A stretch of 64,000 bases of DNA from Mesostigma viride (Eukaryota; Streptophyta; Mesostigmatophyceae; Mesostigmatales; Mesostigmataceae), in NCBI GenBank assembly GCA_009746045.1, contig RPFO01000072.1, positions 827,620 through 891,619 of the forward strand, written 5' to 3'. Shown in pieces: positions 1 through 64,000 of this stretch. Both the position numbers and the translations under genes were made by a program. Numbering within the stretch: the first letter of the stretch is position 1; every line of letters starts with the position of its first letter. The notes below the pieces were generated by a model. The model was not told where the DNA came from. It saw only the letters and a list, made by a program, of their open reading frames with translations, and made no database searches.

Positions 1-442
1 TAGTGGTCAAAATCACTTTGCGACAAACCTCTTTGCGAATCGACCTCGCAAACTACTTTTCATGGGCTTCATTTTGGGTCGCAAAGTTCAAAACTTACCG
101 CGTCGCGCCTGCGCCGTGGGCACCGCACGCAGACAGGTAGAACGAGCGCGTGGCGCCAAAACTTTCGCGCCTTTTGTCACTTGTCATGCGAAAGCCAAAG
201 GCTTGTGCAGCCATGCACGTTGTCTTGGCACGATGGCAGAAGAGCGGGGAGGCCGGCAGGCCAGCAGGCAGTCAAGCCTGCTGGCCTATAAATTTACAAC
301 ATCGAGTACCTGCCACTGACCATAAACAAGTCGATGGGCTCGCAAACCTAAAACTTTGCCTTCATTTTGGGTCGCAAACTATAAATTTTACCCTGCTTTT
401 GGGTCGCAAAGTAGGTTTGTCGCAAAGTGATTTTGACCACTA
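1..442. mobile_element. MITE with 30-bp perfect terminal inverted repeats (TA-flanked)
   Basis: Bases 1-30 are the exact reverse complement of 413-442; the ends read TAGTGGTCAAAATCAC. If the outer TA is the target duplication, the element is 3-440, as in Tc1/mariner-type MITEs. Inside, the motif GGGTCGCAAA occurs three times near the ends, giving extra subterminal repeats. The small open frames inside do not resemble a transposase, so the element is non-autonomous. The left end coincides with the window edge, so I cannot see the left flank. Confidence 0.75.
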
Positions 443-1543
443 CGGTATGTGCCAAGTTGTACAATGGCACTAGGACCGTTGGTCACTATCTTCGCCAGAT
501 TATAGTATTGTGTCATGTGCATGTCATACATACCATGCCGTACCGAGTCATGCATGCGCATGCACCATGTTCCAACATGTACCAGCTGTCGTTATCGACC
601 CATTGTCGGCCCATGCGCATACCAGGGCCGCCGCCACCACTCACCTACCATAATTACCAATGTTCACGCTACCTTGAGGTAGCCATGGAAAGCCACACCA
701 TAAATATTGACGTAATAAATAATTTTCCTGGCTCCTGACGCTTAAGTTGGCTATGATTCGTCACCTACACATTATTAATTCAAGTCCCCATAATAATCAC
801 CCATGCCTTCAACATTATTAGTACACGAAGTCCTGCAGAAGAAGAAACCGTACCCACACAACGACATTACATTTATTCCAATGTGGGCTACAGGTAACCC
901 CCACCTTGCCAGGGTGGGGGTTGCATAATCATATGTGTACACAGACATCTAGTATAAGCTTGTGACAGCTCAGAAGAAAGGTCGCATCAAGAACTTGGAA
1001 GCGCATGCACGACCCGCTATGTGGCATGTTCTTCTGCAAGTTAGCAAGTGGCAAGTTGTAGCAGTGAAAATGAATTTGGGGCTCCCGACAGGGGCCCATG
1101 GCTTGATGTCCATGTCTCCCAGATTTTTCTGCATGAACTGGTTGGCAAGCCCGTGGTGTGATGTTCTCCAAGCCCGAGGTCAAACAGATAAACCTGACTA
1201 GTTTAAGGTTGCATGTGGCTGCTTTAAAGCAAAATTTAGCCCCAAACTTTTGCACCTTGAGCGAGACACCCTATTTCAAGCCGACAGCACACGTGTGCTA
1301 GCTTGCGGATGGCGTTTTCTAGTTGGCTGCAAGGATTAACTTTGTGACAGTGGCTAGGTTGGAAAGTTGCACACCCCATTTGGCCCCAAGCTAATGGCTT
1401 TTTGGCTTGGCCAGGTTCGCTTTAGTAACCCTGGCGCGGCCAGCAATCGGGCCAGAATCTATCGAGATTGGCACTGTAGGCTTCTAGAACCACTTTCAAG
1501 TATCAACAGAGAACGAACCAAAGAAATGCTTGGTGGCACCTAC
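443..1543. other. No gene recognised; one strong hairpin
   Basis: I see no convincing coding sequence here. A 10-bp stem (AACCCCCACC / GGTGGGGGTT, 7-nt loop) lies near 896-922. The stretch lies downstream of the last exon I can see of the minus-strand membrane-protein gene and may hold its remaining introns and exons. Confidence 0.3.
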
Positions 1544-4500
1544 CAGCAGCAAGAAGCTCAGCAAGGGCCGGATGTCCATGTACGCAGCGCGCTCTAAGTA
1601 GTAACCCAGCACGGCCAGTGGCTGGGTGTCACAGCCGAGCTTTGCCTCACAGCGCTCCACAAGCGCGGAGGCGTTGTATGGTGGCCACGGGAGGCTGAGC
1701 GGTTCTCCTTCCCCTCCGTCCTCCAGTATGCCGTCGCACGGCCAGTAAAAGCCCACACTCGCGGTGAGGCAGCTGGCCTGGCAGGGAGACAACTCCCTGT
1801 GTCGCCATGGGCCATGGTTACAAGATATCCACGCACAAAAGCCGGAGAGAGCTTTTGTAAGCTGCGGCGGAAGACATAGCGGATTTTGTGTGCTTTGCAC
1901 CACATGGAGATCCACAACTATGTACTCACCTTGCAAGTCAACAACTAGCTAGAGCAAAGACTTTTCTTTTTCGCTACTGTCAGTGGTACAGTAACTGGCA
2001 CAACCACAACCACAACCACGTGTTCGATTCATCGCACCTGTCACTGGTCATACTCCACCACGCAAGCATGTTGGGCCGCCGGTCCCTGGGGTTCCACGGG
2101 ATGACCCCAGGACTGCCCATAGATGCTGCGAACACGGAAGCTCTGCGCTGGCTGGAGATGTATGGCATGCTTTGAGCCCTCGCTTTGCGCAGATTGAGGC
2201 GGCTACTGGCCAATTTGGTGCTCTTTTCCCCACCCTGGCCACCTAGGAATCCCTGAAGCGAGCGTGTGTTGAAGCTCTTCATTTCGTCCGTACTCTTGTC
2301 CACAGGGACCATCTCCAGGTACCCGTCCTGCTCCAGGCGTGCTTTCTCCTCCGCCCCAAACACAGGCACCTCCCATATCGTGCCGTCCACCATTAACATC
2401 TGGGACGAGCTCAGCAGGCAAAACTCCCATCGCTCATTCTCTGGCAGGTAGACGGTCGCGCTGATGTTGCCTTCCATGTGGGCAAAGCCGCTCGCCTTCC
2501 CGAAATAGCACGGTTGAAAATCGCCACTCTTGGAAGGGTCGATGGAGAACGAGTAGCACTTGCCCTCGCTGCATTGCCGAGTGTGGGCAGGAGTCCACAC
2601 AGCCACAGTGAGGGGGGAGAGAAGGCGCCTCGGAACAATCACTCAAGGACTTACAAAGTAGCATGCACATCTTAGTAGAGGGCCCCTAACAATCTCAATA
2701 ACTACATAACCACAGGCAGTTAGTCTAAGTCTCCCGCCTGTAGCCTAAGTGGACACGTGCCAGCACCGCCGGCGCCCAATTGGGTACTGGGACGGTGCTG
2801 GACTAGAACAGTCGTGGCATGGACACGTGGCTGTACTCAGTATGTGATGAGCCGGTACCTCAGTACCGGGACTGTAGTTGTCATGTTAGGACTGACTAGA
2901 TCAGGTTGTAACTGATAGGTTAGTCCGTCCAGGATCAGTAAGTTAGTTTAACTTACGCAAAGTCTGGCCAGCCAACGTTGACGGCTGGCCAGCAGTATAT
3001 GTGCCACATTATCCTAATGCCAAGGTGTCTCGTCGTTCACGCACACACACGCCATTTGGCAGTGCCCAAGCATTCCAAGCTTTGTGTTGCATAACTTAAG
3101 CATTAAAAACTCCAAAAACCAATACACAAGACGAGACGACGAGCGTGCGAAACGTTCAGTTCGCAAAACCACCCATTCCATTTTTTTACCCATCTTTTTG
3201 AACCAATGGCTCCCAAGAACAACAAGGGAAAGGCCCTTATGGGCGCGACTTCCTCGGAGGAGGAGTCGCCGTCGGTGACGAAGTACCAGTCTTCGTCGTC
3301 CCCGATGTCCGATGACTCGGGGACGTCGGATTCGATTTTGGAGAGCATGCGCCAGGATTACGAGAACAGGGATGCTGATGATCCCATGCATCCTGACGAT
3401 GTGGCCATGGAGGCAGCGGACCCAACGTACCGTGACGTTGTGGAGAATGTCGTGGTGCGCGTGCCCCTGATGCGTAGGGTGCGAGGGTCGACCCCGGTGG
3501 TGCGTCCGAGGGGACCACCATATGCACCACGCGGTGCGGGGGCGGGGCCCGAGTCGGAGAGGAGGCGAGTGGGAGTCCGGCAGCGTGTCGGAAACCAGCT
3601 CGCTGGGTTTGTTTGGACTGCAGCCATCGTCGGCTGACGAGGCGCGCAGTGCGCAGGTGGCAGCGGATGCTGCAATGGCGCAGAGCCTGCAGGAGCAGGA
3701 GTCCGCGGAAGAGCGGAGGTTGGCTGTGCGCGCACGTGAGCGCGCCCAACAAATGGAGGACGCTGCTCAGGTCCGCGCGGCATTGATGAGGAGGTCAGCG
3801 TCGCCGAGGTCAGAGTCGCCGACCCATGACGTGGTGAGGAGGGCGGACCTGGCGTGTTTCCAGCGCCTTCGACGGTCGGCAACGATCCCGAGGGAGATTG
3901 ATGGGTGCTGCAGGAGTCGGAGTTTCTTTGACGGGTCCGTCGGCGTCCGAAGCGGACGACCTGGTGGAGATGACGCCGGCTATGCAGGCGCGAGAGAAGG
4001 AGGCGCAGAGGAGGCTCGCGGCCTTCAAGGCGGAACGGGAGAAGAAGCAGCGGAGGCGGAACGTGATCGCGCAGAGGAAGCTGCGTGAGCAGCAGGAGCG
4101 TGACAGGGCGGAGGCGCTCGCGGCCAGGATTCGGGTGAAGATGTCTCACACCAAGGTGAGGTGTGAGCGTCTCACCGCGACCTGAAGAGCTGGAAGTACC
4201 GGAAGGTCGCGGAGATAGCACCATTGCAGGGGCCGGCTCGCCGGGAGCCGAGGAGCGGTACCGCAGGAAGCTGGCCGCCTGGGAGGCAAGCGTAGGTCGC
4301 CTGGAGAGGCGTATGCTGAAGCAGCGACGCCGTATGTCGAAGAACATCAAGAAGGCTGCTGTGAGGGGATGCATGGGGGAGGCGGTAAGAGCTGAATTTG
4401 GTTTGATGCCGGATGAACGCATTTCTACCGAGCAACTTACCATTTTTTGTCGCAGCCAACGCATACCATCTCAAACCGAGACGGCACAGCGGCAAGGACC

Positions 4501-7500
4501 AGGGTGACGCACCGGGGCGAACCCGGTCCAGCGACCTTGTCGCACCGGGAGGACATCCGGAGGCAACTCCAACTGGCCCAGCAGATGCTGGACGAGGGGC
4601 GGGAGCTCACCCCGGGCGAGCATGGCCGCCTAGCAGACACGGTGGCGAGGCTGGTGGCCTCGCTGAAGCCAACAAAACGAAGGGCACCGGGGAGGCGTGC
4701 CAGCCACAGCAAAAACGCAGGAGGGACGAGAGGGACGAGGGGGAGGATGACGGGAGAGGGGGGGCAACCAGGGCGGGGTGGACACGGCACCCAGGAGTCT
4801 GCACCAACACGGCACGAGGGCGGGGAGCGGCAGCAGCAGCAGCAACAACAACAGCAGCAGCAGCAGCAGCCACAACCAGCAGGAACGACCACAACCTCCA
4901 ATATGGCCTTGAACAGGCCCAGGTTTGATCCAAAAAAGAAAGAGGACAAGCTAGTGTTTCCGGGTTTGCCAGAGGGCCACACCCAGGACGAAGCTAGGGA
5001 GTGGTTGTTTAAGTTGTCACATGCATATGCTAGCGACAATGTCCGTGATTGGTTTGCCTCTCTACGTGCGTCCACACCCATCCATCAATCTGCCAAGCCT
5101 ATCCAGCAGTTGGTACAATTGTACCAAAAGCGTGCCAGCAGCGGGGTAGACGTGGCAGAAAATGTGTTGTGGGCGCAGTTCATGGTTGATCTTAGGGCAC
5201 TTGTTACCACGGGGGAGCACTTAGAAGTGCTTAAGGGCTTCCAGTGGATAGAGGCCTATAAGGTCAATAAGCGTGACTATGTGAGTGACAACAAAAAATA
5301 TGTCATGTACATAGAGGGAGATGAGGAGCTGAAGAAGCTCAATGCCAAGTACCTAGTACACCTATGGCTACAAAAGGCAGAACTGGACCCCACCACCCTG
5401 TCAGTAATCCTGGCAGGTCTGAAGGATAAGTGGGAGGACTTCAGGAAGGCAATGGCCTATGTGCAGCAATGCCTAGAGCCGTTTGCTGCTGCAGCCAAGG
5501 AGGGAAAGGTGAAGCAGGTAAAGGGGGAGGAAGCCTCAGGTACGGGGCTCTCCAAGAAGCAGATGCAGTCGCTGGTAGCCCAGGTAAAGGCGGTAATGGG
5601 GGGGATAAAAACAAAAACAACAAAAGTGGGGGAGGTGGAAACAAGGGGGGGGAAAGAACAATAACAATAAAAACAGAAAACAAAGTGGGGGAGCTAGCAA
5701 GCCAGGGGGTGCTAAGCCAGCAGGGGGGGACAAGAGGTTGCCTCATGACCCCACCAAGCATTGCACTAGGTGCCTTTGTAAGGGGCACCTAAAAGATGAC
5801 TGCTGGAAAGGCAAACCCGACTATGGTTCTGACGTTGATGTTTGTCCTGGATGCTGGAAAACACGTCACCCCATTGCAGCAGGAGCGCGCTGCACGGCAC
5901 CCAGGCACAACAAGACCACGCCAGGGCGCTACAACCGCGCGGGGGCGGCAGACCAGGGTGACACCTGTAAGCTACCCTCACCATTTTTCACAAATGGTTT
6001 CCTGTTACCTTCTGTCTGCCAAGTGTTGCCTGAGTGTGATGATGTGGATTGGGAAGTGGCATATGACATGACACTGTCACACATGATGCGTGACCCCACC
6101 ATAGCTTCCCTTAGTGCAGCAGCAGAAAAGGTAATCACGTATGGTGCTCTAGCAGAGCAACTGCACAAGGTTATGGGCCATGAGGCTGTGGCTGAAAGGC
6201 TAGCCAATAAAATACAAGGCCATGATCTGGAACAGATGTGCAGGCACGTACGTAAGCACTGTGAGCAATGTCAGCTATATGCTCCTAAGCCCAGAAAATG
6301 GCATGTGGCCACACCACCACTGGCTAGAGGCAAACTGGTTGGGGATGTTATACACGTGGTGAAGGACACGGTATACTACCTAGTCATAAAGGATGCCTGG
6401 TCAAGGTTTGTGGTAGTGGAGCCCCTGCCTGGGATGGATAAAGAGCAGCTGCACAGAGCTTTACAGATAGCCTTGGCACGTTTTCACCCCATTGAAAAAG
6501 TAATGCTGGATCAGCAGTTTCTCTGCATCCAGGACAGGAATGACCTGCCCAAGATAGAAGTGTCTGGGGCTCAAGATCATGAACGTCAGGGGTTGGTAGA
6601 ACGTACCATGAGAGCCATCAGGGATGTGATAAGAAAAATGCCATCCAGGTTGGCTGACTCTGGTAGCTATGCTGACAGGGCATCTTGGGCAGCAGGGGTG
6701 ACTACCCAGCTAAACGCCAAACCAATAATGTCCTCACCTTTTGGGGAAATCACCCCAACTGGCCTTCAGTCAGGCAGCTATGCTTCAGAGGTACACACTC
6801 ACTACAACACACAAAGGCAGCACTTAGCCAAGTTGCTGGCAAAGAAAGACAAAAATAATGCCAGGCCTGTGTTTGAAGTGGGGGACCATGTGTTGTTTTT
6901 CAGAGAGGGTGACAGAGGAAGAGCACACTCTGCCAGATGGCACGGTCCAGCTGTAGTCACCAAAATTCATGAAGAAGGGACTGCAGTCACTATACAACAT
7001 GACAGAGAGCGTGTGGTCAGCAAGCATAGACTCAAGCTTTATTACCCACCACTGGCAGACGTGTCAGGGGTAGAATTCTTGGACATGGATTCAGAGCAGG
7101 AGTCTGGTGGATTGATCTCACCCAATGAATTGGCTAAGGACGTCATTGATGCAAGCACTAGCACCACAGTAGAAGCTCCTGTGTTCCTCAGTAGTGCAGC
7201 CCCACTACAACCCAATAGTCCACCTGGGCAGGAGGACGGTGCACAGGGTGAGCAGCAGGTAGCACCTCCCTCACACCTGGAGGAGTCACAAAATAGAGCA
7301 GATCCTGTCGTTCCCAGGAAGTCATTTGCTGAGATTCTTAAGGCCTTGCACAAGGCACACAACACTAAAGCAGTTGTGGCAACAGGTACAGCACAGGTCA
7401 ATGCTGTAGGGGATGCAGGTCAAGATCCTAGTATTTTGGCTGTAGACACCCAAGCACAGGTGAGTATCATCAGTGCAGAAGCTGTATCTGGTCTGAAAAT

Positions 7501-10500
7501 GAAGGCCTCACCATGGGCTAGAGTGTCAGATTTTTCAGGCAAAACCAAAATGCAGGTCAAAGGTCAGGTGAGCATTCAAATCTTGGGTATGCCCACTCCA
7601 TTTCAGGTGGTTGAGGGTTACTCAGGGAATGCCCTGTTAGGGGAACCTTTTGTATCTTACCCTGGTGTTGTCATCTCAGCTGGGAGGTTGAGTGTGGCAG
7701 GGGTAGGACAGGTGCCTCTAGATCATTTTAAAATCCCTTTGAGCCAGATTAGCACTGGGTTGGATGCTGCCATCAATGCAGTTAAGCCCAAGTACCTCCC
7801 AGGTCAGGAACCGTGTGTGGAGGACCTCATACACTCTCAAAAGCTACACCCTTCAGCGTTTGGGCTTGGTAGATGGGATGTTGCATCCATGTCTCCCCTG
7901 TCCTATGATGATATTGTACGGGACTGCCAGACGCAGATTGGGTTTCTTAAGTGGCTTGAGGCTTTTACCAAAGCCAGGGAGGAGTGGGTTGTTCCAGATG
8001 CACGTAGTCCCACACACACACCACCTGTGACTCCTCTTGATGCTATGCCAGCTGGAGCCAAGAAGCTAAGGTTAAAGTTTGTGTGCAAGCATAAACCTCA
8101 GGCTGATGGGGGACCACCCATTTTCCATGCTAGGCCATGTGTTACTGAGTTCAGGGGCTCTACAGAGCTGACAGAGGCTGAGCTTTATACTCCTGGTATT
8201 CAGCAAACGTCTCTCAAGGTGTTGCTTTCCTTGTTTTTGCATCAGCTTAATACAGGGAAGGATTATGTGTGTAAAGCCACAGATATCAAAAGAGCCTTTC
8301 TAAAGGGGGACCCTGCCATAGCACAGCAGGTCTGGAGAGGTCAGGTATACGTGGTGAATACTCCTAAGGTGTGGCACAGGGATATTGTTCAACCCTTGTT
8401 GAGGCCAAACCTGGGGGTTGAAGGGTTGCAGTCAGCTCCAAAAATTTTTAGGCTGTCTGCACAGGAGGTATTCATGAAGCTAGGGGCCACCTATGATGAC
8501 ATTGACCCTTGCCTGTTTGTCATCCCACACCCTGATGGAATGATGATGTTTGTCTGGCATGGGGATGATCAGTTAATCTCAGGTCCTAGAGCTGCAGTGG
8601 ATGCTTTCATAGCTCAGGTGTCTGCCAGTTTTGAGATTGGCAAGCAGCTAGAGCTGGGCAAGGAGCCAGTCAAGTTCTGTGGCATGATGCTTGAGTTGCT
8701 GCAGCAGCAGGGCAGCTGGGTTTGTTCCATGCAGGCCTCTGCTGAATACATTAAGTCTTGTCTGGATGTCCTGCCTGTTCACATCACCCCTGACATGTGC
8801 CCTACCATTAGAGGCAAGCTTGGTTGGCTATGTGCTACATGTGCACCCCACCTGGCTTTTGTGAGCAGGGTAGATGATGAGGTACTACAGGAGGTAGGAG
8901 CACGGGCAATCAAGCAGTTGTTGCATGATGGTCCACCTTTGATGCTTCACTCACTGGACCTGTTTACTCCCATTCACATCACGTGCATGATGGATAGTTC
9001 AATGGAGTCCAGGGTAGTTACCAAGGTTCAAGCCAGAGAGGCTGGATTGTTTTTCCTGCATAACCAAGGTGGGAAGAAGTCACTAGTCTCCTGGTTCAGT
9101 AGATTGCACAAGAGGAAAGCTGTGAGTAGCAATGTAGCTGAATGCAGGGCTGTGGTATCTTCTGTCTTGCATGCAAGGTATCTCAATCACTTGCTGGTCT
9201 GGCTTCAACACCAGGCTGGTAGCTCTGCAGGAGTGAAAGCACATTTGCTGACTGACTCTCAATCTATCATCTCTTTCCTTGCCAATCCTTTGGCTGTACA
9301 CTCGGACCTGGATTGGATTGTGCTAAAACAGGAATGCAAGTACCTGGAGTCTAAAGCCCACGTCAGGGACAAAGACAATGCTGCAGATGCACTGACCAAG
9401 GTGCCACAAGCAGCAGGACCACAATACCAGGTCTTGTATGGGTTGATGAACCCTGGTTACAGTCTGAAGTGACTGGCACATTGTACATGTTAGCCCATGA
9501 CCCCCTGCCTAATACTGCAGCTGAAAGGCTGCAGTGGCAGCTGGGTAGTTTTCTGACAGTGAGAAGCACTGGTCTAGAAAGTTGGGACATGATGAATGTG
9601 TTATTTATTGAATAAAATTTTGTGAGACACTTGTTTGGATGACCATGACATGCTGGGGCCTGGAGCACCCATCTCACTCAGTTAAGAAACCATGCTTGAG
9701 ACATGGGGCCTTTTTAATGCATCTCTTGTACATGTGTGAGGTGACCTTTGGGTCCTAGTAGGTTATCTGACAGTTTTTTTTAGGCATTGGGAATGGCTGC
9801 GTCCATTTGATGGCTATGTGTGTTTCTATTGAAACCCAAAGAAAACTTAAAGTGGGAGTTAGTCTAAGTCTCCCGCCTGTAGCCTAAGTGGACACGTGCC
9901 AGCACCGCCGGCGCCCTATTGGGTACTGGGACGGTGCTGGACTAGAACAGTCGTGGCATGGACACGTGGCTGTACTCAGTATGTGATGAGCCGGTACCTC
10001 AGTACCGGGACTGTAGTTGTCATGTTAGGACTGACTAGATCAGGTTGTAACTGATAGGTTAGTCCGTCCAGGATCAGTAAGTTAGTTTAACTTACGCAAA
10101 GTCTGGCCAGCCAACGTTGACGGCTGGCCAGCAGTATATGTGCCACATTATCCTAATGCCAAGGTGTCTCGTCGTTCAAGCACACACTCGCCATTTGGCA
10201 GTGCCCAAGCATTCCAAGCTTCGTGTTGCATAACTCAGGCGCCCACAATAATGCCAAAGCCACAGACACGCTGCTAGCAGCTACCCATGTCGGTTATGTT
10301 CACAAGTGTGTACCTTGTTGTTAATTCACACCATAAAGAAGATCACGGTGCAGAGCTAGATAGCCAGTGGCATGTTAACCTCAAATAAGCATCGACCCAC
10401 TTGTCATCCTTCTTTACGCAAAATGTAAAGTACACAAAATTTGACCACAACATTTCACAACGGTCCGAGACCCGCGAAAAACGGATTTCGAATTCCGTCA

Positions 10501-13500
10501 CCAAATTGGCGCGAGATCCCGAAAATCTGGTGGGCGGGATGGTGCCGACGAGGCAAAAAGTCACGCAGCACCCATGGCAGCCGTGAAAATCCTAGTGACG
10601 GTTTTGAGAACACATTAAGGAAAGCCAATGCATTTAAAGCCGTCATAACTCATCTACTTCACGTAGATATTTTTTTATCCTCAAGAAATCGGCCCATTTT
10701 TACGGGGAAACAGGAAATAGGCGGGCTATTTCGCGGGCTCGGGTCAGGTCCGCTGCATTTTTCGGCGACCCCGAGTTTCACCGGAAACTTATCGAACATG
10801 GCGATGAGTTAGCTCGAGGTAAGCCGCTCGCACGATTCTGTGACTAATTCAAAAAATTTTGACCGAAAAACTTTTTGTTAAAATGACTGGGCACAGTTGT
10901 AAATGCCGCGCTACCGCAGCAATTGGAGCTGCCAGGAGGGTGCGTACGGGGCTGATAATGGCAACGCACGTAAAAATATGCCACCTCTTTGTTTCTTTCA
11001 ATTTTGTCATCCCATGCATTTGCGCAGCGCGCTTCGACAACTTCTAGAGCGAAGCCCAGCCTGATTTTTTGCTGGCTCTGTAGTGTAGACCTGCGCGCAT
11101 CACTGAATATCGCCTGCGATCGTTGCGGAATGAAGCATGAATACGCATTGCGCTGGTTGAGTCGCCGCTGTATAGTGGAACCTGCTTTTTCGGCATCCTG
11201 ATTGTAGGTAAGTGAAGCCAGCCCCGATTGCCATCCAGATTTTCTGCCTGACTCTTTCCCCGAGCCTCGTGAAAGCGCCTCGTTCATGTTACGCCGGACG
11301 CCTCGTCAAGCATCGCTGCTCGAGAGGGAGATGTAAGCCATGGCCAGCGTCCGCAAACAGCGTGAGTGATGTGTGCCTGTTCATGCTTCCAAGTGAAATT
11401 CATGGTGTGGGAAGCTGAGCCTGAAGACAACAAACAGAAGGTACATGTCCTCTAGCCAACGGTCAGCATAGGTGTTGATTTGCAACCCTGAAGTTTATCC
11501 AGCTTTAACAAGCCATACAACACGCTGCTGGGGCTCCACTTTAGTAGCGAAATGTTGGTAAGTATTTCAACCTCTTTCCTTGGTCAGATCATAATGCACC
11601 ATGTTTATCGATGATGGGCGGCGTGTTCTAAACTGGGGCTGGGAGGCACGAAGAAACCAGCGGGCACCCCAGGTATGTGAAATGCGCGTATGCTGTAGCT
11701 GCCTTGGGAAACCCAGGATTTATTCCCCTTGTTTATTCAGATATGTTGAAGCAGGCTGAGCTAAATATTATACATGGAAGAGGGCCCGCGGTTTTGTCTT
11801 TGATGTGGTTGCTGCATATGATACATATTATTGCGGGCACAACAGAGTGCACAAGGGGCATATAGCATTGCATAAGAGGAATGAATCTCACCAGGACACC
11901 TTCTGCGGGCTCACAACAACTGCCAATAACGATCACCAAAGTGCTTGCTGCCACACCACTACCACGGCACTCCCCACCACGGCCAACACACCTACCACTG
12001 TTACACCTTTGTTAGCAATGTCACGATTGCCTAGCAATACCAACATTCATGTGGTTAGCATGGAGGGACCACCAGGTGCATCGTGTGCATATAACCATGT
12101 GACAGTTATTGTAGACTCCCACCAGCAGCAACGTCTACCACCATTACTCTCGCCTGTTGGTGTAAGTGCTGGCAGTGTCCCTACAACTCAGTATGGAATC
12201 TGCCATAAATGAGAACGCCAGGTCCTGCACCATTGCTGCCAAAATCTGCCATATTGCCTTCGCCCATCGCAGCCTTGATCATGGTTGCAGCCACAGTGGC
12301 TGCAACGAACTATAGACTGTCTATAGTTCCTGCCCCTCATCCCTTCTATTATAGCACCAGAAACTGGGGCCACAGCATCGCCAGCTAATGTAGCTGGCAG
12401 TGCCTGGCACAACTGCTAATGCCAGTAGTATCAAAGAAGGCACCCTACTGCTCACCATTGCTATCAATCACTGCCACGATCAATCTGTCACTGCCACTTG
12501 CCAGAATGTCATGACCTGGCGTGTTGCCACGGAAATCTGAATGGAGGGCTTTCCCCACAAGCCCACCCCAATGTGTTGCTTTGCACACTACACCAATGTT
12601 GGCTACACCCTGCCACCTGCAACATGAATTTCGCTTCCATCCTTCGGCAGTAGCAACATAACCTCAATTCTAGACCATAACATAATATCTGCATGACCGA
12701 TAGCCTTCATGATCGCTGCCTTGTGCCGCCGACCATACTACTGCCATATATGCATTACTTTCTACCACATGTGTCACTCTCTTCTGCATCACTAAGTCTA
12801 ACTACTGCTGTCTAACCTGCCTGCTGCCAGCACCTTCGCTGGCATCAGCTCATGGCATGCCCATGGCCACATCCTCCATCTGCTGTGCATAGCCCACGCT
12901 TCACTAGTCCTTGTCAGTCCAGGGTGTGATGAACAACACATTAAAAAATACCCATGTACTTAAGTACATTGTTCGGCATGCGAGCTAGCTGCCGCTAGGG
13001 AATGTGCTAAAGATAGGTAATGTTAGATAGCAACTGCAAGCCAACAGTGTGCAGCCATGTTTGCTACAAGCCACCGTTTGACTTGCCAACTAGATGCTTT
13101 CTCTTATATACTCAACACGCCCCACAATTTGCACAAGTTGGTAGTTCCAACTATTAACCCCTAAATGGGCAGAAATACTGCCGATGCATCGGCTGTAACT
13201 TCACAATTTTGCAAACCAGATGCCATCCAACCCACCCATATCCAATGGCTGTCCTTGGGGGCCAAGCATGTCCATGAGTTGCCCTTCGGGTTGGTATATC
13301 ACAACCTTACATATATGCAGGGTAGGCCATGTATAACTGCCGTCAAAGTCAGGGGGGTCAAGACGAGCGTTTTCATTTTTGGTAGAATGTGCATTTTGAA
13401 TTATGTTGTAAGAGCTAGGCACCTACCACTTCAGGGATGATAAACAATTAGTTGCTGAACAGTTTGAGCCATTGGGGTCATCATTTGGGTGGGTATGCCA

Positions 13501-16500
13501 GCAGTTACACCCAGTACAGCCCATAGGGGTACCGTTGGTAAAAAGCAACCAAGGGGGTAGGAGTGGGCATACTACCTACTAATACCTACTAATATGGCCC
13601 CCAACCATGCCACACAATACATTTCCCTTCCACAATGATGGGGAAACATAACTGCATCATCACACTGCCCTTACATGGCACCTATGTGCAGGTGCCACCT
13701 TGTCCATGCACGTAGGTAACGTGGTACGGATACCCTACGTAAGGCATGCATTCTAGGAGGCAGCCACCAACAAACTAGTGATTTTAAGCCTATTTCAGCT
13801 TGCCCTAGCAAGGATAAACTAGGCCTAAGCTGCTATAGCTTGCCAGGTGATGGCCAGCACACCTGGTGGCACATGCTGACAATGGGAAGCTTCTACTCAC
13901 CGGCTACATGCTTGATGATGCCACAGAGACCAGCCAACTGCCTCACACTCATGCAATATGTGTGTGGGAAATGTATAACAAACATATATGGAGGTATTCA
14001 AACCCATACAGCATCTAAAACTTATCACCATCACACTGTGGCAGGTCAACTGACTGAGGGAAGCATCTAAGAAGGGTGTTTTAGAAAGGGGCCAGGCCAG
14101 GGTCAAGAAAGAGCATGAATAATGCAAAAAGAATGTGCTACACAAGCTAGAACGTATATATAAACGTCAAAAATCGATAGGAAAACGATGCTGAAGCTTT
14201 ACCAGGCATGGATGGCGTTACCTTGGCCCAGGCGGTGGCCGCAAAATGGCGCATTTCGGCACACCAAAGTTGTGCAGCATGGTCGCTGGATTCGGCGATT
14301 TCTGGCCACCCTTGCACGTTTACGACTACTATGTATCATAAAAAGTACAAAGAAACCAATATATCCTTTAAAATACGCCGGAAAGGTATTGCTGTCAACG
14401 TTTCTATCGTCCGGCCTGATCGCAGTTTTTTCCAGCAAGAACGCTGCCGACACCTATCAAATGGCATTCCCGCGAACCAAAAATTGGCCTGTGTGATCTT
14501 TAGGACGTATAAAATCAATTTCCTAAGTTTGGTCAAAAAATTCGAACGAAAACGTAAATGCCATGCGTGGGCGCAAGCCGCCATGGCCAGGTCGTCGTTT
14601 TCCGGAATGCACGTTGTACGTGAAAAAGTACCCTGACCCCTTGTACTTTGACCGGCCAGAACACCTCTATAACTTTGTCAGAAGTATGCAAACCCTAGTA
14701 CCATGCTGTGAGGAAAATTATAAACTTTCGATCTTCTCAGCTAAACGTTTCCTAATTCTCAATAGTTTTCGCGGCATTTGGTCCCCCGAGAAGGGGCCGA
14801 CGTGTCGGCTGTAACTCAGTTTTAGGCGGAAAATCGGCAGCCAGACCATTTAGGGGTTAATGTATGTCCAGGATGAAGTGCATGCCACATGGGTGGAGAT
14901 AACCAACAGTTGGAGTTCAACCTTACCTCGACTCATATTACTATGGGGTATGAACTTGTAAGAAAATACACAAAGTTGGCTGCTGTCACTTGTCACTGTT
15001 ATACGCCGTCATCTGTGGTGCGACTGAGGCAATACTTGGCAATCATGTTCAGCATGCTCTATTGAAACTGCAAGCAAACTTTCAGATCTGCATGGCTGAA
15101 CTCATTTGTGCTGCCTGTCGTGCATTACATATAAAAAATTAGCGCGAGAGTGACGCTAATTTATTGTCACTAGTTTGTGTTCAATCAAGGTGCAACTTAC
15201 TTGCAGCCAGCCTGCAGATGTTGCAAGTAAAGTGTTTGCTTACTTCCAGGTTAATATGAGCTCATTTGCATTGTTTAGTCCATGAAATGCTCCAAATGAC
15301 CGTATATGTGACGGTTGACAGCATCATTTCTGGCCATCCCGTCTCTGTCAGGGATACAACTTGGTACATGAGCTGAACATGTTATATTTAATGTGTCTGC
15401 CCATTTCCAGGTCAAACCAACGTTAATTGTGTTGTTTGTGGAATTAATTATGAATCAAACTGGCAATTTTTGGTGTTTTTATGCTGTTGGACGTCACCGA
15501 TCAGTGAGCACCAGGTGGCCAACCAAGGTGCAACTTGGCACAGTAAAACTAGGTATCATATATAAGGAAGCTTGCCACTAAATTTGACCATCATCTGAAT
15601 ATTAGTGCAGCTAGGAGGAATTAGATATTCCTTTTTTGGCACTTTCAGACCGTTGTGTTTGCATGGGACAGCCATAGAGCCACGAGACATCCTCTCCCGC
15701 ATAAAAACGTATGAAGTCTAAGTGGGGATAAGTCGTGCGTCACAGAGCTAGCTATTGAGGTACAGTGACAATAATCCTCCTGCTAGTATGCATTTAGTTC
15801 AGGACGTTACAATAGCGACAGCCTTGACTGCGCATCCATCATTACATGGCTATACCATTTATGTAGGAGTATAGTGTCTTTGTAGTAGTATACTGTAAAT
15901 GCCTAAACAATACTTTGATGCACGTGACGTTCCTGGTAGGCAACGTTCCTGGTGGTCTGCTCAGCTACTGTGTATGTGCACCATCCGTAACGATACCAAT
16001 GACTGTCATCACCCACCTGCAGATGTTCCAAAGTGATGACTCGCGCACGTCATCATCAATGAAACTGTAGTTGAGCTGAATCTCGACCGTGAGCAGGTCC
16101 GTCCGCCAGCCACAGTCCTCCGGGCAGCCAAAGCGACCATATCCTTTTGCTTCTAGATCATCACACACGCCATCCCCGCAATCACGGTCAATCCATATTT
16201 GCTCCACCGTGGCTGCCAGCCACTTGTGTACATCCATGATGCTTTGGTACTCGGTGAGCAGGCCGCCATTAATATTGCCATCATTGGGGAGCAAGTACGT
16301 CAGGCTCTTGTGGATGTCATAGGCCAGAAATGCGCGGCGCTGGTACAACAGGACGGCTGCGTAGAAAACGGTGAAGAATACGAAGCTCAGCAAGTTCACG
16401 TAGTCCCTGCGCCGCCTCAGAATCCCTCTGTATCGCTCACGCAGGCCGCTGAGCAGGCTGTAGAAGGCTGACTTCTCGTCGCTTTCTGCGGGATTGGCAC

Positions 16501-16903
16501 TAGGAACTTTTGTGTGGCCTCTTGTCGGTACTGGTGGAGGCCCTGGCCGTGAGGGACCGGCCACTCCCGGCTCGTCTGGGCAGCCGGGCTCGTCCTTGAT
16601 CCCACAACGTTGCGAGGCGTTGCTTGAATCAAAACCATACGCGGTGACTGCTGGCTCTCCTGCCATGGACAGCTGAGAATGGAATAGTACCGGTCCTTGG
16701 ACGTCGATTGCAGCACCGGAGGCTGAAAGGTTGGGATGTGAGGAGCCGGGAATGTCCGACAACACCCGCTTGGGCGATAATCCGGCGACGGGTTCGTGGT
16801 CACGAGGATCCTCCGGAAATGACATTCGGGAGTTGAACGACTTTATAGCCAGAAATCCGTCCAAACTTTCGACAGGCTTTTCGTGTCGCGCGCGTTTGCC
16901 CAT
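1544..16903 (-). CDS. Single-pass N-terminal membrane protein with Cys-rich ectodomain (algal polycystin-like/LNR-type family), 3 visible exons, 3' end incomplete
   Basis: Exon 1 is 16903-16017 (ATG to donor CAG|GTGGGT): 295 codons with a Ser/Pro-rich cytosolic-looking N-terminus, one hydrophobic segment (VNLLSFVFFTVFYAAVLLYQ) and the cluster CGDGVCDD...GRFGCPEDCG. Exon 2 begins at 2568 after a CAG acceptor and completes the split Ser codon in frame. It carries a YLPENERWEFCLL segment, which in the algal family follows the Cys cluster, and probably ends near 2038 (AG|GTGCGA). A third Cys-rich exon, 1861-1544 (CAG acceptor, donor CTG|GTAGGT), has an open frame ending in a hydrophobic stretch. 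Its phase does not match the exon-2 donor I chose, so one boundary is wrong or an exon is missing. In this family such N-termini precede further membrane segments, which would lie left of 1544. The channel/receptor role is inference. Intron 1 (16016-2569) is 13.4 kb and contains transposons. Confidence 0.6.
2713..2717. repeat. 5-bp target-site duplication, left copy (CAGGC)
   Basis: CAGGC directly precedes the 5' LTR and is repeated at 10236-10240 directly after the 3' LTR. A 5-bp duplication is typical of LTR-element integration and fixes the element ends at 2718 and 10235. Confidence 0.85.
2718..3096 (+). repeat. 5' LTR
   Basis: Starts AGTTAGTCTAAG and ends GCATAACT, so the termini form the inverted pair AGTTA/TAACT instead of the usual TG...CA. 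It contains palindromes at 2852-2869 (CCGGTAC/GTACCGG), about 2939-2953 (AAGTTA/TAACTT) and 2964-2992 (CTGGCCAGCC/GGCTGGCCAG), which could act as regulatory or packaging structures. It should contain the element promoter; I see no clear TATA box. Confidence 0.9.
3206..4507 (+). pseudogene. Retrotransposon 5' ORF (gag N-terminal part), frame broken several times
   Basis: An ATG in good context (ACCAATGGC) at 3206 opens a Ser/Glu-rich protein. Coding-like sequence then continues in successive frames: 3206 to about 3570, about 3570-3900, about 3900-4150, and 4163-4507. The later parts are highly charged and helical (REKEAQRRLAAFKAEREKK; YRRKLAAWEASVGRLERRML) and look like a coiled coil. The frame changes could be true decay, sequencing indels in GC-rich DNA, or short introns; AAG|GTGAGG at about 4155 is a possible donor. 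The function is presumably structural (Gag-like), inferred from position only. Confidence 0.5.
4447..5664 (+). CDS. Gag-like capsid protein of the LTR retrotransposon
   Basis: The open frame (first in-frame ATG near 4903) encodes a polar N-terminus with a polyglutamine run (CAG/CAA repeat about 4833-4869). A compact helical domain follows, from DKLVFPGLPEGHTQDEARE to DKWEDFRKAMAYVQQCLEPF, which looks like a copia-type Gag core. It should form the particle shell and bind element RNA. The Gly/Asn/Lys-rich tail expected before the zinc knuckle is present but lies in two other frames after the G-runs at about 5598 and 5645, so Gag and Pol were probably one frame or are linked by frameshifting. 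The start is uncertain: translation probably begins upstream at 3206. Confidence 0.7.
   Translation: MSQPTHTISNRDGTAARTRVTHRGEPGPATLSHREDIRRQLQLAQQMLDEGRELTPGEHGRLADTVARLVASLKPTKRRAPGRRASHSKNAGGTRGTRGRMTGEGGQPGRGGHGTQESAPTRHEGGERQQQQQQQQQQQQQPQPAGTTTTSNMALNRPRFDPKKKEDKLVFPGLPEGHTQDEAREWLFKLSHAYASDNVRDWFASLRASTPIHQSAKPIQQLVQLYQKRASSGVDVAENVLWAQFMVDLRALVTTGEHLEVLKGFQWIEAYKVNKRDYVSDNKKYVMYIEGDEELKKLNAKYLVHLWLQKAELDPTTLSVILAGLKDKWEDFRKAMAYVQQCLEPFAAAAKEGKVKQVKGEEASGTGLSKKQMQSLVAQVKAVMGGIKTKTTKVGEVETRGGKEQ
5738..9472 (+). CDS. Pol polyprotein: zinc knuckle - integrase - protease - reverse transcriptase - RNase H
   Basis: The frame is open for 1,244 codons; its first codon is TTG, so it is probably expressed as a Gag-Pol fusion. 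Domains in order (codon numbers): CCHC knuckle CTRCLCKGHLKDDC near 10-23; a second Cys/His cluster near 36-52; integrase with HHCC finger about 148-182 and likely catalytic D203, D258 and E288; a C-terminal module (FEVGDHVLFF...WHGPAVVTKI) resembling the Gypsy GPY/F region; a retropepsin-like fold around 565-650 with active-site triplet DTQ at 570-572 and a later LLGEPF; RT with D849 in motif A and HGDD (D943, D944) as motif C; RNase H about 1090-1235. It would copy element RNA into DNA and integrate it. The protease triplet and HGDD deviate from DTG/DSG and YVDD, so activity is uncertain. Confidence 0.9.
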   Translation: MPHDPTKHCTRCLCKGHLKDDCWKGKPDYGSDVDVCPGCWKTRHPIAAGARCTAPRHNKTTPGRYNRAGAADQGDTCKLPSPFFTNGFLLPSVCQVLPECDDVDWEVAYDMTLSHMMRDPTIASLSAAAEKVITYGALAEQLHKVMGHEAVAERLANKIQGHDLEQMCRHVRKHCEQCQLYAPKPRKWHVATPPLARGKLVGDVIHVVKDTVYYLVIKDAWSRFVVVEPLPGMDKEQLHRALQIALARFHPIEKVMLDQQFLCIQDRNDLPKIEVSGAQDHERQGLVERTMRAIRDVIRKMPSRLADSGSYADRASWAAGVTTQLNAKPIMSSPFGEITPTGLQSGSYASEVHTHYNTQRQHLAKLLAKKDKNNARPVFEVGDHVLFFREGDRGRAHSARWHGPAVVTKIHEEGTAVTIQHDRERVVSKHRLKLYYPPLADVSGVEFLDMDSEQESGGLISPNELAKDVIDASTSTTVEAPVFLSSAAPLQPNSPPGQEDGAQGEQQVAPPSHLEESQNRADPVVPRKSFAEILKALHKAHNTKAVVATGTAQVNAVGDAGQDPSILAVDTQAQVSIISAEAVSGLKMKASPWARVSDFSGKTKMQVKGQVSIQILGMPTPFQVVEGYSGNALLGEPFVSYPGVVISAGRLSVAGVGQVPLDHFKIPLSQISTGLDAAINAVKPKYLPGQEPCVEDLIHSQKLHPSAFGLGRWDVASMSPLSYDDIVRDCQTQIGFLKWLEAFTKAREEWVVPDARSPTHTPPVTPLDAMPAGAKKLRLKFVCKHKPQADGGPPIFHARPCVTEFRGSTELTEAELYTPGIQQTSLKVLLSLFLHQLNTGKDYVCKATDIKRAFLKGDPAIAQQVWRGQVYVVNTPKVWHRDIVQPLLRPNLGVEGLQSAPKIFRLSAQEVFMKLGATYDDIDPCLFVIPHPDGMMMFVWHGDDQLISGPRAAVDAFIAQVSASFEIGKQLELGKEPVKFCGMMLELLQQQGSWVCSMQASAEYIKSCLDVLPVHITPDMCPTIRGKLGWLCATCAPHLAFVSRVDDEVLQEVGARAIKQLLHDGPPLMLHSLDLFTPIHITCMMDSSMESRVVTKVQAREAGLFFLHNQGGKKSLVSWFSRLHKRKAVSSNVAECRAVVSSVLHARYLNHLLVWLQHQAGSSAGVKAHLLTDSQSIISFLANPLAVHSDLDWIVLKQECKYLESKAHVRDKDNAADALTKVPQAAGPQYQVLYGLMNPGYSLK
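9849..9856 (+). other. Polypurine tract before the 3' LTR
   Basis: AAAGTGGG directly abuts the first base of the 3' LTR, the expected position for plus-strand priming. An AATAAA lies at 9611-9616 between the pol stop and the LTR. Confidence 0.55.
9857..10235 (+). repeat. 3' LTR
   Basis: It is 379 bp and matches the 5' LTR except for four substitutions that I can see (near 9917, 10177, 10185 and 10223). It has the same AGTTA...TAACT ends and is followed by the CAGGC duplication at 10236-10240. Confidence 0.9.
10241..13153. other. Intron sequence without recognised genes
   Basis: This lies inside the large intron of the membrane-protein gene. I found no ORF with recognisable content. From about 11,930 to 12,860 the composition is skewed to CA/CCA-rich, TGCCAC-like degenerate repeats, which look like an old decayed satellite. 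Confidence 0.4.
13158..14856. mobile_element. Non-autonomous piggyBac-like DNA element, TTAA-flanked
   Basis: TTAA at 13154-13157 and at 14857-14860 flank inverted ends CCCCTAAATGG and CCATTTAGGGG. Further in, a GTCGGCTGTAACT-type motif occurs near both ends (left TCGGCTGTAACTTC; right GTCGGCTGTAACTC, not inverted). TTAA duplications with C-run termini are the hallmark of piggyBac elements. The 1.7-kb interior holds no transposase-like ORF, so it is a deletion derivative or MITE. It sits in the 13.4-kb intron beside the retrotransposon. Confidence 0.7.
14861..16016. other. Intron 1 proximal part, no gene seen
   Basis: No coding content is recognisable. A short stem TTAGCG...CGCTAA occurs near 15,138-15,160. 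The donor of intron 1 (GTGGGT on the minus strand) is at 16016-16011. Confidence 0.3.
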
Positions 16904-17460
16904 GATAAGTTTGATCACTCCTCGATTTCATCAACACTGTGGATACGACGGCCGCGTCCCCCATGATTGCAGGCCAGGCAATCCTTTTTCACTTTCCCAA
17001 TGCAGGGCGCGATCGCAATTACTAAATATAAATTGAAAATGATGATTACTTACAAATGATAATTACTATATATATGCAGCCTCCGGTGTGCTTTGTCACG
17101 AATTAATCTTAATTAGTGAGCAACGAATATCACGCTGGAGTAGAAAGGTAATCAGATCAGTCAACCGTAACGTCTTCGACCAGTTTGTGTACGAACGCTC
17201 GGGGGAAGATACTCAGCGGGGACATGTACGGTTGCATAATTGGAGACACCCGCGTTGGTACAACAGCGTGGTGAATCATAGCAAACGATGCTAGGGGATT
17301 TTAATGCTAGGTGATTTTAATCTGGACATGTCGGCGCATCCTCAATCACGTACAAACCCCTTTCACGAACAGCTACTAGAGCTTGTCCACTTTTGGTGGT
17401 AAGCAGTGCGCCATTTCGTTTATTGCCACAGACGACGACCGACATCATTCTGTCTAGTAA
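16904..17460. promoter_or_regulatory. Intergenic region between divergent genes
   Basis: It separates the minus-strand membrane-protein start (16903) from the plus-strand Vma12 gene (18358) and should contain at least the former's promoter. An AT-rich stretch with TATATATA lies at about 17,069-17,076. No specific element can be assigned with confidence. Confidence 0.3.
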
Positions 17461-17840
17461 GGCCGGGTCCACACGGGCAAAACTCACAGGGAAAACTGGC
17501 CGGGGAAAACCTCTCGGCACGGGTCGGCGCGCGGTTACAGATAGTATCAGAGAGGCCAGGGGGCGAAGTGCCGAAAGTAACCGTCAAAACCTCTGTTTCC
17601 CGCCCGGGATTTTCGCATTCCTGCGGGAAAAATTTTGCCTGGCGAGGCCTCGCCAGGCAAAATTTTTCCCGCAGGAATGCGAAAATCCCGGGCGGGAACC
17701 AGACTGGACCGGTTACAGGAGGGTATCAGGAGGTATCAGGTACTTGATTCTATTTGTAACCACCGTCGGCGCGGGACAGCCCGCGAAAGTTTCCCAACCC
17801 GGCCAGTTTGCCCGTGAGTTTTGCCCGTGTGGACCCGGCC
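17461..17840. mobile_element. PIF/Harbinger-like MITE, 380 bp, TAA duplication
   Basis: Ends GGCCGGGTCCACACGGGCAA and its inverted copy (to 17840) match over about 26 bp, with imperfect similarity further in. TAA flanks both sides (17458-17460 and 17841-17843). A 3-bp TAA/TTA duplication with GGCC/GGG-type ends fits PIF/Harbinger elements. There is no coding sequence. The centre is a separate 102-bp perfect palindrome, and the element lies about 520 bp upstream of the Vma12 start codon. Confidence 0.7.
17597..17698. repeat. 102-bp perfect palindrome (no loop)
   Basis: The 51-base arms 17597-17647 and 17648-17698 are exact reverse complements with no spacer; the centre reads GGCGAGGCCTCGCC. 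Transcribed, it would form a long perfect hairpin of the size used for small-RNA precursors; on DNA it could extrude as a cruciform. Confidence 0.9.
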
Positions 17841-18357
17841 TAAAACTCGGAAGTCCTTCCGGCCAGCCACTTGGACGACGACTGTAACTCGGAACCTTCC
17901 TTTCCTCCAACTGGACGACGGAACCCATTTTGATCGGACCAATAGGCACCTTACCGTCAAAACTAGGACGACGGGGACGACGGAACGAGCAAATGGCTGA
18001 TGGGCCCTGGCTGATACTCATTTCCCTTTTCACCTCTCTGGTCCATAATTGGATAATAAATATACCCATTTCCCTGAAAAATATGGCTGATGGGGGCCTG
18101 GGGCCAGGGGCACCCCTCCTACACCACGAACAGGCGTTGAACCTCCACAACGCCAAGAAAAAATCATGGCATTAATCTTGCAGTACTGGGTCAAAACGCG
18201 ACGAGCGAATAAAACAATTCTCCAGGCCTGTTGCTAATTTATGGGTATTATACCATAGTGTAACAAAAGGCTCGATGGTCTTCTCTATACAGGCTTGACC
18301 AGCCATTCCGGGGAGAACTACCCGAGCATGAATTATTCGCAAGTATGATTTGGGATC

Positions 18358-21300
18358 ATGGCAGGAATGGTCGCCCAGGAATCTCTTTGCGTTAGAAGCA
18401 CAGAGAGAATCCGAAACTGTTTGAGGCAAGCCACGTCTCTCGCAACCAGCGGCGAGAGCCTCCGCGTGCAATTACAGAGATGCGCCGATGGAACTGACGC
18501 CGTAGATGGGTCCCCTGTCCCCTTCTCGCTGCTGCGGCAGGCAGTTAGTCTCCTGCGCGACGCTAAAGTAGCCGGCGACCACACTTGGGTTCACCGGGTA
18601 GTCGCTGGTAGCGGCGTGGTATTTAATTCTCCGGGATCAGCACCGCGGGTACGTAAGTAGACTGCAGGATGATGGGTATTTTGGGTTTGCTCGTATCCGC
18701 CATAGCAGCATGCCTATCTCCAAATGTGTTCATCAACTAGACGCGACACTCTACTTTGCTCTCGGGGCGATGGGGGAGGTGAGAATGCGCACGTGTTGGA
18801 GACTTTTCGGTCAGCTGAGCGGTTAGCGCACTTGACCTCCCGACTGCAGTTACCAGAACGGAGATCTGGGTCCTCGGCCCCTGCCATGCGCCCGTGACGT
18901 CATCCGTGCAGAACCCCGAGCTTCAGAAACGGCTCGACGCGATCCAGGACACGCTGGACAAGAAGGCGTACGCCAGCATGGTCAAGGACGTGGCCAAGAG
19001 CGGCCCCTTCCCCGGGCAAGACTCTATTTCGGGAGAAGCGCAGGACCCCATCGAGATGACGTCGTTCCGTCACTCGCTATCTTTCGGTACGCCGCCCGCG
19101 TGTGCGCAGGCCACCAAGACACTGCCGTGGTCGTGTGCCATGCACAATGTCAAGGGCTGTGGTCGCGTCGCGTGCGTTCGAGCCCAGAATTCCCAGGATG
19201 ATCCTGTCCGAGCGGCGCCGTGAAGTGCCATGCATGCGGGCAGCTAGCTTCCTCCTTGCCCCACGAAACCCGCGTGCTCGACTCATGTTTTCTATGGACA
19301 TAGCACCCTAACACCGTTTTCTCCCCCCTGGCAGTGAAGTTGGTGTTGATTCTTTCCTAGATGACGATCCGTTTGAGAGCCCCTCTGTTACATGGTTGCG
19401 GCACTTTCCCAGGATGAATGCTTGTTGCGGCACTTTTGTAGGCGATCGGCCCTGCGTGGAGGCGCGTCCACAGCTCACAGTATACTAGTATGGAGGTAGC
19501 GTCCGTGTGGGCTCTGAGCGCACTTGCCATATTGCCGGTGCACAGTTGTGCGGTGACTGGGGCTGTCAGCGGAATGTAGTTCACACGGTATGCATCAACC
19601 ACACCTGTTCATTATTACGGTACTTGCGAGCATGCAGTTCACACGGTATGCATCAACCACACCTGTTCATTATTAGGGTACTTGCGAGCATGCAGTTCAC
19701 ACGGTATGCATCAACCACACCTGTTCATTATTAGGGTACTTGCGAGCATGCAGTTCACACGGTATGCATCAACCACACCTGTTCATTATTAGGGTACTTG
19801 CGAGCATGCAGTTCACCGTATGGTATGTATCAACCACACCTGTTCATTATTAGGGTACTTGCGAGCATGTAGTTCACCCCCCCACCGCTCCCCACCACTC
19901 CCCACCACTCCCCACCACTCCCCACAACTCCCCATCCCTCCCATTATTCCCCATTGTGCAACCCATGCTTTCCCCGCGGGCAACGAGGAGCGGCAGTGTG
20001 CCATGCCATGAAGCACAGTCCGTGCACGGTAGCACAGGCAGGCCAGGGTGTGGGACGCGGGACACCACGGGGGAGCGGGATGTGGGGAAAAAAAAAATGG
20101 GTGCCCACGGTCTGTGTGTTGGGGCATCAGCGGCTAGGATTGACACGTCTTGAATGGAGTGTGGCGGTGCTGCGGAGAGGATAGCCCCCACCCCACCCTC
20201 AGGGTGTCATGAAACCAATGGGGTGGGATCAGGCTGCCTGAGCAGGCCCGTGCGATGTCATACACATGATTGGTATGCTAGTTGCCAACGGACTGGTGAA
20301 TTGACGCTGCCTGCGTGCCTCCAAGTTTTTGTATTGCACACTCCCCACCATGGCCTAGTGCATGCTCTCCTCCGTCACCAGCGCAAGCAAGCATCAACTG
20401 CTGTCGTGTTTCACTGCCCACCCAGCGTAGATGCATGCATGCCGTGCATCGCTGTCCTTGGCTGCACTGTCGCGATGTAATTATTGGAATAATTGTCCCC
20501 CGTTTGTTCCGTTTGTACATTCCTTCCTCACTCTCCCCTCACCCCCCCTCTTGTTTTGTTTGTCTTCCCCTTCCCTCCCTCTTTCCTCGGCCCCCCGTCC
20601 CCCCCTGCCTGCCTATCGTTCATGCTCCCCCCTGCAACAGGCACGCACGTGCTGGTGGCCATGGGTACACTGTACGCCTTCGGTCACTATGTGGGCCGGC
20701 ATCTGTCCAGCGACCCCGCCATTGTGAGCTTTACGTTCATGTGTGGGAGTGTGCATGTGTCGCGGTGGATGCTGCGCCCTGTAGAAACTGCTGAAAATGC
20801 CAAGTATCAACGAGTGTGGTGGTGGGTGGTGAGTGTTACGGCCTGGTGCCCCTTTGTGGGCAGGCGTGGGAGTGACGACAGGCGCATGCCGTGCTGCACC
20901 CACGCAAGTTGATCTTGCTGTACTACGCACTCCTACATGGTGTTTGTCACGGTGCTTCCATGGGGCACGAGGGGGCCACACAAGGGGGCCACACAAAGGG
21001 GCCACGCCGTGGGTGCAGGCGAGGTGTCCTGGCAAGGCCACACCGTTCCTGCCCAACAAGCGCACGGGCTAACAAGGGAGGGTGCCAGCGAGGGTGCTTG
21101 CAACCACGCGGCTGTGTCGTGTAGATGTGCTAGCACCCGACATGCCGTCTGTCTTAAGGTTTAGATGTGCATGGGGATGCGGGGGGACACCGGTGGGAAG
21201 CCCACCTGTGAGCCTGGCCCTCGCGTTGCTTGCAGGGGTCCTTGTGATGCTATAAATAGCGGGCAGTGGCGTGGCACCACCCCATGGTAGTCACGTGCCA

Positions 21301-22231
21301 GAGGGCCCTCGGCAGCTGGTTTGCTCGCGCTTCGTACATGAGTTGCATGTCATCATTTCGTGCCGCCTGTGAAATGATCTCAGGCCAGGACGTCTGCCTC
21401 GTCCGCGCACCCGCGGGTCATTGTAGGAAAGTAGTGTACTGTAAGGTCTCTCATCGCATGGCGTACGAGATCTTCTTGTGGGGTGGGGGGAAGGAGATCA
21501 GAGCCACGGGTCTACGATTAAGGGCTATGGGATGCCCATGTTGAGGTGAGGTGAATCGGGTGAACGTGGTTCGATAGCGATGCAGAGACGGTCGCATGGG
21601 CAGATGTTAGAGCGGCCGGTAGGGGGTAGAGCGGCCGCTATGGGTTAGAGTAGTCGGTGGGGAAACTGTGGGAAGCCAGGGCTGGGTTCATCGGCGGTGC
21701 GGCCGCTGTGCCAATTGTTTTGTTGTCCCGACTGCCTGTCTGTGAGTAGACTAGTCTGGAGATGGATACGCGGGTGTGGTGAGGTGGCACGTCGGTTTCG
21801 GCCAGGGTGAGGGAGAGGGAGTCGTGCGGTTGTGGTGACGGACACCTGGCTGCATCAGCCTGCCCACCTTTGCTTTTACACTCAACTTCAGATGCAAGTC
21901 TGTGGCCCATACCGTAGGCGGTCCATAGACCACAAGTCTCTACCCTTCGCTCTCTCGCCAGTGATTGCAGGCACTTGTGGCGACTGTGCTTGAGGGGTTA
22001 CAACCAGCCCAACCTGACCTGGCCCCCTCTCGGCTGTTTGGTGCCGTTCCCCTTACTGGCCGTTTGGTGCCCATCCCCCTGTTGGCCGTTTCATGCCCGT
22101 CGTCTGTGTCCAACTTGGCGGTGCCCATGGATCCCCAGCATGCGCTGGGGGGCGTGCTGGGCCTGGTGGCCGCGTTGCTCGCAGAGGTGCTCCTCTTTGT
22201 CATCCGATCCTCGCCGATGAAGGAGTACTGA
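18358..22231 (+). CDS. VMA12: V-ATPase assembly factor Vma12 / TMEM199, 4 exons
   Basis: Exons: 18358-18648, 18912-19086, 20641-20723, 22139-22231; phases agree (0, 1, 0) and give 213 residues, close to human TMEM199 (about 208). The first half ends with a FSLLRQAVSLLRDAKVAGD helix and an HRVVAGSGVVFNSPGSAPR segment. The next exon starts exactly at NPELQKRLDAIQDTL and continues AYASMVKDV, the family's core. Two membrane segments follow: THVLVAMGTLYAFGHYVG, and ALGGVLGLVAALLAEVLLFV, which contains the conserved AE, then a short tail ending SSPMKEY. The protein family acts in the ER membrane, helping assemble the proton-pumping V0 sector of the vacuolar ATPase. Introns hold a tRNA-like sequence, a 58-bp satellite and pyrimidine tracts. 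The start is the first ATG (ATCATGGCA); a second in-frame ATG follows three codons later. Confidence 0.85.
18811..18885 (+). ncRNA. tRNA-like sequence (tRNA relic or SINE head) in VMA12 intron 1
   Basis: GTCAGCTGAGCGGTTAGCGC closely resembles a tRNA D-arm/A-box. About 40 bases later, CTGGGTCCTCGGCCC sits at B-box spacing but has lost the GGTTCGA core. The acceptor stem does not pair well, so a functional tRNA is unlikely. A tRNA-derived SINE head or a tRNA pseudogene fits better. It ends about 25 bases before the exon-2 acceptor. Confidence 0.4.
19579..19872. repeat. 58-bp tandem repeat, about 5 copies (VMA12 intron 2)
   Basis: Units begin GTTCACACGGTATGCATC and contain CACCTGTTCATTATTAG. 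Copies start near 19579, 19637, 19695, 19753 and 19811, with the last one diverged. A CCCCACCACT-type decamer repeat follows directly at about 19,877-19,935. Confidence 0.9.
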
Positions 22232-22958
22232 CGCACCATCTGGCCCCGATGAGATGCCACATGGCGTCAGTATTGGTGCCTCGCTTTTCTATACACAAAT
22301 ATAGGCAGCGTGGTAGGGACCCTTTCCTTAGCGTCCGTGTAAGTCCCAAATAGGAAGCAAGCGTCAGAAAGCTTTTCTGACTAGCATATAGACCACGAAC
22401 AACGCCTGAGGGTAGTCGGGCAGCTTTTGTGCGGAACTTACTGTACAAGGTATTTGATGCCCTGAGGCCTTCTTCAACCACTTTGTTGGCATCTTGTTCA
22501 TGCGCAGGTTACAACTCCCTTCAATGGGCCACTGCTTCTTTAATAATAGGGAGAAGGGCCTGTTGCGTGCAGCTTCCATTTGCATCCTCCCCATGCCGAG
22601 TGCTCATGAGATGCAAGCTTCCTAATTTTCACACGAGGATGACCCCTGACCCTGCTGGAGCCCCCTGACCCCTCCATGGGATCAGCTTGCTTGGCGTGGT
22701 GAAGGAGCAGGTCCATGAACAGTGACACCTGCATGCAAGGAGTTTGTTTGTTGAGTGAGACAACCTTGATTGCGAAACAACCCTGAGAGCTGGCTCAGGT
22801 CTCACGCATGTTATGTGGGCCACAGGTCTTGATTGTTACGGCCTAGCATACCATACCATGTGCACGAGGACGTGTTGGAATGGGCAGATTTGTGGCCCCG
22901 AACCCCAGGGGCTGTCCCCAGGCTGCTCCATGGCGAGGTCAGGGCTGTTTGAGGGTGA
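22232..22958. other. 3' flank of VMA12, no gene seen
   Basis: It presumably carries the VMA12 3' UTR. I see no further coding sequence before the TTAA that borders the next transposon. Confidence 0.3.
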
Positions 22959-22962
22959 TTAA

Positions 22963-24701
22963 CCCGTGTTTTTTTACAACGCGATACATCGCGTTGTAGG
23001 GTTAGAACGTGATGTATCGCGTTGTAATCTGACACGTGGCAAACCTATTAAACGTGCGATTTTTGGTCTGAAACTTTCAAAATAGGTCAGAAACATCTCA
23101 TAGAATTCAAGAAAAAATCCTGGTATTTTTGGTATTTTTTTTGTGACAGCTGCAAACAAATACGTACCACTGAAATCAGGCATTTTCGCGGGACGAAGGT
23201 GAAGACGACGGCGATGGCGGCAGGTAGATCTCGCCAGTTTTCGCGCGAATTTCAGTGGCTGTTGGGTAGCACGACCATGATGATGCGTTCAAAGGTTGAT
23301 AATTAGGTTTCTACGAGTTTGTTGAGGTACTGGGGCAAAGGAAACGTAGTTTTTTCCAGTTTCTCACCCAACTTTCATGCGGAAACCCTGGAAACCGGCA
23401 TACATATTATTACGTCAAGACTCGGGTCTGCTGCGGCACCATGCTTGGTATTTCCATGGTGTTTCGACTTCTTAACACATGTTTATTCATTCCGAACGCC
23501 CGGACTCTCGGCTAAACCGAGATTTGTGCAGACTTTTATTGGGTAGCTCCGGGCATGATGGTGCCTGCAAATAGCGTAAGGCGTGACCGTGGCTATTGCT
23601 ACGGTATGCTGTATTTTCCTGGAAATGGCCTCTGCCACCGGCTCAATAGTGCTTGCAGGCGTAAGTATATCGTGTTTCTACCTAGTTTCTGCCAGTTTTC
23701 CACTTATTTCTACCGACCTCTGCCCAGCCTCTCTAAGACCGCCATCCTACTCGACGTTGCTTGCATGTCAGCCATAGCAGGTTGCAGTTGTGCAGTATTT
23801 AGGTGCTGTATACGTCGTCAAGCCGTGCATATATCGTGAGGATTGGATGTTGATGGTTTATACTGTGTTGATTGTGCAAGAAGATCAGCTGGGTGCCCAT
23901 AATCATGGTGTATAATCATGTGTTGTTAGCATCTTGCCACCATTTGCTAGCATGCATTCCAGCGTCATCTTTGCCTGCATGTAAGCTCATGGATCACTCA
24001 ACCTATCCAAGCCTTGCATTACACGTGCCTCTTTCTTTCAGTATTGCACGCGTTATGGAATGAAAACCCAGCACCTCCATTCCCACGAGGCATGTGCTCA
24101 ACACGTTGTGAGAGTGGATGATGCTTTGGCTATGGCTGCCTGATTCAGTCATATTAGGTCATCCAGTCATGATGTTTGATGCATGTTTGATGCAGTATAA
24201 CTTATACAACACCTATTTTCAACGTTTTGACCCTCCAAGCTCACTATGGCCCCGTTTATGGGGCTCGGGTCGTTGCGTAATGTTGTCAAGGGCTCTCATG
24301 TTTCCCACTGCGTTGTACTGCGTTGTAATTGTGATGCTAATGAAAAATAGCTCCAGTGGCCCAATGGGCCTGAGTTTTGTTTCACAGAGCCTGCATATGT
24401 TGCCCATAGCTCGTGCAAGAAGCCAGATTTTTTTCATGAACCATTTGTGAATAAGCACATGACTTGTGACCTAGGGTCAAGAAATCGCGGTCATGGTCAG
24501 ACCCCCCTGTATTCAAATTCCAGTGTATCTCTCTAATGAATTAGCATTTTGTAGGTCTGAGTAGCTCAAAAAATCCTTTGATTTATGGGCTTTCAGGAAA
24601 GTATATACATGACCATGAACAAAAAATTTCCTTAGGTGCTATACGCGTTCTAAAAAAAGCTTACAACGCGATATATCGCGTTCTAATTCAAAAAACACGG
24701 G
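22963..24701. mobile_element. Second non-autonomous piggyBac-like element, TTAA-flanked
   Basis: TTAA at 22959-22962 and 24702-24705 border inverted ends CCCGTGTTTTTT and AAAAAACACGGG. Just inside both ends is a self-complementary motif (CAACGCGATACATCGCGTTG on the left, CAACGCGATATATCGCGTT on the right). On the left it is repeated about 18 bases later in altered form (AACGTGATGTATCGCGTTG). It is 1,739 bp, the same size class as the 13158-14856 element but with different ends. No transposase ORF is visible. Confidence 0.75.
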
Positions 24702-24705
24702 TTAA

Positions 24706-25978
24706 ACAGATCCAGCTTGGCGGTGGCTGCCTCCCATGTATATGTCTTGATGACGTCAGAATGGCATGGGGATTATCGGGCCAGTGTGTCCCCAAATTGT
24801 TATGAATGTAAACTAGTCACTACAATACGGTTCGTAGGAGACGCGAAATGAGTGAGAATGTTACCCGAGCGGTAACGAGGATTCGCACCGTTGATTTTAA
24901 CATATGTTTCTTTTTTTGCGCCATTTGGCGAGCATCGACTGGAGCCTGAACCTAGCGGGGGGAATCGTGCGGGGGAATCTTGCGGGGGAATCTTGCGGGG
25001 AAAAATTCCGAACGTGAATTTAGCAAAGTCCTACTACATTTTGCTTGGTACACGGTACTACAGTTTCGTCACTGAAAATTTTCTGTAGTTGCGTTGGTGT
25101 TTCGTACGTTCCGCTGAAATTTTCGTGTTCAGTGCCCAGATCACAATTTGATCTGGGCGCAAAATGATTGGCTGTACGGTACGAACCAAAAACGAAATTT
25201 TAGTATCTAAGTTCCGCAGCGCTTGCTGAATTTGCCCCGGAAGCCCGGGGGCACTTTCCCCGCTGAAAAAGGTGTCCGCGGAAGCGTATTGTAGTGGTGA
25301 ATCTAGGTGTGCAGCATTTCATGGTTGGAAGAGGACTTCTTACAGTTGTCTCACTTAATATGACCAGTCCCGATGAGCCACGAGCCACGAGCGAACATGG
25401 CTAGACAGCGGAGCTCAGAACTTTTGCATCTGAGACCCGAATTCAGTCGGACTACTAGCATCCGATGCGCGTCTTTTCAAGACGCATCCGCCAGTATAAT
25501 CAGCTAGGGCTATAACACGATATCGTGACGATGCCACCACCACCGGCAAAAGGCAGCGTGGACAAACAAATCGATCTAAACAGGTCAAGCGCTACTCATG
25601 CGAATGCTCTCGCGCTGATCCCAGCCATCCCACCCGTTTGCTGGACACAATGCTCTGGCCACACCAAGCTCGTCGCCAGCGCCAAAGAAAATGCGCACTG
25701 CCCATACCAAATGGGACGCGCCCGCCTATTTGGCGCTGGCAACCAGGGCTTTTGCATCCTGGAATGCAGTATGGATCACCAAAGAACGTACAATGTGGCG
25801 AGGTTCTCACTTAGAAAGCTCTAGCTCGAACGTACAATGTGATGTGGTTCTCACTTAGAAAGCTCTAGCCCGCAACATTCATCTGCTCATCCGCGGCGAT
25901 AAGTAAGTAAGTAAGTTTACAAGTACTTGCGTGTCATGCGCATGGGGTATGCTAATCTCAAATTCTAATTAGAAAAAT
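24706..25978. other. No confident gene; short repeats
   Basis: It contains a GGGGGAATCTTGC-type triplicate (about 24,957-25,000), an inverted GCCCAGATCA/TGATCTGGGC pair near 25,135-25,160, and two tandem 39-bp copies of GAACGTACAATGTG...GCTCTAG at about 25,787-25,870. A 99-codon open frame at 25525-25824 is not recognisable. Confidence 0.3.
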
Positions 25979-28900
25979 AATTACACGAAAGTTACAAATA
26001 TCGTGTCCATCATGCCCCAACCATTTAGTCACTAGAGGGGGATATAATCCTCATCTGAGCTGTCCTCTACTATAAGGGCAGACGAGGTGGTAGTGCAGCG
26101 GCTATCCTCATGGGCAATAACTTCCACCTGAGGACTACTAACCTGCACTCTACCAATGGGCCGCGGCGACAAGACCGACTGGCCCAACTGGGATGACCCG
26201 CCGCGGCCGATCAAGTTTCGTTTAAGTGGCCAGCCGGAGCGGCTGCTTAGGTTTTAGCGGACAAGTGTTCGAAGCGCGTCATTGGTGAATTACTTGGGAA
26301 CTTGGGTTTCCCCGCGAAACTCCAACCGCACGTTCAGATTTCCAAATCTCAAGTAAAGTTCGGCGCAACTTTCTGAACGGGGGCAGTTGACGAGCAGCAT
26401 TCCTCCGGACGAATGAATTGCGTTCCATACTTGCGCAAAATTTTGAAAGGTAGCTTGCGTGCAGCCCTACTAAAATTTGCGCGGACGTTCAGATTTCCAA
26501 ATCTCGGGTAAATTTCGGCGGAACTTTCTGAACGGGGGTAGTTGGCGGGCAGCGTTCCTCCAGACGAATGAAATGCGTTCCATACTAGCGCAAAATTTTG
26601 AAAGGTAGCTTGCGTGCAGCCCTACTAAAATTTGCGCGAAGTGTGGGACTGAAAATTCGTAACGGAAACGTTTTGGTAGTTGCCGTCACTTCCTTTTGTG
26701 CAAACGTGTGGGAGTGAAAATTCGTAACGGAAACTTTTTGGTAGTTGCCGTCACTTCATTTTGCGCGAGTGTTGGGCTGAAAATTCGTAACGGAAACTTT
26801 TTGGTAGTTGGCGTCACTTCCTTTGGTTCGACTGAAAATTCGCTGAAATTCGCTGAATTCGTACCGTAGCCTAATTTTTAGTACCTCGAAGTGACGGGGC
26901 ACCTAAAAATTTGCCCACAAGTACACTTGGCAGCGCGCTCACTGGGAAAAATTGTACAGCCGCTCCGGCGGGCCACTTGAACGAATTGTAATTGTGACTG
27001 CTTCAGCATGCAACCGGTAGAGTATTTGCGGATCGACTACCATCCAATTTGCAATATATATAGCGCCATGCTTTGCCCACATCAGAGAGTTACTCTCTGC
27101 TGAGACGCCATGCCCTAGCCATTAAATTAATTAACAATTGAATTATAACATGACTCCGTGGGGATCGATCGGATCATGTAGCACACATTCCCTTAGTGCT
27201 GGCGGATGGGGGTGGGTGTATGCCCTAGCCATTGCCTAGCCACAATCATCTTAAACGTCCATGCCAAGCCTTTGAGGTACGATACATGATGGTGGTGCAG
27301 GTGCACCTTGTGCACCCAGAGTGGGTGGCACCATCACCCACCTGCAGGTTGTAGCTCAGAATGTATTAACAACCATGTGCCCATTCTCAAGGATATGTGT
27401 TCTATATCGACTCCGGCCCAACGGAGATATGTTCTTAACTCATTGATTGATTTTAATTATTCCAATGCGCAGCTACCTGCACTGCGACGACCAGGACCCG
27501 ATCCGTGAGTCGAGTCTCGGGGGCGGCCTCAAGATCCACCTGCATCCAACGGGCACGCGCGGAAATCACGCAGGCATTCAGCAGCGCCCCCCTCAGCAAG
27601 GACACCGTCCGAGCTGTAGTGGAGGAGCAGCTGGCGCCGATTGCTAGGCAGCTCGCGCAGCCTTGACTGCGCCTGACGCCCCGCCCGCTCAACGCCATCA
27701 CTGCAAAGGTCACCAACAATTGAAGCCAAAGTCGCACACAAGCTCCAGCCCCAGTTTACCGCCACACAAGAGCACATATTGCCGCGCATGCAGGTTTCCG
27801 GGCGAGGCCACTGCCACTGTGACCGCCCCCCAGGTGTGGCCAGGGCATCGTGAAGCTGGAGGCAGTTGCTACGAAGGTGGACGCTCTGGCCACATGCACA
27901 GTCACATCAAATTTCCTGCTACAGTACAATTACACGAAAGTTACAAATATCGTGTCCATCATGCCCCAACCATTTAGTCACTAGAGGGGGATATAATCCT
28001 CATCTGAGCTGTCCTCTACTATAAGGGCAGACGAGGTGGTAGTGCAGCGGCTATCCTCATGGGCAATAACTTCCACCTGAGGACTACTAACCTGCACTCT
28101 ACCAATGGGCCGCGGCGACAAGACCGACTGGCCCAACTGGGATGACCACTGCTTCAGCATGCAACCGGTAGAGTATTTGCGGATCGACTACCATCCAATT
28201 TGCAATATATATAGCGCCATGCTTTGCCCACATCAGAGAGTTAATCTCTGCTGAGACGCCATGCCCTAGCCATTAAATTAATTAACAATTGAATTATAAC
28301 ATGACTCCGTGGGGATCGATCGGATCATGTAGCACACATTCCCTTGCTGGCGGATGGGGGTGGGTGTATGCCCTAGCCATTGCCTAGCCACAATCATCTT
28401 AAACGTCCATGCCAAGCCTTTGAGGTACGATACATGATGGTGGTGCAGGTGCACCTTGTGCACCCAGAGTGGGTGGCACCATCACCCACCTGCAGGTTGT
28501 AGCTCAGAATGTATTAACAACCATGTGCCCATTCTCAAGGATATGTGTTCTATATCGACTCCGGCCCAACGGAGATATGTTCTTAACTCATTGATTGATT
28601 TTAATTATTCCAATGCGCAGCTACCTGCACTGCGACGACCAGGACCCGATCCGTGAGTCGAGTCTCGGGGGCGGCCTCAAGATCCACCTGCATCCAACGG
28701 GCACGCGCGGAAATCACGCAGGCATTCAGCAGCGCCCCCCTCAGCAAGGACACCGTCCGAGCTGTAGTGGAGGAGCAGCTGGCGCCGATTGCTAGGCAGC
28801 TCGCGCAGCCTTGACTGCGCCTGACGCCCGCTCAACGCCATCACTGCAAAGGTCACCAACAATTGAAGCCAAAGTCGCACACAAGCTCCAGCCCCAGTTT

Positions 28901-29044
28901 ACCGCCACACAAGAGCACATATTGCCGCGCATGCAGGTTTCCGGGCGAGGCCACTGCCACTGTGACCGCCCCCCAGGTGTGGCCAGGGCATCGTGAAGCT
29001 GGAGGCAGTTGCTACGAAGGTGGACGCTCTGGCCACATGCACAG
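25979..29044. repeat. Imperfect tandem duplication (1.95 kb and 1.12 kb copies)
   Basis: Segment A (25979-26198) recurs at 27928-28147, apparently identical. Segment B (26997-27901) recurs at 28148-29044 with a 3-bp and a 5-bp deletion and few substitutions. The first copy has 798 bp (26199-26996) between A and B that the second lacks. A 26-bp spacer joins the copies. Both B segments start with a TATA-like AATATATATAG about 47 bases in and a small CAGAGAG/CTCTCTG stem; the stem carries one substitution in the second copy. Confidence 0.85.
26199..26996. mobile_element. 798-bp insertion with 29-bp inverted repeats, present in one duplicate only
   Basis: Inverted repeats lie at 26217-26245 and 26957-26985; they share AAGTGGCC, then GCCGGAGCGGCTG. 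They differ at two positions. Inside are two copies of a roughly 155-bp repeat starting CGTTCAGATTTCCAAATCTC (about 26,331 and 26,486). Three copies of a roughly 60-bp repeat containing GAAAATTCGTAACGGAAAC follow (about 26,650-26,830). No coding sequence. I could not define a target duplication, so the family is unknown. Confidence 0.6.
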
Positions 29045-29681
29045 GTCTCCGAGATGTCCGAGCGAACGGCCACCATCGCCTCCCGACCCGCCGGTCAGGC
29101 CGGCCAGCGATGACCCCTCGACTCTCGCATCCTCGGGCGGACCTGCTCAAGAGCCTGCAGGCAACCTCTACCACCACCGTCATGACCACCAAGCTACAGG
29201 AGCTGGAAGACACGCGCCGCAATCAGTAAGGCTGCTAGCTAGCTGACAGCGACCGCCGCCGCTACCGGCCCATCCTCAGGCGCTTCGACAAGGAGCCGGG
29301 GGAGACCCCAGACTCTCTTCACGACGAGCTCAGGAACCAGCTCTTGCATGGCGCGCATGGAGCTGCCAGGTACGACACTAGCTGCAGGGCGCCTACCGCC
29401 TGCCCCATCCACGGGACAAGGCCGGGCCCCCACCAGTGTCGATCTCACCTTCAGCGACATTGCTACCCGAGTTAATTCGGTTCCACTCTCGCCGCAAGAT
29501 CAAAGCTGGCGGGACCCCCTGGTCGATTGACGACTACCTGACCCTGGGCCGCAACGGTGGGCAGCCGGGCGTGGCTGTCCGGGATGGCCAGCGCGTCGGC
29601 GAACTCCTCCGCGGTGCGTTTGTGGGCGAGTCTTTTGCCCTGGCCCTCCGACGCTTCATCAGGTTTCTCAAGCAGCAGTAG
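27420..29681 (+). pseudogene. Fragments of an unidentified coiled-coil protein gene (partly duplicated)
   Basis: Coding-like pieces on the plus strand occur in both duplicates: ARAEITQAFSSAPLSKDTV...EEQLAPIARQLA, then TIEAKVAHKLQPQFTATQEH, then GIVKLEAVATKVDALATCTG. Only the right copy continues with KLQELEDTRRN, RRFDKEPGETPDSLHDELRN and a last piece ending RRFIRFLKQQ* at 29681. The pieces are separated by frame changes and stops, some with splice-like edges (CAG|CT, C|GTGAGT). They look helical. I do not recognise the family. The left copy is cut off after ATGCACAG at 27901, so at least that copy is broken. Confidence 0.4.
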
Positions 29682-30041
29682 TTTTCGCAAATTAGGTGCA
29701 TGGAATATGTACAGGTAATAAAAAACATGCGACCGCCTATTCAAACCTTTTGCACCTGTAGACATGGTTACCTAAGCCACGTTCATGTTACTTTAGTCAT
29801 CGTGAAATCTATTCGCAACGCCCATTCCCTAAGAACCCAGCCATATACAAGTGCTTTAGGTCAGCAGTAGGCTGACTGTGGCTGTTGCCCTAGTCCACAA
29901 AAGTTCTCCTTATGAGTTAACAATCTTTGCAAGCTGACAAAATGACAGTTCGCTGACAAAATGTTTTATCAATGAAACAAGTGAGAGCAGCTATCAGCAT
30001 GGTCATGCGTGCATGCTCCTTCATGAGGATTGGAAGTTAAC
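29682..30041. other. Spacer between converging genes
   Basis: Lies between the plus-strand coiled-coil fragments and the stop codon of the minus-strand kinase gene; it is AT-richer than its surroundings and should hold the 3' UTR of the kinase gene. No feature is recognised. Confidence 0.3.
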
Positions 30042-33000
30042 CTAACTCCAAGCTGGCCGATTTGCGCCGTCAATGTCCAGCGCATGCTGATTGCCTGCGG
30101 CCACCCTGTGGTTCATGCCTCCGATGGGACTTCCACACGCGGGGCATTTTGCTTCCTGATTCGCCCCGCCACATTCACCGATGGCGTATTCATGACCGTT
30201 GGGGCAGCGGTACCAGCCCCCGGCCTTGATCTCCGTCCCCATTGCCGCTACAATTTGATCATACTCTTCTCTTCTCAACCTCTCGCTGTGCTGCGCGGCG
30301 CTGCGAACGCCGTAATCCCCCACCCGCAGCGCGCTCTCCATTCTCGACCGGAAAATGTGGTACTCGTTGCAGTTGATGGGCATGCGCAGGTAGCCGCCTC
30401 TGCGCTCAAACAGAGGCAGCTCGAGCCTGTCATCTCCCGGTACCACAATGCACCTGCCGTTCTCAAGCCCATGAATGCTGCCAAAAGCACGCAGGCCCAG
30501 CAGGCGCAGGACAGTTTCCGACGCTTGATGAATGAACTGCCGCAGCCATGCAGGAACATTCTCCTTTGCCGGCGAGGCCGTCTTCTGCCAATCATCCTGA
30601 AAGGAGAAGGCGCTTACCGCCTTATTCGCGTCCACGTAACCTTGTCCGTAAAAGATCGTGGCCATGAGCGGCCCCGGCAGTGCCCTGAGCTGGTCCCCCA
30701 TAAGATCGCCCAGGTCGAGGAAACCCTTGCGCACGGCCTCCAGCGCTTCCTGCCTCACGCCCACCAGCCGGTGCTGCGTCGCTCGCCTGAAAAGGAACTC
30801 CTTGTTGGAGTCCGTGATAAAAGTGTTGTCCTGGTAGCCGTCCCCCATCCACGCCCCTGCCGTCAGCATGTACGCGGTCCCATCGCCATGTGCCTCCGCC
30901 AAGTCGGACCTTATGCGGCGCCCATCAACGGGATCAAACTGCTCCAACATCTCGAGACGCTCTTCGTCGGTAACGTGTGTCAGGAGCTCGTCACCCACCA
31001 GGTAGCAGCACATGGCCGCGCTAAAGCTGACAGGGACGTGCAGGGCTTCCAGCACGCATTTGGCAAGCGCACGGCCAACACCGCGCAACTGCTTCAGATG
31101 CTTCACCTTGTCAGGGCCGTCCCCGGGACCTGCCGCAGGGAGGAGAGTCACGCCTTCCTTGATCTGATCAGAAGCCAAGCCGCTATCCCTGTCCACCCCC
31201 TGCTCAAACAGGCCATACTTGGGCTGCTCCGATCCCTGGTTGCTGTCTCCTTGATACTTGTACAGCACCAATCCCTGGAAAAACTTGTCCATTGCCTCGG
31301 ACAGGGGGATGCGCACGCCGTCACACTCGATGGCTAGCGCCGCCAGCAGGTTGAGCCGGTCGTTGCCCTCCTTGGAGAATTCACCCAGTAACGTCTCCAC
31401 GAGCTTGTCTTTGTCGTCACGAGATGCCACTTTTATGAGATGGGTCTTGGAGCGGTCGGACGACCGCCGCAGCGTCTCCAGGAAGCTGCTGAGGGCGAGC
31501 ACGCGTTGCTGTTGGTCCTCCTGGGTAGCCGCCAGGTCCCGCGCCAGGAAGCTGTCAGGGTTGCTCAGCACGTCGTCCACCGCAGGCCGCTTGGCTGGGT
31601 CTCTCTGCAGCAGGCTAGTCGACAGCTTGTGCAGCGAGAGCATCCAGGGGTCCTGCTTCATCGGCAAGGATGGCCGTGCCTTGCCCACGTCTACAGGCTG
31701 GCCCTTGACCTCCAGCCTGTTCTTGACGATGTTGTATTCAGGCGGCTCACCCGTCTCCAGTTCCAGCAACATGATGCCCAGCGACCACAGGTCCTGCGCA
31801 AACGGGAACTGCTTCTCTACATCCCGCAGCCTCAACTGCACCTCGGGCGCCGCATATGCCACTGTATGGCCGGTCGCCAACGTCGTCTGCATCGTCTGAT
31901 ACTGGCCATGCACATCGTGGCTGACACCAAAATCGCAGAGAGCGATATTCCCATCATCCTGCAGCAAGATGTTTTCCGGTTTCAAGTCCCGGTGGACCAC
32001 GCCCTTGCGGTGGATGAAGGCAACCGCCTCAAAGACCTGCCGCATCGTGACGTACACCTGCTGGCGCTCGTACATATTGAGTGCAATGCCCTGCGACGTC
32101 TTGCGTTTGATGGCCTCAAACCAGCCGCGCAGGTTGCCATTCTTGCAGTAAGGCATCTGCAGGTACGCCAGGTCGCCCTCAGAGAAGATCCGTTCGAGCC
32201 GAATCACGAATTTGTGCTGCAGTGCCTGGAGCCGCCGGCCTTCCCTCCTCACCTCGGTCCCTTGATGCAGCTTCTTTACCACCCACACATTACCCTCGTG
32301 GTCCTCCGCCTTGAGCACGTTCTGCTTCCGCTCAATGGGCTCCAGGCTGCGGAAAATTTGTGGATCCCACCTATCAAAGCTGTCCTCGCCACGGCCACCC
32401 TGTGCGCTCGAAGGCACCTGCCCGCTGGGCTGGGCCGCGCTCTGGCACACCTCCACCGCCTCCGGGAAATACTTCACGAAATCTGGGTCGGTCAGAGGCG
32501 CCTCCAAATCCCTGAGCTTCTTCTCCTGCTCCTGCCGCTTCTTGTCCTTCTCCTCCAGCTTGTTCCGCAGCCGCCCTGCCTCATGCTCCTCGTGGTTATT
32601 AAGCGCGTTCTCCAAGTGTGCGCGCATCACGTTGGCCTCCCCACGAGTCTCACGCAAACCCTGTCGCACCGCCTTGATCTCCAGCTCCATCGCCCTCAGC
32701 GACTTGTGCCGCTCCACCAGTATACCCATCCGTTGGGCCTCCGACTGGAACCGCTCCTGCTCACGTTGTGCCCTCTCCCGATCGGCGCCGGGGGTCTCCC
32801 CTTCGAGCATCCGAAACGCAAATGCCACCAAGGAACCACCTGCGCTGCATGCTTCTGCCAGCCGCGGCTTTATCTTCTTTGCGGCGACATGCTGCGCCTC
32901 CAAGCAGTCCTGGAGCTGCTGCATGGCCTGTTCTGTGGCCGCCATTGCGAGTGCCAGGTCCGCGTTGTACTCATCCACGGCGCCCTGCACCCTGTCCATG

Positions 33001-33536
33001 ACCTCCTTGCGACCTTCCTCCGAGAATCCTGGGGGGGGGGCTACGTCAGCCCCAGAGTGAGTCTTCACGCCGAACCCGCACGCCTGCCGGGCACCCTCGA
33101 GCCCTTTCTGTTGCTCCTCGCGCTGCCCGCTCAGCTGCACTTTCTTGCCATACTCCGTCACCAGGTCAGCCAGCGCTTTGGTGTATGTCTTGAGGGCGTC
33201 ATTGCGCGCGCCCTGGGACTTCTGGGACTTAAGATTCTTGCGCGCCGTCTCCACCATTTCCTCAAGCTGCTTCTTGCTCTTCTCATACTGGTCCTTCAGA
33301 TCACGCATTCGTGCATCCACCGCCTTGATCTTCCCCCGCAGGTCTTCCATCGTCGTCACGTGCTTCACCAGCGCCAGCTGGACGTCCTGCGTGTCGGCGG
33401 CCAGTTGCTTCACGGGTACGTACCGCAAGAACACCCTCTGCATGTCAGGGCAGTCGCTGATCTTTGCTGGCGGGAGGGACAGCTCGTCGCTTGGTGCACG
33501 CGTAGCTTCCGACTGCCACGCACATGACACGGACAT
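30042..33536 (-). CDS. Coiled coil - Ser/Thr protein kinase - HECT-like region - RZ-type zinc finger protein (main exon)
   Basis: Numbered from the first in-frame ATG (33536; 1,164 codons). A coiled coil fills about 40-360 (DARMRDLKDQYEKSKKQLEE and similar). The kinase domain spans about 385-670: lysine K421 in VVKK, HRDLKPEN with D517, CDFG with D535, then AYAAPEV; these residues suit an active Ser/Thr kinase, although the glycine loop is not obvious. Residues about 800-1085 resemble a HECT ubiquitin-ligase fold (GVGRALAKCVLEALHVPVSF; FITDSNKEFLFR; YLRMP near the end). The C-terminus (about 1108-1140) is an RZ-type zinc finger, WYRCPNGHEYAIGECGG...CPACG, as in RNF213 and ZNFX1, proteins of antimicrobial and antiviral defence. 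The true start is unclear. CAG acceptors (for example before RVFLRYVP at 33437, phase 0) could join it to the upstream ankyrin exons, making the N-terminal 30 residues intronic. Confidence 0.85.
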   Translation of the reverse strand: MSVSCAWQSEATRAPSDELSLPPAKISDCPDMQRVFLRYVPVKQLAADTQDVQLALVKHVTTMEDLRGKIKAVDARMRDLKDQYEKSKKQLEEMVETARKNLKSQKSQGARNDALKTYTKALADLVTEYGKKVQLSGQREEQQKGLEGARQACGFGVKTHSGADVAPPPGFSEEGRKEVMDRVQGAVDEYNADLALAMAATEQAMQQLQDCLEAQHVAAKKIKPRLAEACSAGGSLVAFAFRMLEGETPGADRERAQREQERFQSEAQRMGILVERHKSLRAMELEIKAVRQGLRETRGEANVMRAHLENALNNHEEHEAGRLRNKLEEKDKKRQEQEKKLRDLEAPLTDPDFVKYFPEAVEVCQSAAQPSGQVPSSAQGGRGEDSFDRWDPQIFRSLEPIERKQNVLKAEDHEGNVWVVKKLHQGTEVRREGRRLQALQHKFVIRLERIFSEGDLAYLQMPYCKNGNLRGWFEAIKRKTSQGIALNMYERQQVYVTMRQVFEAVAFIHRKGVVHRDLKPENILLQDDGNIALCDFGVSHDVHGQYQTMQTTLATGHTVAYAAPEVQLRLRDVEKQFPFAQDLWSLGIMLLELETGEPPEYNIVKNRLEVKGQPVDVGKARPSLPMKQDPWMLSLHKLSTSLLQRDPAKRPAVDDVLSNPDSFLARDLAATQEDQQQRVLALSSFLETLRRSSDRSKTHLIKVASRDDKDKLVETLLGEFSKEGNDRLNLLAALAIECDGVRIPLSEAMDKFFQGLVLYKYQGDSNQGSEQPKYGLFEQGVDRDSGLASDQIKEGVTLLPAAGPGDGPDKVKHLKQLRGVGRALAKCVLEALHVPVSFSAAMCCYLVGDELLTHVTDEERLEMLEQFDPVDGRRIRSDLAEAHGDGTAYMLTAGAWMGDGYQDNTFITDSNKEFLFRRATQHRLVGVRQEALEAVRKGFLDLGDLMGDQLRALPGPLMATIFYGQGYVDANKAVSAFSFQDDWQKTASPAKENVPAWLRQFIHQASETVLRLLGLRAFGSIHGLENGRCIVVPGDDRLELPLFERRGGYLRMPINCNEYHIFRSRMESALRVGDYGVRSAAQHSERLRREEYDQIVAAMGTEIKAGGWYRCPNGHEYAIGECGGANQEAKCPACGSPIGGMNHRVAAGNQHALDIDGANRPAWS

Positions 33537-33934
33537 GACATGGGGTATCGCAGCAACCAATGGCAGGCTGTCACCACCACATTTCCATCATGCGGCCCCA
33601 AACGGAGTTACGCTCCCAGGTAGTCACATAAGCCACGATGTTGCACCGCTGGTGGGCAAGCGAGGAGGAGCCGGTCCTACATCAAAGGGCTCGTTACAAA
33701 ACGGAAGCGGGGCAAAACGCATGCCCCAATGCTACATAAGTGCATGCACTGTTATACAGACAAGAAGCTGCCATCCTTGCCCCCTTGGTTACACTTGCAT
33801 GCAGCCGTGGAAGAGATTGTAAATGAATGAGAGCCAGAATGGATCGATCACGTGGATCGCCTTCAACAGATTAAGTATCCTGATTTGGAAGGCATGCAAG
33901 TTGGGTCCTGCCCTCTGGCTGGAGGCGAGCGCAT

Positions 33935-34122
33935 TCTCTCCCTCCCTCCCTCCCTCCCTCCCTCCCTCCCTCCCTCCCTCCCTCCTCCCTCCCTCCCTCC
34001 CTCCCTCCTCCCTCCCTCCCTCCCTCCCTCCTCCCTCCCTCCCTCCCTCCCTCCCTCCCTCCCTCCCTCCCTCCCTCCCTCCCTCCCTCCCTCCTTCCTT
34101 CCCTCCCTCCCTCCCTCCCTCT
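33935..34122. repeat. (CCCT)n simple repeat with few interruptions
   Basis: About 190 bp of CCCT with occasional 3-bp slips (CCTCCCT). It lies within the intron between the last ankyrin exon and the kinase exon, 37 bases past the donor on the minus strand. Confidence 0.95.
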
Positions 34123-34159
34123 GGTGCCTCTGTTGGGATGGTCATGGCCGCGTGCTCAC

Positions 34160-37100
34160 CTCTGGCGTCCCCCACGCGGCGATGAGCCTCGCGATGTCAC
34201 GGAAGTTGCCGTCCACCGCCATCTTGTGAGGGGTCTTGCCGTTCTGCCGCGGTCCCATTACGCACGTCATGCGAGCGCATGTGTGGACGCGCATGAACAT
34301 GCACACGTATCCGCATGGTGACGCATAATAGGCAGATGCAGAGTGAGCACTGGTCATCACGATAACTTTAAACCTGGCATTGCAACCTAGCCTTGCAGTG
34401 ACCTGGCATTGCAACCTAGCCTTGCAGTGACCTGGCATTGCAACCTAGCCTTACAGTGACCTGGCATTGCAACCTAGCCGTACGGTGACCTGGCATTGCA
34501 ACCTAGCCGTACGGTGACCTGGCATTGCAACCTAGCCTTAAAGTGACTGGCATTGCAACCTAGCCTTACAGTGACCTGGCATTGCAACCTAGCCTTACAG
34601 TGACCTGGCATTGCAACCGAGCCTTACAGTGACCTGGCAAGCAACCTGGCATTGCAACAATGTGCGACGAGGGTGCCATTGTTTCTTGAGTGAAGACTTG
34701 CGGCTTGTGAAGGGGGAAGGTAGCCCAGCACAACTGTCTGCTGCATGGCAAGCGCATCCACCCATGCAAGGCACCTCACGCCACCCTGCGTTGCGGCTGC
34801 AAGTCGCATCACATGAAGTGCAACATGGGTGGCAGGCTTTGCCATGGGAAAGTCGATAATTCGCCTTCAACATGTCGCAGTGGAGCCCAAACTAACTCGC
34901 GAGAAAACCATGTGAAGCATAGTTGAGGAGCGCGTGTGAGGTGCCAGCACATCAGAAGAACAAGTCAGGGGAAGCCCGCCTCCCTCCCTTCTGTTCCCCA
35001 ACCTGCATCCCCTCCACATGCCCAACCATGCCTTCCTCATGTCAAGTGAGCCCAGGCGTGCACTCTCGGTAGCTGCGTGTCTGGATCTTGCGTGCGGCAG
35101 GCAGAAGCAGGAACGGGCATGGTGCCGTTGCCAGAGCGTGAAGGGCCAAGCATGAAAGGATAAGGATCCGTCATCCACCACTGCTACCCGCCATGAAAGT
35201 CTTGAGGCTGCTGCCGTTGACCCCACAATGCCCACCCACGCCAAGTTCTCTGCCACGCTGCGCATCTCTACCGATGGTGGTCCATGCCCACCCACGCCAA
35301 GCTCTCTGCCACGCTGCACATCTCTACCGATGGTGGTCCGTGCCCACCCACGCCAAGCTCTCTGCCACGCTGCGCATCTCTACCGATGGTGGTCCGTGCC
35401 CACCCACGCCAAGCTCTCTGCCACGCTGCGCATCTCTACCGATGGTGGTCCATGCCCACCCACGCCAAGCTCTCTGCCACGCTGCGCATATCTACCGGTG
35501 GTGGTCCATGCCCACCCACGCCAAGTTCTCTGCCACGCTGCGCATCTCTACCGGTGGTGGTCCATGCCCACCCACGCCAAGTTCTCTGCCACGCTGCGCA
35601 TCTCTACCGATGGTGGTCCCTGCCCACCCACGCCAAGCTCTCTGCCACGCTGCGCATCTCTACCGATGGTGGTCCATGCCCACCCACGCCAAGCTCTCTG
35701 CCACGCTGCGCATCTCTAATAATCAAGGGCATGTTGATATCTGCATGATTCAGGGACCGCGCGTAATTTTGGGAGGATGTTGCTGCCTGCGGCGTGTACA
35801 GACATGCCGGTGAGTGCGTCACAGAGCGCCTGCCCTTGCCAGCATCCATGACCCTCATACCACGGGCATGACCGACCGAATTTCCCACCATATGTCAGGC
35901 CCATAAACCTTGCGCACACACTGCCAACGCCTAGAGGACCCACGTTTTTGAGATGATAATGGGATGATCCCAAACCCACGGCACACAAACCTTATTCCTG
36001 GCGCTGACGTCCGCCCCCTTCTCCAGCAGCAGCTGCACAGTATCCATTTGGCCGTCCACGGGAGGGCGCGCGGAGGCCCCGAAGAAGGTCTGGGAGTCGG
36101 GCTTGTCGTGCGTGGCGGCAAGATGCAGTGGGGTGTTCTGGTATTTCTGCAAGAAGAGAGTGTGGTGATCACGTAGAAAGGGCAGGAGCCACCACATGAT
36201 AAGCAAGGCCCTCTTCAGAGCTATAATGTGTCCTCTTTCATGTCCTGCGTGTTGTGCGTTGTTATGAACTGTGGAACTGTGTGTGCTCTAGTGGTTCGTT
36301 TTGTACTTCGGAGTGTACATCTTGTGGGCCGGTGACTTGCACGTTTAATCCTTGTGTTTGGTGCTTGTGCTCAGAACTTGTGTGTCGTGTTTGTGTTGTG
36401 TGTGTGTGTGGGGGGGGGGGGCGTAGATTGAAGGGTATTCTGCTATGGTGATGTGATGTGGTGTGCGTGCTGTGGGCTGCGTCGTGAGGGGGGCATCACA
36501 GCAATAGAGGTGCACTCGCCCAACGGGAGACCAGACAAGAACGCGTGATGGGCCCCTACGAGACCGATGGTCCACCGGCCGCACCGCACTGCAGACACAG
36601 ACATACAGACAGGCTGGCCGGCCAGCCGACCGGCCGGCCGGTGGTGGTGGCGGCGGCAGGGGGGCGCCCCCCCCCCTCCCCCCCCCCCCCCCCCCCCCCC
36701 CGGGCCACCCACCCACTAGTCAAACAACCAATCAACCAATCAACCAATCAACCAATCAACCAATCAACCAATCAACCAATCAACCAATCAACCAATCAAC
36801 CAATCAACCAATCAACCAATCAACCAATCAACCGATGAACCGATGAACCGATGAACCGATGAACCGATGAACCGATGAACCGATGAACCGATGAACCGAT
36901 GAACCGATCCACTGGTCCCCCGATCCCCCGATATATCGATCGACCGATCGTCCGGTCGACTGATCGACCGATCGACCGATCGACCGATCGACCGATCGAC
37001 CGATCGACCGATCGACCGATCGACCGATCGACCGATCGACCGATCGACCGATCGACCGATCGACCGATCGACCGATCGACCGATCGACCGATCGACCGAT

Positions 37101-38752
37101 CGACCGATCGACCGATCAACCGATCGACCGATCGACCGATCGACCGATCGACCCATCAACCGATCATCTGATCAACCGATCAAGCGCTTGCCTTGGTCGC
37201 CGCATTCACGTTGGCACCATGCATGATGAGCAGTTCAGCGATGAGGGGAAGCTTGCAGTTGGCGGCGGTGTGCAGGGGGGTGGAACCGAGGCCCTGCGGC
37301 ACGCATGCACGCACGCATGCACGCATGCCCACACACGTATAAGCATGAACACAAGCACATCGCACACACCAACGGGTCCACACGCGCACACATAATCGCA
37401 TACACAAAACACACACCACCTGCCCCCACCACCTCCACCCCCATCCCACATCGGCGCAGGCACGCACACACCCAGATAAAGACGTGGAGACATGTCCACG
37501 GAACACCCAGAAAGAAGCGGCACATTCTGTAGACATTTCACGGTGGCACATGTAGGCAGCTGAATGGCGGCATGTTCACAGGGGTACTGCCGATGGACAC
37601 CCTAAGCTTGTCCACGGGGGCTGAGACACGCGGCCTTAGCCGATCTCCGGTGGGACGGGGCCGCTACTGCAAACCTGCCCACCGAATTAGCCCATGTTGC
37701 AGTCCTGATGTGCTGCACTCAAGCACAGCGGCTGCTTGCCTAAAGGACCCCTTAAGTGGCGGCGGGACGTAGCCAACGGGCGCCAGAGAACACCGGCTTG
37801 GGTGCCACTTTGTCACGACTCATGTGGCATCCTCCGTGAGATGTTTCTGATGACGGGGCTGCATAAAAAGTCGCTCCGAAGGTGATCCCGAGAGGGAGGT
37901 ACACTATCTTGAGATGGGGAGTCCTTGAATCAATGGCGTGGAGCGTGCACTGGGTGCTTGGCTCTAGCAGTGCAGGCGTTTTGAAGCATCAATAAACTGG
38001 GTGCGAGCTGTGCCCTAGTGCGTGGCATGCGTACCGGGTGTGCCGCATTTACATCCGCCCCCTTCTCGATGAGCAGCCGGACCATGGACATGTGGCCACC
38101 GTTCACCGCCCAGTGCAGCGGCGTCAGCCCGTTCTGGTGGGATGAGGCAACGGGCCCATGCAGGCAATGTCCACGGGCATATTTTCTGTGAACATCACAG
38201 GCATTGCTTTGTGCTCTGGCTTGCAAGGCATGCTTGAGAAAAAGGAGCGCGGCAAATCCTGCACCCCAGCAAAGATATGACATACCTGTTGTGAGAAATG
38301 ACAACAGCCACAGCTTGCTTGACCGATGAAAGAAACCTCTTTGACAGAACGACCAGTGTCTGATTAGGAAGTGCTTAAGTGCTACTACTAACTAGTCGGC
38401 ACGCAAGACAGCCATGATTCCTGAGCAAATGACTGCGCCTTATTAATATATCTGCATAGATTCTTGGGAAGGAAGCTGAAGCACATCTGGAAAAGGCCTA
38501 ACGTGCCTCTGATCTCCTCTTCCAACTATGGCATGGCGCAAAAGGGTGAGAACACAGCATGTGCTTGCTCATTTAATTTGGGCTCCATGTGGCTTTCTCC
38601 AGGCCAGAGAGAAAGAGCCAGCTGACACACCCACGCCCACGCCCGTTCGTCCGACCCCAGCGTACCGCATCCATGCTCTTGATGATGGTGGCGTCCTGCT
38701 CGATCAGCTCCGTGGCGCGGGCCTCTTTGCCCAGCGCGGCGCACCGGTGAAG
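34160..38752 (-). CDS. Ankyrin-repeat gene, five exons, probably the 5' part of the kinase gene
   Basis: Exons in transcript order: 38752-38666 (LHRCAALGKEARATELIEQD...), 38133-38035 (NGLTPLHWAVNGGHMSMVRL...), 37293-37192 (GLGSTPLHTAANC...), 36146-35991 (KYQNTPLHLAATHD...), 34243-34160 (NGKTPHKMAVDGNFRDIARL...). Each begins after CAG or CCAG, ends at a donor in phase 0, and holds about one ankyrin repeat of 28-52 residues; the second is exactly 33. The third uses a GC donor (AAG|GCAAGC). The 52-residue repeat carries a 19-residue insertion. Ankyrin repeats bind protein partners. The last exon's phase-0 donor (GAG|GTGAGC) can join the kinase ORF in frame at 33437. More 5' exons probably exist right of 38752; I could not find them. 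Confidence 0.75.
34374..34640. repeat. 29-bp tandem repeat, about 9 copies
   Basis: The core is GGCATTGCAACCTAGCC followed by TTACAGTGACCT, with variants (TTGCAG, GTACGG, TTAAAG). It lies in the ankyrin-gene intron between 35991 and 34243. Confidence 0.9.
35225..35720. repeat. 56-bp tandem repeat, 9 copies
   Basis: Units contain CCCACCCACGCCAAGCTC, CTGCCACGCTGCGCATC and TACCGATGGTGGTCC, with single-base variants. All three plus-strand frames stay open because 56 is not a multiple of three and the unit lacks stops; this is not evidence of a protein. Same ankyrin-gene intron as the 29-bp array. Confidence 0.92.
36721..37175. repeat. Three successive octamer arrays (CAACCAAT, GAACCGAT, CGACCGAT)
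   Basis: About 13 copies of CAACCAAT (36,723-36,830), 9 of GAACCGAT (36,833-36,908) and about 25 of CGACCGAT (36,940-37,155) follow each other with short transitions. The units are related by one or two substitutions, suggesting one octamer mutated and re-amplified. On the minus strand the arrays begin 16 bases inside the intron that starts with the GC donor at 37191. A C-run (36,667-36,700) precedes them. Confidence 0.95.
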
Positions 38753-39050
38753 CTGGCGACAGGGCCACCAGGGAATGGAAACATCAAAACCCGGTGCTCA
38801 CAGATCATGGACTAAGGATGGCAGTCCAAGCCATGCTGCATTATGCTGCTTTCGCTACCAATCACCGTCCAGTGTTACAGCATCCTCATCAACACAGGAG
38901 GCACATTAGACTATGAGCAGAATAGGTGCCGGTGGCGCATCAAACACAGGCTAGCAGGTCGCCAGCTTGTCAGAGAAGTTCTTCCAGCCAGCCAGCAATT
39001 GACGCAGCAGGCGAAAAGAGCGTGAGAAAGGGCACACGGTGCGACTGCAA
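38753..39050. other. Upstream flank of ankyrin exon 1 seen; no further exon found
   Basis: On the minus strand this should be intron or upstream sequence of the ankyrin gene. I saw no additional ankyrin motif. Confidence 0.25.
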
Positions 39051-39826
39051 GGGTGGATGGATGGATGGATGGATGGATGGATGGATGGATGGATGGATGG
39101 ATGGATGGATGGATGGATGGATGGATGGATGGATGGATGGATGGATGGATGGATGGATGGATGGATGGATGGATGGATGGATGGATGGATGGATGGATGG
39201 ATGGATGGATGGGTGGGTGGGTGGGCGGGCGGGCGGGCGGGCGGGCGGGCGGGGGCGGGCGGGCGGGCGGGCGGGCGGGCGGGCGGGCGGGCGGGCGGGC
39301 GGGCGGGCGGGCGGGCGGGCGGGCGGGCGGGCGGGCGGCGGGCGGGCGGCGGGCGGGCGGGAGGGCGGGCGGGCGGGCAAGCGGGCGGGCGGGCGGGCGG
39401 GCGGGCGGGCGGGCGGGCGGGCGGGCGGGCGGGCGGGCGGGCGGCGGGCGGGCGGGCGGGCGGGCGGGCGGGCGGGCGGGCGGGCGGGCGGGCGGGCGGG
39501 CGGGCGGGCGGGCGGGCGGCGGGCGGGCGGGCGGGCGGGCGGGCGGGCGGGCGGGCGGGCGGGCGGGCGGCGGGCGGGCGGCGGGCGGGCGGGCGGGCGG
39601 CGGGCGGGCGGCGGCGGGCGGGTGGGCGGGCGGGCGGTGGGCGGGTGGGTGGGTGGGTGGGTGGGTGGGTGGGTGGGTGGGTGGGTGGGTGGGTGGGTGG
39701 GTGGGTGGGTGGGTGGGTGGGTGGGTGGGTGGGTGGGTGGGTGGGTGGGTGGGTGGGTGGGTGGGTGGGTGGGTGGGTGGGTGGGTGGGTGGGTGGGTGG
39801 GTGGGAGAGTGGGTGGGTGGGTGGGG
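39051..39826. repeat. Tetranucleotide satellite in three blocks: (GGAT)n, (GGGC)n, (GGGT)n
   Basis: GGAT runs from about 39,053 to 39,210. It gives way to a GGGC block with regular single-base slips (39,223-39,645), then GGGT to about 39,823. All plus- and minus-strand frames stay open across it; I treat them as artefacts. The G-rich plus strand could form G-quadruplexes over about 600 bp. Confidence 0.97.
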
Positions 39827-42800
39827 CCGGAGGACGAAGGGACAGAAGAATGGCCAGATTCATGCACAAAGGGGTGATTCCATACAAAAGAGAACACAAA
39901 AATTTCAAGGGATATGGGGATATGCCATGCTATAGTTATGGGTGTGGATATCTCCAAGGCAGTAACGAGACTAAGATTGTTCATGCCCAGCACTGCAAGC
40001 TTTTGAGCTGTGAGAGATTACAGTGTCTGATGACAGTGTCCGATACCATGAAGTGGGTCGACATCATGGCCGTAGCCAGACCTTGGGATTGAAAAATGGT
40101 GACGTCCCTCTTGCAGTTTACTTGAAAAACCTTTCCTCTTCGTTTGCATTTTGAAAAAGAAATGAAAAACCCTTTCCTTCTTCCTTTGCATTCTAGCTAG
40201 GGGAACTTCTAGCAACTGCTAACCAATCAGGAACCTGCCATCTAATGACCATCATGCATCAGACTGCCATCAGCCACACTGCTACTGCCATTACTGCCAC
40301 ATCCCATCCGCTTGCCACCAACTTCCCTCTCCCTGCCTCTACACTGAGGCACAGTCCACAGGTCCACCTCACTCTGCACCGAGCCGGTCTGCTCGAACCT
40401 GTCGGCCTACTTGTGGTACGGTGTGCGAACACACAGTCGTTCATATATCCTGGAACCAAGCAAGCTACCTCGTGATCTTGGCCAGGAGGGGTGGCTGTCT
40501 GGCGGAAGATCGTTGGCCGGAAAAGGCGCATGGTTGCAAGCAGCAGCTGCCGATGTAGGTCTCAGCTGGAAGTGGTGTGCAGTGGCTGGAGTTAAGCGGC
40601 GCTGCAAGTGGAGCATGCTTCCTTGGCAACTCCGAGCATCCTGCACATATATAGACACAACGGAATAGTGAACTCCGGTTCAGCCAGAGTACTTAGAGGT
40701 TAATCCCAGCCAGAGTACTCTGTAGACTAGTGCAAGAGCAACGGACACCGCATATCGGCGGTTCGACTGTTAACAGCAACTTGCTGTGACAATACCGTGC
40801 AAGGTTCGGCAGGATGTGGTGACACTGCAACGGTCAAAGTGCCAGCGTATTATGAGGCTCACTTGGCAATGGCTGCCGACTCATGGCTGACAAAAACTAG
40901 TTACCGGGAGATGGCCGTATATCTGGCAAGTGGCAACCACTTTGACAAGAGGAATAAAAAGAACAGAAATCAGGACCGCCCATCATTCAGACTGGCTGAA
41001 TCACCCAACCAATATAAGGGACCACCAGCTATTTAATGTAAGAACAAATAACATCGTGGCGGCACACAGTCTCTGAGCCAGCAGGGCAAGGGAGCGTCCC
41101 ACCAGACAGTCCAGGCAGCACCCAGCAATGTGCCGAACACGGCGCCAGATAGGTGCGAATAATATACACTTATAAAAATGAATTGCCGCTGACGAACCAT
41201 TCATCAGACAAGGTGTTTACCATCGTCAACATCCCAGGGCCGTGATCTGAGCTGAATTATTCCCCCCGGATAATTATTCCCCCATCCAAGTTCCATGCAG
41301 CCCCCCATCCTAACCATTAGAGGGGCCCGCACCCATTGCGCCCACCACTTTCTAAGCAGCCCCCCCCCCCCTTCTTACAACCACGATCATCCCATTACCA
41401 TTACTACAAACCGCAGGAAAGTGCAGGTGGAAAGTACCCCGACCCTACCCGAGGGCGGACGGTCTGACTATGCGAAGGAAGCGTGATGGGGGACAAGCAC
41501 ATCGGACGATCATAGCAATGCTGATTTGCCTGAAACAGGCGAAATCTGATAATGCTGGGCAAAATTTTCTGCGTGCAGTAACAAGAGTACCTGCTCTTGC
41601 CTTGATCAAAAACAAAGTGTGCAGTCAAGGCAGGCGAGGTGACTAGTTGCCCAGCCCCACATCAGTGCTGGCATAATAACTACACACCCAAATTGTCCAG
41701 TTCAGAAATACAGCTTTCTTCTTCATGATCTTCAGATAATTATCAAGATTCAAGAAGTTATTAACATATCGGCACAGCATGCGCGCGCACTGGCATATTC
41801 GCATGCCAGGCAGTGTAGTGGCAATCGTCGGCCAGCGGGTGAGCAGGCCGGACTGATCAAAGAACAGAAACGTAGGGGGCATGCTCGTATATACTGCTGA
41901 AAGTGCATAATGAATCAACTGCGAAGTATTTGGACCCTGATGCACTGAATCTGCCCATGCCTGAGCGGGACTTGCTCGCAATCCGCGCTTAGGTGTAACT
42001 CCCGACCCCTTGCCGAGCAGCGCATCCCCGTGGAGGAGAGTGTGAGGGGCAATGAATACAATACCACTTCGCAAATTCCAGTACTCCGAGTAGTTAACTG
42101 ATCCGTGCACGTTTACTGCACATGCTCGTAATATATGTCGATGTTATCATGGTAGAACATGCGCGGGCGCGCAATAGGAAAGGGGGGGGGGGGGGGGCAC
42201 TTGCCTCAAGTTGCGGCCAGCGGCTTCAGCAATTCAGCAAGCATGGTTGACGTCATGATCCATGCCGTCAGCACTGCCAGGAGACGCATATATATGTGCC
42301 AAGGACTGCCCACACCATTACACCTGGAAGTCACATTCAGCTATTAAGAATACGTATAGACGGTATGTACGTGCGCTTAGCGACGACTGATGAATTAATG
42401 CAATCTGCAAGCTCTGCGATGAGCTAGCAATTACGTGTATTTTGTGCACAAATGTGCTTTACTGTAGCGTTAGAACATCCCGCATTGAATTTTAGTAACT
42501 TGCGAGCATCCCCGGTGACCTACTGTATCGAGTATCGACGCAGGACCAGGTAAATTTCGTGGACAATCGGTTAATGGCGTGGAGCCCTCGGTAACCATGC
42601 CCGTACGTGTCCTGGGACATGGGGGTGAGGAAAATGAAATGAAATTGCGCAGGTTTGCGCACATCCGTGATCCGTTTGGCGACGCGAGAGCGCGGCGGAT
42701 GCCGGAAGCTAATTTTCACCTGCCACGCGGCATGGGCCGTTGCTGCCTGGGAGGGAAACGCGGGAGAAGCTGGGAGACGCCGTGCGTAGATCTCCGTACG

Positions 42801-43235
42801 GACAGCTTGAACACCTGCTTTGACCATCGCCACGTGCATACATGCACGCAATTCGCCAAAACCCCCTCTCGCGTCAGTCGTATTTCTCGTCTTTTTTTCA
42901 AGGGATTTGGGAGCCTTTGCGAAGCGTTTCCCAATTTGCGTCAAATTTGCTGCCGAGACTTAAAATTAATCGTGCCGCAAGTCTAACTGTCTGTTGTGTG
43001 GCACAGCTAAGCTGCGCCCCGTGTTAATATGCCATGGTAAGCAGGAAATCCATTTTGCACGATATTCTGCGTAAACTTGGGTTTTGCTAATGCCATAGGC
43101 AAGGCTAGCTAGTCGGGCAAGCTAGTGGGCAAGCTGAATCACGGTCGTCTGTAAGGTGATCCCCTTTGCTGCATTTACCGAGGGGGCCGATTCGTGTCAA
43201 GCAACCCGTGAATAGAAGTAACCTGTTGAACGGAA
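39827..43235. other. 3.4 kb without a confident gene; probable upstream region of two divergent genes
   Basis: It lies between the minus-strand ankyrin gene and the plus-strand oxidoreductase start. It contains mononucleotide runs (C-run about 41,360; 16-G run about 42,183) and direct copies of AGCCAGAGTACT at about 40,682 and 40,711. A 155-codon minus-strand frame at 41643-42110 could not be identified. The promoter of the oxidoreductase should lie near 42,900-43,230, but no TATA box is evident. Confidence 0.3.
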
Positions 43236-46200
43236 ATGACGGAGACAGAGACGCAAGCAGTGAAGGTGGTGGTAGTTGGTGGGAGCTTTGCTGGGCAGCG
43301 CGCCTACAACACTCTCATACGTGCTTCCCGTCGGGAAAACCTTAACCTCGATGTCACGCTGGTGGATTCCCGAGGCTTCTGGGAGTACACCCCTGGAATC
43401 CTGCGTTGCCTCGTGGAGCCAAAGCATGCGGTAAGTTTCCTGTTGTTGAGGTGGTCCGTAACGACATCTCTCGGGCTACCGTAAACGCAGTGCCAGGCAG
43501 CGCAACTACTTATCGTAGCAGCCTCCCCCCCAGCATATGCTTTCAACTTCATGACCAACTACGGGCCTGCCTTGAGCACAGTAGATAACGGACTGGTAAA
43601 CGATGCAGACTATGCTAGAGAAACAGAAGCCCAACAAACCCACCTTGCCATGTAACCCAGGGTCCCAGGCCCGTTTTTTCCATCATCGGCGTGTCTTCAT
43701 GCATTTGTGTCTTCATCCTCTGCTGCAACGCAGAAAAACATGATATTCTGCGACAGCGAGGAGGGTGACGGCCGCCAGCACAAGAACGTTACCGCACTCG
43801 CGTGTGGCATCCTGATTGCACCGCCCCCGTCACCAGGCACCGCTGCCGATGACAGCAGTCGTGCCCACAGAGGCAGCACCCCCGCGCCAGCTGAGAGGGG
43901 CCAAGGGGACATGCGAGTGGTTGCCACTGCCGTCACGCTGTCGGGCGGCCACCCCCCCCTCCCCTTTGACTACTGCATCCTGGCCACCGGCTCCCGCTAC
44001 GTGTCCCCTATCAAACCGGCCATGAGCATGCACGGTTGCGGCGGCCATGATAACGACAGCCAAGCAGCACCGGTGGACCCCAGCGACGCACCAGCAGCGA
44101 CAGCAATGCTGGCGCCACGGCCGGACATTGCGCTGGGGGCCGGGGATGCGACCACTCGTCGGCGCCACCTGCTAGAGTCGCGGATGGCGGAACTAGAGGA
44201 CGCGCACCGCACGCTGCAGCGGTGCCGGAGGTGGGGGCGAATGGGGGTGGGTGGGAGGGAAAGGAACCCAAAGGAAAAAAGGACCTTTGATGGCCATGGG
44301 CGATGGGAGCGCATCAGTGGGGGCCAGGCCAGGGTGGGCAGCGGAGGATTGGCAGGTGGCAGCTTGGCCACCGGACAGAAAGGGGAGGGATCTTGTCACC
44401 TTTTATTTTATTATCTATTCATTTACGTCTTTTGTGTGGTTGATTTATCAAGCTAGTATATCCCTGAGTGTAGGCCTGCGTCTGCGACGTGTGCCATGGC
44501 TTGCAGGAGGCAGCGTTGATATCCCCCTCGTGCAGGTGGTGTGTCATCCCCATCCCCCTACGTGCTGACGTGGCTGCAAATGTGTGGCTAAGAACATTAT
44601 CAAGGAGACAACCATCAGAGATCATCTATATATCGAGTGTAGAGTATTCCTCTAACCATCGATATACAAGGGCCCACGGTGCAAAACTGCTGCATGGTGG
44701 ATGCACAACGAACTTACCCTGTGATCCATAAGGGCACTCACTTGTTACATACAAGAAACGCAGCCAACCTGCGTTTCTAGTGCCTCTTGGCCCGGTGCCG
44801 TGCCCTGCCCTATTGCATGGCTTGGAAGAGAAATAAACGCCACTGGCTTGCTGGGGCCTGAATAGGTCATCCCGTGCCCTAGCAAGCCAAGCTGTTGTGT
44901 GCCTTGCCAACAGAATGGTCGTATTGTGCCCGGAAAAGCCGCGTACCGCCGCCTCGTTGCTGCCTGCGTATCTGTCACTGCCCATTGCGCTCGCCTTACA
45001 GCCCTCCCTCTCCTTCTACTGCTCTTTATGCCACCACCCGTCACTGCCACCCGTCCCCACCACCTTCCACCACCACCACCACCACCACCACCACCACCAC
45101 CACCACCACCACCACCACCACCACCACCACCACCACCACCACCACCACCACCACCACCACCACCACCACCACCACCACCACCACCACCACCACCACCACC
45201 ACCACCACCACCACCACCACCACCACCACCAGCGTCGCGATCATCGGTGGGGGCACGGTGGGCGTGGAGCTGGCGGCGGAGATCGTTGGGCGGTGGGGAC
45301 CAGCGAAGGCCGTCACGCTGATCACCTCGCACGACCGTACGTGGTGCCCCCCAGGTCGTTTCCCACCCCCCATGTGTCGCATCCCCAAATGGTTGGTGGG
45401 GGGGTTGCATCCCATCGCATGGCCTTACGCGCCTGCCTTTGTGTCCCACCCCTCTGCAGTCCTTCGTTCACCGGTGCCCATCGCTAGGAACTAACTCGTC
45501 CATCCTCAGCTGCTCTGGCCGTGCCGCCGCCTCCACACACAGTCACACAATCGCTGTCCGTCCCCAGTGGTCATCGCCACCCTCCTCTTTGATGATCAGC
45601 TTTTCTTTGATCGGTGTCTGTCCCCAGTGGTCATCGCCACCCTCCTCTTTGATGAGCACCCTGTTCTTTGGCTTCCATAATTATGAGCTTCTCATTACTC
45701 AAACTACTTGCGTGTGCCCTTAGCTGGCAAAGTGGCGATTGCCTGGCCATGACTAGCAATGCCTTGCTGAATACATATTCGTTTTCGATTCATCACCTCC
45801 TTTCGGCTCGCTTTTGCCACCTGGCTGCTCTTCACCTGCCTCCCGTCACGTCCCCCCCCCCCCCCTTCCCCCAGGCCTGCTGGAGCGGATGGGGCCCTCC
45901 GCGTCCAAACACGCGCTGACCTGGTTGGAGCGGCGCGGTGTGCGCGTGTGGACAGGCGACCGTGTGACTGAGTGCCGGCCCAGCTCCCCCGCTCACGTTG
46001 GCTCAAGTCGTGCGGTCGACCGTGACGGTTTCGGTAGCATCCGCCACGATGACAACCACCAGGGGGTCGTAGGTAGCGGCCGCAAGGACGGCCGGCTTGG
46101 CAATGCGGCCGGTGGTTTAGGGGGGAAGGAGCGGGACCACGACACGGCGGCGGATGACGCCACCCGCGCGCTGCTGGCATCGAATGGTGACAAGAGCTCT

Positions 46201-49200
46201 GGCCGCGGTGGCGGGGAAGAAGGGATGTCGGGGGCTGAGCAAGCGGGGTACACCCTCGAGACGTCGAGTGGGCGCCACCTGGACGTGGATGTGGTCTACC
46301 GGTAGGTACTCTACTCTCCTGCCCACAGTGCACCGGCAGGTAGTCGACTCTCCTGCCCATAGTGCAGCGGCAGGTACTCTACTCTCCTGCCCATAGTGCC
46401 CCGGCAGGTACTCGACTCTCCTGCCCATAGTGCACCGGCAGGTAGTCTACTCTCCTGCCCACAGTGCACCGGCAGGTACTCTACTCTCCTGCCCATAGTG
46501 CAGCGGCAGGTAGTCTACTCTCCTGCCCACAGTGCACCGGCAGGTAGTCGACTCTCCTGCCCACAGTGCCCCGGCAGGTAGTCGACTCTCCTGCCCATAG
46601 TGCACCGGCAGGTAGTCTACTCTCCTGCCCACAGTGCCCCGGCAGGTAGTCGACTCTCCTGCCCATAGTGCACCGGCAGGTAGTCTACTCTCCTGCCCAC
46701 AGTGCCCCGGCAGGTAGTCTACTCTCCTGCCCATAGTGCACCGGCAGGTAGTCGACTCTCCTGCCCACAGTGCACCGGCAGGTAGTCTACTCTCCTGCCC
46801 ATAGTGCAGCGGCAGGTACTCTACTCTCCTGCCCACAGTGCACCGGCAGGTACTCGACTCTCCTGCCCACAGTGCACCGGCAGGTAGTCGACTCTCCTGC
46901 CCACAGTGCACCGGCAGGTACTCTACTCTCCTGCCCACAGTGCACCGGCAGGTACTCTACTCTCCTGCCCATAGTGCACCGGCAGGTACTCGACTCTCCT
47001 GCCCACAGTGCACCGGCAGGTAGTCGACTCTCCTGCCCACAGTGCACCGGCAGGTACTCGACTCTCCTGCCCACAGTGCACCGGCAGGTAGTCTACTCTC
47101 CTGCCCATAGTGCACCGGCAGGTACTCTACTCTCCTGCCCACAGTGCAGCGGCAGGTACTCGACTCTCCTGCCCACAGTGCACCGGCAGGTAGTCTACTC
47201 TCCTGCCCACAGTGCACCGGCAGGTACTCTACTCTCCTGCCCACAGTGCACCGGCAGGTAGTCTACTCTCCTGCCCATAGTGCAGCGGCAGGTAGTCGAC
47301 TCTCCTGCCCACAGTGCACCGGCAGGTAGTCTACTCTCCTGCCCACAGTGCACCGGCAGGTACTCTACTCTCCTGCCCACAGTGCACCGGCAGGTACTCT
47401 ACTCTCCTGCCCACAGTGCACCGGCAGGTAGTCGACTCTCCTGCCCACAGTGCCCCGGCAGGTAGTCTACTCTCCTGCCCACAGTGCACCGGCAGGTAGT
47501 CTACTCTCCTGCCCATAGTGCACCGGCAGGTACTCTACTCTCCTGCCCACAGTGCACCGGCAGGTACTCGACTCTCCTGCCCACAGTGCACCGGCAGGTA
47601 CTCTACTCTCCTGCCCACAGTGCACCGGCAGGTAGTCGACTCTCCTGCCCATAGTGCACCGGCAGGTACTCGACTCTCCTGCCCACAGTGCACCGGCAGG
47701 TACTCGACTCTCCTGCCCACAGTGCACCGGCAGGTACTCTACTCTCCTGCCCACAGTGCACCGGCAGGTAGTCTACTCTCCTGCCCATAGTGCACCGGCA
47801 GGTAGTCTACTCTCCTGCCCACAGTGCACCGGCAGGTACTCTACTCTCCTGCCCATAGTGCACCGGCAGGTAGTCTACTCTCCTGCCCATAGTGCACCGG
47901 CAGGTACTCGACTCTCCTGCCCACAGTGCACCGGCAGGTAGTCTACTCTCCTGCCCACAGTGCACCGGCAGGTAGTCGACTCTCCTGCCCATAGTGCACC
48001 GGCAGGTACTCTACTCTCCTGCCCACAGTGCACCGGCAGGTACTCTACTCTCCTGCCCATAGTGCACCGGCAGGTAGTCTACTCTCCTGCCCATAGTGCA
48101 CCGGCAGGTAGTCTACTCTCCTGCCCACAGTGCACCGGCAGGTACTCTACTCTCCTGCCCATAGTGCACCGGCAGGTACTCTACTCTCCTGCCCACAGTG
48201 CAGCGGCAGGTAGTCTACTCTCCTGCCCATAGTGCAGCGGCAGGTACTCTACTCTCCTGCCCATAGTGCACCGGCAGGTACTCTACTCTCCTGCCCACAG
48301 TGCACCGGCAGGTAGTCTACTCTCCTGCCCACAGTGCACCGGCAGGTAGTCTACTCTCCTGCCCACAGTGCACCGGCAGGTACTCGACTCTCCTGCCCAT
48401 AGTGCACCGGCAGGTAGTCTACTCTCCTGCCCATAGTGCACCGGCAGGTAGTCGACTCTCCTGCCCACAGTGCACCGGCAGGTAGTCTACTCTCCTGCCC
48501 ATAGTGCACCGGCAGGTACTCTACTCTCCTGCCCACAGTGCAGCGGCAGGTACTCTACTCTCCTGCCCATAGTGCACCGGCAGGTACTCGACTCTCCTGC
48601 CCACAGTGCACCGGCAGGTACTCTACTCTCCTGCCCACAGTGCACCGGCAGGTACTCTACTCTCCTGCCCATAGTGCACCGGCAGGTACTCGACTCTCCT
48701 GCCCACAGTGCACCGGCAGGTAGTCTACTCTCCTGCCCACAGTGCACCGGCAGGTACTCTACTCTCCTGCCCATAGTGCACCGGCAGGTACTCTACTCTC
48801 CTGCCCATAGTGCACCGGCAGGTACTCGACTCTCCTGCCCATAGTGCAGCGGCAGGTACTCTACTCTCCTGCCCATAGTGCACCGGCAGGTACTCTACTC
48901 TCCTGCCCACAGTGCAGCGGCAGGTAGTCTACTCTCCTGCCCACAGTGCACCGGCAGGTAGTCGACTCTCCTGCCCATAGTGCACCGGCAGGTACTCTAC
49001 TCTCCTGCCCACAGTGCACCGGCAGGTACTCTACTCTCCTGCCCATAGTGCACCGGCAGGTAGTCTACTCTCCTGCCCATAGTGCACCGGCAGGTACTCT
49101 ACTCTCCTGCCCATAGTGCACCGGCAGGTACTCGACTCTCCTGCCCATAGTGCAGCGGCAGGTACTCTACTCTCCTGCCCATAGTGCACCGGCAGGTACT

Positions 49201-52200
49201 CTACTCTCCTGCCCACAGTGCAGCGGCAGGTAGTCTACTCTCCTGCCCACAGTGCACCGGCAGGTAGTCTACTCTCCTGCCCATAGTGCACCGGCAGGTA
49301 CTCTACTCTCCTGCCCACAGTGCACCGGCAGGTACTCGACTCTCCTGCCCATAGTGCAGCGGCAGGTACTCTACTCTCCTGCCCATAGTGCACCGGCAGG
49401 TAGTCGACTCTCCTGCCCACAGTGCACCGGCAGGTAGTCTACTCTCCTGCCCACAGTGCAGCGGCAGGTAGTCGACTCTCCTGCCCATAGTGCACCGGCA
49501 GGTACTCTACTCTCCTGCCCACAGTGCACCGGCAGGTAGTCTACTCTCCTGCCCATAGTGCACCGGCAGGTAGTCTACTCTCCTGCCCATAGTGCACCGG
49601 CAGGTAGTCTACTCTCCTGCCCACAGTGCACCGGCAGGTACTCTACTCTCCTGCCCATAGTGCACCGGCAGGTACTCTACTCTCCTGCCCACAGTGCAGC
49701 GGCAGGTAGTCTACTCTCCTGCCCATAGTGCAGCGGCAGGTACTCTACTCTCCTGCCCATAGTGCACCGGCAGGTACTCTACTCTCCTGCCCACAGTGCA
49801 CCGGCAGGTAGTCTACTCTCCTGCCCACAGTGCACCGGCAGGTACTCGACTCTCCTGCCCACAGTGCACCGGTAGGTAGTCTACTCTCCTGCCCACAGTG
49901 CACCGGCAGGTAGTCTACTCTCCTGCCCATAGTGCACCGGCAGGTAGTCGACTCTCCTGCCCACAGTGCACCGGCAGGTACTCGACTCTCCTGCCCATAG
50001 TGCACCGGCAGGTACTCTACTCTCCTGCCCACAGTGCACCGGCAGGTAGTCTACTCTCCTGCCCATAGTGCAGCGGCAGGTACTCTACTCTCCTGCCCAT
50101 AGTGCACCGGCAGGTACTCTACTCTCCTGCCCATAGTGCACCGGCAGGTAGTCGACTCTCCTGCCCACAGTGCACCGGCAGGTACTCTACTCTCCTGCCC
50201 ACAGTGCAGCGGCAGGTACTCTACTCTCCTGCCCATAGTGCACCGGCAGGTACTCTACTCTCCTGCCCACAGTGCACCGGCAGGTACTCTACTCTCCTGC
50301 CCATAGTGCACCGGCAGGTAGTCTACTCTCCTGCCCACAGTGCACCGGCAGGTAGTCTACTCTCCTGCCCACAGTGCACCGGCAGGTAGTCTACTCTCCT
50401 GCCCATAGTGCACCGGCAGGTACTCTACTCTCCTGCCCATAGTGCACCGGCAGGTAGTCTACTCTCCTGCCCATAGTGCACCGGCAGGTACTCTACTCTC
50501 CTGCCCACAGTGCAGCGGCAGGTAGTCTACTCTCCTGCCCACAGTGCACCGGCAGGTAGTCGACTCTCCTGCCCATAGTGCACCGGCAGGTACTCTACTC
50601 TCCTGCCCACAGTGCACCGGCAGGTACTCTACTCTCCTGCCCATAGTGCACCGGCAGGTAGTCTACTCTCCTGCCCATAGTGCACCGGCAGGTACTCTAC
50701 TCTCCTGCCCATAGTGCACCGGCAGGTACTCGACTCTCCTGCCCATAGTGCAGCGGCAGGTACTCTACTCTCCTGCCCATAGTGCACCGGCAGGTACTCT
50801 ACTCTCCTGCCCACAGTGCAGCGGCAGGTAGTCTACTCTCCTGCCCACAGTGCACCGGCAGGTAGTCGACTCTCCTGCCCATAGTGCACCGGCAGGTACT
50901 CTACTCTCCTGCCCACAGTGCACCGGCAGGTACTCGACTCTCCTGCCCATAGTGCAGCGGCAGGTACTCTACTCTCCTGCCCATAGTGCACCGGCAGGTA
51001 CTCTACTCTCCTGCCCACAGTGCACCGGCAGGTAGTCTACTCTCCTGCCCACAGTGCAGCGGCAGGTAGTCGACTCTCCTGCCCATAGTGCACCGGCAGG
51101 TACTCTACTCTCCTGCCCACAGTGCACCGGCAGGTACTCTACTCTCCTGCCCATAGTGCACCGGCAGGTAGTCTACTCTCCTGCCCATAGTGCACCGGCA
51201 GGTAGTCTACTCTCCTGCCCACAGTGCACCGGCAGGTACTCTACTCTCCTGCCCATAGTGCACCGGCAGGTACTCTACTCTCCTGCCCACAGTGCAGCGG
51301 CAGGTAGTCTACTCTCCTGCCCATAGTGCAGCGGCAGGTACTCTACTCTCCTGCCCATAGTGCACCGGCAGGTACTCTACTCTCCTGCCCACAGTGCACC
51401 GGCAGGTAGTCTACTCTCCTGCCCACAGTGCACCGGCAGGTACTCGACTCTCCTGCCCACAGTGCACCGGTAGGTAGTCTACTCTCCTGCCCACAGTGCA
51501 CCGGCAGGTAGTCTACTCTCCTGCCCATAGTGCACCGGCAGGTAGTCGACTCTCCTGCCCACAGTGCACCGGCAGGTACTCGACTCTCCTGCCCATAGTG
51601 CACCGGCAGGTACTCTACTCTCCTGCCCACAGTGCACCGGCAGGTAGTCTACTCTCCTGCCCATAGTGCAGCGGCAGGTACTCTACTCTCCTGCCCATAG
51701 TGCACCGGCAGGTACTCTACTCTCCTGCCCATAGTGCACCGGCAGGTAGTCGACTCTCCTGCCCACAGTGCACCGGCAGGTACTCTACTCTCCTGCCCAC
51801 AGTGCAGCGGCAGGTACTCTACTCTCCTGCCCATAGTGCACCGGCAGGTACTCTACTCTCCTGCCCACAGTGCACCGGCAGGTACTCTACTCTCCTGCCC
51901 ATAGTGCACCGGCAGGTAGTCTACTCTCCTGCCCACAGTGCACCGGCAGGTAGTCTACTCTCCTGCCCACAGTGCACCGGCAGGTAGTCTACTCTCCTGC
52001 CCATAGTGCACCGGCAGGTAGTCGACTCTCCTGCCCATAGTGCACCGGCAGGTAGTCTACTCTCCTGCCCATAGTGCACCGGCAGGTACTCGACTCTCCT
52101 GCCCACAGTGCACCGGCAGGTAGTCTACTCTCCTGCCCACAGTGCACCGGCAGGTAGTCTACTCTCCTGCCCACAGTGCACCGGCAGGTAGTCTACTCTC

Positions 52201-55200
52201 CTGCCCATAGTGCACCGGCAGGTAGTCTACTCTCCTGCCCATAGTGCACCGGCAGGTACTCTACTCTCCTGCCCACAGTGCACCGGCAGGTACTCTACTC
52301 TCCTGCCCACAGTGCAGCGGCAGGTAGTCGACTCTCCTGCCCATAGTGCACCGGCAGGTACTCTACTCTCCTGCCCATAGTGCACCGGCAGGTAGTCTAC
52401 TCTCCTGCCCATAGTGCACCGGCAGGTACTCTACTCTCCTGCCCACAGTGCAGCGGCAGGTACTCGACTCTCCTGCCCACAGTGCACCGGTAGGTAGTCT
52501 ACTCTCCTGCCCACAGTGCACCGGCAGGTAGTCTACTCTCCTGCCCATAGTGCACCGGCAGGTACTCTACTCTCCTGCCCATAGTGCACCGGCAGGTAGT
52601 CGACTCTCCTGCCCATAGTGCACCGGCAGGTACTCGACTCTCCTGCCCATAGTGCACCGGCAGGTAGTCGACTCTCCTGCCCATAGTGCACCGGCAGGTA
52701 GTCTACTCTCCTGCCCATAGTGCACCGGCAGGTACTCTACTCTCCTGCCCATAGTGCACCGGCAGGTAGTCGACTCTCCTGCCCACAGTGCCCCGGCAGG
52801 TAGTCTACTCTCCTGCCCATAGTGCACCGGCAGGTAGTCGACTCTCCTGCCCATAGTGCACCGGCAGGTAGTCTACTCTCCTGCCCATAGTGCACCGGCA
52901 GGTAGTCGACTCTCCTGCCCATAGTGCACCGGCAGGTAGTCGACTCTCCTGCCCATAGTGCACCGGCAGGTACTCTACTCTCCTGCCCACAGTGCACCGG
53001 CAGGTAATCTACTCTCCTGCCCACAGTGCACCGGCAGGTAGTCGACTCTCCTGCCCATAGTGCACCGGCAGGTACTCGACTCTCCTGCCCATAGTGCACC
53101 GGCAGGTAGTCGACTCTCCTGCCCACAGTGCCCCGGCAGGTAGTCTACTCTCCTGCCCATAGTGCACCGGCAGGTAGTCGACTCTCCTGCCCATAGTGCA
53201 CCGGCAGGTAATCTACTCTCCTGCCCATAGTGCACCGGCAGGTACTCTACTCTCCTGCCCATAGTGCACCGGCAGGTACTCTACTCTCCTGCCCATAGTG
53301 CACCGGCAGGTACTCTACTCTCCTGCCCATAGTGCACCGGCAGGTACTCTACTCTCCTGCCCATAGTGCACCGGCAGGTAGTCTACTCTCCTGCCCACAG
53401 TGCCCCGGCAGGTAGTCTACTCTCCTGCCCACAGTGCACCGGCAGGTACTCTACTCTCCTGCCCATAGTGCACCGGCAGGTAGTCTACTCTCCTGCCCAT
53501 AGTGCACCGGCAGGTAGTCTACTCTCCTGCCCACAGTGCACCGGCAGGTACTCTACTCTCCTGCCCATAGTGCACCGGCAGGTACTCGACTCTCCTGCCC
53601 ATAGTGCACCGGCAGGTAGTCGACTCTCCTGCCCATAGTGCACCGGCAGGTAGTCTACTCTCCTGCCCACAGTGCACCGGCAGGTAGTCTACTCTCCTGC
53701 CCATAGTGCACCGGCAGGTACTCGACTCTCCTGCCCACAGTGCACCGGCAGGTAGTCGACTCTCCTGCCCACAGTGCAGCGGCAGGTACTCGACTCTCCT
53801 GCCCATAGTGCACCGGCAGGTACTCTACTCTCCTGCCCACAGTGCACCGGCAGGTACTCTACTCTCCTGCCCACAGTGCACCGGCAGGTACTCGACTCTC
53901 CTGCCCACAGTGCACCGGCAGGTAGTCTACTCTCCTGCCCACAGTGCACCGGCAGGTACTCTACTCTCCTGCCCATAGTGCACCGGCAGGTACTCGACTC
54001 TCCTGCCCACAGTGCAGCGGCAGGTAGTCGACTCTCCTGCCCATAGTGCACCGGCAGGTAGTCTACTCTCCTGCCCACAGTGCAGCGGCAGGTACTCTAC
54101 TCTCCTGCCCACAGTGCACCGGCAGGTAGTCGACTCTCCTGCCCATAGTGCACCGGCAGGTACTCGACTCTCCTGCCCACAGTGCACCGGCAGGTACTCT
54201 ACTCTCCTGCCCACAGTGCACCGGCAGGTAGTCGACTCTCCTGCCCATAGTGCACCGGCAGGTACTCTACTCTCCTGCCCATAGTGCACCGGCAGGTAGT
54301 CTACTCTCCTGCCCACAGTGCACCGGCAGGTAGTCTACTCTCCTGCCCACAGTGCACCGGCAGGTAGTCTACTCTCCTGCCCACAGTGCACCGGCAGGTA
54401 GTCTACTCTCCTGCCCATAGTGCACCGGCAGGTAGTCGACTCTCCTGCCCACAGTGCACCGGCAGGTAGTCTACTCTCCTGCCCATAGTGCACCGGCAGG
54501 TACTCGACTCTCCTGCCCACAGTGCACCGGCAGGTACTCTACTCTCCTGCCCATAGTGCACCGGCAGGTACTCTACTCTCCTGCCCATAGTGCACCGGCA
54601 GGTACTCTACTCTCCTGCCCATAGTGCACCGGCAGGTACTCTACTCTCCTGCCCATAGTGCACCGGCAGGTACTCTACTCTCCTGCCCACAGTGCACCGG
54701 CAGGTACTCTACTCTCCTGCCCATAGTGCACCGGCAGGTACTCTACTCTCCTGCCCATAGTGCACCGGCAGGTACTCTACTCTCCTGCCCATAGTGCACC
54801 GGCAGGTACTCGACTCTCCTGCCCACAGTGCACCGGCAGGTAGTCGACTCTCCTGCCCACAGTGCAGCGGCAGGTACTCTACTCTCCTGCCCATAGTGCA
54901 GCGGCAGGTACTCTACTCTCCTGCCCATAGTGCACCGGCAGGTACTCGACTCTCCTGCCCATAGTGCACCGGCAGGTAGTCTACTCTCCTGCCCACAGTG
55001 CAGCGGCAGGTAGTCGACTCTCCTGCCCATAGTGCACCGGCAGGTACTCGACTCTCCTGCCCACAGTGCACCGGCAGGTAGTCGACTCTCCTGCCCATAG
55101 TGCAGCGGCAGGTACTCTACTCTCCTGCCCATAGTGCACCGGCAGGTACTCGACTCTCCTGCCCATAGTGCACCGGCAGGTAGTCTACTCTCCTGCCCAT

Positions 55201-58200
55201 AGTGCACCGGCAGGTAGTCTACTCTCCTGCCCATAGTGCACCGGCAGGTAGTCTACTCTCCTGCCCATAGTGCACCGGCAGGTACTCTACTCTCCTGCCC
55301 ACAGTGCACCGGCAGGTAGTCTACTCTCCTGCCCATAGTGCACCGGCAGGTACTCTACTCTCCTGCCCATAGTGCACCGGCAGGTAGTCTACTCTCCTGC
55401 CCATAGTGCACCGGCAGGTACTCTACTCTCCTGCCCACAGTGCACCGGCAGGTAGTCTACTCTCCTGCCCATAGTGCACCGGCAGGTACTCTACTCTCCT
55501 GCCCATAGTGCACCGGCAGGTACTCTACTCTCCTGCCCATAGTGCACCGGCAGGTACTCTACTCTCCTGCCCACAGTGCACCGGCAGGTACTCTACTCTC
55601 CTGCCCATAGTGCACCGGCAGGTACTCTACTCTCCTGCCCACAGTGCACCGGCAGGTACTCTACTCTCCTGCCCATAGTGCACCGGTAGGTACTCGACTC
55701 TCCTGCCCATAGTGCACCGGCAGGTACTCTACTCTCCTGCCCACAGTGCACCGGCAGGTACTCGACTCTCCTGCCCACAGTGCACCGGCAGGTAGTCTAC
55801 TCTCCTGCCCACAGTGCACCGGCAGGTACTCGACTCTCCTGCCCACAGTGCACCGGCAGGTAGTCTACTCTCCTGCCCATAGTGCACCGGCAGGTACTCT
55901 ACTCTCCTGCCCATAGTGCACCGGCAGGTACTCGACTCTCCTGCCCACAGTGCACCGGCAGGTAGTCTACTCTCCTGCCCATAGTGCACCGGCAGGTACT
56001 CTACTCTCCTGCCCATAGTGCACCGGCAGGTACTCGACTCTCCTGCCCACAGTGCACCGGCAGGTACTCGACTCTCCTGCCCACAGTGCACCGGCAGGTA
56101 GTCTACTCTCCTGCCCACAGTGCACCGGCAGGTAGTCTACTCTCCTGCCCACAGTGCACCGGCAGGTAGTCGACTCTCCTGCCCACAGTGCACCGGCAGG
56201 TACTCTACTCTCCTGCCCATAGTGCACCGGCAGGTAGTCGACTCTCCTGCCCACAGTGCAGCGGCAGGTACTCGACTCTCCTGCCCACAGTGCACCGGCA
56301 GGTAGTCTACTCTCCTGCCCACAGTGCACCGGCAGGTAGTCGACTCTCCTGCCCACAGTGCACCGGCAGGTAGTCTACTCTCCTGCCCACAGTGCAGCGG
56401 CAGGTAGTCGACTCTCCTGCCCACAGTGCACCGGCAGGTACTCGACTCTCCTGCCCACAGTGCACCGGCAGGTAGTCGACTCTCCTGCCCATAGTGCAGC
56501 GGCAGGTACTCTACTCTCCTGCCCATAGTGCACCGGCAGGTACTCGACTCTCCTGCCCATAGTGCACCGGCAGGTAGTCTACTCTCCTGCCCATAGTGCA
56601 CCGGCAGGTAGTCTACTCTCCTGCCCATAGTGCACCGGCAGGTAGTCTACTCTCCTGCCCATAGTGCACCGGCAGGTACTCTACTCTCCTGCCCACAGTG
56701 CAGCGGCAGGTAGTCTACTCTCCTGCCCATAGTGCACCGGCAGGTACTCTACTCTCCTGCCCATAGTGCACCGGCAGGTAGTCTACTCTCCTGCCCATAG
56801 TGCACCGGCAGGTACTCTACTCTCCTGCCCACAGTGCACCGGCAGGTAGTCTACTCTCCTGCCCATAGTGCACCGGCAGGTACTCTACTCTCCTGCCCAT
56901 AGTGCACCGGCAGGTAGTCGACTCTCCTGCCCATAGTGCACCGGCAGGTACTCTACTCTCCTGCCCACAGTGCACCGGCAGGTACTCTACTCTCCTGCCC
57001 ATAGTGCACCGGCAGGTACTCTACTCTCCTGCCCACAGTGCACCGGCAGGTACTCTACTCTCCTGCCCATAGTGCACCGGTAGGTACTCGACTCTCCTGC
57101 CCATAGTGCACCGGCAGGTACTCTACTCTCCTGCCCACAGTGCACCGGCAGGTACTCGACTCTCCTGCCCACAGTGCACCGGCAGGTAGTCTACTCTCCT
57201 GCCCACAGTGCACCGGCAGGTACTCGACTCTCCTGCCCACAGTGCACCGGCAGGTAGTCTACTCTCCTGCCCATAGTGCACCGGCAGGTACTCTACTCTC
57301 CTGCCCATAGTGCACCGGCAGGTACTCGACTCTCCTGCCCACAGTGCACCGGCAGGTAGTCTACTCTCCTGCCCATAGTGCACCGGCAGGTACTCTACTC
57401 TCCTGCCCATAGTGCACCGGCAGGTACTCGACTCTCCTGCCCACAGTGCACCGGCAGGTACTCGACTCTCCTGCCCACAGTGCACCGGCAGGTAGTCTAC
57501 TCTCCTGCCCACAGTGCACCGGCAGGTAGTCTACTCTCCTGCCCACAGTGCACCGGCAGGTAGTCGACTCTCCTGCCCACAGTGCACCGGCAGGTACTCT
57601 ACTCTCCTGCCCATAGTGCACCGGCAGGTAGTCGACTCTCCTGCCCACAGTGCAGCGGCAGGTACTCGACTCTCCTGCCCACAGTGCACCGGCAGGTAGT
57701 CTACTCTCCTGCCCACAGTGCACCGGCAGGTAGTCGACTCTCCTGCCCACAGTGCACCGGCAGGTAGTCTACTCTCCTGCCCATAGTGCACCGGCAGGTA
57801 CTCTACTCTCCTGCCCACAGTGCACCGGCAGGTACTCTACTCTCCTGCCCATAGTGCACCGGCAGGTACTCGACTCTCCTGCCCATAGTGCACCGGCAGG
57901 TACTCTACTCTCCTGCCCATAGTGCACCGGCAGGTAGTCTACTCTCCTGCCCACAGTGCACCGGCAGGTACTCGACTCTCCTGCCCATAGTGCAGCGGCA
58001 GGTACTCGACTCTCCTGCCCATAGTGCACCGGCAGGTACTCGACTCTCCTGCCCATAGTGCACCGGCAGGTAGTCTACTCTCCTGCCCATAGTGCACCGG
58101 CAGGTACTCTACTCTCCTGCCCATAGTGCACCGGCAGGTAGTCTACTCTCCTGCCCATAGTGCACCGGCAGGTACTCTACTCTCCTGCCCACAGTGCACC

Positions 58201-61200
58201 GGCAGGTAGTCTACTCTCCTGCCCATAGTGCACCGGCAGGTAGTCTACTCTCCTGCCCATAGTGCACCGGCAGGTACTCTAATCTCCTGCCCATAGTGCA
58301 CCGGTAGGTACTCGACTCTCCTGCCCATAGTGCACCGGCAGGTACTCGACTCTCCTGCCCACAGTGCACCGGCAGGTAGTCTACTCTCCTGCCCATAGTG
58401 CACCGGCAGGTACTCTACTCTCCTGCCCATAGTGCACCGGCAGGTACTCTACTCTCCTGCCCATAGTGCACCGGCAGGTACTCTACTCTCCTGCCCGGTG
58501 CGGTGCGCATGCGCGTGCTGTACGCTATTGGCCACACTCCACCGGTGGGTGTTCTACGGACTGCCGGATGGCGTACGTTGCTTACGCGCACGCGATCTCC
58601 TGGTTGAATAGTTGGGGCTGGTGAGGGGGGTCTAGTAGGATTCATAGGGGGGCGCTGGTGAGGGGGGTCTAGTAGGATTCATAGGGGTGCTGGTGAGGGG
58701 GGTCTAGTAGGATTCATAGGGGTGCTGGTGAGGGGGGTCTAGTAGGATTCATAGGGGGGCGCTGGTGAGGGGGTCTAGTAGGATTCATAGGGGCGCTGGT
58801 GAGGGGGTCTAGTAGGATTCATAGGGGTGCTGGTGAGGGGGTCTAGTAGGATTCATAGGGGTGCTGGTGAGGGGGGTCTAGTAGGATTCATAGGGGGGCG
58901 CTGGTGAGGGGGGTCTAGTAGGATTCATAGGGGGGCGCTGGTGAGGGGGGTCTAGTAGGATTCATAGGGGGGCGCTGGTGAGGGGGGTCTAGTAGGATTC
59001 ATAGGGGGGCGCTGGTGAGGGGGGTCTAGTAGGATTCATAGGGGGGCGCTGGTGAGGGGGGTCTAGTAGGATTCATAGGGGTGCTGGTGAGGGGGGTCTA
59101 GTAGGATTCATAGGGGGGGCTGGTGGGAGTAGCGGGGAGTGTAGTAGCTGTCAAGAGTAGTGGGGTATACTGTTACGAATAATTAGCTTATTCGCCTAGC
59201 TAATTCATTCATGGCATTACTAGCCCTATGTGGTATGCCGCGCCAACTTTTCTTCTAGGCGCCGACACTTGTGGTCCTGTGCACCTATGTGTGTTGTTGG
59301 TTGTGAGTTGAGACTTGCACCTATGTGTGTTGTTGGTTGTGAGTTGAGACTGTTCCACGGCGGTTCGTGAGTAGCCACCTACGTACCTTGGACACAAGCG
59401 ATGCACTTGTGCACAACACTCTACTCTCGCGTTTTCTAGTGTCTCGGGTCCAGCCATGGATGCCGCGACCTGCGGGTTCCATCATGAGCTGTACCTGTGC
59501 TATCATGTAATAAAGTGGCATTGTTAATTATTGGAAGCGGTGGCAGAAAGCGCGATGTTGTCCGCCAGTAGATGAACGCAGCGATGGCCGTGTGGGCCAT
59601 GATGGCCGTGTGGGCCATGATGGCTGCGTGGGCCATGAAGGCTGCGTGGGCCATGATGGCTGCGTGGGCCATGAAGGCTGCGTGGGCCATGATGGCCGTG
59701 TGGGCCATGATGGCCGTGTGGGCCTTGATGGCCGTGTGGGCCATGATGGCCGCGTGGGCCATGATGCGCCCCTCGGGAGCACGTGCATTTTGGGGGGTTG
59801 TGCGTTGCAAGCAGGTGCCCGCGGTCCATTCACGCCCTTGTGTAGGAATGGCCAGCTGTCCGCGGTCGCACACATGTTTGTGTCCTACTTTGAATACTTC
59901 ATGTCGGTGCATGAATGCCGCTTGTCTGGTTTCGGTGACTGGACGCGTAGGCTTGCTTGCCCGCTGTCGTGAAATCATGCGTATGATGTTCAGATTTCAG
60001 GCGTCTTCTTTCCCGTGTGACGTTGCTTGCACCCCCACAACTGCATCCCCACCATGTGCAGCTGCGTGGGCTTTGCCCCCAACGGAGGGGTGGCTGGGGA
60101 TATCCCTGGGGCAGTGGACAGCAGGTGGGTTCTTCCTGGCCAATGCCTGTTCATGCAAGGATGGGCTTTTTTTTCTTGCTCGGTGATGTCAATATATCAT
60201 GAGGCAGCGGCGGCATGGCGTGTTATCGCCAGTGTAGGTGTAGGAATGGGCCTGCCCTTGCTCAGGCCAGATCCGCAGCGCCTTGTTGTGTGCTGCCAAC
60301 ACATCCCCCCAGCTGCTGCCCACCGCGGTAGACCACGCACGCGCACAGTTCGCAGGGCACATGGCCAAGGGAGGGTTGACCTTTGGGAGCCTCGCGTACC
60401 TCTGGCCCTGTTGCCTTACCGGCTTCTAGTTACCCATAGCATCTCAACGGTAGTCGGTCTCAAGCGATTCCTTGGTGGAGTCATTCTAACCTTTTCCATG
60501 CGTTGCCTGGGCCGGCGTTGTCTCGAGTATGAATGGAACGTTGTCTTGCGCTGATCATCGCTTCGTATTGACTATGCTTCACACGGAGCTTTTATTACTT
60601 TGACCCTAGTGCAGTTTAAAGAGTTGCCTGTTTCCATATTTGTAAAAGTAGGGCACACCTGTGCTCATGCCCCCCCCCCCCACACACGTTTTAGATTCTC
60701 AGGTTTAAGATCATGAGACTCTGGATTTGACCTCTACCTGTAGTATAATTGTATTAGAATGTAGTAGAACTTAGTAGAATCGAATCACAGTAGTAAGATT
60801 CTTTAAGATCGTGAGCCCTGGATTGGTCGGACCCCAGTCTTAAACGTGTGTGGGGGGGTGTAGTGTCATAATCAGTTTCCAGGTAAGGAAGGGGGTCATG
60901 GCTCCATGGCAACCTAGTTTTTTGCGTCAAGTGTTTTGTGTGGAGTGTTTTGCGCAGATCGATGGGGCTCCCCGCGTCTCACCATCCGGCAGCACTGTAC
61001 CTGGGTCCCTGCCACACTGTTCTTTGTACGTCCCAGGGGCTTCCTCCGGGTTGACCGGCACCTACGTGTGCAAGCAACGGCCAATGTCTTCGCGGCAGGG
61101 GACTGCATCGACATGTGAGTTAGAACTCGGCAGACCGTGGGAGGGAAGGCCAGAGGGGAGGAAGGAAGAATGGTAATTACACAGCCGATGACGCAGTGCT

Positions 61201-63768
61201 TGTTTTCGCTCCAAAACGGAAAGTCGTTAAGGTCTTTTGTGAAACGAAACAAGGGCATGGGTGCATGTTGTCTGACATGTGATCGTCATCCCACGCTTTT
61301 GCTCTTGACACCTTGCGAGTAGAGCAGGCAGTCACTTTCACTTTTTGCAAGTTGGTTGCCTTTGGTTGGCAGTTGAGCATCCGCAGATGACAGCATGCTC
61401 CTGCTCGCACACGGCCGCCAGCAGCAGGAAGAGTGTCTCGGTTTGTTATGGAAAAAAAACGGTTGGTCGCAGCCCTTCACTCTTTCCCCTCGGGTGCTGC
61501 CATCACAGCCAATGACGAGCCGCCACCTGGCACCTGCCACGGCATCTCATCGCACACACTGCCCCTCCCTGTCTCCGCATGCGAGTTACCTATCTCTGTG
61601 CACGGCAGCCGCAGGCAGGTGGTTGCTTTCTGGCGTCACGGAATGACATCCAGGCTGCTCCTGTACCTTGTGTAAGACCCCACCCATTCCCTCTCCTTCG
61701 TTCCACTTGCTGGCCCGGACTAGCTTTGGAATATGGGTGTTGTAACGTTCCCCGCCTGCCTCTGCCCTCCTCATATCGCGCCACCTGGCAGCCCCGACGA
61801 GAAGACGGCGCTGACGGCGGAGCTGAGCGGCACCCTTGCGGCGCGTAACGTTCTGCGATGCCTCGCCGCGCGCAGGGAGGGGGGTAGTGCGGCACTGCTG
61901 ACATTCCCGCAGGTACGACCCTCCTTGCATCTGCGGTGCCAGTCTCACCTCAATGCCACCATTCACGCACATGTGCGGTGCCTCAACATGGATGACGTGC
62001 TCTGTGTAATGCGGCACATGCGGAGGCTTGCCTTTTACAGTGCAGACGCTACTCGGACAGTACAGCGGTCAGCCTCTCACATTCAGTGCAGACGCTACTT
62101 GGACAGTACAGCGGTCAGCCTCTCACATACAGTGCAGGCGCTACTTGGACAGTACAGCGGTCAGCCTCTCACATACAGTGCAGGCGCTACTTGGACAGTA
62201 CAGCGGTCAGCCTCTCACATACAGTGCAGGCGCTACTTGGACAGTACAGCGGTCAGCCTCTCACATACAGTGCAGGCGCTACTTGGACAGTACAGCGGTC
62301 AGCCTCTCACGCTGCATGGTGTGCGCTGATGCCGTCGTGTGGCTCACTGTGTCAGCACGTCCGCTTTTGGAAGAGGCATGCGTCACCAGCTTGCATGGAG
62401 GCATTTGCATGGAATGGCGATCCCCTTGAAGCATGTGTGGCGTGCTTTGGTGTAATTATACAATTTGGTCACTACGGGATAGGCGCTTTGTCTGAGGGCC
62501 TTGCGTTGATGTGTCTCTGATACGGAGCGGCGGCAGCTTTCCTGATCACCCCCACTGCTGGCATACGTTGAAGCCCGATGATGCCTTCGGCTGGTCCCCG
62601 CATGATCATGCCGATGTTGTGCTGGCATACGTTTCCCACCCGTTGTTGTCCCTCGGTGAGGACACCCTTCCCTTTCCCCTGCCACGGCCACGGTCATGCC
62701 ACGGTGGGTCATGCCGCGGCCCCACCACCCTGCCCACCAATGTGTGCGCGACCAAAGCACGTTCACCATCCAACCCACCCACTCGCCTGCCCACCCGCCC
62801 GCCCGCCCGCACGCCCGTCCACTCACCCACCCCACACACGCGCTAACGTGCGCGCCACTACCTGACCATCCACACTGCAGGACATCTGCAACGGCCGGTC
62901 GACTGTGCCCATCGTGACCGTGGTCAGCCTGTACAAGGTGCGTGACTCATGGCAGGTGTAGGTGCATCATCGTGGTGGGTGGGATCTCGCCATCTGGCCA
63001 CGTGCCTCTGTCCCAGTTGCATTGTCTGCATGTCGAATCGCTGTAATGGGGATGACACCATGACAGCACATCCAGTTGCCGCAAGGGGGCCGTAAGATGG
63101 CTGCGCCCATGCTTGCTTTCCCACCGCGCGCTATCTTGATGGCTGCGCCCGTGCTTCCTTACCCATGTTTGGGCGATCACCGCGCGCGATCTTGATGGCA
63201 TTGGCATCACGATCAGTGCTCGTTCCATGCCCTGTCTCGGGATCGCATGGCATCACAGGTACCGGTGTTCCTGGCATCCCAGGGATGCTTGTCATGTAAC
63301 GACATCGCTGGCTTTGCGGGCGGCCTTGCGCCTAGGAATGCCAGCAGCTGCGAGGCTCCGCGTGATGCGTGTAGCTCCAACCCTGGTGCCTCATCATGGT
63401 GCCCACACGGGGTTCTGACTCGATGTATCCAAGGTTTGTACCTGGCTTGTCTCACCTGTGTTTGTATGCTGTCTATGTAACATGGTTACCTGGATCGTCC
63501 CCCCCCCCGCCGCACAGCACGAGGCGATCATGCAGTTCAACCGCCTGGTCATCAGCGGCCGCCTCCCCGCGCTCTTCAAGTGGGTCATCGAGACGCTCGT
63601 GGTACGCCCCCGCCCCACACATGTGCTGGCATTGGTGGCATTGGTGGCATTGTGGCATTTGTTGCATTCGCGGCATTTGTGGCACGCTCTTTTTTTTTTC
63701 TTTTTCCTTACTACCAGTTGTCGAGACGCTCGCGGTACATTCAAAGGATTCTGGCATTTGTGGCATGA
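43236..63768 (+). CDS. AIF/FSP1-like FAD-dependent NAD(P)H oxidoreductase, 10 predicted exons
   Basis: Predicted exons: 43236-43430, 43734-44230, 45233-45336, 45875-46301, 58478-58544, 60993-61114, 61792-61912, 62881-62937, 63518-63601, 63718-63768. Phases match at every join and sum to 574 residues. Signatures in order: FAD Rossmann motif VVVVGGSFAGQRAYN; FWEYTPGILRCLVEP; FDYCILATGSRY; second (NAD(P)H) Rossmann SVAIIGGGTVGVELAAEIVG; RLLERMGPSAS; LYAIGHTPP; RVQATANVFAAGDCID (FAD-binding GD); EKTALTAELSGTLAARNVL; QFNRLVISGRLPALFKWVIE. This matches AIF-M2/FSP1 and type-II NADH dehydrogenase-like flavoproteins that pass electrons from NAD(P)H to quinones; substrate and location are not predictable here. 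Oddities: a low-complexity insert at the end of exon 2, a roughly 90-residue insert in exon 4, and intron 4 being a 12.2-kb satellite. Exons 5 and 10 are the least certain. More sequence may be missing between exons 1 and 2. Confidence 0.8.
45067..45232. repeat. (CCA)n trinucleotide array ending at a splice acceptor
   Basis: About 55 CCA triplets run without interruption; the last one supplies the CAG acceptor of exon 3 (ACCAG|C at 45232/45233). It replaces a normal pyrimidine tract with a CCA tract. Confidence 0.95.
45842..45874 (+). other. Polypyrimidine tract and acceptor of exon 4
   Basis: A C-run and CTTCCCCC lead into CAG|GCCTGC. The acceptor completes the Arg codon split after C at 45336, in frame with RLLERMGPSAS. 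Confidence 0.7.
46302..58496. repeat. 34-bp tandem array, 358 units, filling one intron
   Basis: From the first GGTACT motif (46306 anchor) to the last (58478) is 12,172 bp, exactly 358 x 34, so there is no net insertion or deletion. Each unit contains a donor-like CAGGTAGT or CAGGTACT and an acceptor-like CTCTCCTGCCCACAG (or CATAG). Variation is almost confined to four positions of the unit (C/G at 5, T/G at 8, C/T at 22, C/G at 29, counting from GGTA); rare variants are CCCCGG, CCGGTAGG and GTAATC. The first unit overlaps the end of exon 4 (TACCG|GTAGGTACT). The many 61-163 residue frames on both strands are read-through of the unit, not genes. Confidence 0.98.
58611..59130. repeat. 34-37-bp tandem repeat, about 14 copies (intron 5)
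   Basis: The core is GCTGGTGAGGGGGGTCTAG, then TAGGATTCATAGGGG. Unit length varies with the G-run and with a GC or T joint. It starts 66 bases after the exon-5 donor. GGTGAGG in each unit is again a good 5' splice-site match. Confidence 0.95.
59275..59350. repeat. 38-bp direct repeat, 2 copies
   Basis: TGCACCTATGTGTGTTGTTG plus GTTGTGAGTTGAGACT occurs twice in tandem in intron 5. Confidence 0.9.
59583..59766. repeat. 18-bp tandem repeat, about 10 copies
   Basis: The unit GGCCGTGTGGGCCATGAT has variants GGCTGCGTGGGCCATGAA. All three frames stay open on both strands because 18 is a multiple of three; I do not consider the frames genes. Intron 5 of the oxidoreductase gene. Confidence 0.92.
62035..62311. 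repeat. 46-bp tandem repeat, 6 copies (intron 7)
   Basis: The unit contains ACAGTGCAGGCGCTACTTGG and ACAGTACAGCGGTCAGCC followed by TCTCACAT. Pyrimidine-rich CCTCTCACATACAG|TGCAG resembles a splice acceptor and shares ACAGTGCA with the 34-bp unit of intron 4. Confidence 0.93.
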
Positions 63769-64000
63769 GTGGCACTGCGGTGCACCTGTTGGGCGGCTTG
63801 CAGGTACGGCTTTTGTGGGTAACGACTATTGGTTGGCTGTCTCTTTTTCTTCTAAGTAAGGACTAGCCGTGTGTAAATAAGGACAAGAGAGTTGTGGGCC
63901 ACCATAGGACTTTCATAGGACTTTCTGCGGCCTGCTGTGACGGGCGGCTGCCCTTGTGCACACGTGGCAAGATGCAGCCCTGCGTATCTGCCTATTGCCC
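63769..64000. other. Downstream flank of the oxidoreductase gene
   Basis: It follows the predicted stop codon (TGA 63766-63768). The direct repeat CATAGGACTTTC occurs twice near 63,903-63,926. Nothing else is recognised before the window ends. Confidence 0.3.

Follow-up and report, generated by a model that had tools for sequence, protein, structure and literature searches.

A 34-bp minisatellite that probably arose at a 5′ splice site fills most of intron 4 in an FSP1-like gene of Mesostigma viride

The window analysed here, a 64-kb stretch of Mesostigma viride DNA, contains gene Mv01733, which encodes an FSP1/AIFM2-like NAD(P)H oxidoreductase (PF07992; Pfam Pyr_redox_2). The top PDB matches are FSP1. 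Both annotated models (P0001/P0002) are reproduced exactly by spliced match, with the intron 4 donor at 46301/46302 and the acceptor at 60061/60062 (Table 1); the exon 4–exon 5 junction is thus taken from gene models, which are annotations. According to PMC6947507, full-length cDNA of M. viride is deposited as PRJNA509752. Exon 5 had been placed at 58496–58545, and this position is rejected, as both models resume at 60062–60124, where the opening residues C409 and G411 are common to all eight aligned homologues (Cys and Gly in 9/9 proteins).

Table 1. Exons of Mv01733, intron 4 and tandem arrays, in window coordinates
Feature	Position	Strand	Basis
Exon 1	43236..43430	+	exact spliced match of models P0001/P0002
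Exon 2	43734..44230	+	spliced match
(CCA)58 array, 3′ end of intron 2, ends at exon 3 acceptor	45057..45231	+	TRF, spliced match
Exon 3	45233..45336	+	spliced match
Exon 4, end TACCG/GTAGGT (cut after G)	45875..46301	+	spliced match
34-bp minisatellite of 358.8 copies covering 88.6% of intron 4, with its first 4 bases in exon 4	46298..58496	+	TRF, unit-by-unit counts
Unit 1, bearing genuine donor CCG/GTAGGT (cut after CCG)	46298..46331	+	unit counts, spliced match, scoring
Intron 4, 13,760 nt, GT-AG	46302..60061	+	spliced match
Block duplication, units 77-121 and 124-168, 42/45 units identical	48882..52009	+	unit comparison
Block duplication, units 258-296 and 299-337, 37/39 units identical	55036..57755	+	unit comparison
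37-bp minisatellite, 14 copies, in intron 4	58617..59125	+	TRF
18-bp minisatellite, 10 copies, in intron 4	59583..59766	+	TRF
True exon 5 (CVGFAPNGGVAGDIPGAVDS)	60062..60124	+	spliced match, protein alignment
Exon 6	61037..61114	+	spliced match
Exon 7	61792..61912	+	spliced match
Exon 8	62881..62937	+	spliced match
Exon 9 per model RA.1; conserved portion about 63518-63601	63518..63856	+	spliced match, alignment

The predicted tandem array of about 358 units of 34 bp is confirmed, with a period of 34 over its full extent. Its edge lies 4 nt inside exon 4, so that unit 1 overlaps the junction TACCG/GTAGGTACT, again as had been proposed. The array had further been equated with the whole intron (46302..58496); the array itself stands, while the intron reaches 60061. 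The units are strikingly regular, with 0% indels and a spacing of exactly 34 in 358/358. The GC content is about 0.61 and the GC skew about −0.24; GC-richness and strand asymmetry are traits of hypervariable minisatellites, and the array shows both. Its head-to-tail units also fall within the 15–100 bp range given for minisatellites (PMC3618361). The core pattern of the unit matches 357 times in the window, where 0 would be expected, and there are likewise 357 exact matches in the whole 439.9-Mb assembly; therefore, no exact core copy exists elsewhere in the assembly. Introner elements are dispersed copies that create introns across a genome, and the confinement of all 357 exact core matches to the window does not fit this class. 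Open frames of up to 169 aa occur on both strands of the array, which we take as the repeat being read in shifting frames. The Rfam search gave 0 matches at the gathering score, and the tRNA search gave none.

Four arrays together occupy 94% of intron 4, and the window as a whole is rich in tandem arrays (40 TRF rows, partly overlapping). Among 16 intron-placed arrays, 2 touch a splice junction, where 0.26 would be expected to do so (P = 0.026 for at least two and 0.23 for at least one). The contact between array and splice site could be partly a matter of chance.

How do the repeated donor-like sites compare with the genuine donor? The original prediction held that every later unit repeats a donor-like sequence with AG/GT. 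This AG/GT is present, as AG/GTACTC, in 358/358 whole units, but it is not the genuine donor: CCG/GTAGGT is kept in only 7/358 units (unit 1 included), as its GT is replaced by GC in 351/358. The repeated AG/GT sits 4 nt downstream of the genuine donor, in a different register. The suggested splice-site scoring of the array was performed with a donor matrix derived from two gene models, using their 12 other introns. The decoy median of 5.47 is 3.9 bits below the 9.37 of the genuine donor, and in six inner units (106, 153, 183, 277, 318 and 354) the genuine donor recurs unchanged, scoring 9.37 each; the decoys are accordingly not all weak. Moreover, the decoy median tops the left-out scores of 3/13 true donors and lies within the top 5% of background GTs. 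A G at +5 is found in 12/13 true donors versus 0/358 AG/GTACTC decoys. In the calculated U1 duplex, the genuine donor reaches −10.4 kcal/mol, as compared to a mean of −7.4 kcal/mol.

The proposed acceptor-like site upstream in every unit was also found, as CAYAG in 358/358 units (169 CACAG and 189 CATAG). When true acceptors are left out in turn, CACAG scores above 8/13 of them and CATAG above 3/13; the acceptor half of the units is not weak. Each AG/GT is preceded by another AG 11 nt upstream, between the AG/GT and the pyrimidine tract. Branch-point-like motifs are sparse, with 3 T-N-A and 1 yTnAy in the 12.2-kb array. Random 53-mers contain T-N-A in 88% and yTnAy in 43%. Missing branch points make a weak cause for inert acceptors, since 21% of random 34-mers in tandem also lack any T-N-A, and yTnAy near the acceptor is absent in 4/13 true introns.

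On these grounds, we propose that the minisatellite was born at the 5′ splice site of exon 4, is tolerated there, and is spliced out with intron 4 from unit 1 (probability about 0.77). A tandem duplication of 34 bp, made up of 4 bases from the end of exon 4 and the 30 that open intron 4, would have provided the seed, which may then have grown to about 358 copies via recombination or slippage. The exon-proximal copy would have retained the working donor CCG/GTAGGT, and nearly all later copies would descend from a GT-to-GC variant bearing the weaker AG/GTACTC alone. The spliceosome most likely takes the unit 1 donor together with the acceptor at 60061, so that the array, presumably without a function of its own, leaves with the intron. 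Unit 1 thus probably still carries out splicing. The predicted growth from the 5′ splice site finds support in the 4 exon bases that the array contains; these code for part of the Tyr-Arg that precedes the junction, and this Tyr is present in 8/9 aligned proteins. Units 1 and 2 differ at 4/6 common variable sites, and neighbour similarity therefore gives no sign of growth from unit 1.

The copy number and the internal unit order may be assembly approximations. It is nearly an even bet that the inner array is largely an assembly product, the real array being shorter, longer or reordered and its units blurred by consensus or polishing; such a history is compatible with a minisatellite born at the splice site. 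The published subread N50 of 11.2 kb is shorter than intron 4, array sites 12, 15 and 29 are in linkage equilibrium (chi2 4.32, df 4, p 0.365, 274 units), and the 358 units hold just 3 substitutions below 1% frequency and 0 indels. Consistently, the 7 base differences between the block copies all fall at already variable sites. In contrast, the array has both of its edges in non-repeat sequence, and exon 4 matches the assembly at full length just once. Minor alleles at 2–12% persist, although full blurring should erase them, and the array contains long near-identical blocks and 9 repeated runs of at least 4 units, versus 3.2 in shuffles. Very short conversion tracts would yield the same picture.

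Three other readings concern what the repeated sites do. In some transcripts, inner units could serve as donors and extend exon 4, as in human IFI6, where two downstream repeat units act as donors (PMC4526556). The six genuine donor copies and the 358 AG/GT decoys, which rank among the top 5% of GTs, agree with such alternative donors, but the decoys lack the +5 G, both annotated isoforms use the unit 1 donor, and non-use of that donor leads at once to an in-frame TAG stop (46303–46305), so that any exon 4 extension would give a truncated protein. We consider this reading unlikely. Recursive or nested splicing at AG/GT, through ratchet points, 11-nt microexons or dual-specific sites, might instead remove intron 4 stepwise. 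This would suit an intron of 13.8 kb, as compared to a published mean of 1,142 bp (Table 1 of PMC6947507), with AG/GT in all units and acceptors as strong as CACAG, and UBC does use tandem AGGT dual-specific sites (PMC10809524). Against it, the array AG/GT sites reach at most 0.73 as recursive sites, which is under 11/13 true acceptor–donor pairs, in a scoring that used a small matrix from 12–13 introns, with true sites left out in turn, and the fly cut-off of 0.8; this cut-off is itself reached by just 5/13 true pairs (median 0.76). The AG 11 nt before every AG/GT and the scarcity of branch-point-like motifs argue in the same direction, the latter with the reservation that 4/13 true introns also lack yTnAy. 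The originally suggested stepwise splicing via the units is thus unsupported, with the strength of CACAG counting to the contrary, and we regard it as improbable.

The decoys might also be masked by the RNA itself, if GGCAGG paired with CCTGCC in each unit and buried the decoy donor of that unit. The consensus unit does hold this perfect 6-bp inverted repeat, and the predicted four-unit fold is more stable than 98.7% of 600 mononucleotide shuffles. However, the predicted accessibility of the decoys (median 0.0049) is close to that of random GT sites (0.0058), the genuine donor is predicted to be less accessible (0.00016) than the decoys, and among random 34-mers from the window, 20% fold at least as well and 8% contain a stem of this kind. 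Structural self-masking is therefore unsupported by predicted folding and accessibility, and appears very improbable.

Does such seeding occur elsewhere in M. viride? The OGT gene Mv07924 (G000:C1215, L025) has an intron array seeded at its own exon end, with 40/44-bp units in an intron of 2,195 nt whose flanking exon ends lie at 894447 and 892251. This array contains 43 AAG/GTAAGT donors, counting the genuine one, and in front of each stand 25 nt copied from the exon end. The OGT gene and the FSP1-like gene are alike in that both arrays are seeded at the 5′ splice site with exon bases in the unit, and they differ in that OGT has 43 intact donors, while the FSP1-like gene has 358 mostly disarmed copies. 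OGT is the cleaner case of a splice-site-seeded array, and it shows that such seeding recurs. In a genome-wide search for three AGGTAAGT at short spacing, 192 matches versus 154 for the reversed control gave no clear enrichment of donor arrays, these figures being overlapping matches within arrays rather than loci. The search yielded at least 8 loci, and 8 were examined. Among these 8 listed, L025 begins at a real 5′ splice site and L026 follows donor-looking sequence; the other six were examined for flanks, open frames and motif scores. None of the 8 reaches the recursive-site score of 0.8; the medians of L026, L027 and L028 (0.752–0.775) resemble the leave-one-out median of true pairs, so that these three stay candidates for recursive sites.

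We tentatively suggest, as a possibility still open to considerable doubt, that M. viride has a recurrent class of introns that grew a long tandem array out of their own 5′ splice site (in no fewer than two genes, the FSP1-like gene and OGT), with the exon-proximal copy reliably taken and possibly with invisible nested AG/GT splicing inside the array. If so, the FSP1-like array would have reached a late stage, the GC variant having replaced those copies that competed with the genuine donor. Work on how the spliceosome chooses among equal 5′ splice sites usually relies on short engineered duplications. Here, tens to hundreds of natural donor copies stand beside a genuine site; most of them are disarmed in the FSP1-like gene, and in OGT they equal the genuine one. 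The two introns thereby offer a natural test of whether the exon-adjacent position decides 5′ splice site choice. They also suggest a route of intron lengthening, in which a duplication that straddles the exon edge goes on to expand.

In a search of open-licence literature, no title among the matches listed deals with this locus or with algal arrays seeded at a splice site. The original view that no intron of this design had been described nevertheless fails for the class, since minisatellite donors in IFI6 and AGGT sites in UBC are published. The IFI6 minisatellite overlaps an exon–intron boundary, and the intron 4 array does the same, starting at 46298 with exon 4 ending at 46301. In human IFI6 (6-16, G1P3), the minisatellite provides several donor sites for splicing to one transcript (Turri, Cuin and Porter 1995), and the intron 4 array likewise holds repeated donor-like sites within one gene. 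The two arrays differ in copy number and taxon, and in that downstream units are used in IFI6, whereas most copies in intron 4 are weaker than the genuine donor (7/358 units with the genuine donor, 358 with the AG/GT that lacks the +5 G). The recursive sites or ratchet points of fly (PMC6110457, PMC8605326) likewise lie in long introns with AG/GT motifs, and they are unlike intron 4 in view of its low joint acceptor–donor score. Dual-specific splice sites in tandem repeats are described for UBC and VCX3A (Duan et al. 2024, PMC10809524), where it is argued that AGGT-bearing repeats can drive gene evolution. UBC and the intron 4 array share an AGGT in each repeat unit (358/358 here); the UBC repeats are coding and its intron spans a whole number of units, while the intron 4 array is intronic and the intron amounts to 404.7 units (13,760/34).

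The joined exons of the oxidoreductase gene of the streptophyte alga Mesostigma viride match two JGI Mesvir1 protein models at 100% identity: Mv01733-RA.1 over 100% of the query, and Mv01733-RA.2 over 91%. The best PDB relatives of the product are ferroptosis suppressor protein 1/AIFM2, while its Pfam match, Pyr_redox_2, is broader than FSP1/AIFM2. Exact spliced alignment with both models places the donor of exon 4 at 46301|46302 and the acceptor at 60061|60062. Nine proteins were aligned: P0001, one of these two models, and eight homologues taken from 113 hits. All nine share Cys409 and Gly411, which are encoded where the exon beginning at 60062 opens, and position 407, ahead of the junction, is tyrosine in eight. 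Since the spliced alignment and the invariant Cys409 and Gly411 place the next exon at 60062, the originally predicted exon at 58496-58545, which is absent from both models, is no exon of theirs. Intron 4 is 13,760 nt long, set beside the mean intron length of 1,142 bp given in Table 1 of PMC6947507; the 34-bp array makes up 88.6% of it, and tandem arrays of four kinds together 94%. Downstream, at 61792-62326, RA.2 runs through intron 7, so that a 46-bp minisatellite (62036-62310) is annotated within its C-terminus; RA.1 continues as far as 63856, beyond the conserved part of exon 9.

TRF reports one array of period 34, with 358.8 copies, 94% matches and 0 indels. The anchor CTCCTGCCC occurs 359 times in it, at a spacing of 34 in 358/358 intervals. 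When all 358 whole units are compared, 27 of the 34 positions are invariant and 26 unit types are found; positions 1, 2, 6, 12, 15 and 29 each vary in at least seven copies, position 17 has a variant in one copy, and position 12 has a third base in two. The unit core pattern has 357 matches in the window and 357 in the 439.9-Mb assembly (2,243 contigs), all of them on the strand analysed here. Exon 4 has one full-length match in the assembly; among the matches listed (of 197), all others are array units. This array is far longer than the others met in the present analysis.

Tandem arrays and neighbouring features
Feature	Location	Strand	Description
34-bp array	46298-58496		intron 4 of Mv01733
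(CCA)58	45057-45231		final 175 nt of intron 2
Mv01732	30045-40531	minus	ankyrin repeats, protein kinase, HECT, RZ-type zinc finger, one protein
1,287-codon open frame	5609-9469	plus	RVT_2 and rve matches, both sub-cut-off
L025 array	G000:C1215:892647-894471	minus	TRF 43.6 copies, units mostly 40 or 44 bp
L026 array	G000:C1106:1308-1586		28-bp units

Are the intron's own splice signals present in 358 copies, as originally predicted? AG|GT is indeed present in 358/358 units, as is CAYAG (169 CACAG and 189 CATAG). The genuine donor, however, is intact in only seven: in its register, 351 units carry GC and seven carry GT (unit 1 and units 106, 153, 183, 277, 318 and 354). The array therefore mostly repeats a damaged version of its own splice signal, plus six intact copies. 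The original prediction also proposed splice-site scoring, which we performed with a donor matrix built from the 12 other introns of two gene models. On this matrix, the genuine donor scored 9.37 (true donors, each left out, 3.2-9.57), as compared to 1.75-5.47 for the 358 AG|GT decoys, whose median of 5.47 is equalled or exceeded by 5.3% of 6,115 background GTs. Moreover, G at +5 occurs in 0/358 decoys versus 12/13 true donors. An inner donor, if used, would yield TAC CGG TAG, an immediate stop.

We scored the AG|GT sites as ratchet points of recursive splicing with a juxtaposed 3′+5′ matrix, modelled on the description in PMC6110457. The 357 array sites scored 0.604-0.711, with none reaching 0.8; of the 430 AGGT sites that the window holds outside this set, three reached 0.8 and 26% equalled or exceeded the array median. 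The splice matrices are small, and true pairs reached 0.8 in 12/13 cases when the matrix contained them and in 5/13 when left out in turn, with 12/13 of the latter above the array median and 11/13 above its maximum. These scores make the ratchet-point reading less probable. In acceptor-only left-out scoring, CACAG exceeded 8/13 true acceptors and CATAG 3/13, which goes against our initial view of the array acceptors. An AG lies 11 nt upstream of each AG|GT, and the whole array contains one yTnAy and three T-N-A. Masking of the decoys by hairpins was put to the test and failed.

How did the array begin? It includes ACCG, the final four bases of exon 4, which contribute to the codons of the Tyr-Arg pair that precedes the junction. 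ACCG more likely arose as coding sequence than from the array, and thus a duplication spanning the 5′ splice site of exon 4 would be the natural start; the predicted growth from this site is supported to that extent, as an inference. Counted against it, units 1 and 2 disagree at 4/6 common variable sites. Of 16 arrays placed within introns in two gene models, two touch a junction (expected 0.26; P 0.026), the second being (CCA)58 before exon 3. This test merged three overlapping TRF rows at 39051-39825, took the two at 58617-59125, and likewise the two at 62774-62832, as one array each, and omitted 32515-32565 (in an exon), 43103-43135 (between genes), 45031-45077 (overlapping (CCA)58) and 63627-63684 (not within any intron that entered the test).

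The CCA array, which precedes the acceptor CAG|CGTCGCG, is free of AG and T-N-A, and the nearest T-N-A adenine lies 189 nt upstream of the acceptor; the stretch separating the two contains no further AG. The intron 2 branch point may therefore be unusually far upstream. The introns of the neighbouring Mv01732, whose HECT match is only just over the cut-off, also hold arrays, of 29-bp, 56-bp, 8-bp and 4-bp units. The long open frame is perhaps a Copia-like retrotransposon.

Within the main array, units 77-121 recur as 124-168 (42/45 identical) and units 258-296 as 299-337 (37/39). With the second copies of these blocks removed, linkage equilibrium holds among three common variable sites, of which two lie only 3 bp from each other (n 274, p 0.365). 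Unit order is near random: there is a slight excess at lags 1, 3 and 4 (z 2.1-2.7), and runs of at least four units are repeated nine times versus 3.2 in shuffles (longest 8 versus at most 6). Where the block copies disagree, at seven bases in total, the site is in every case one that already varies. New mutation alone does not produce this equilibrium and these differences together. Very short conversion tracts would give both, as would misplaced reads and polishing that blur the consensus; the assembly described in PMC6947507 used PacBio subreads (N50 11.2 kb) with short-read polishing, and the NIES-296 genome is given there as 441.8 Mb in 2,363 scaffolds. The array edges and unit consensus look safe; the copy number and unit order do not.

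Genome-wide, three AGGTAAGT at 14-44 nt spacing gave 192 matches, and the reversed pattern 154; these counts include overlapping matches and are not numbers of loci. The genome is rich in repeats, and splice-donor arrays show no clear excess in it. Eight loci among the matches listed were examined. One, L025, lies inside the O-GlcNAc transferase gene Mv07924-RA.1 (P0115; best PDB relatives, OGT). The exon ending YPLPATLIK has its last base at 894447, with GTAAGT directly after it; in the protein model it is spliced to the exon GVLEIHAERIA, whose first base is 892251. The array begins 25 nt inside the former exon and offers 43 successive AAG|GTAAGT donors, the genuine one counted, of which the gene model uses the first. 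Ahead of each stand 25 nt that resemble the exon, the same as the exon in 35/43; the decoys here equal the genuine donor. With L025 as a second case, sequence spanning a 5′ splice site has been amplified at least twice in this genome. Another locus, L026, has about ten tandem units CTTGTCCTTCCGCTGCTGCAAG|GTAAGT, eight with exact AGGTAAGT, each combining an acceptor-like motif with a strong donor; the array stands soon after an apparent donor, and a long CAC/CCG tract comes next.

The original prediction was aware of no published intron of this design. The class of splice-site-bearing tandem arrays is known in principle: accounts of human IFI6 describe a minisatellite supplying multiple donors, and PMC10809524 describes tandem AGGT dual-specific sites in UBC and an enrichment of introns with such sites in tandem-repeat genes. 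The Mv01733 array is a variant of this kind, being intronic and mostly disarmed; its scale and the recurrence in an alga are new, so far as literature searches go.
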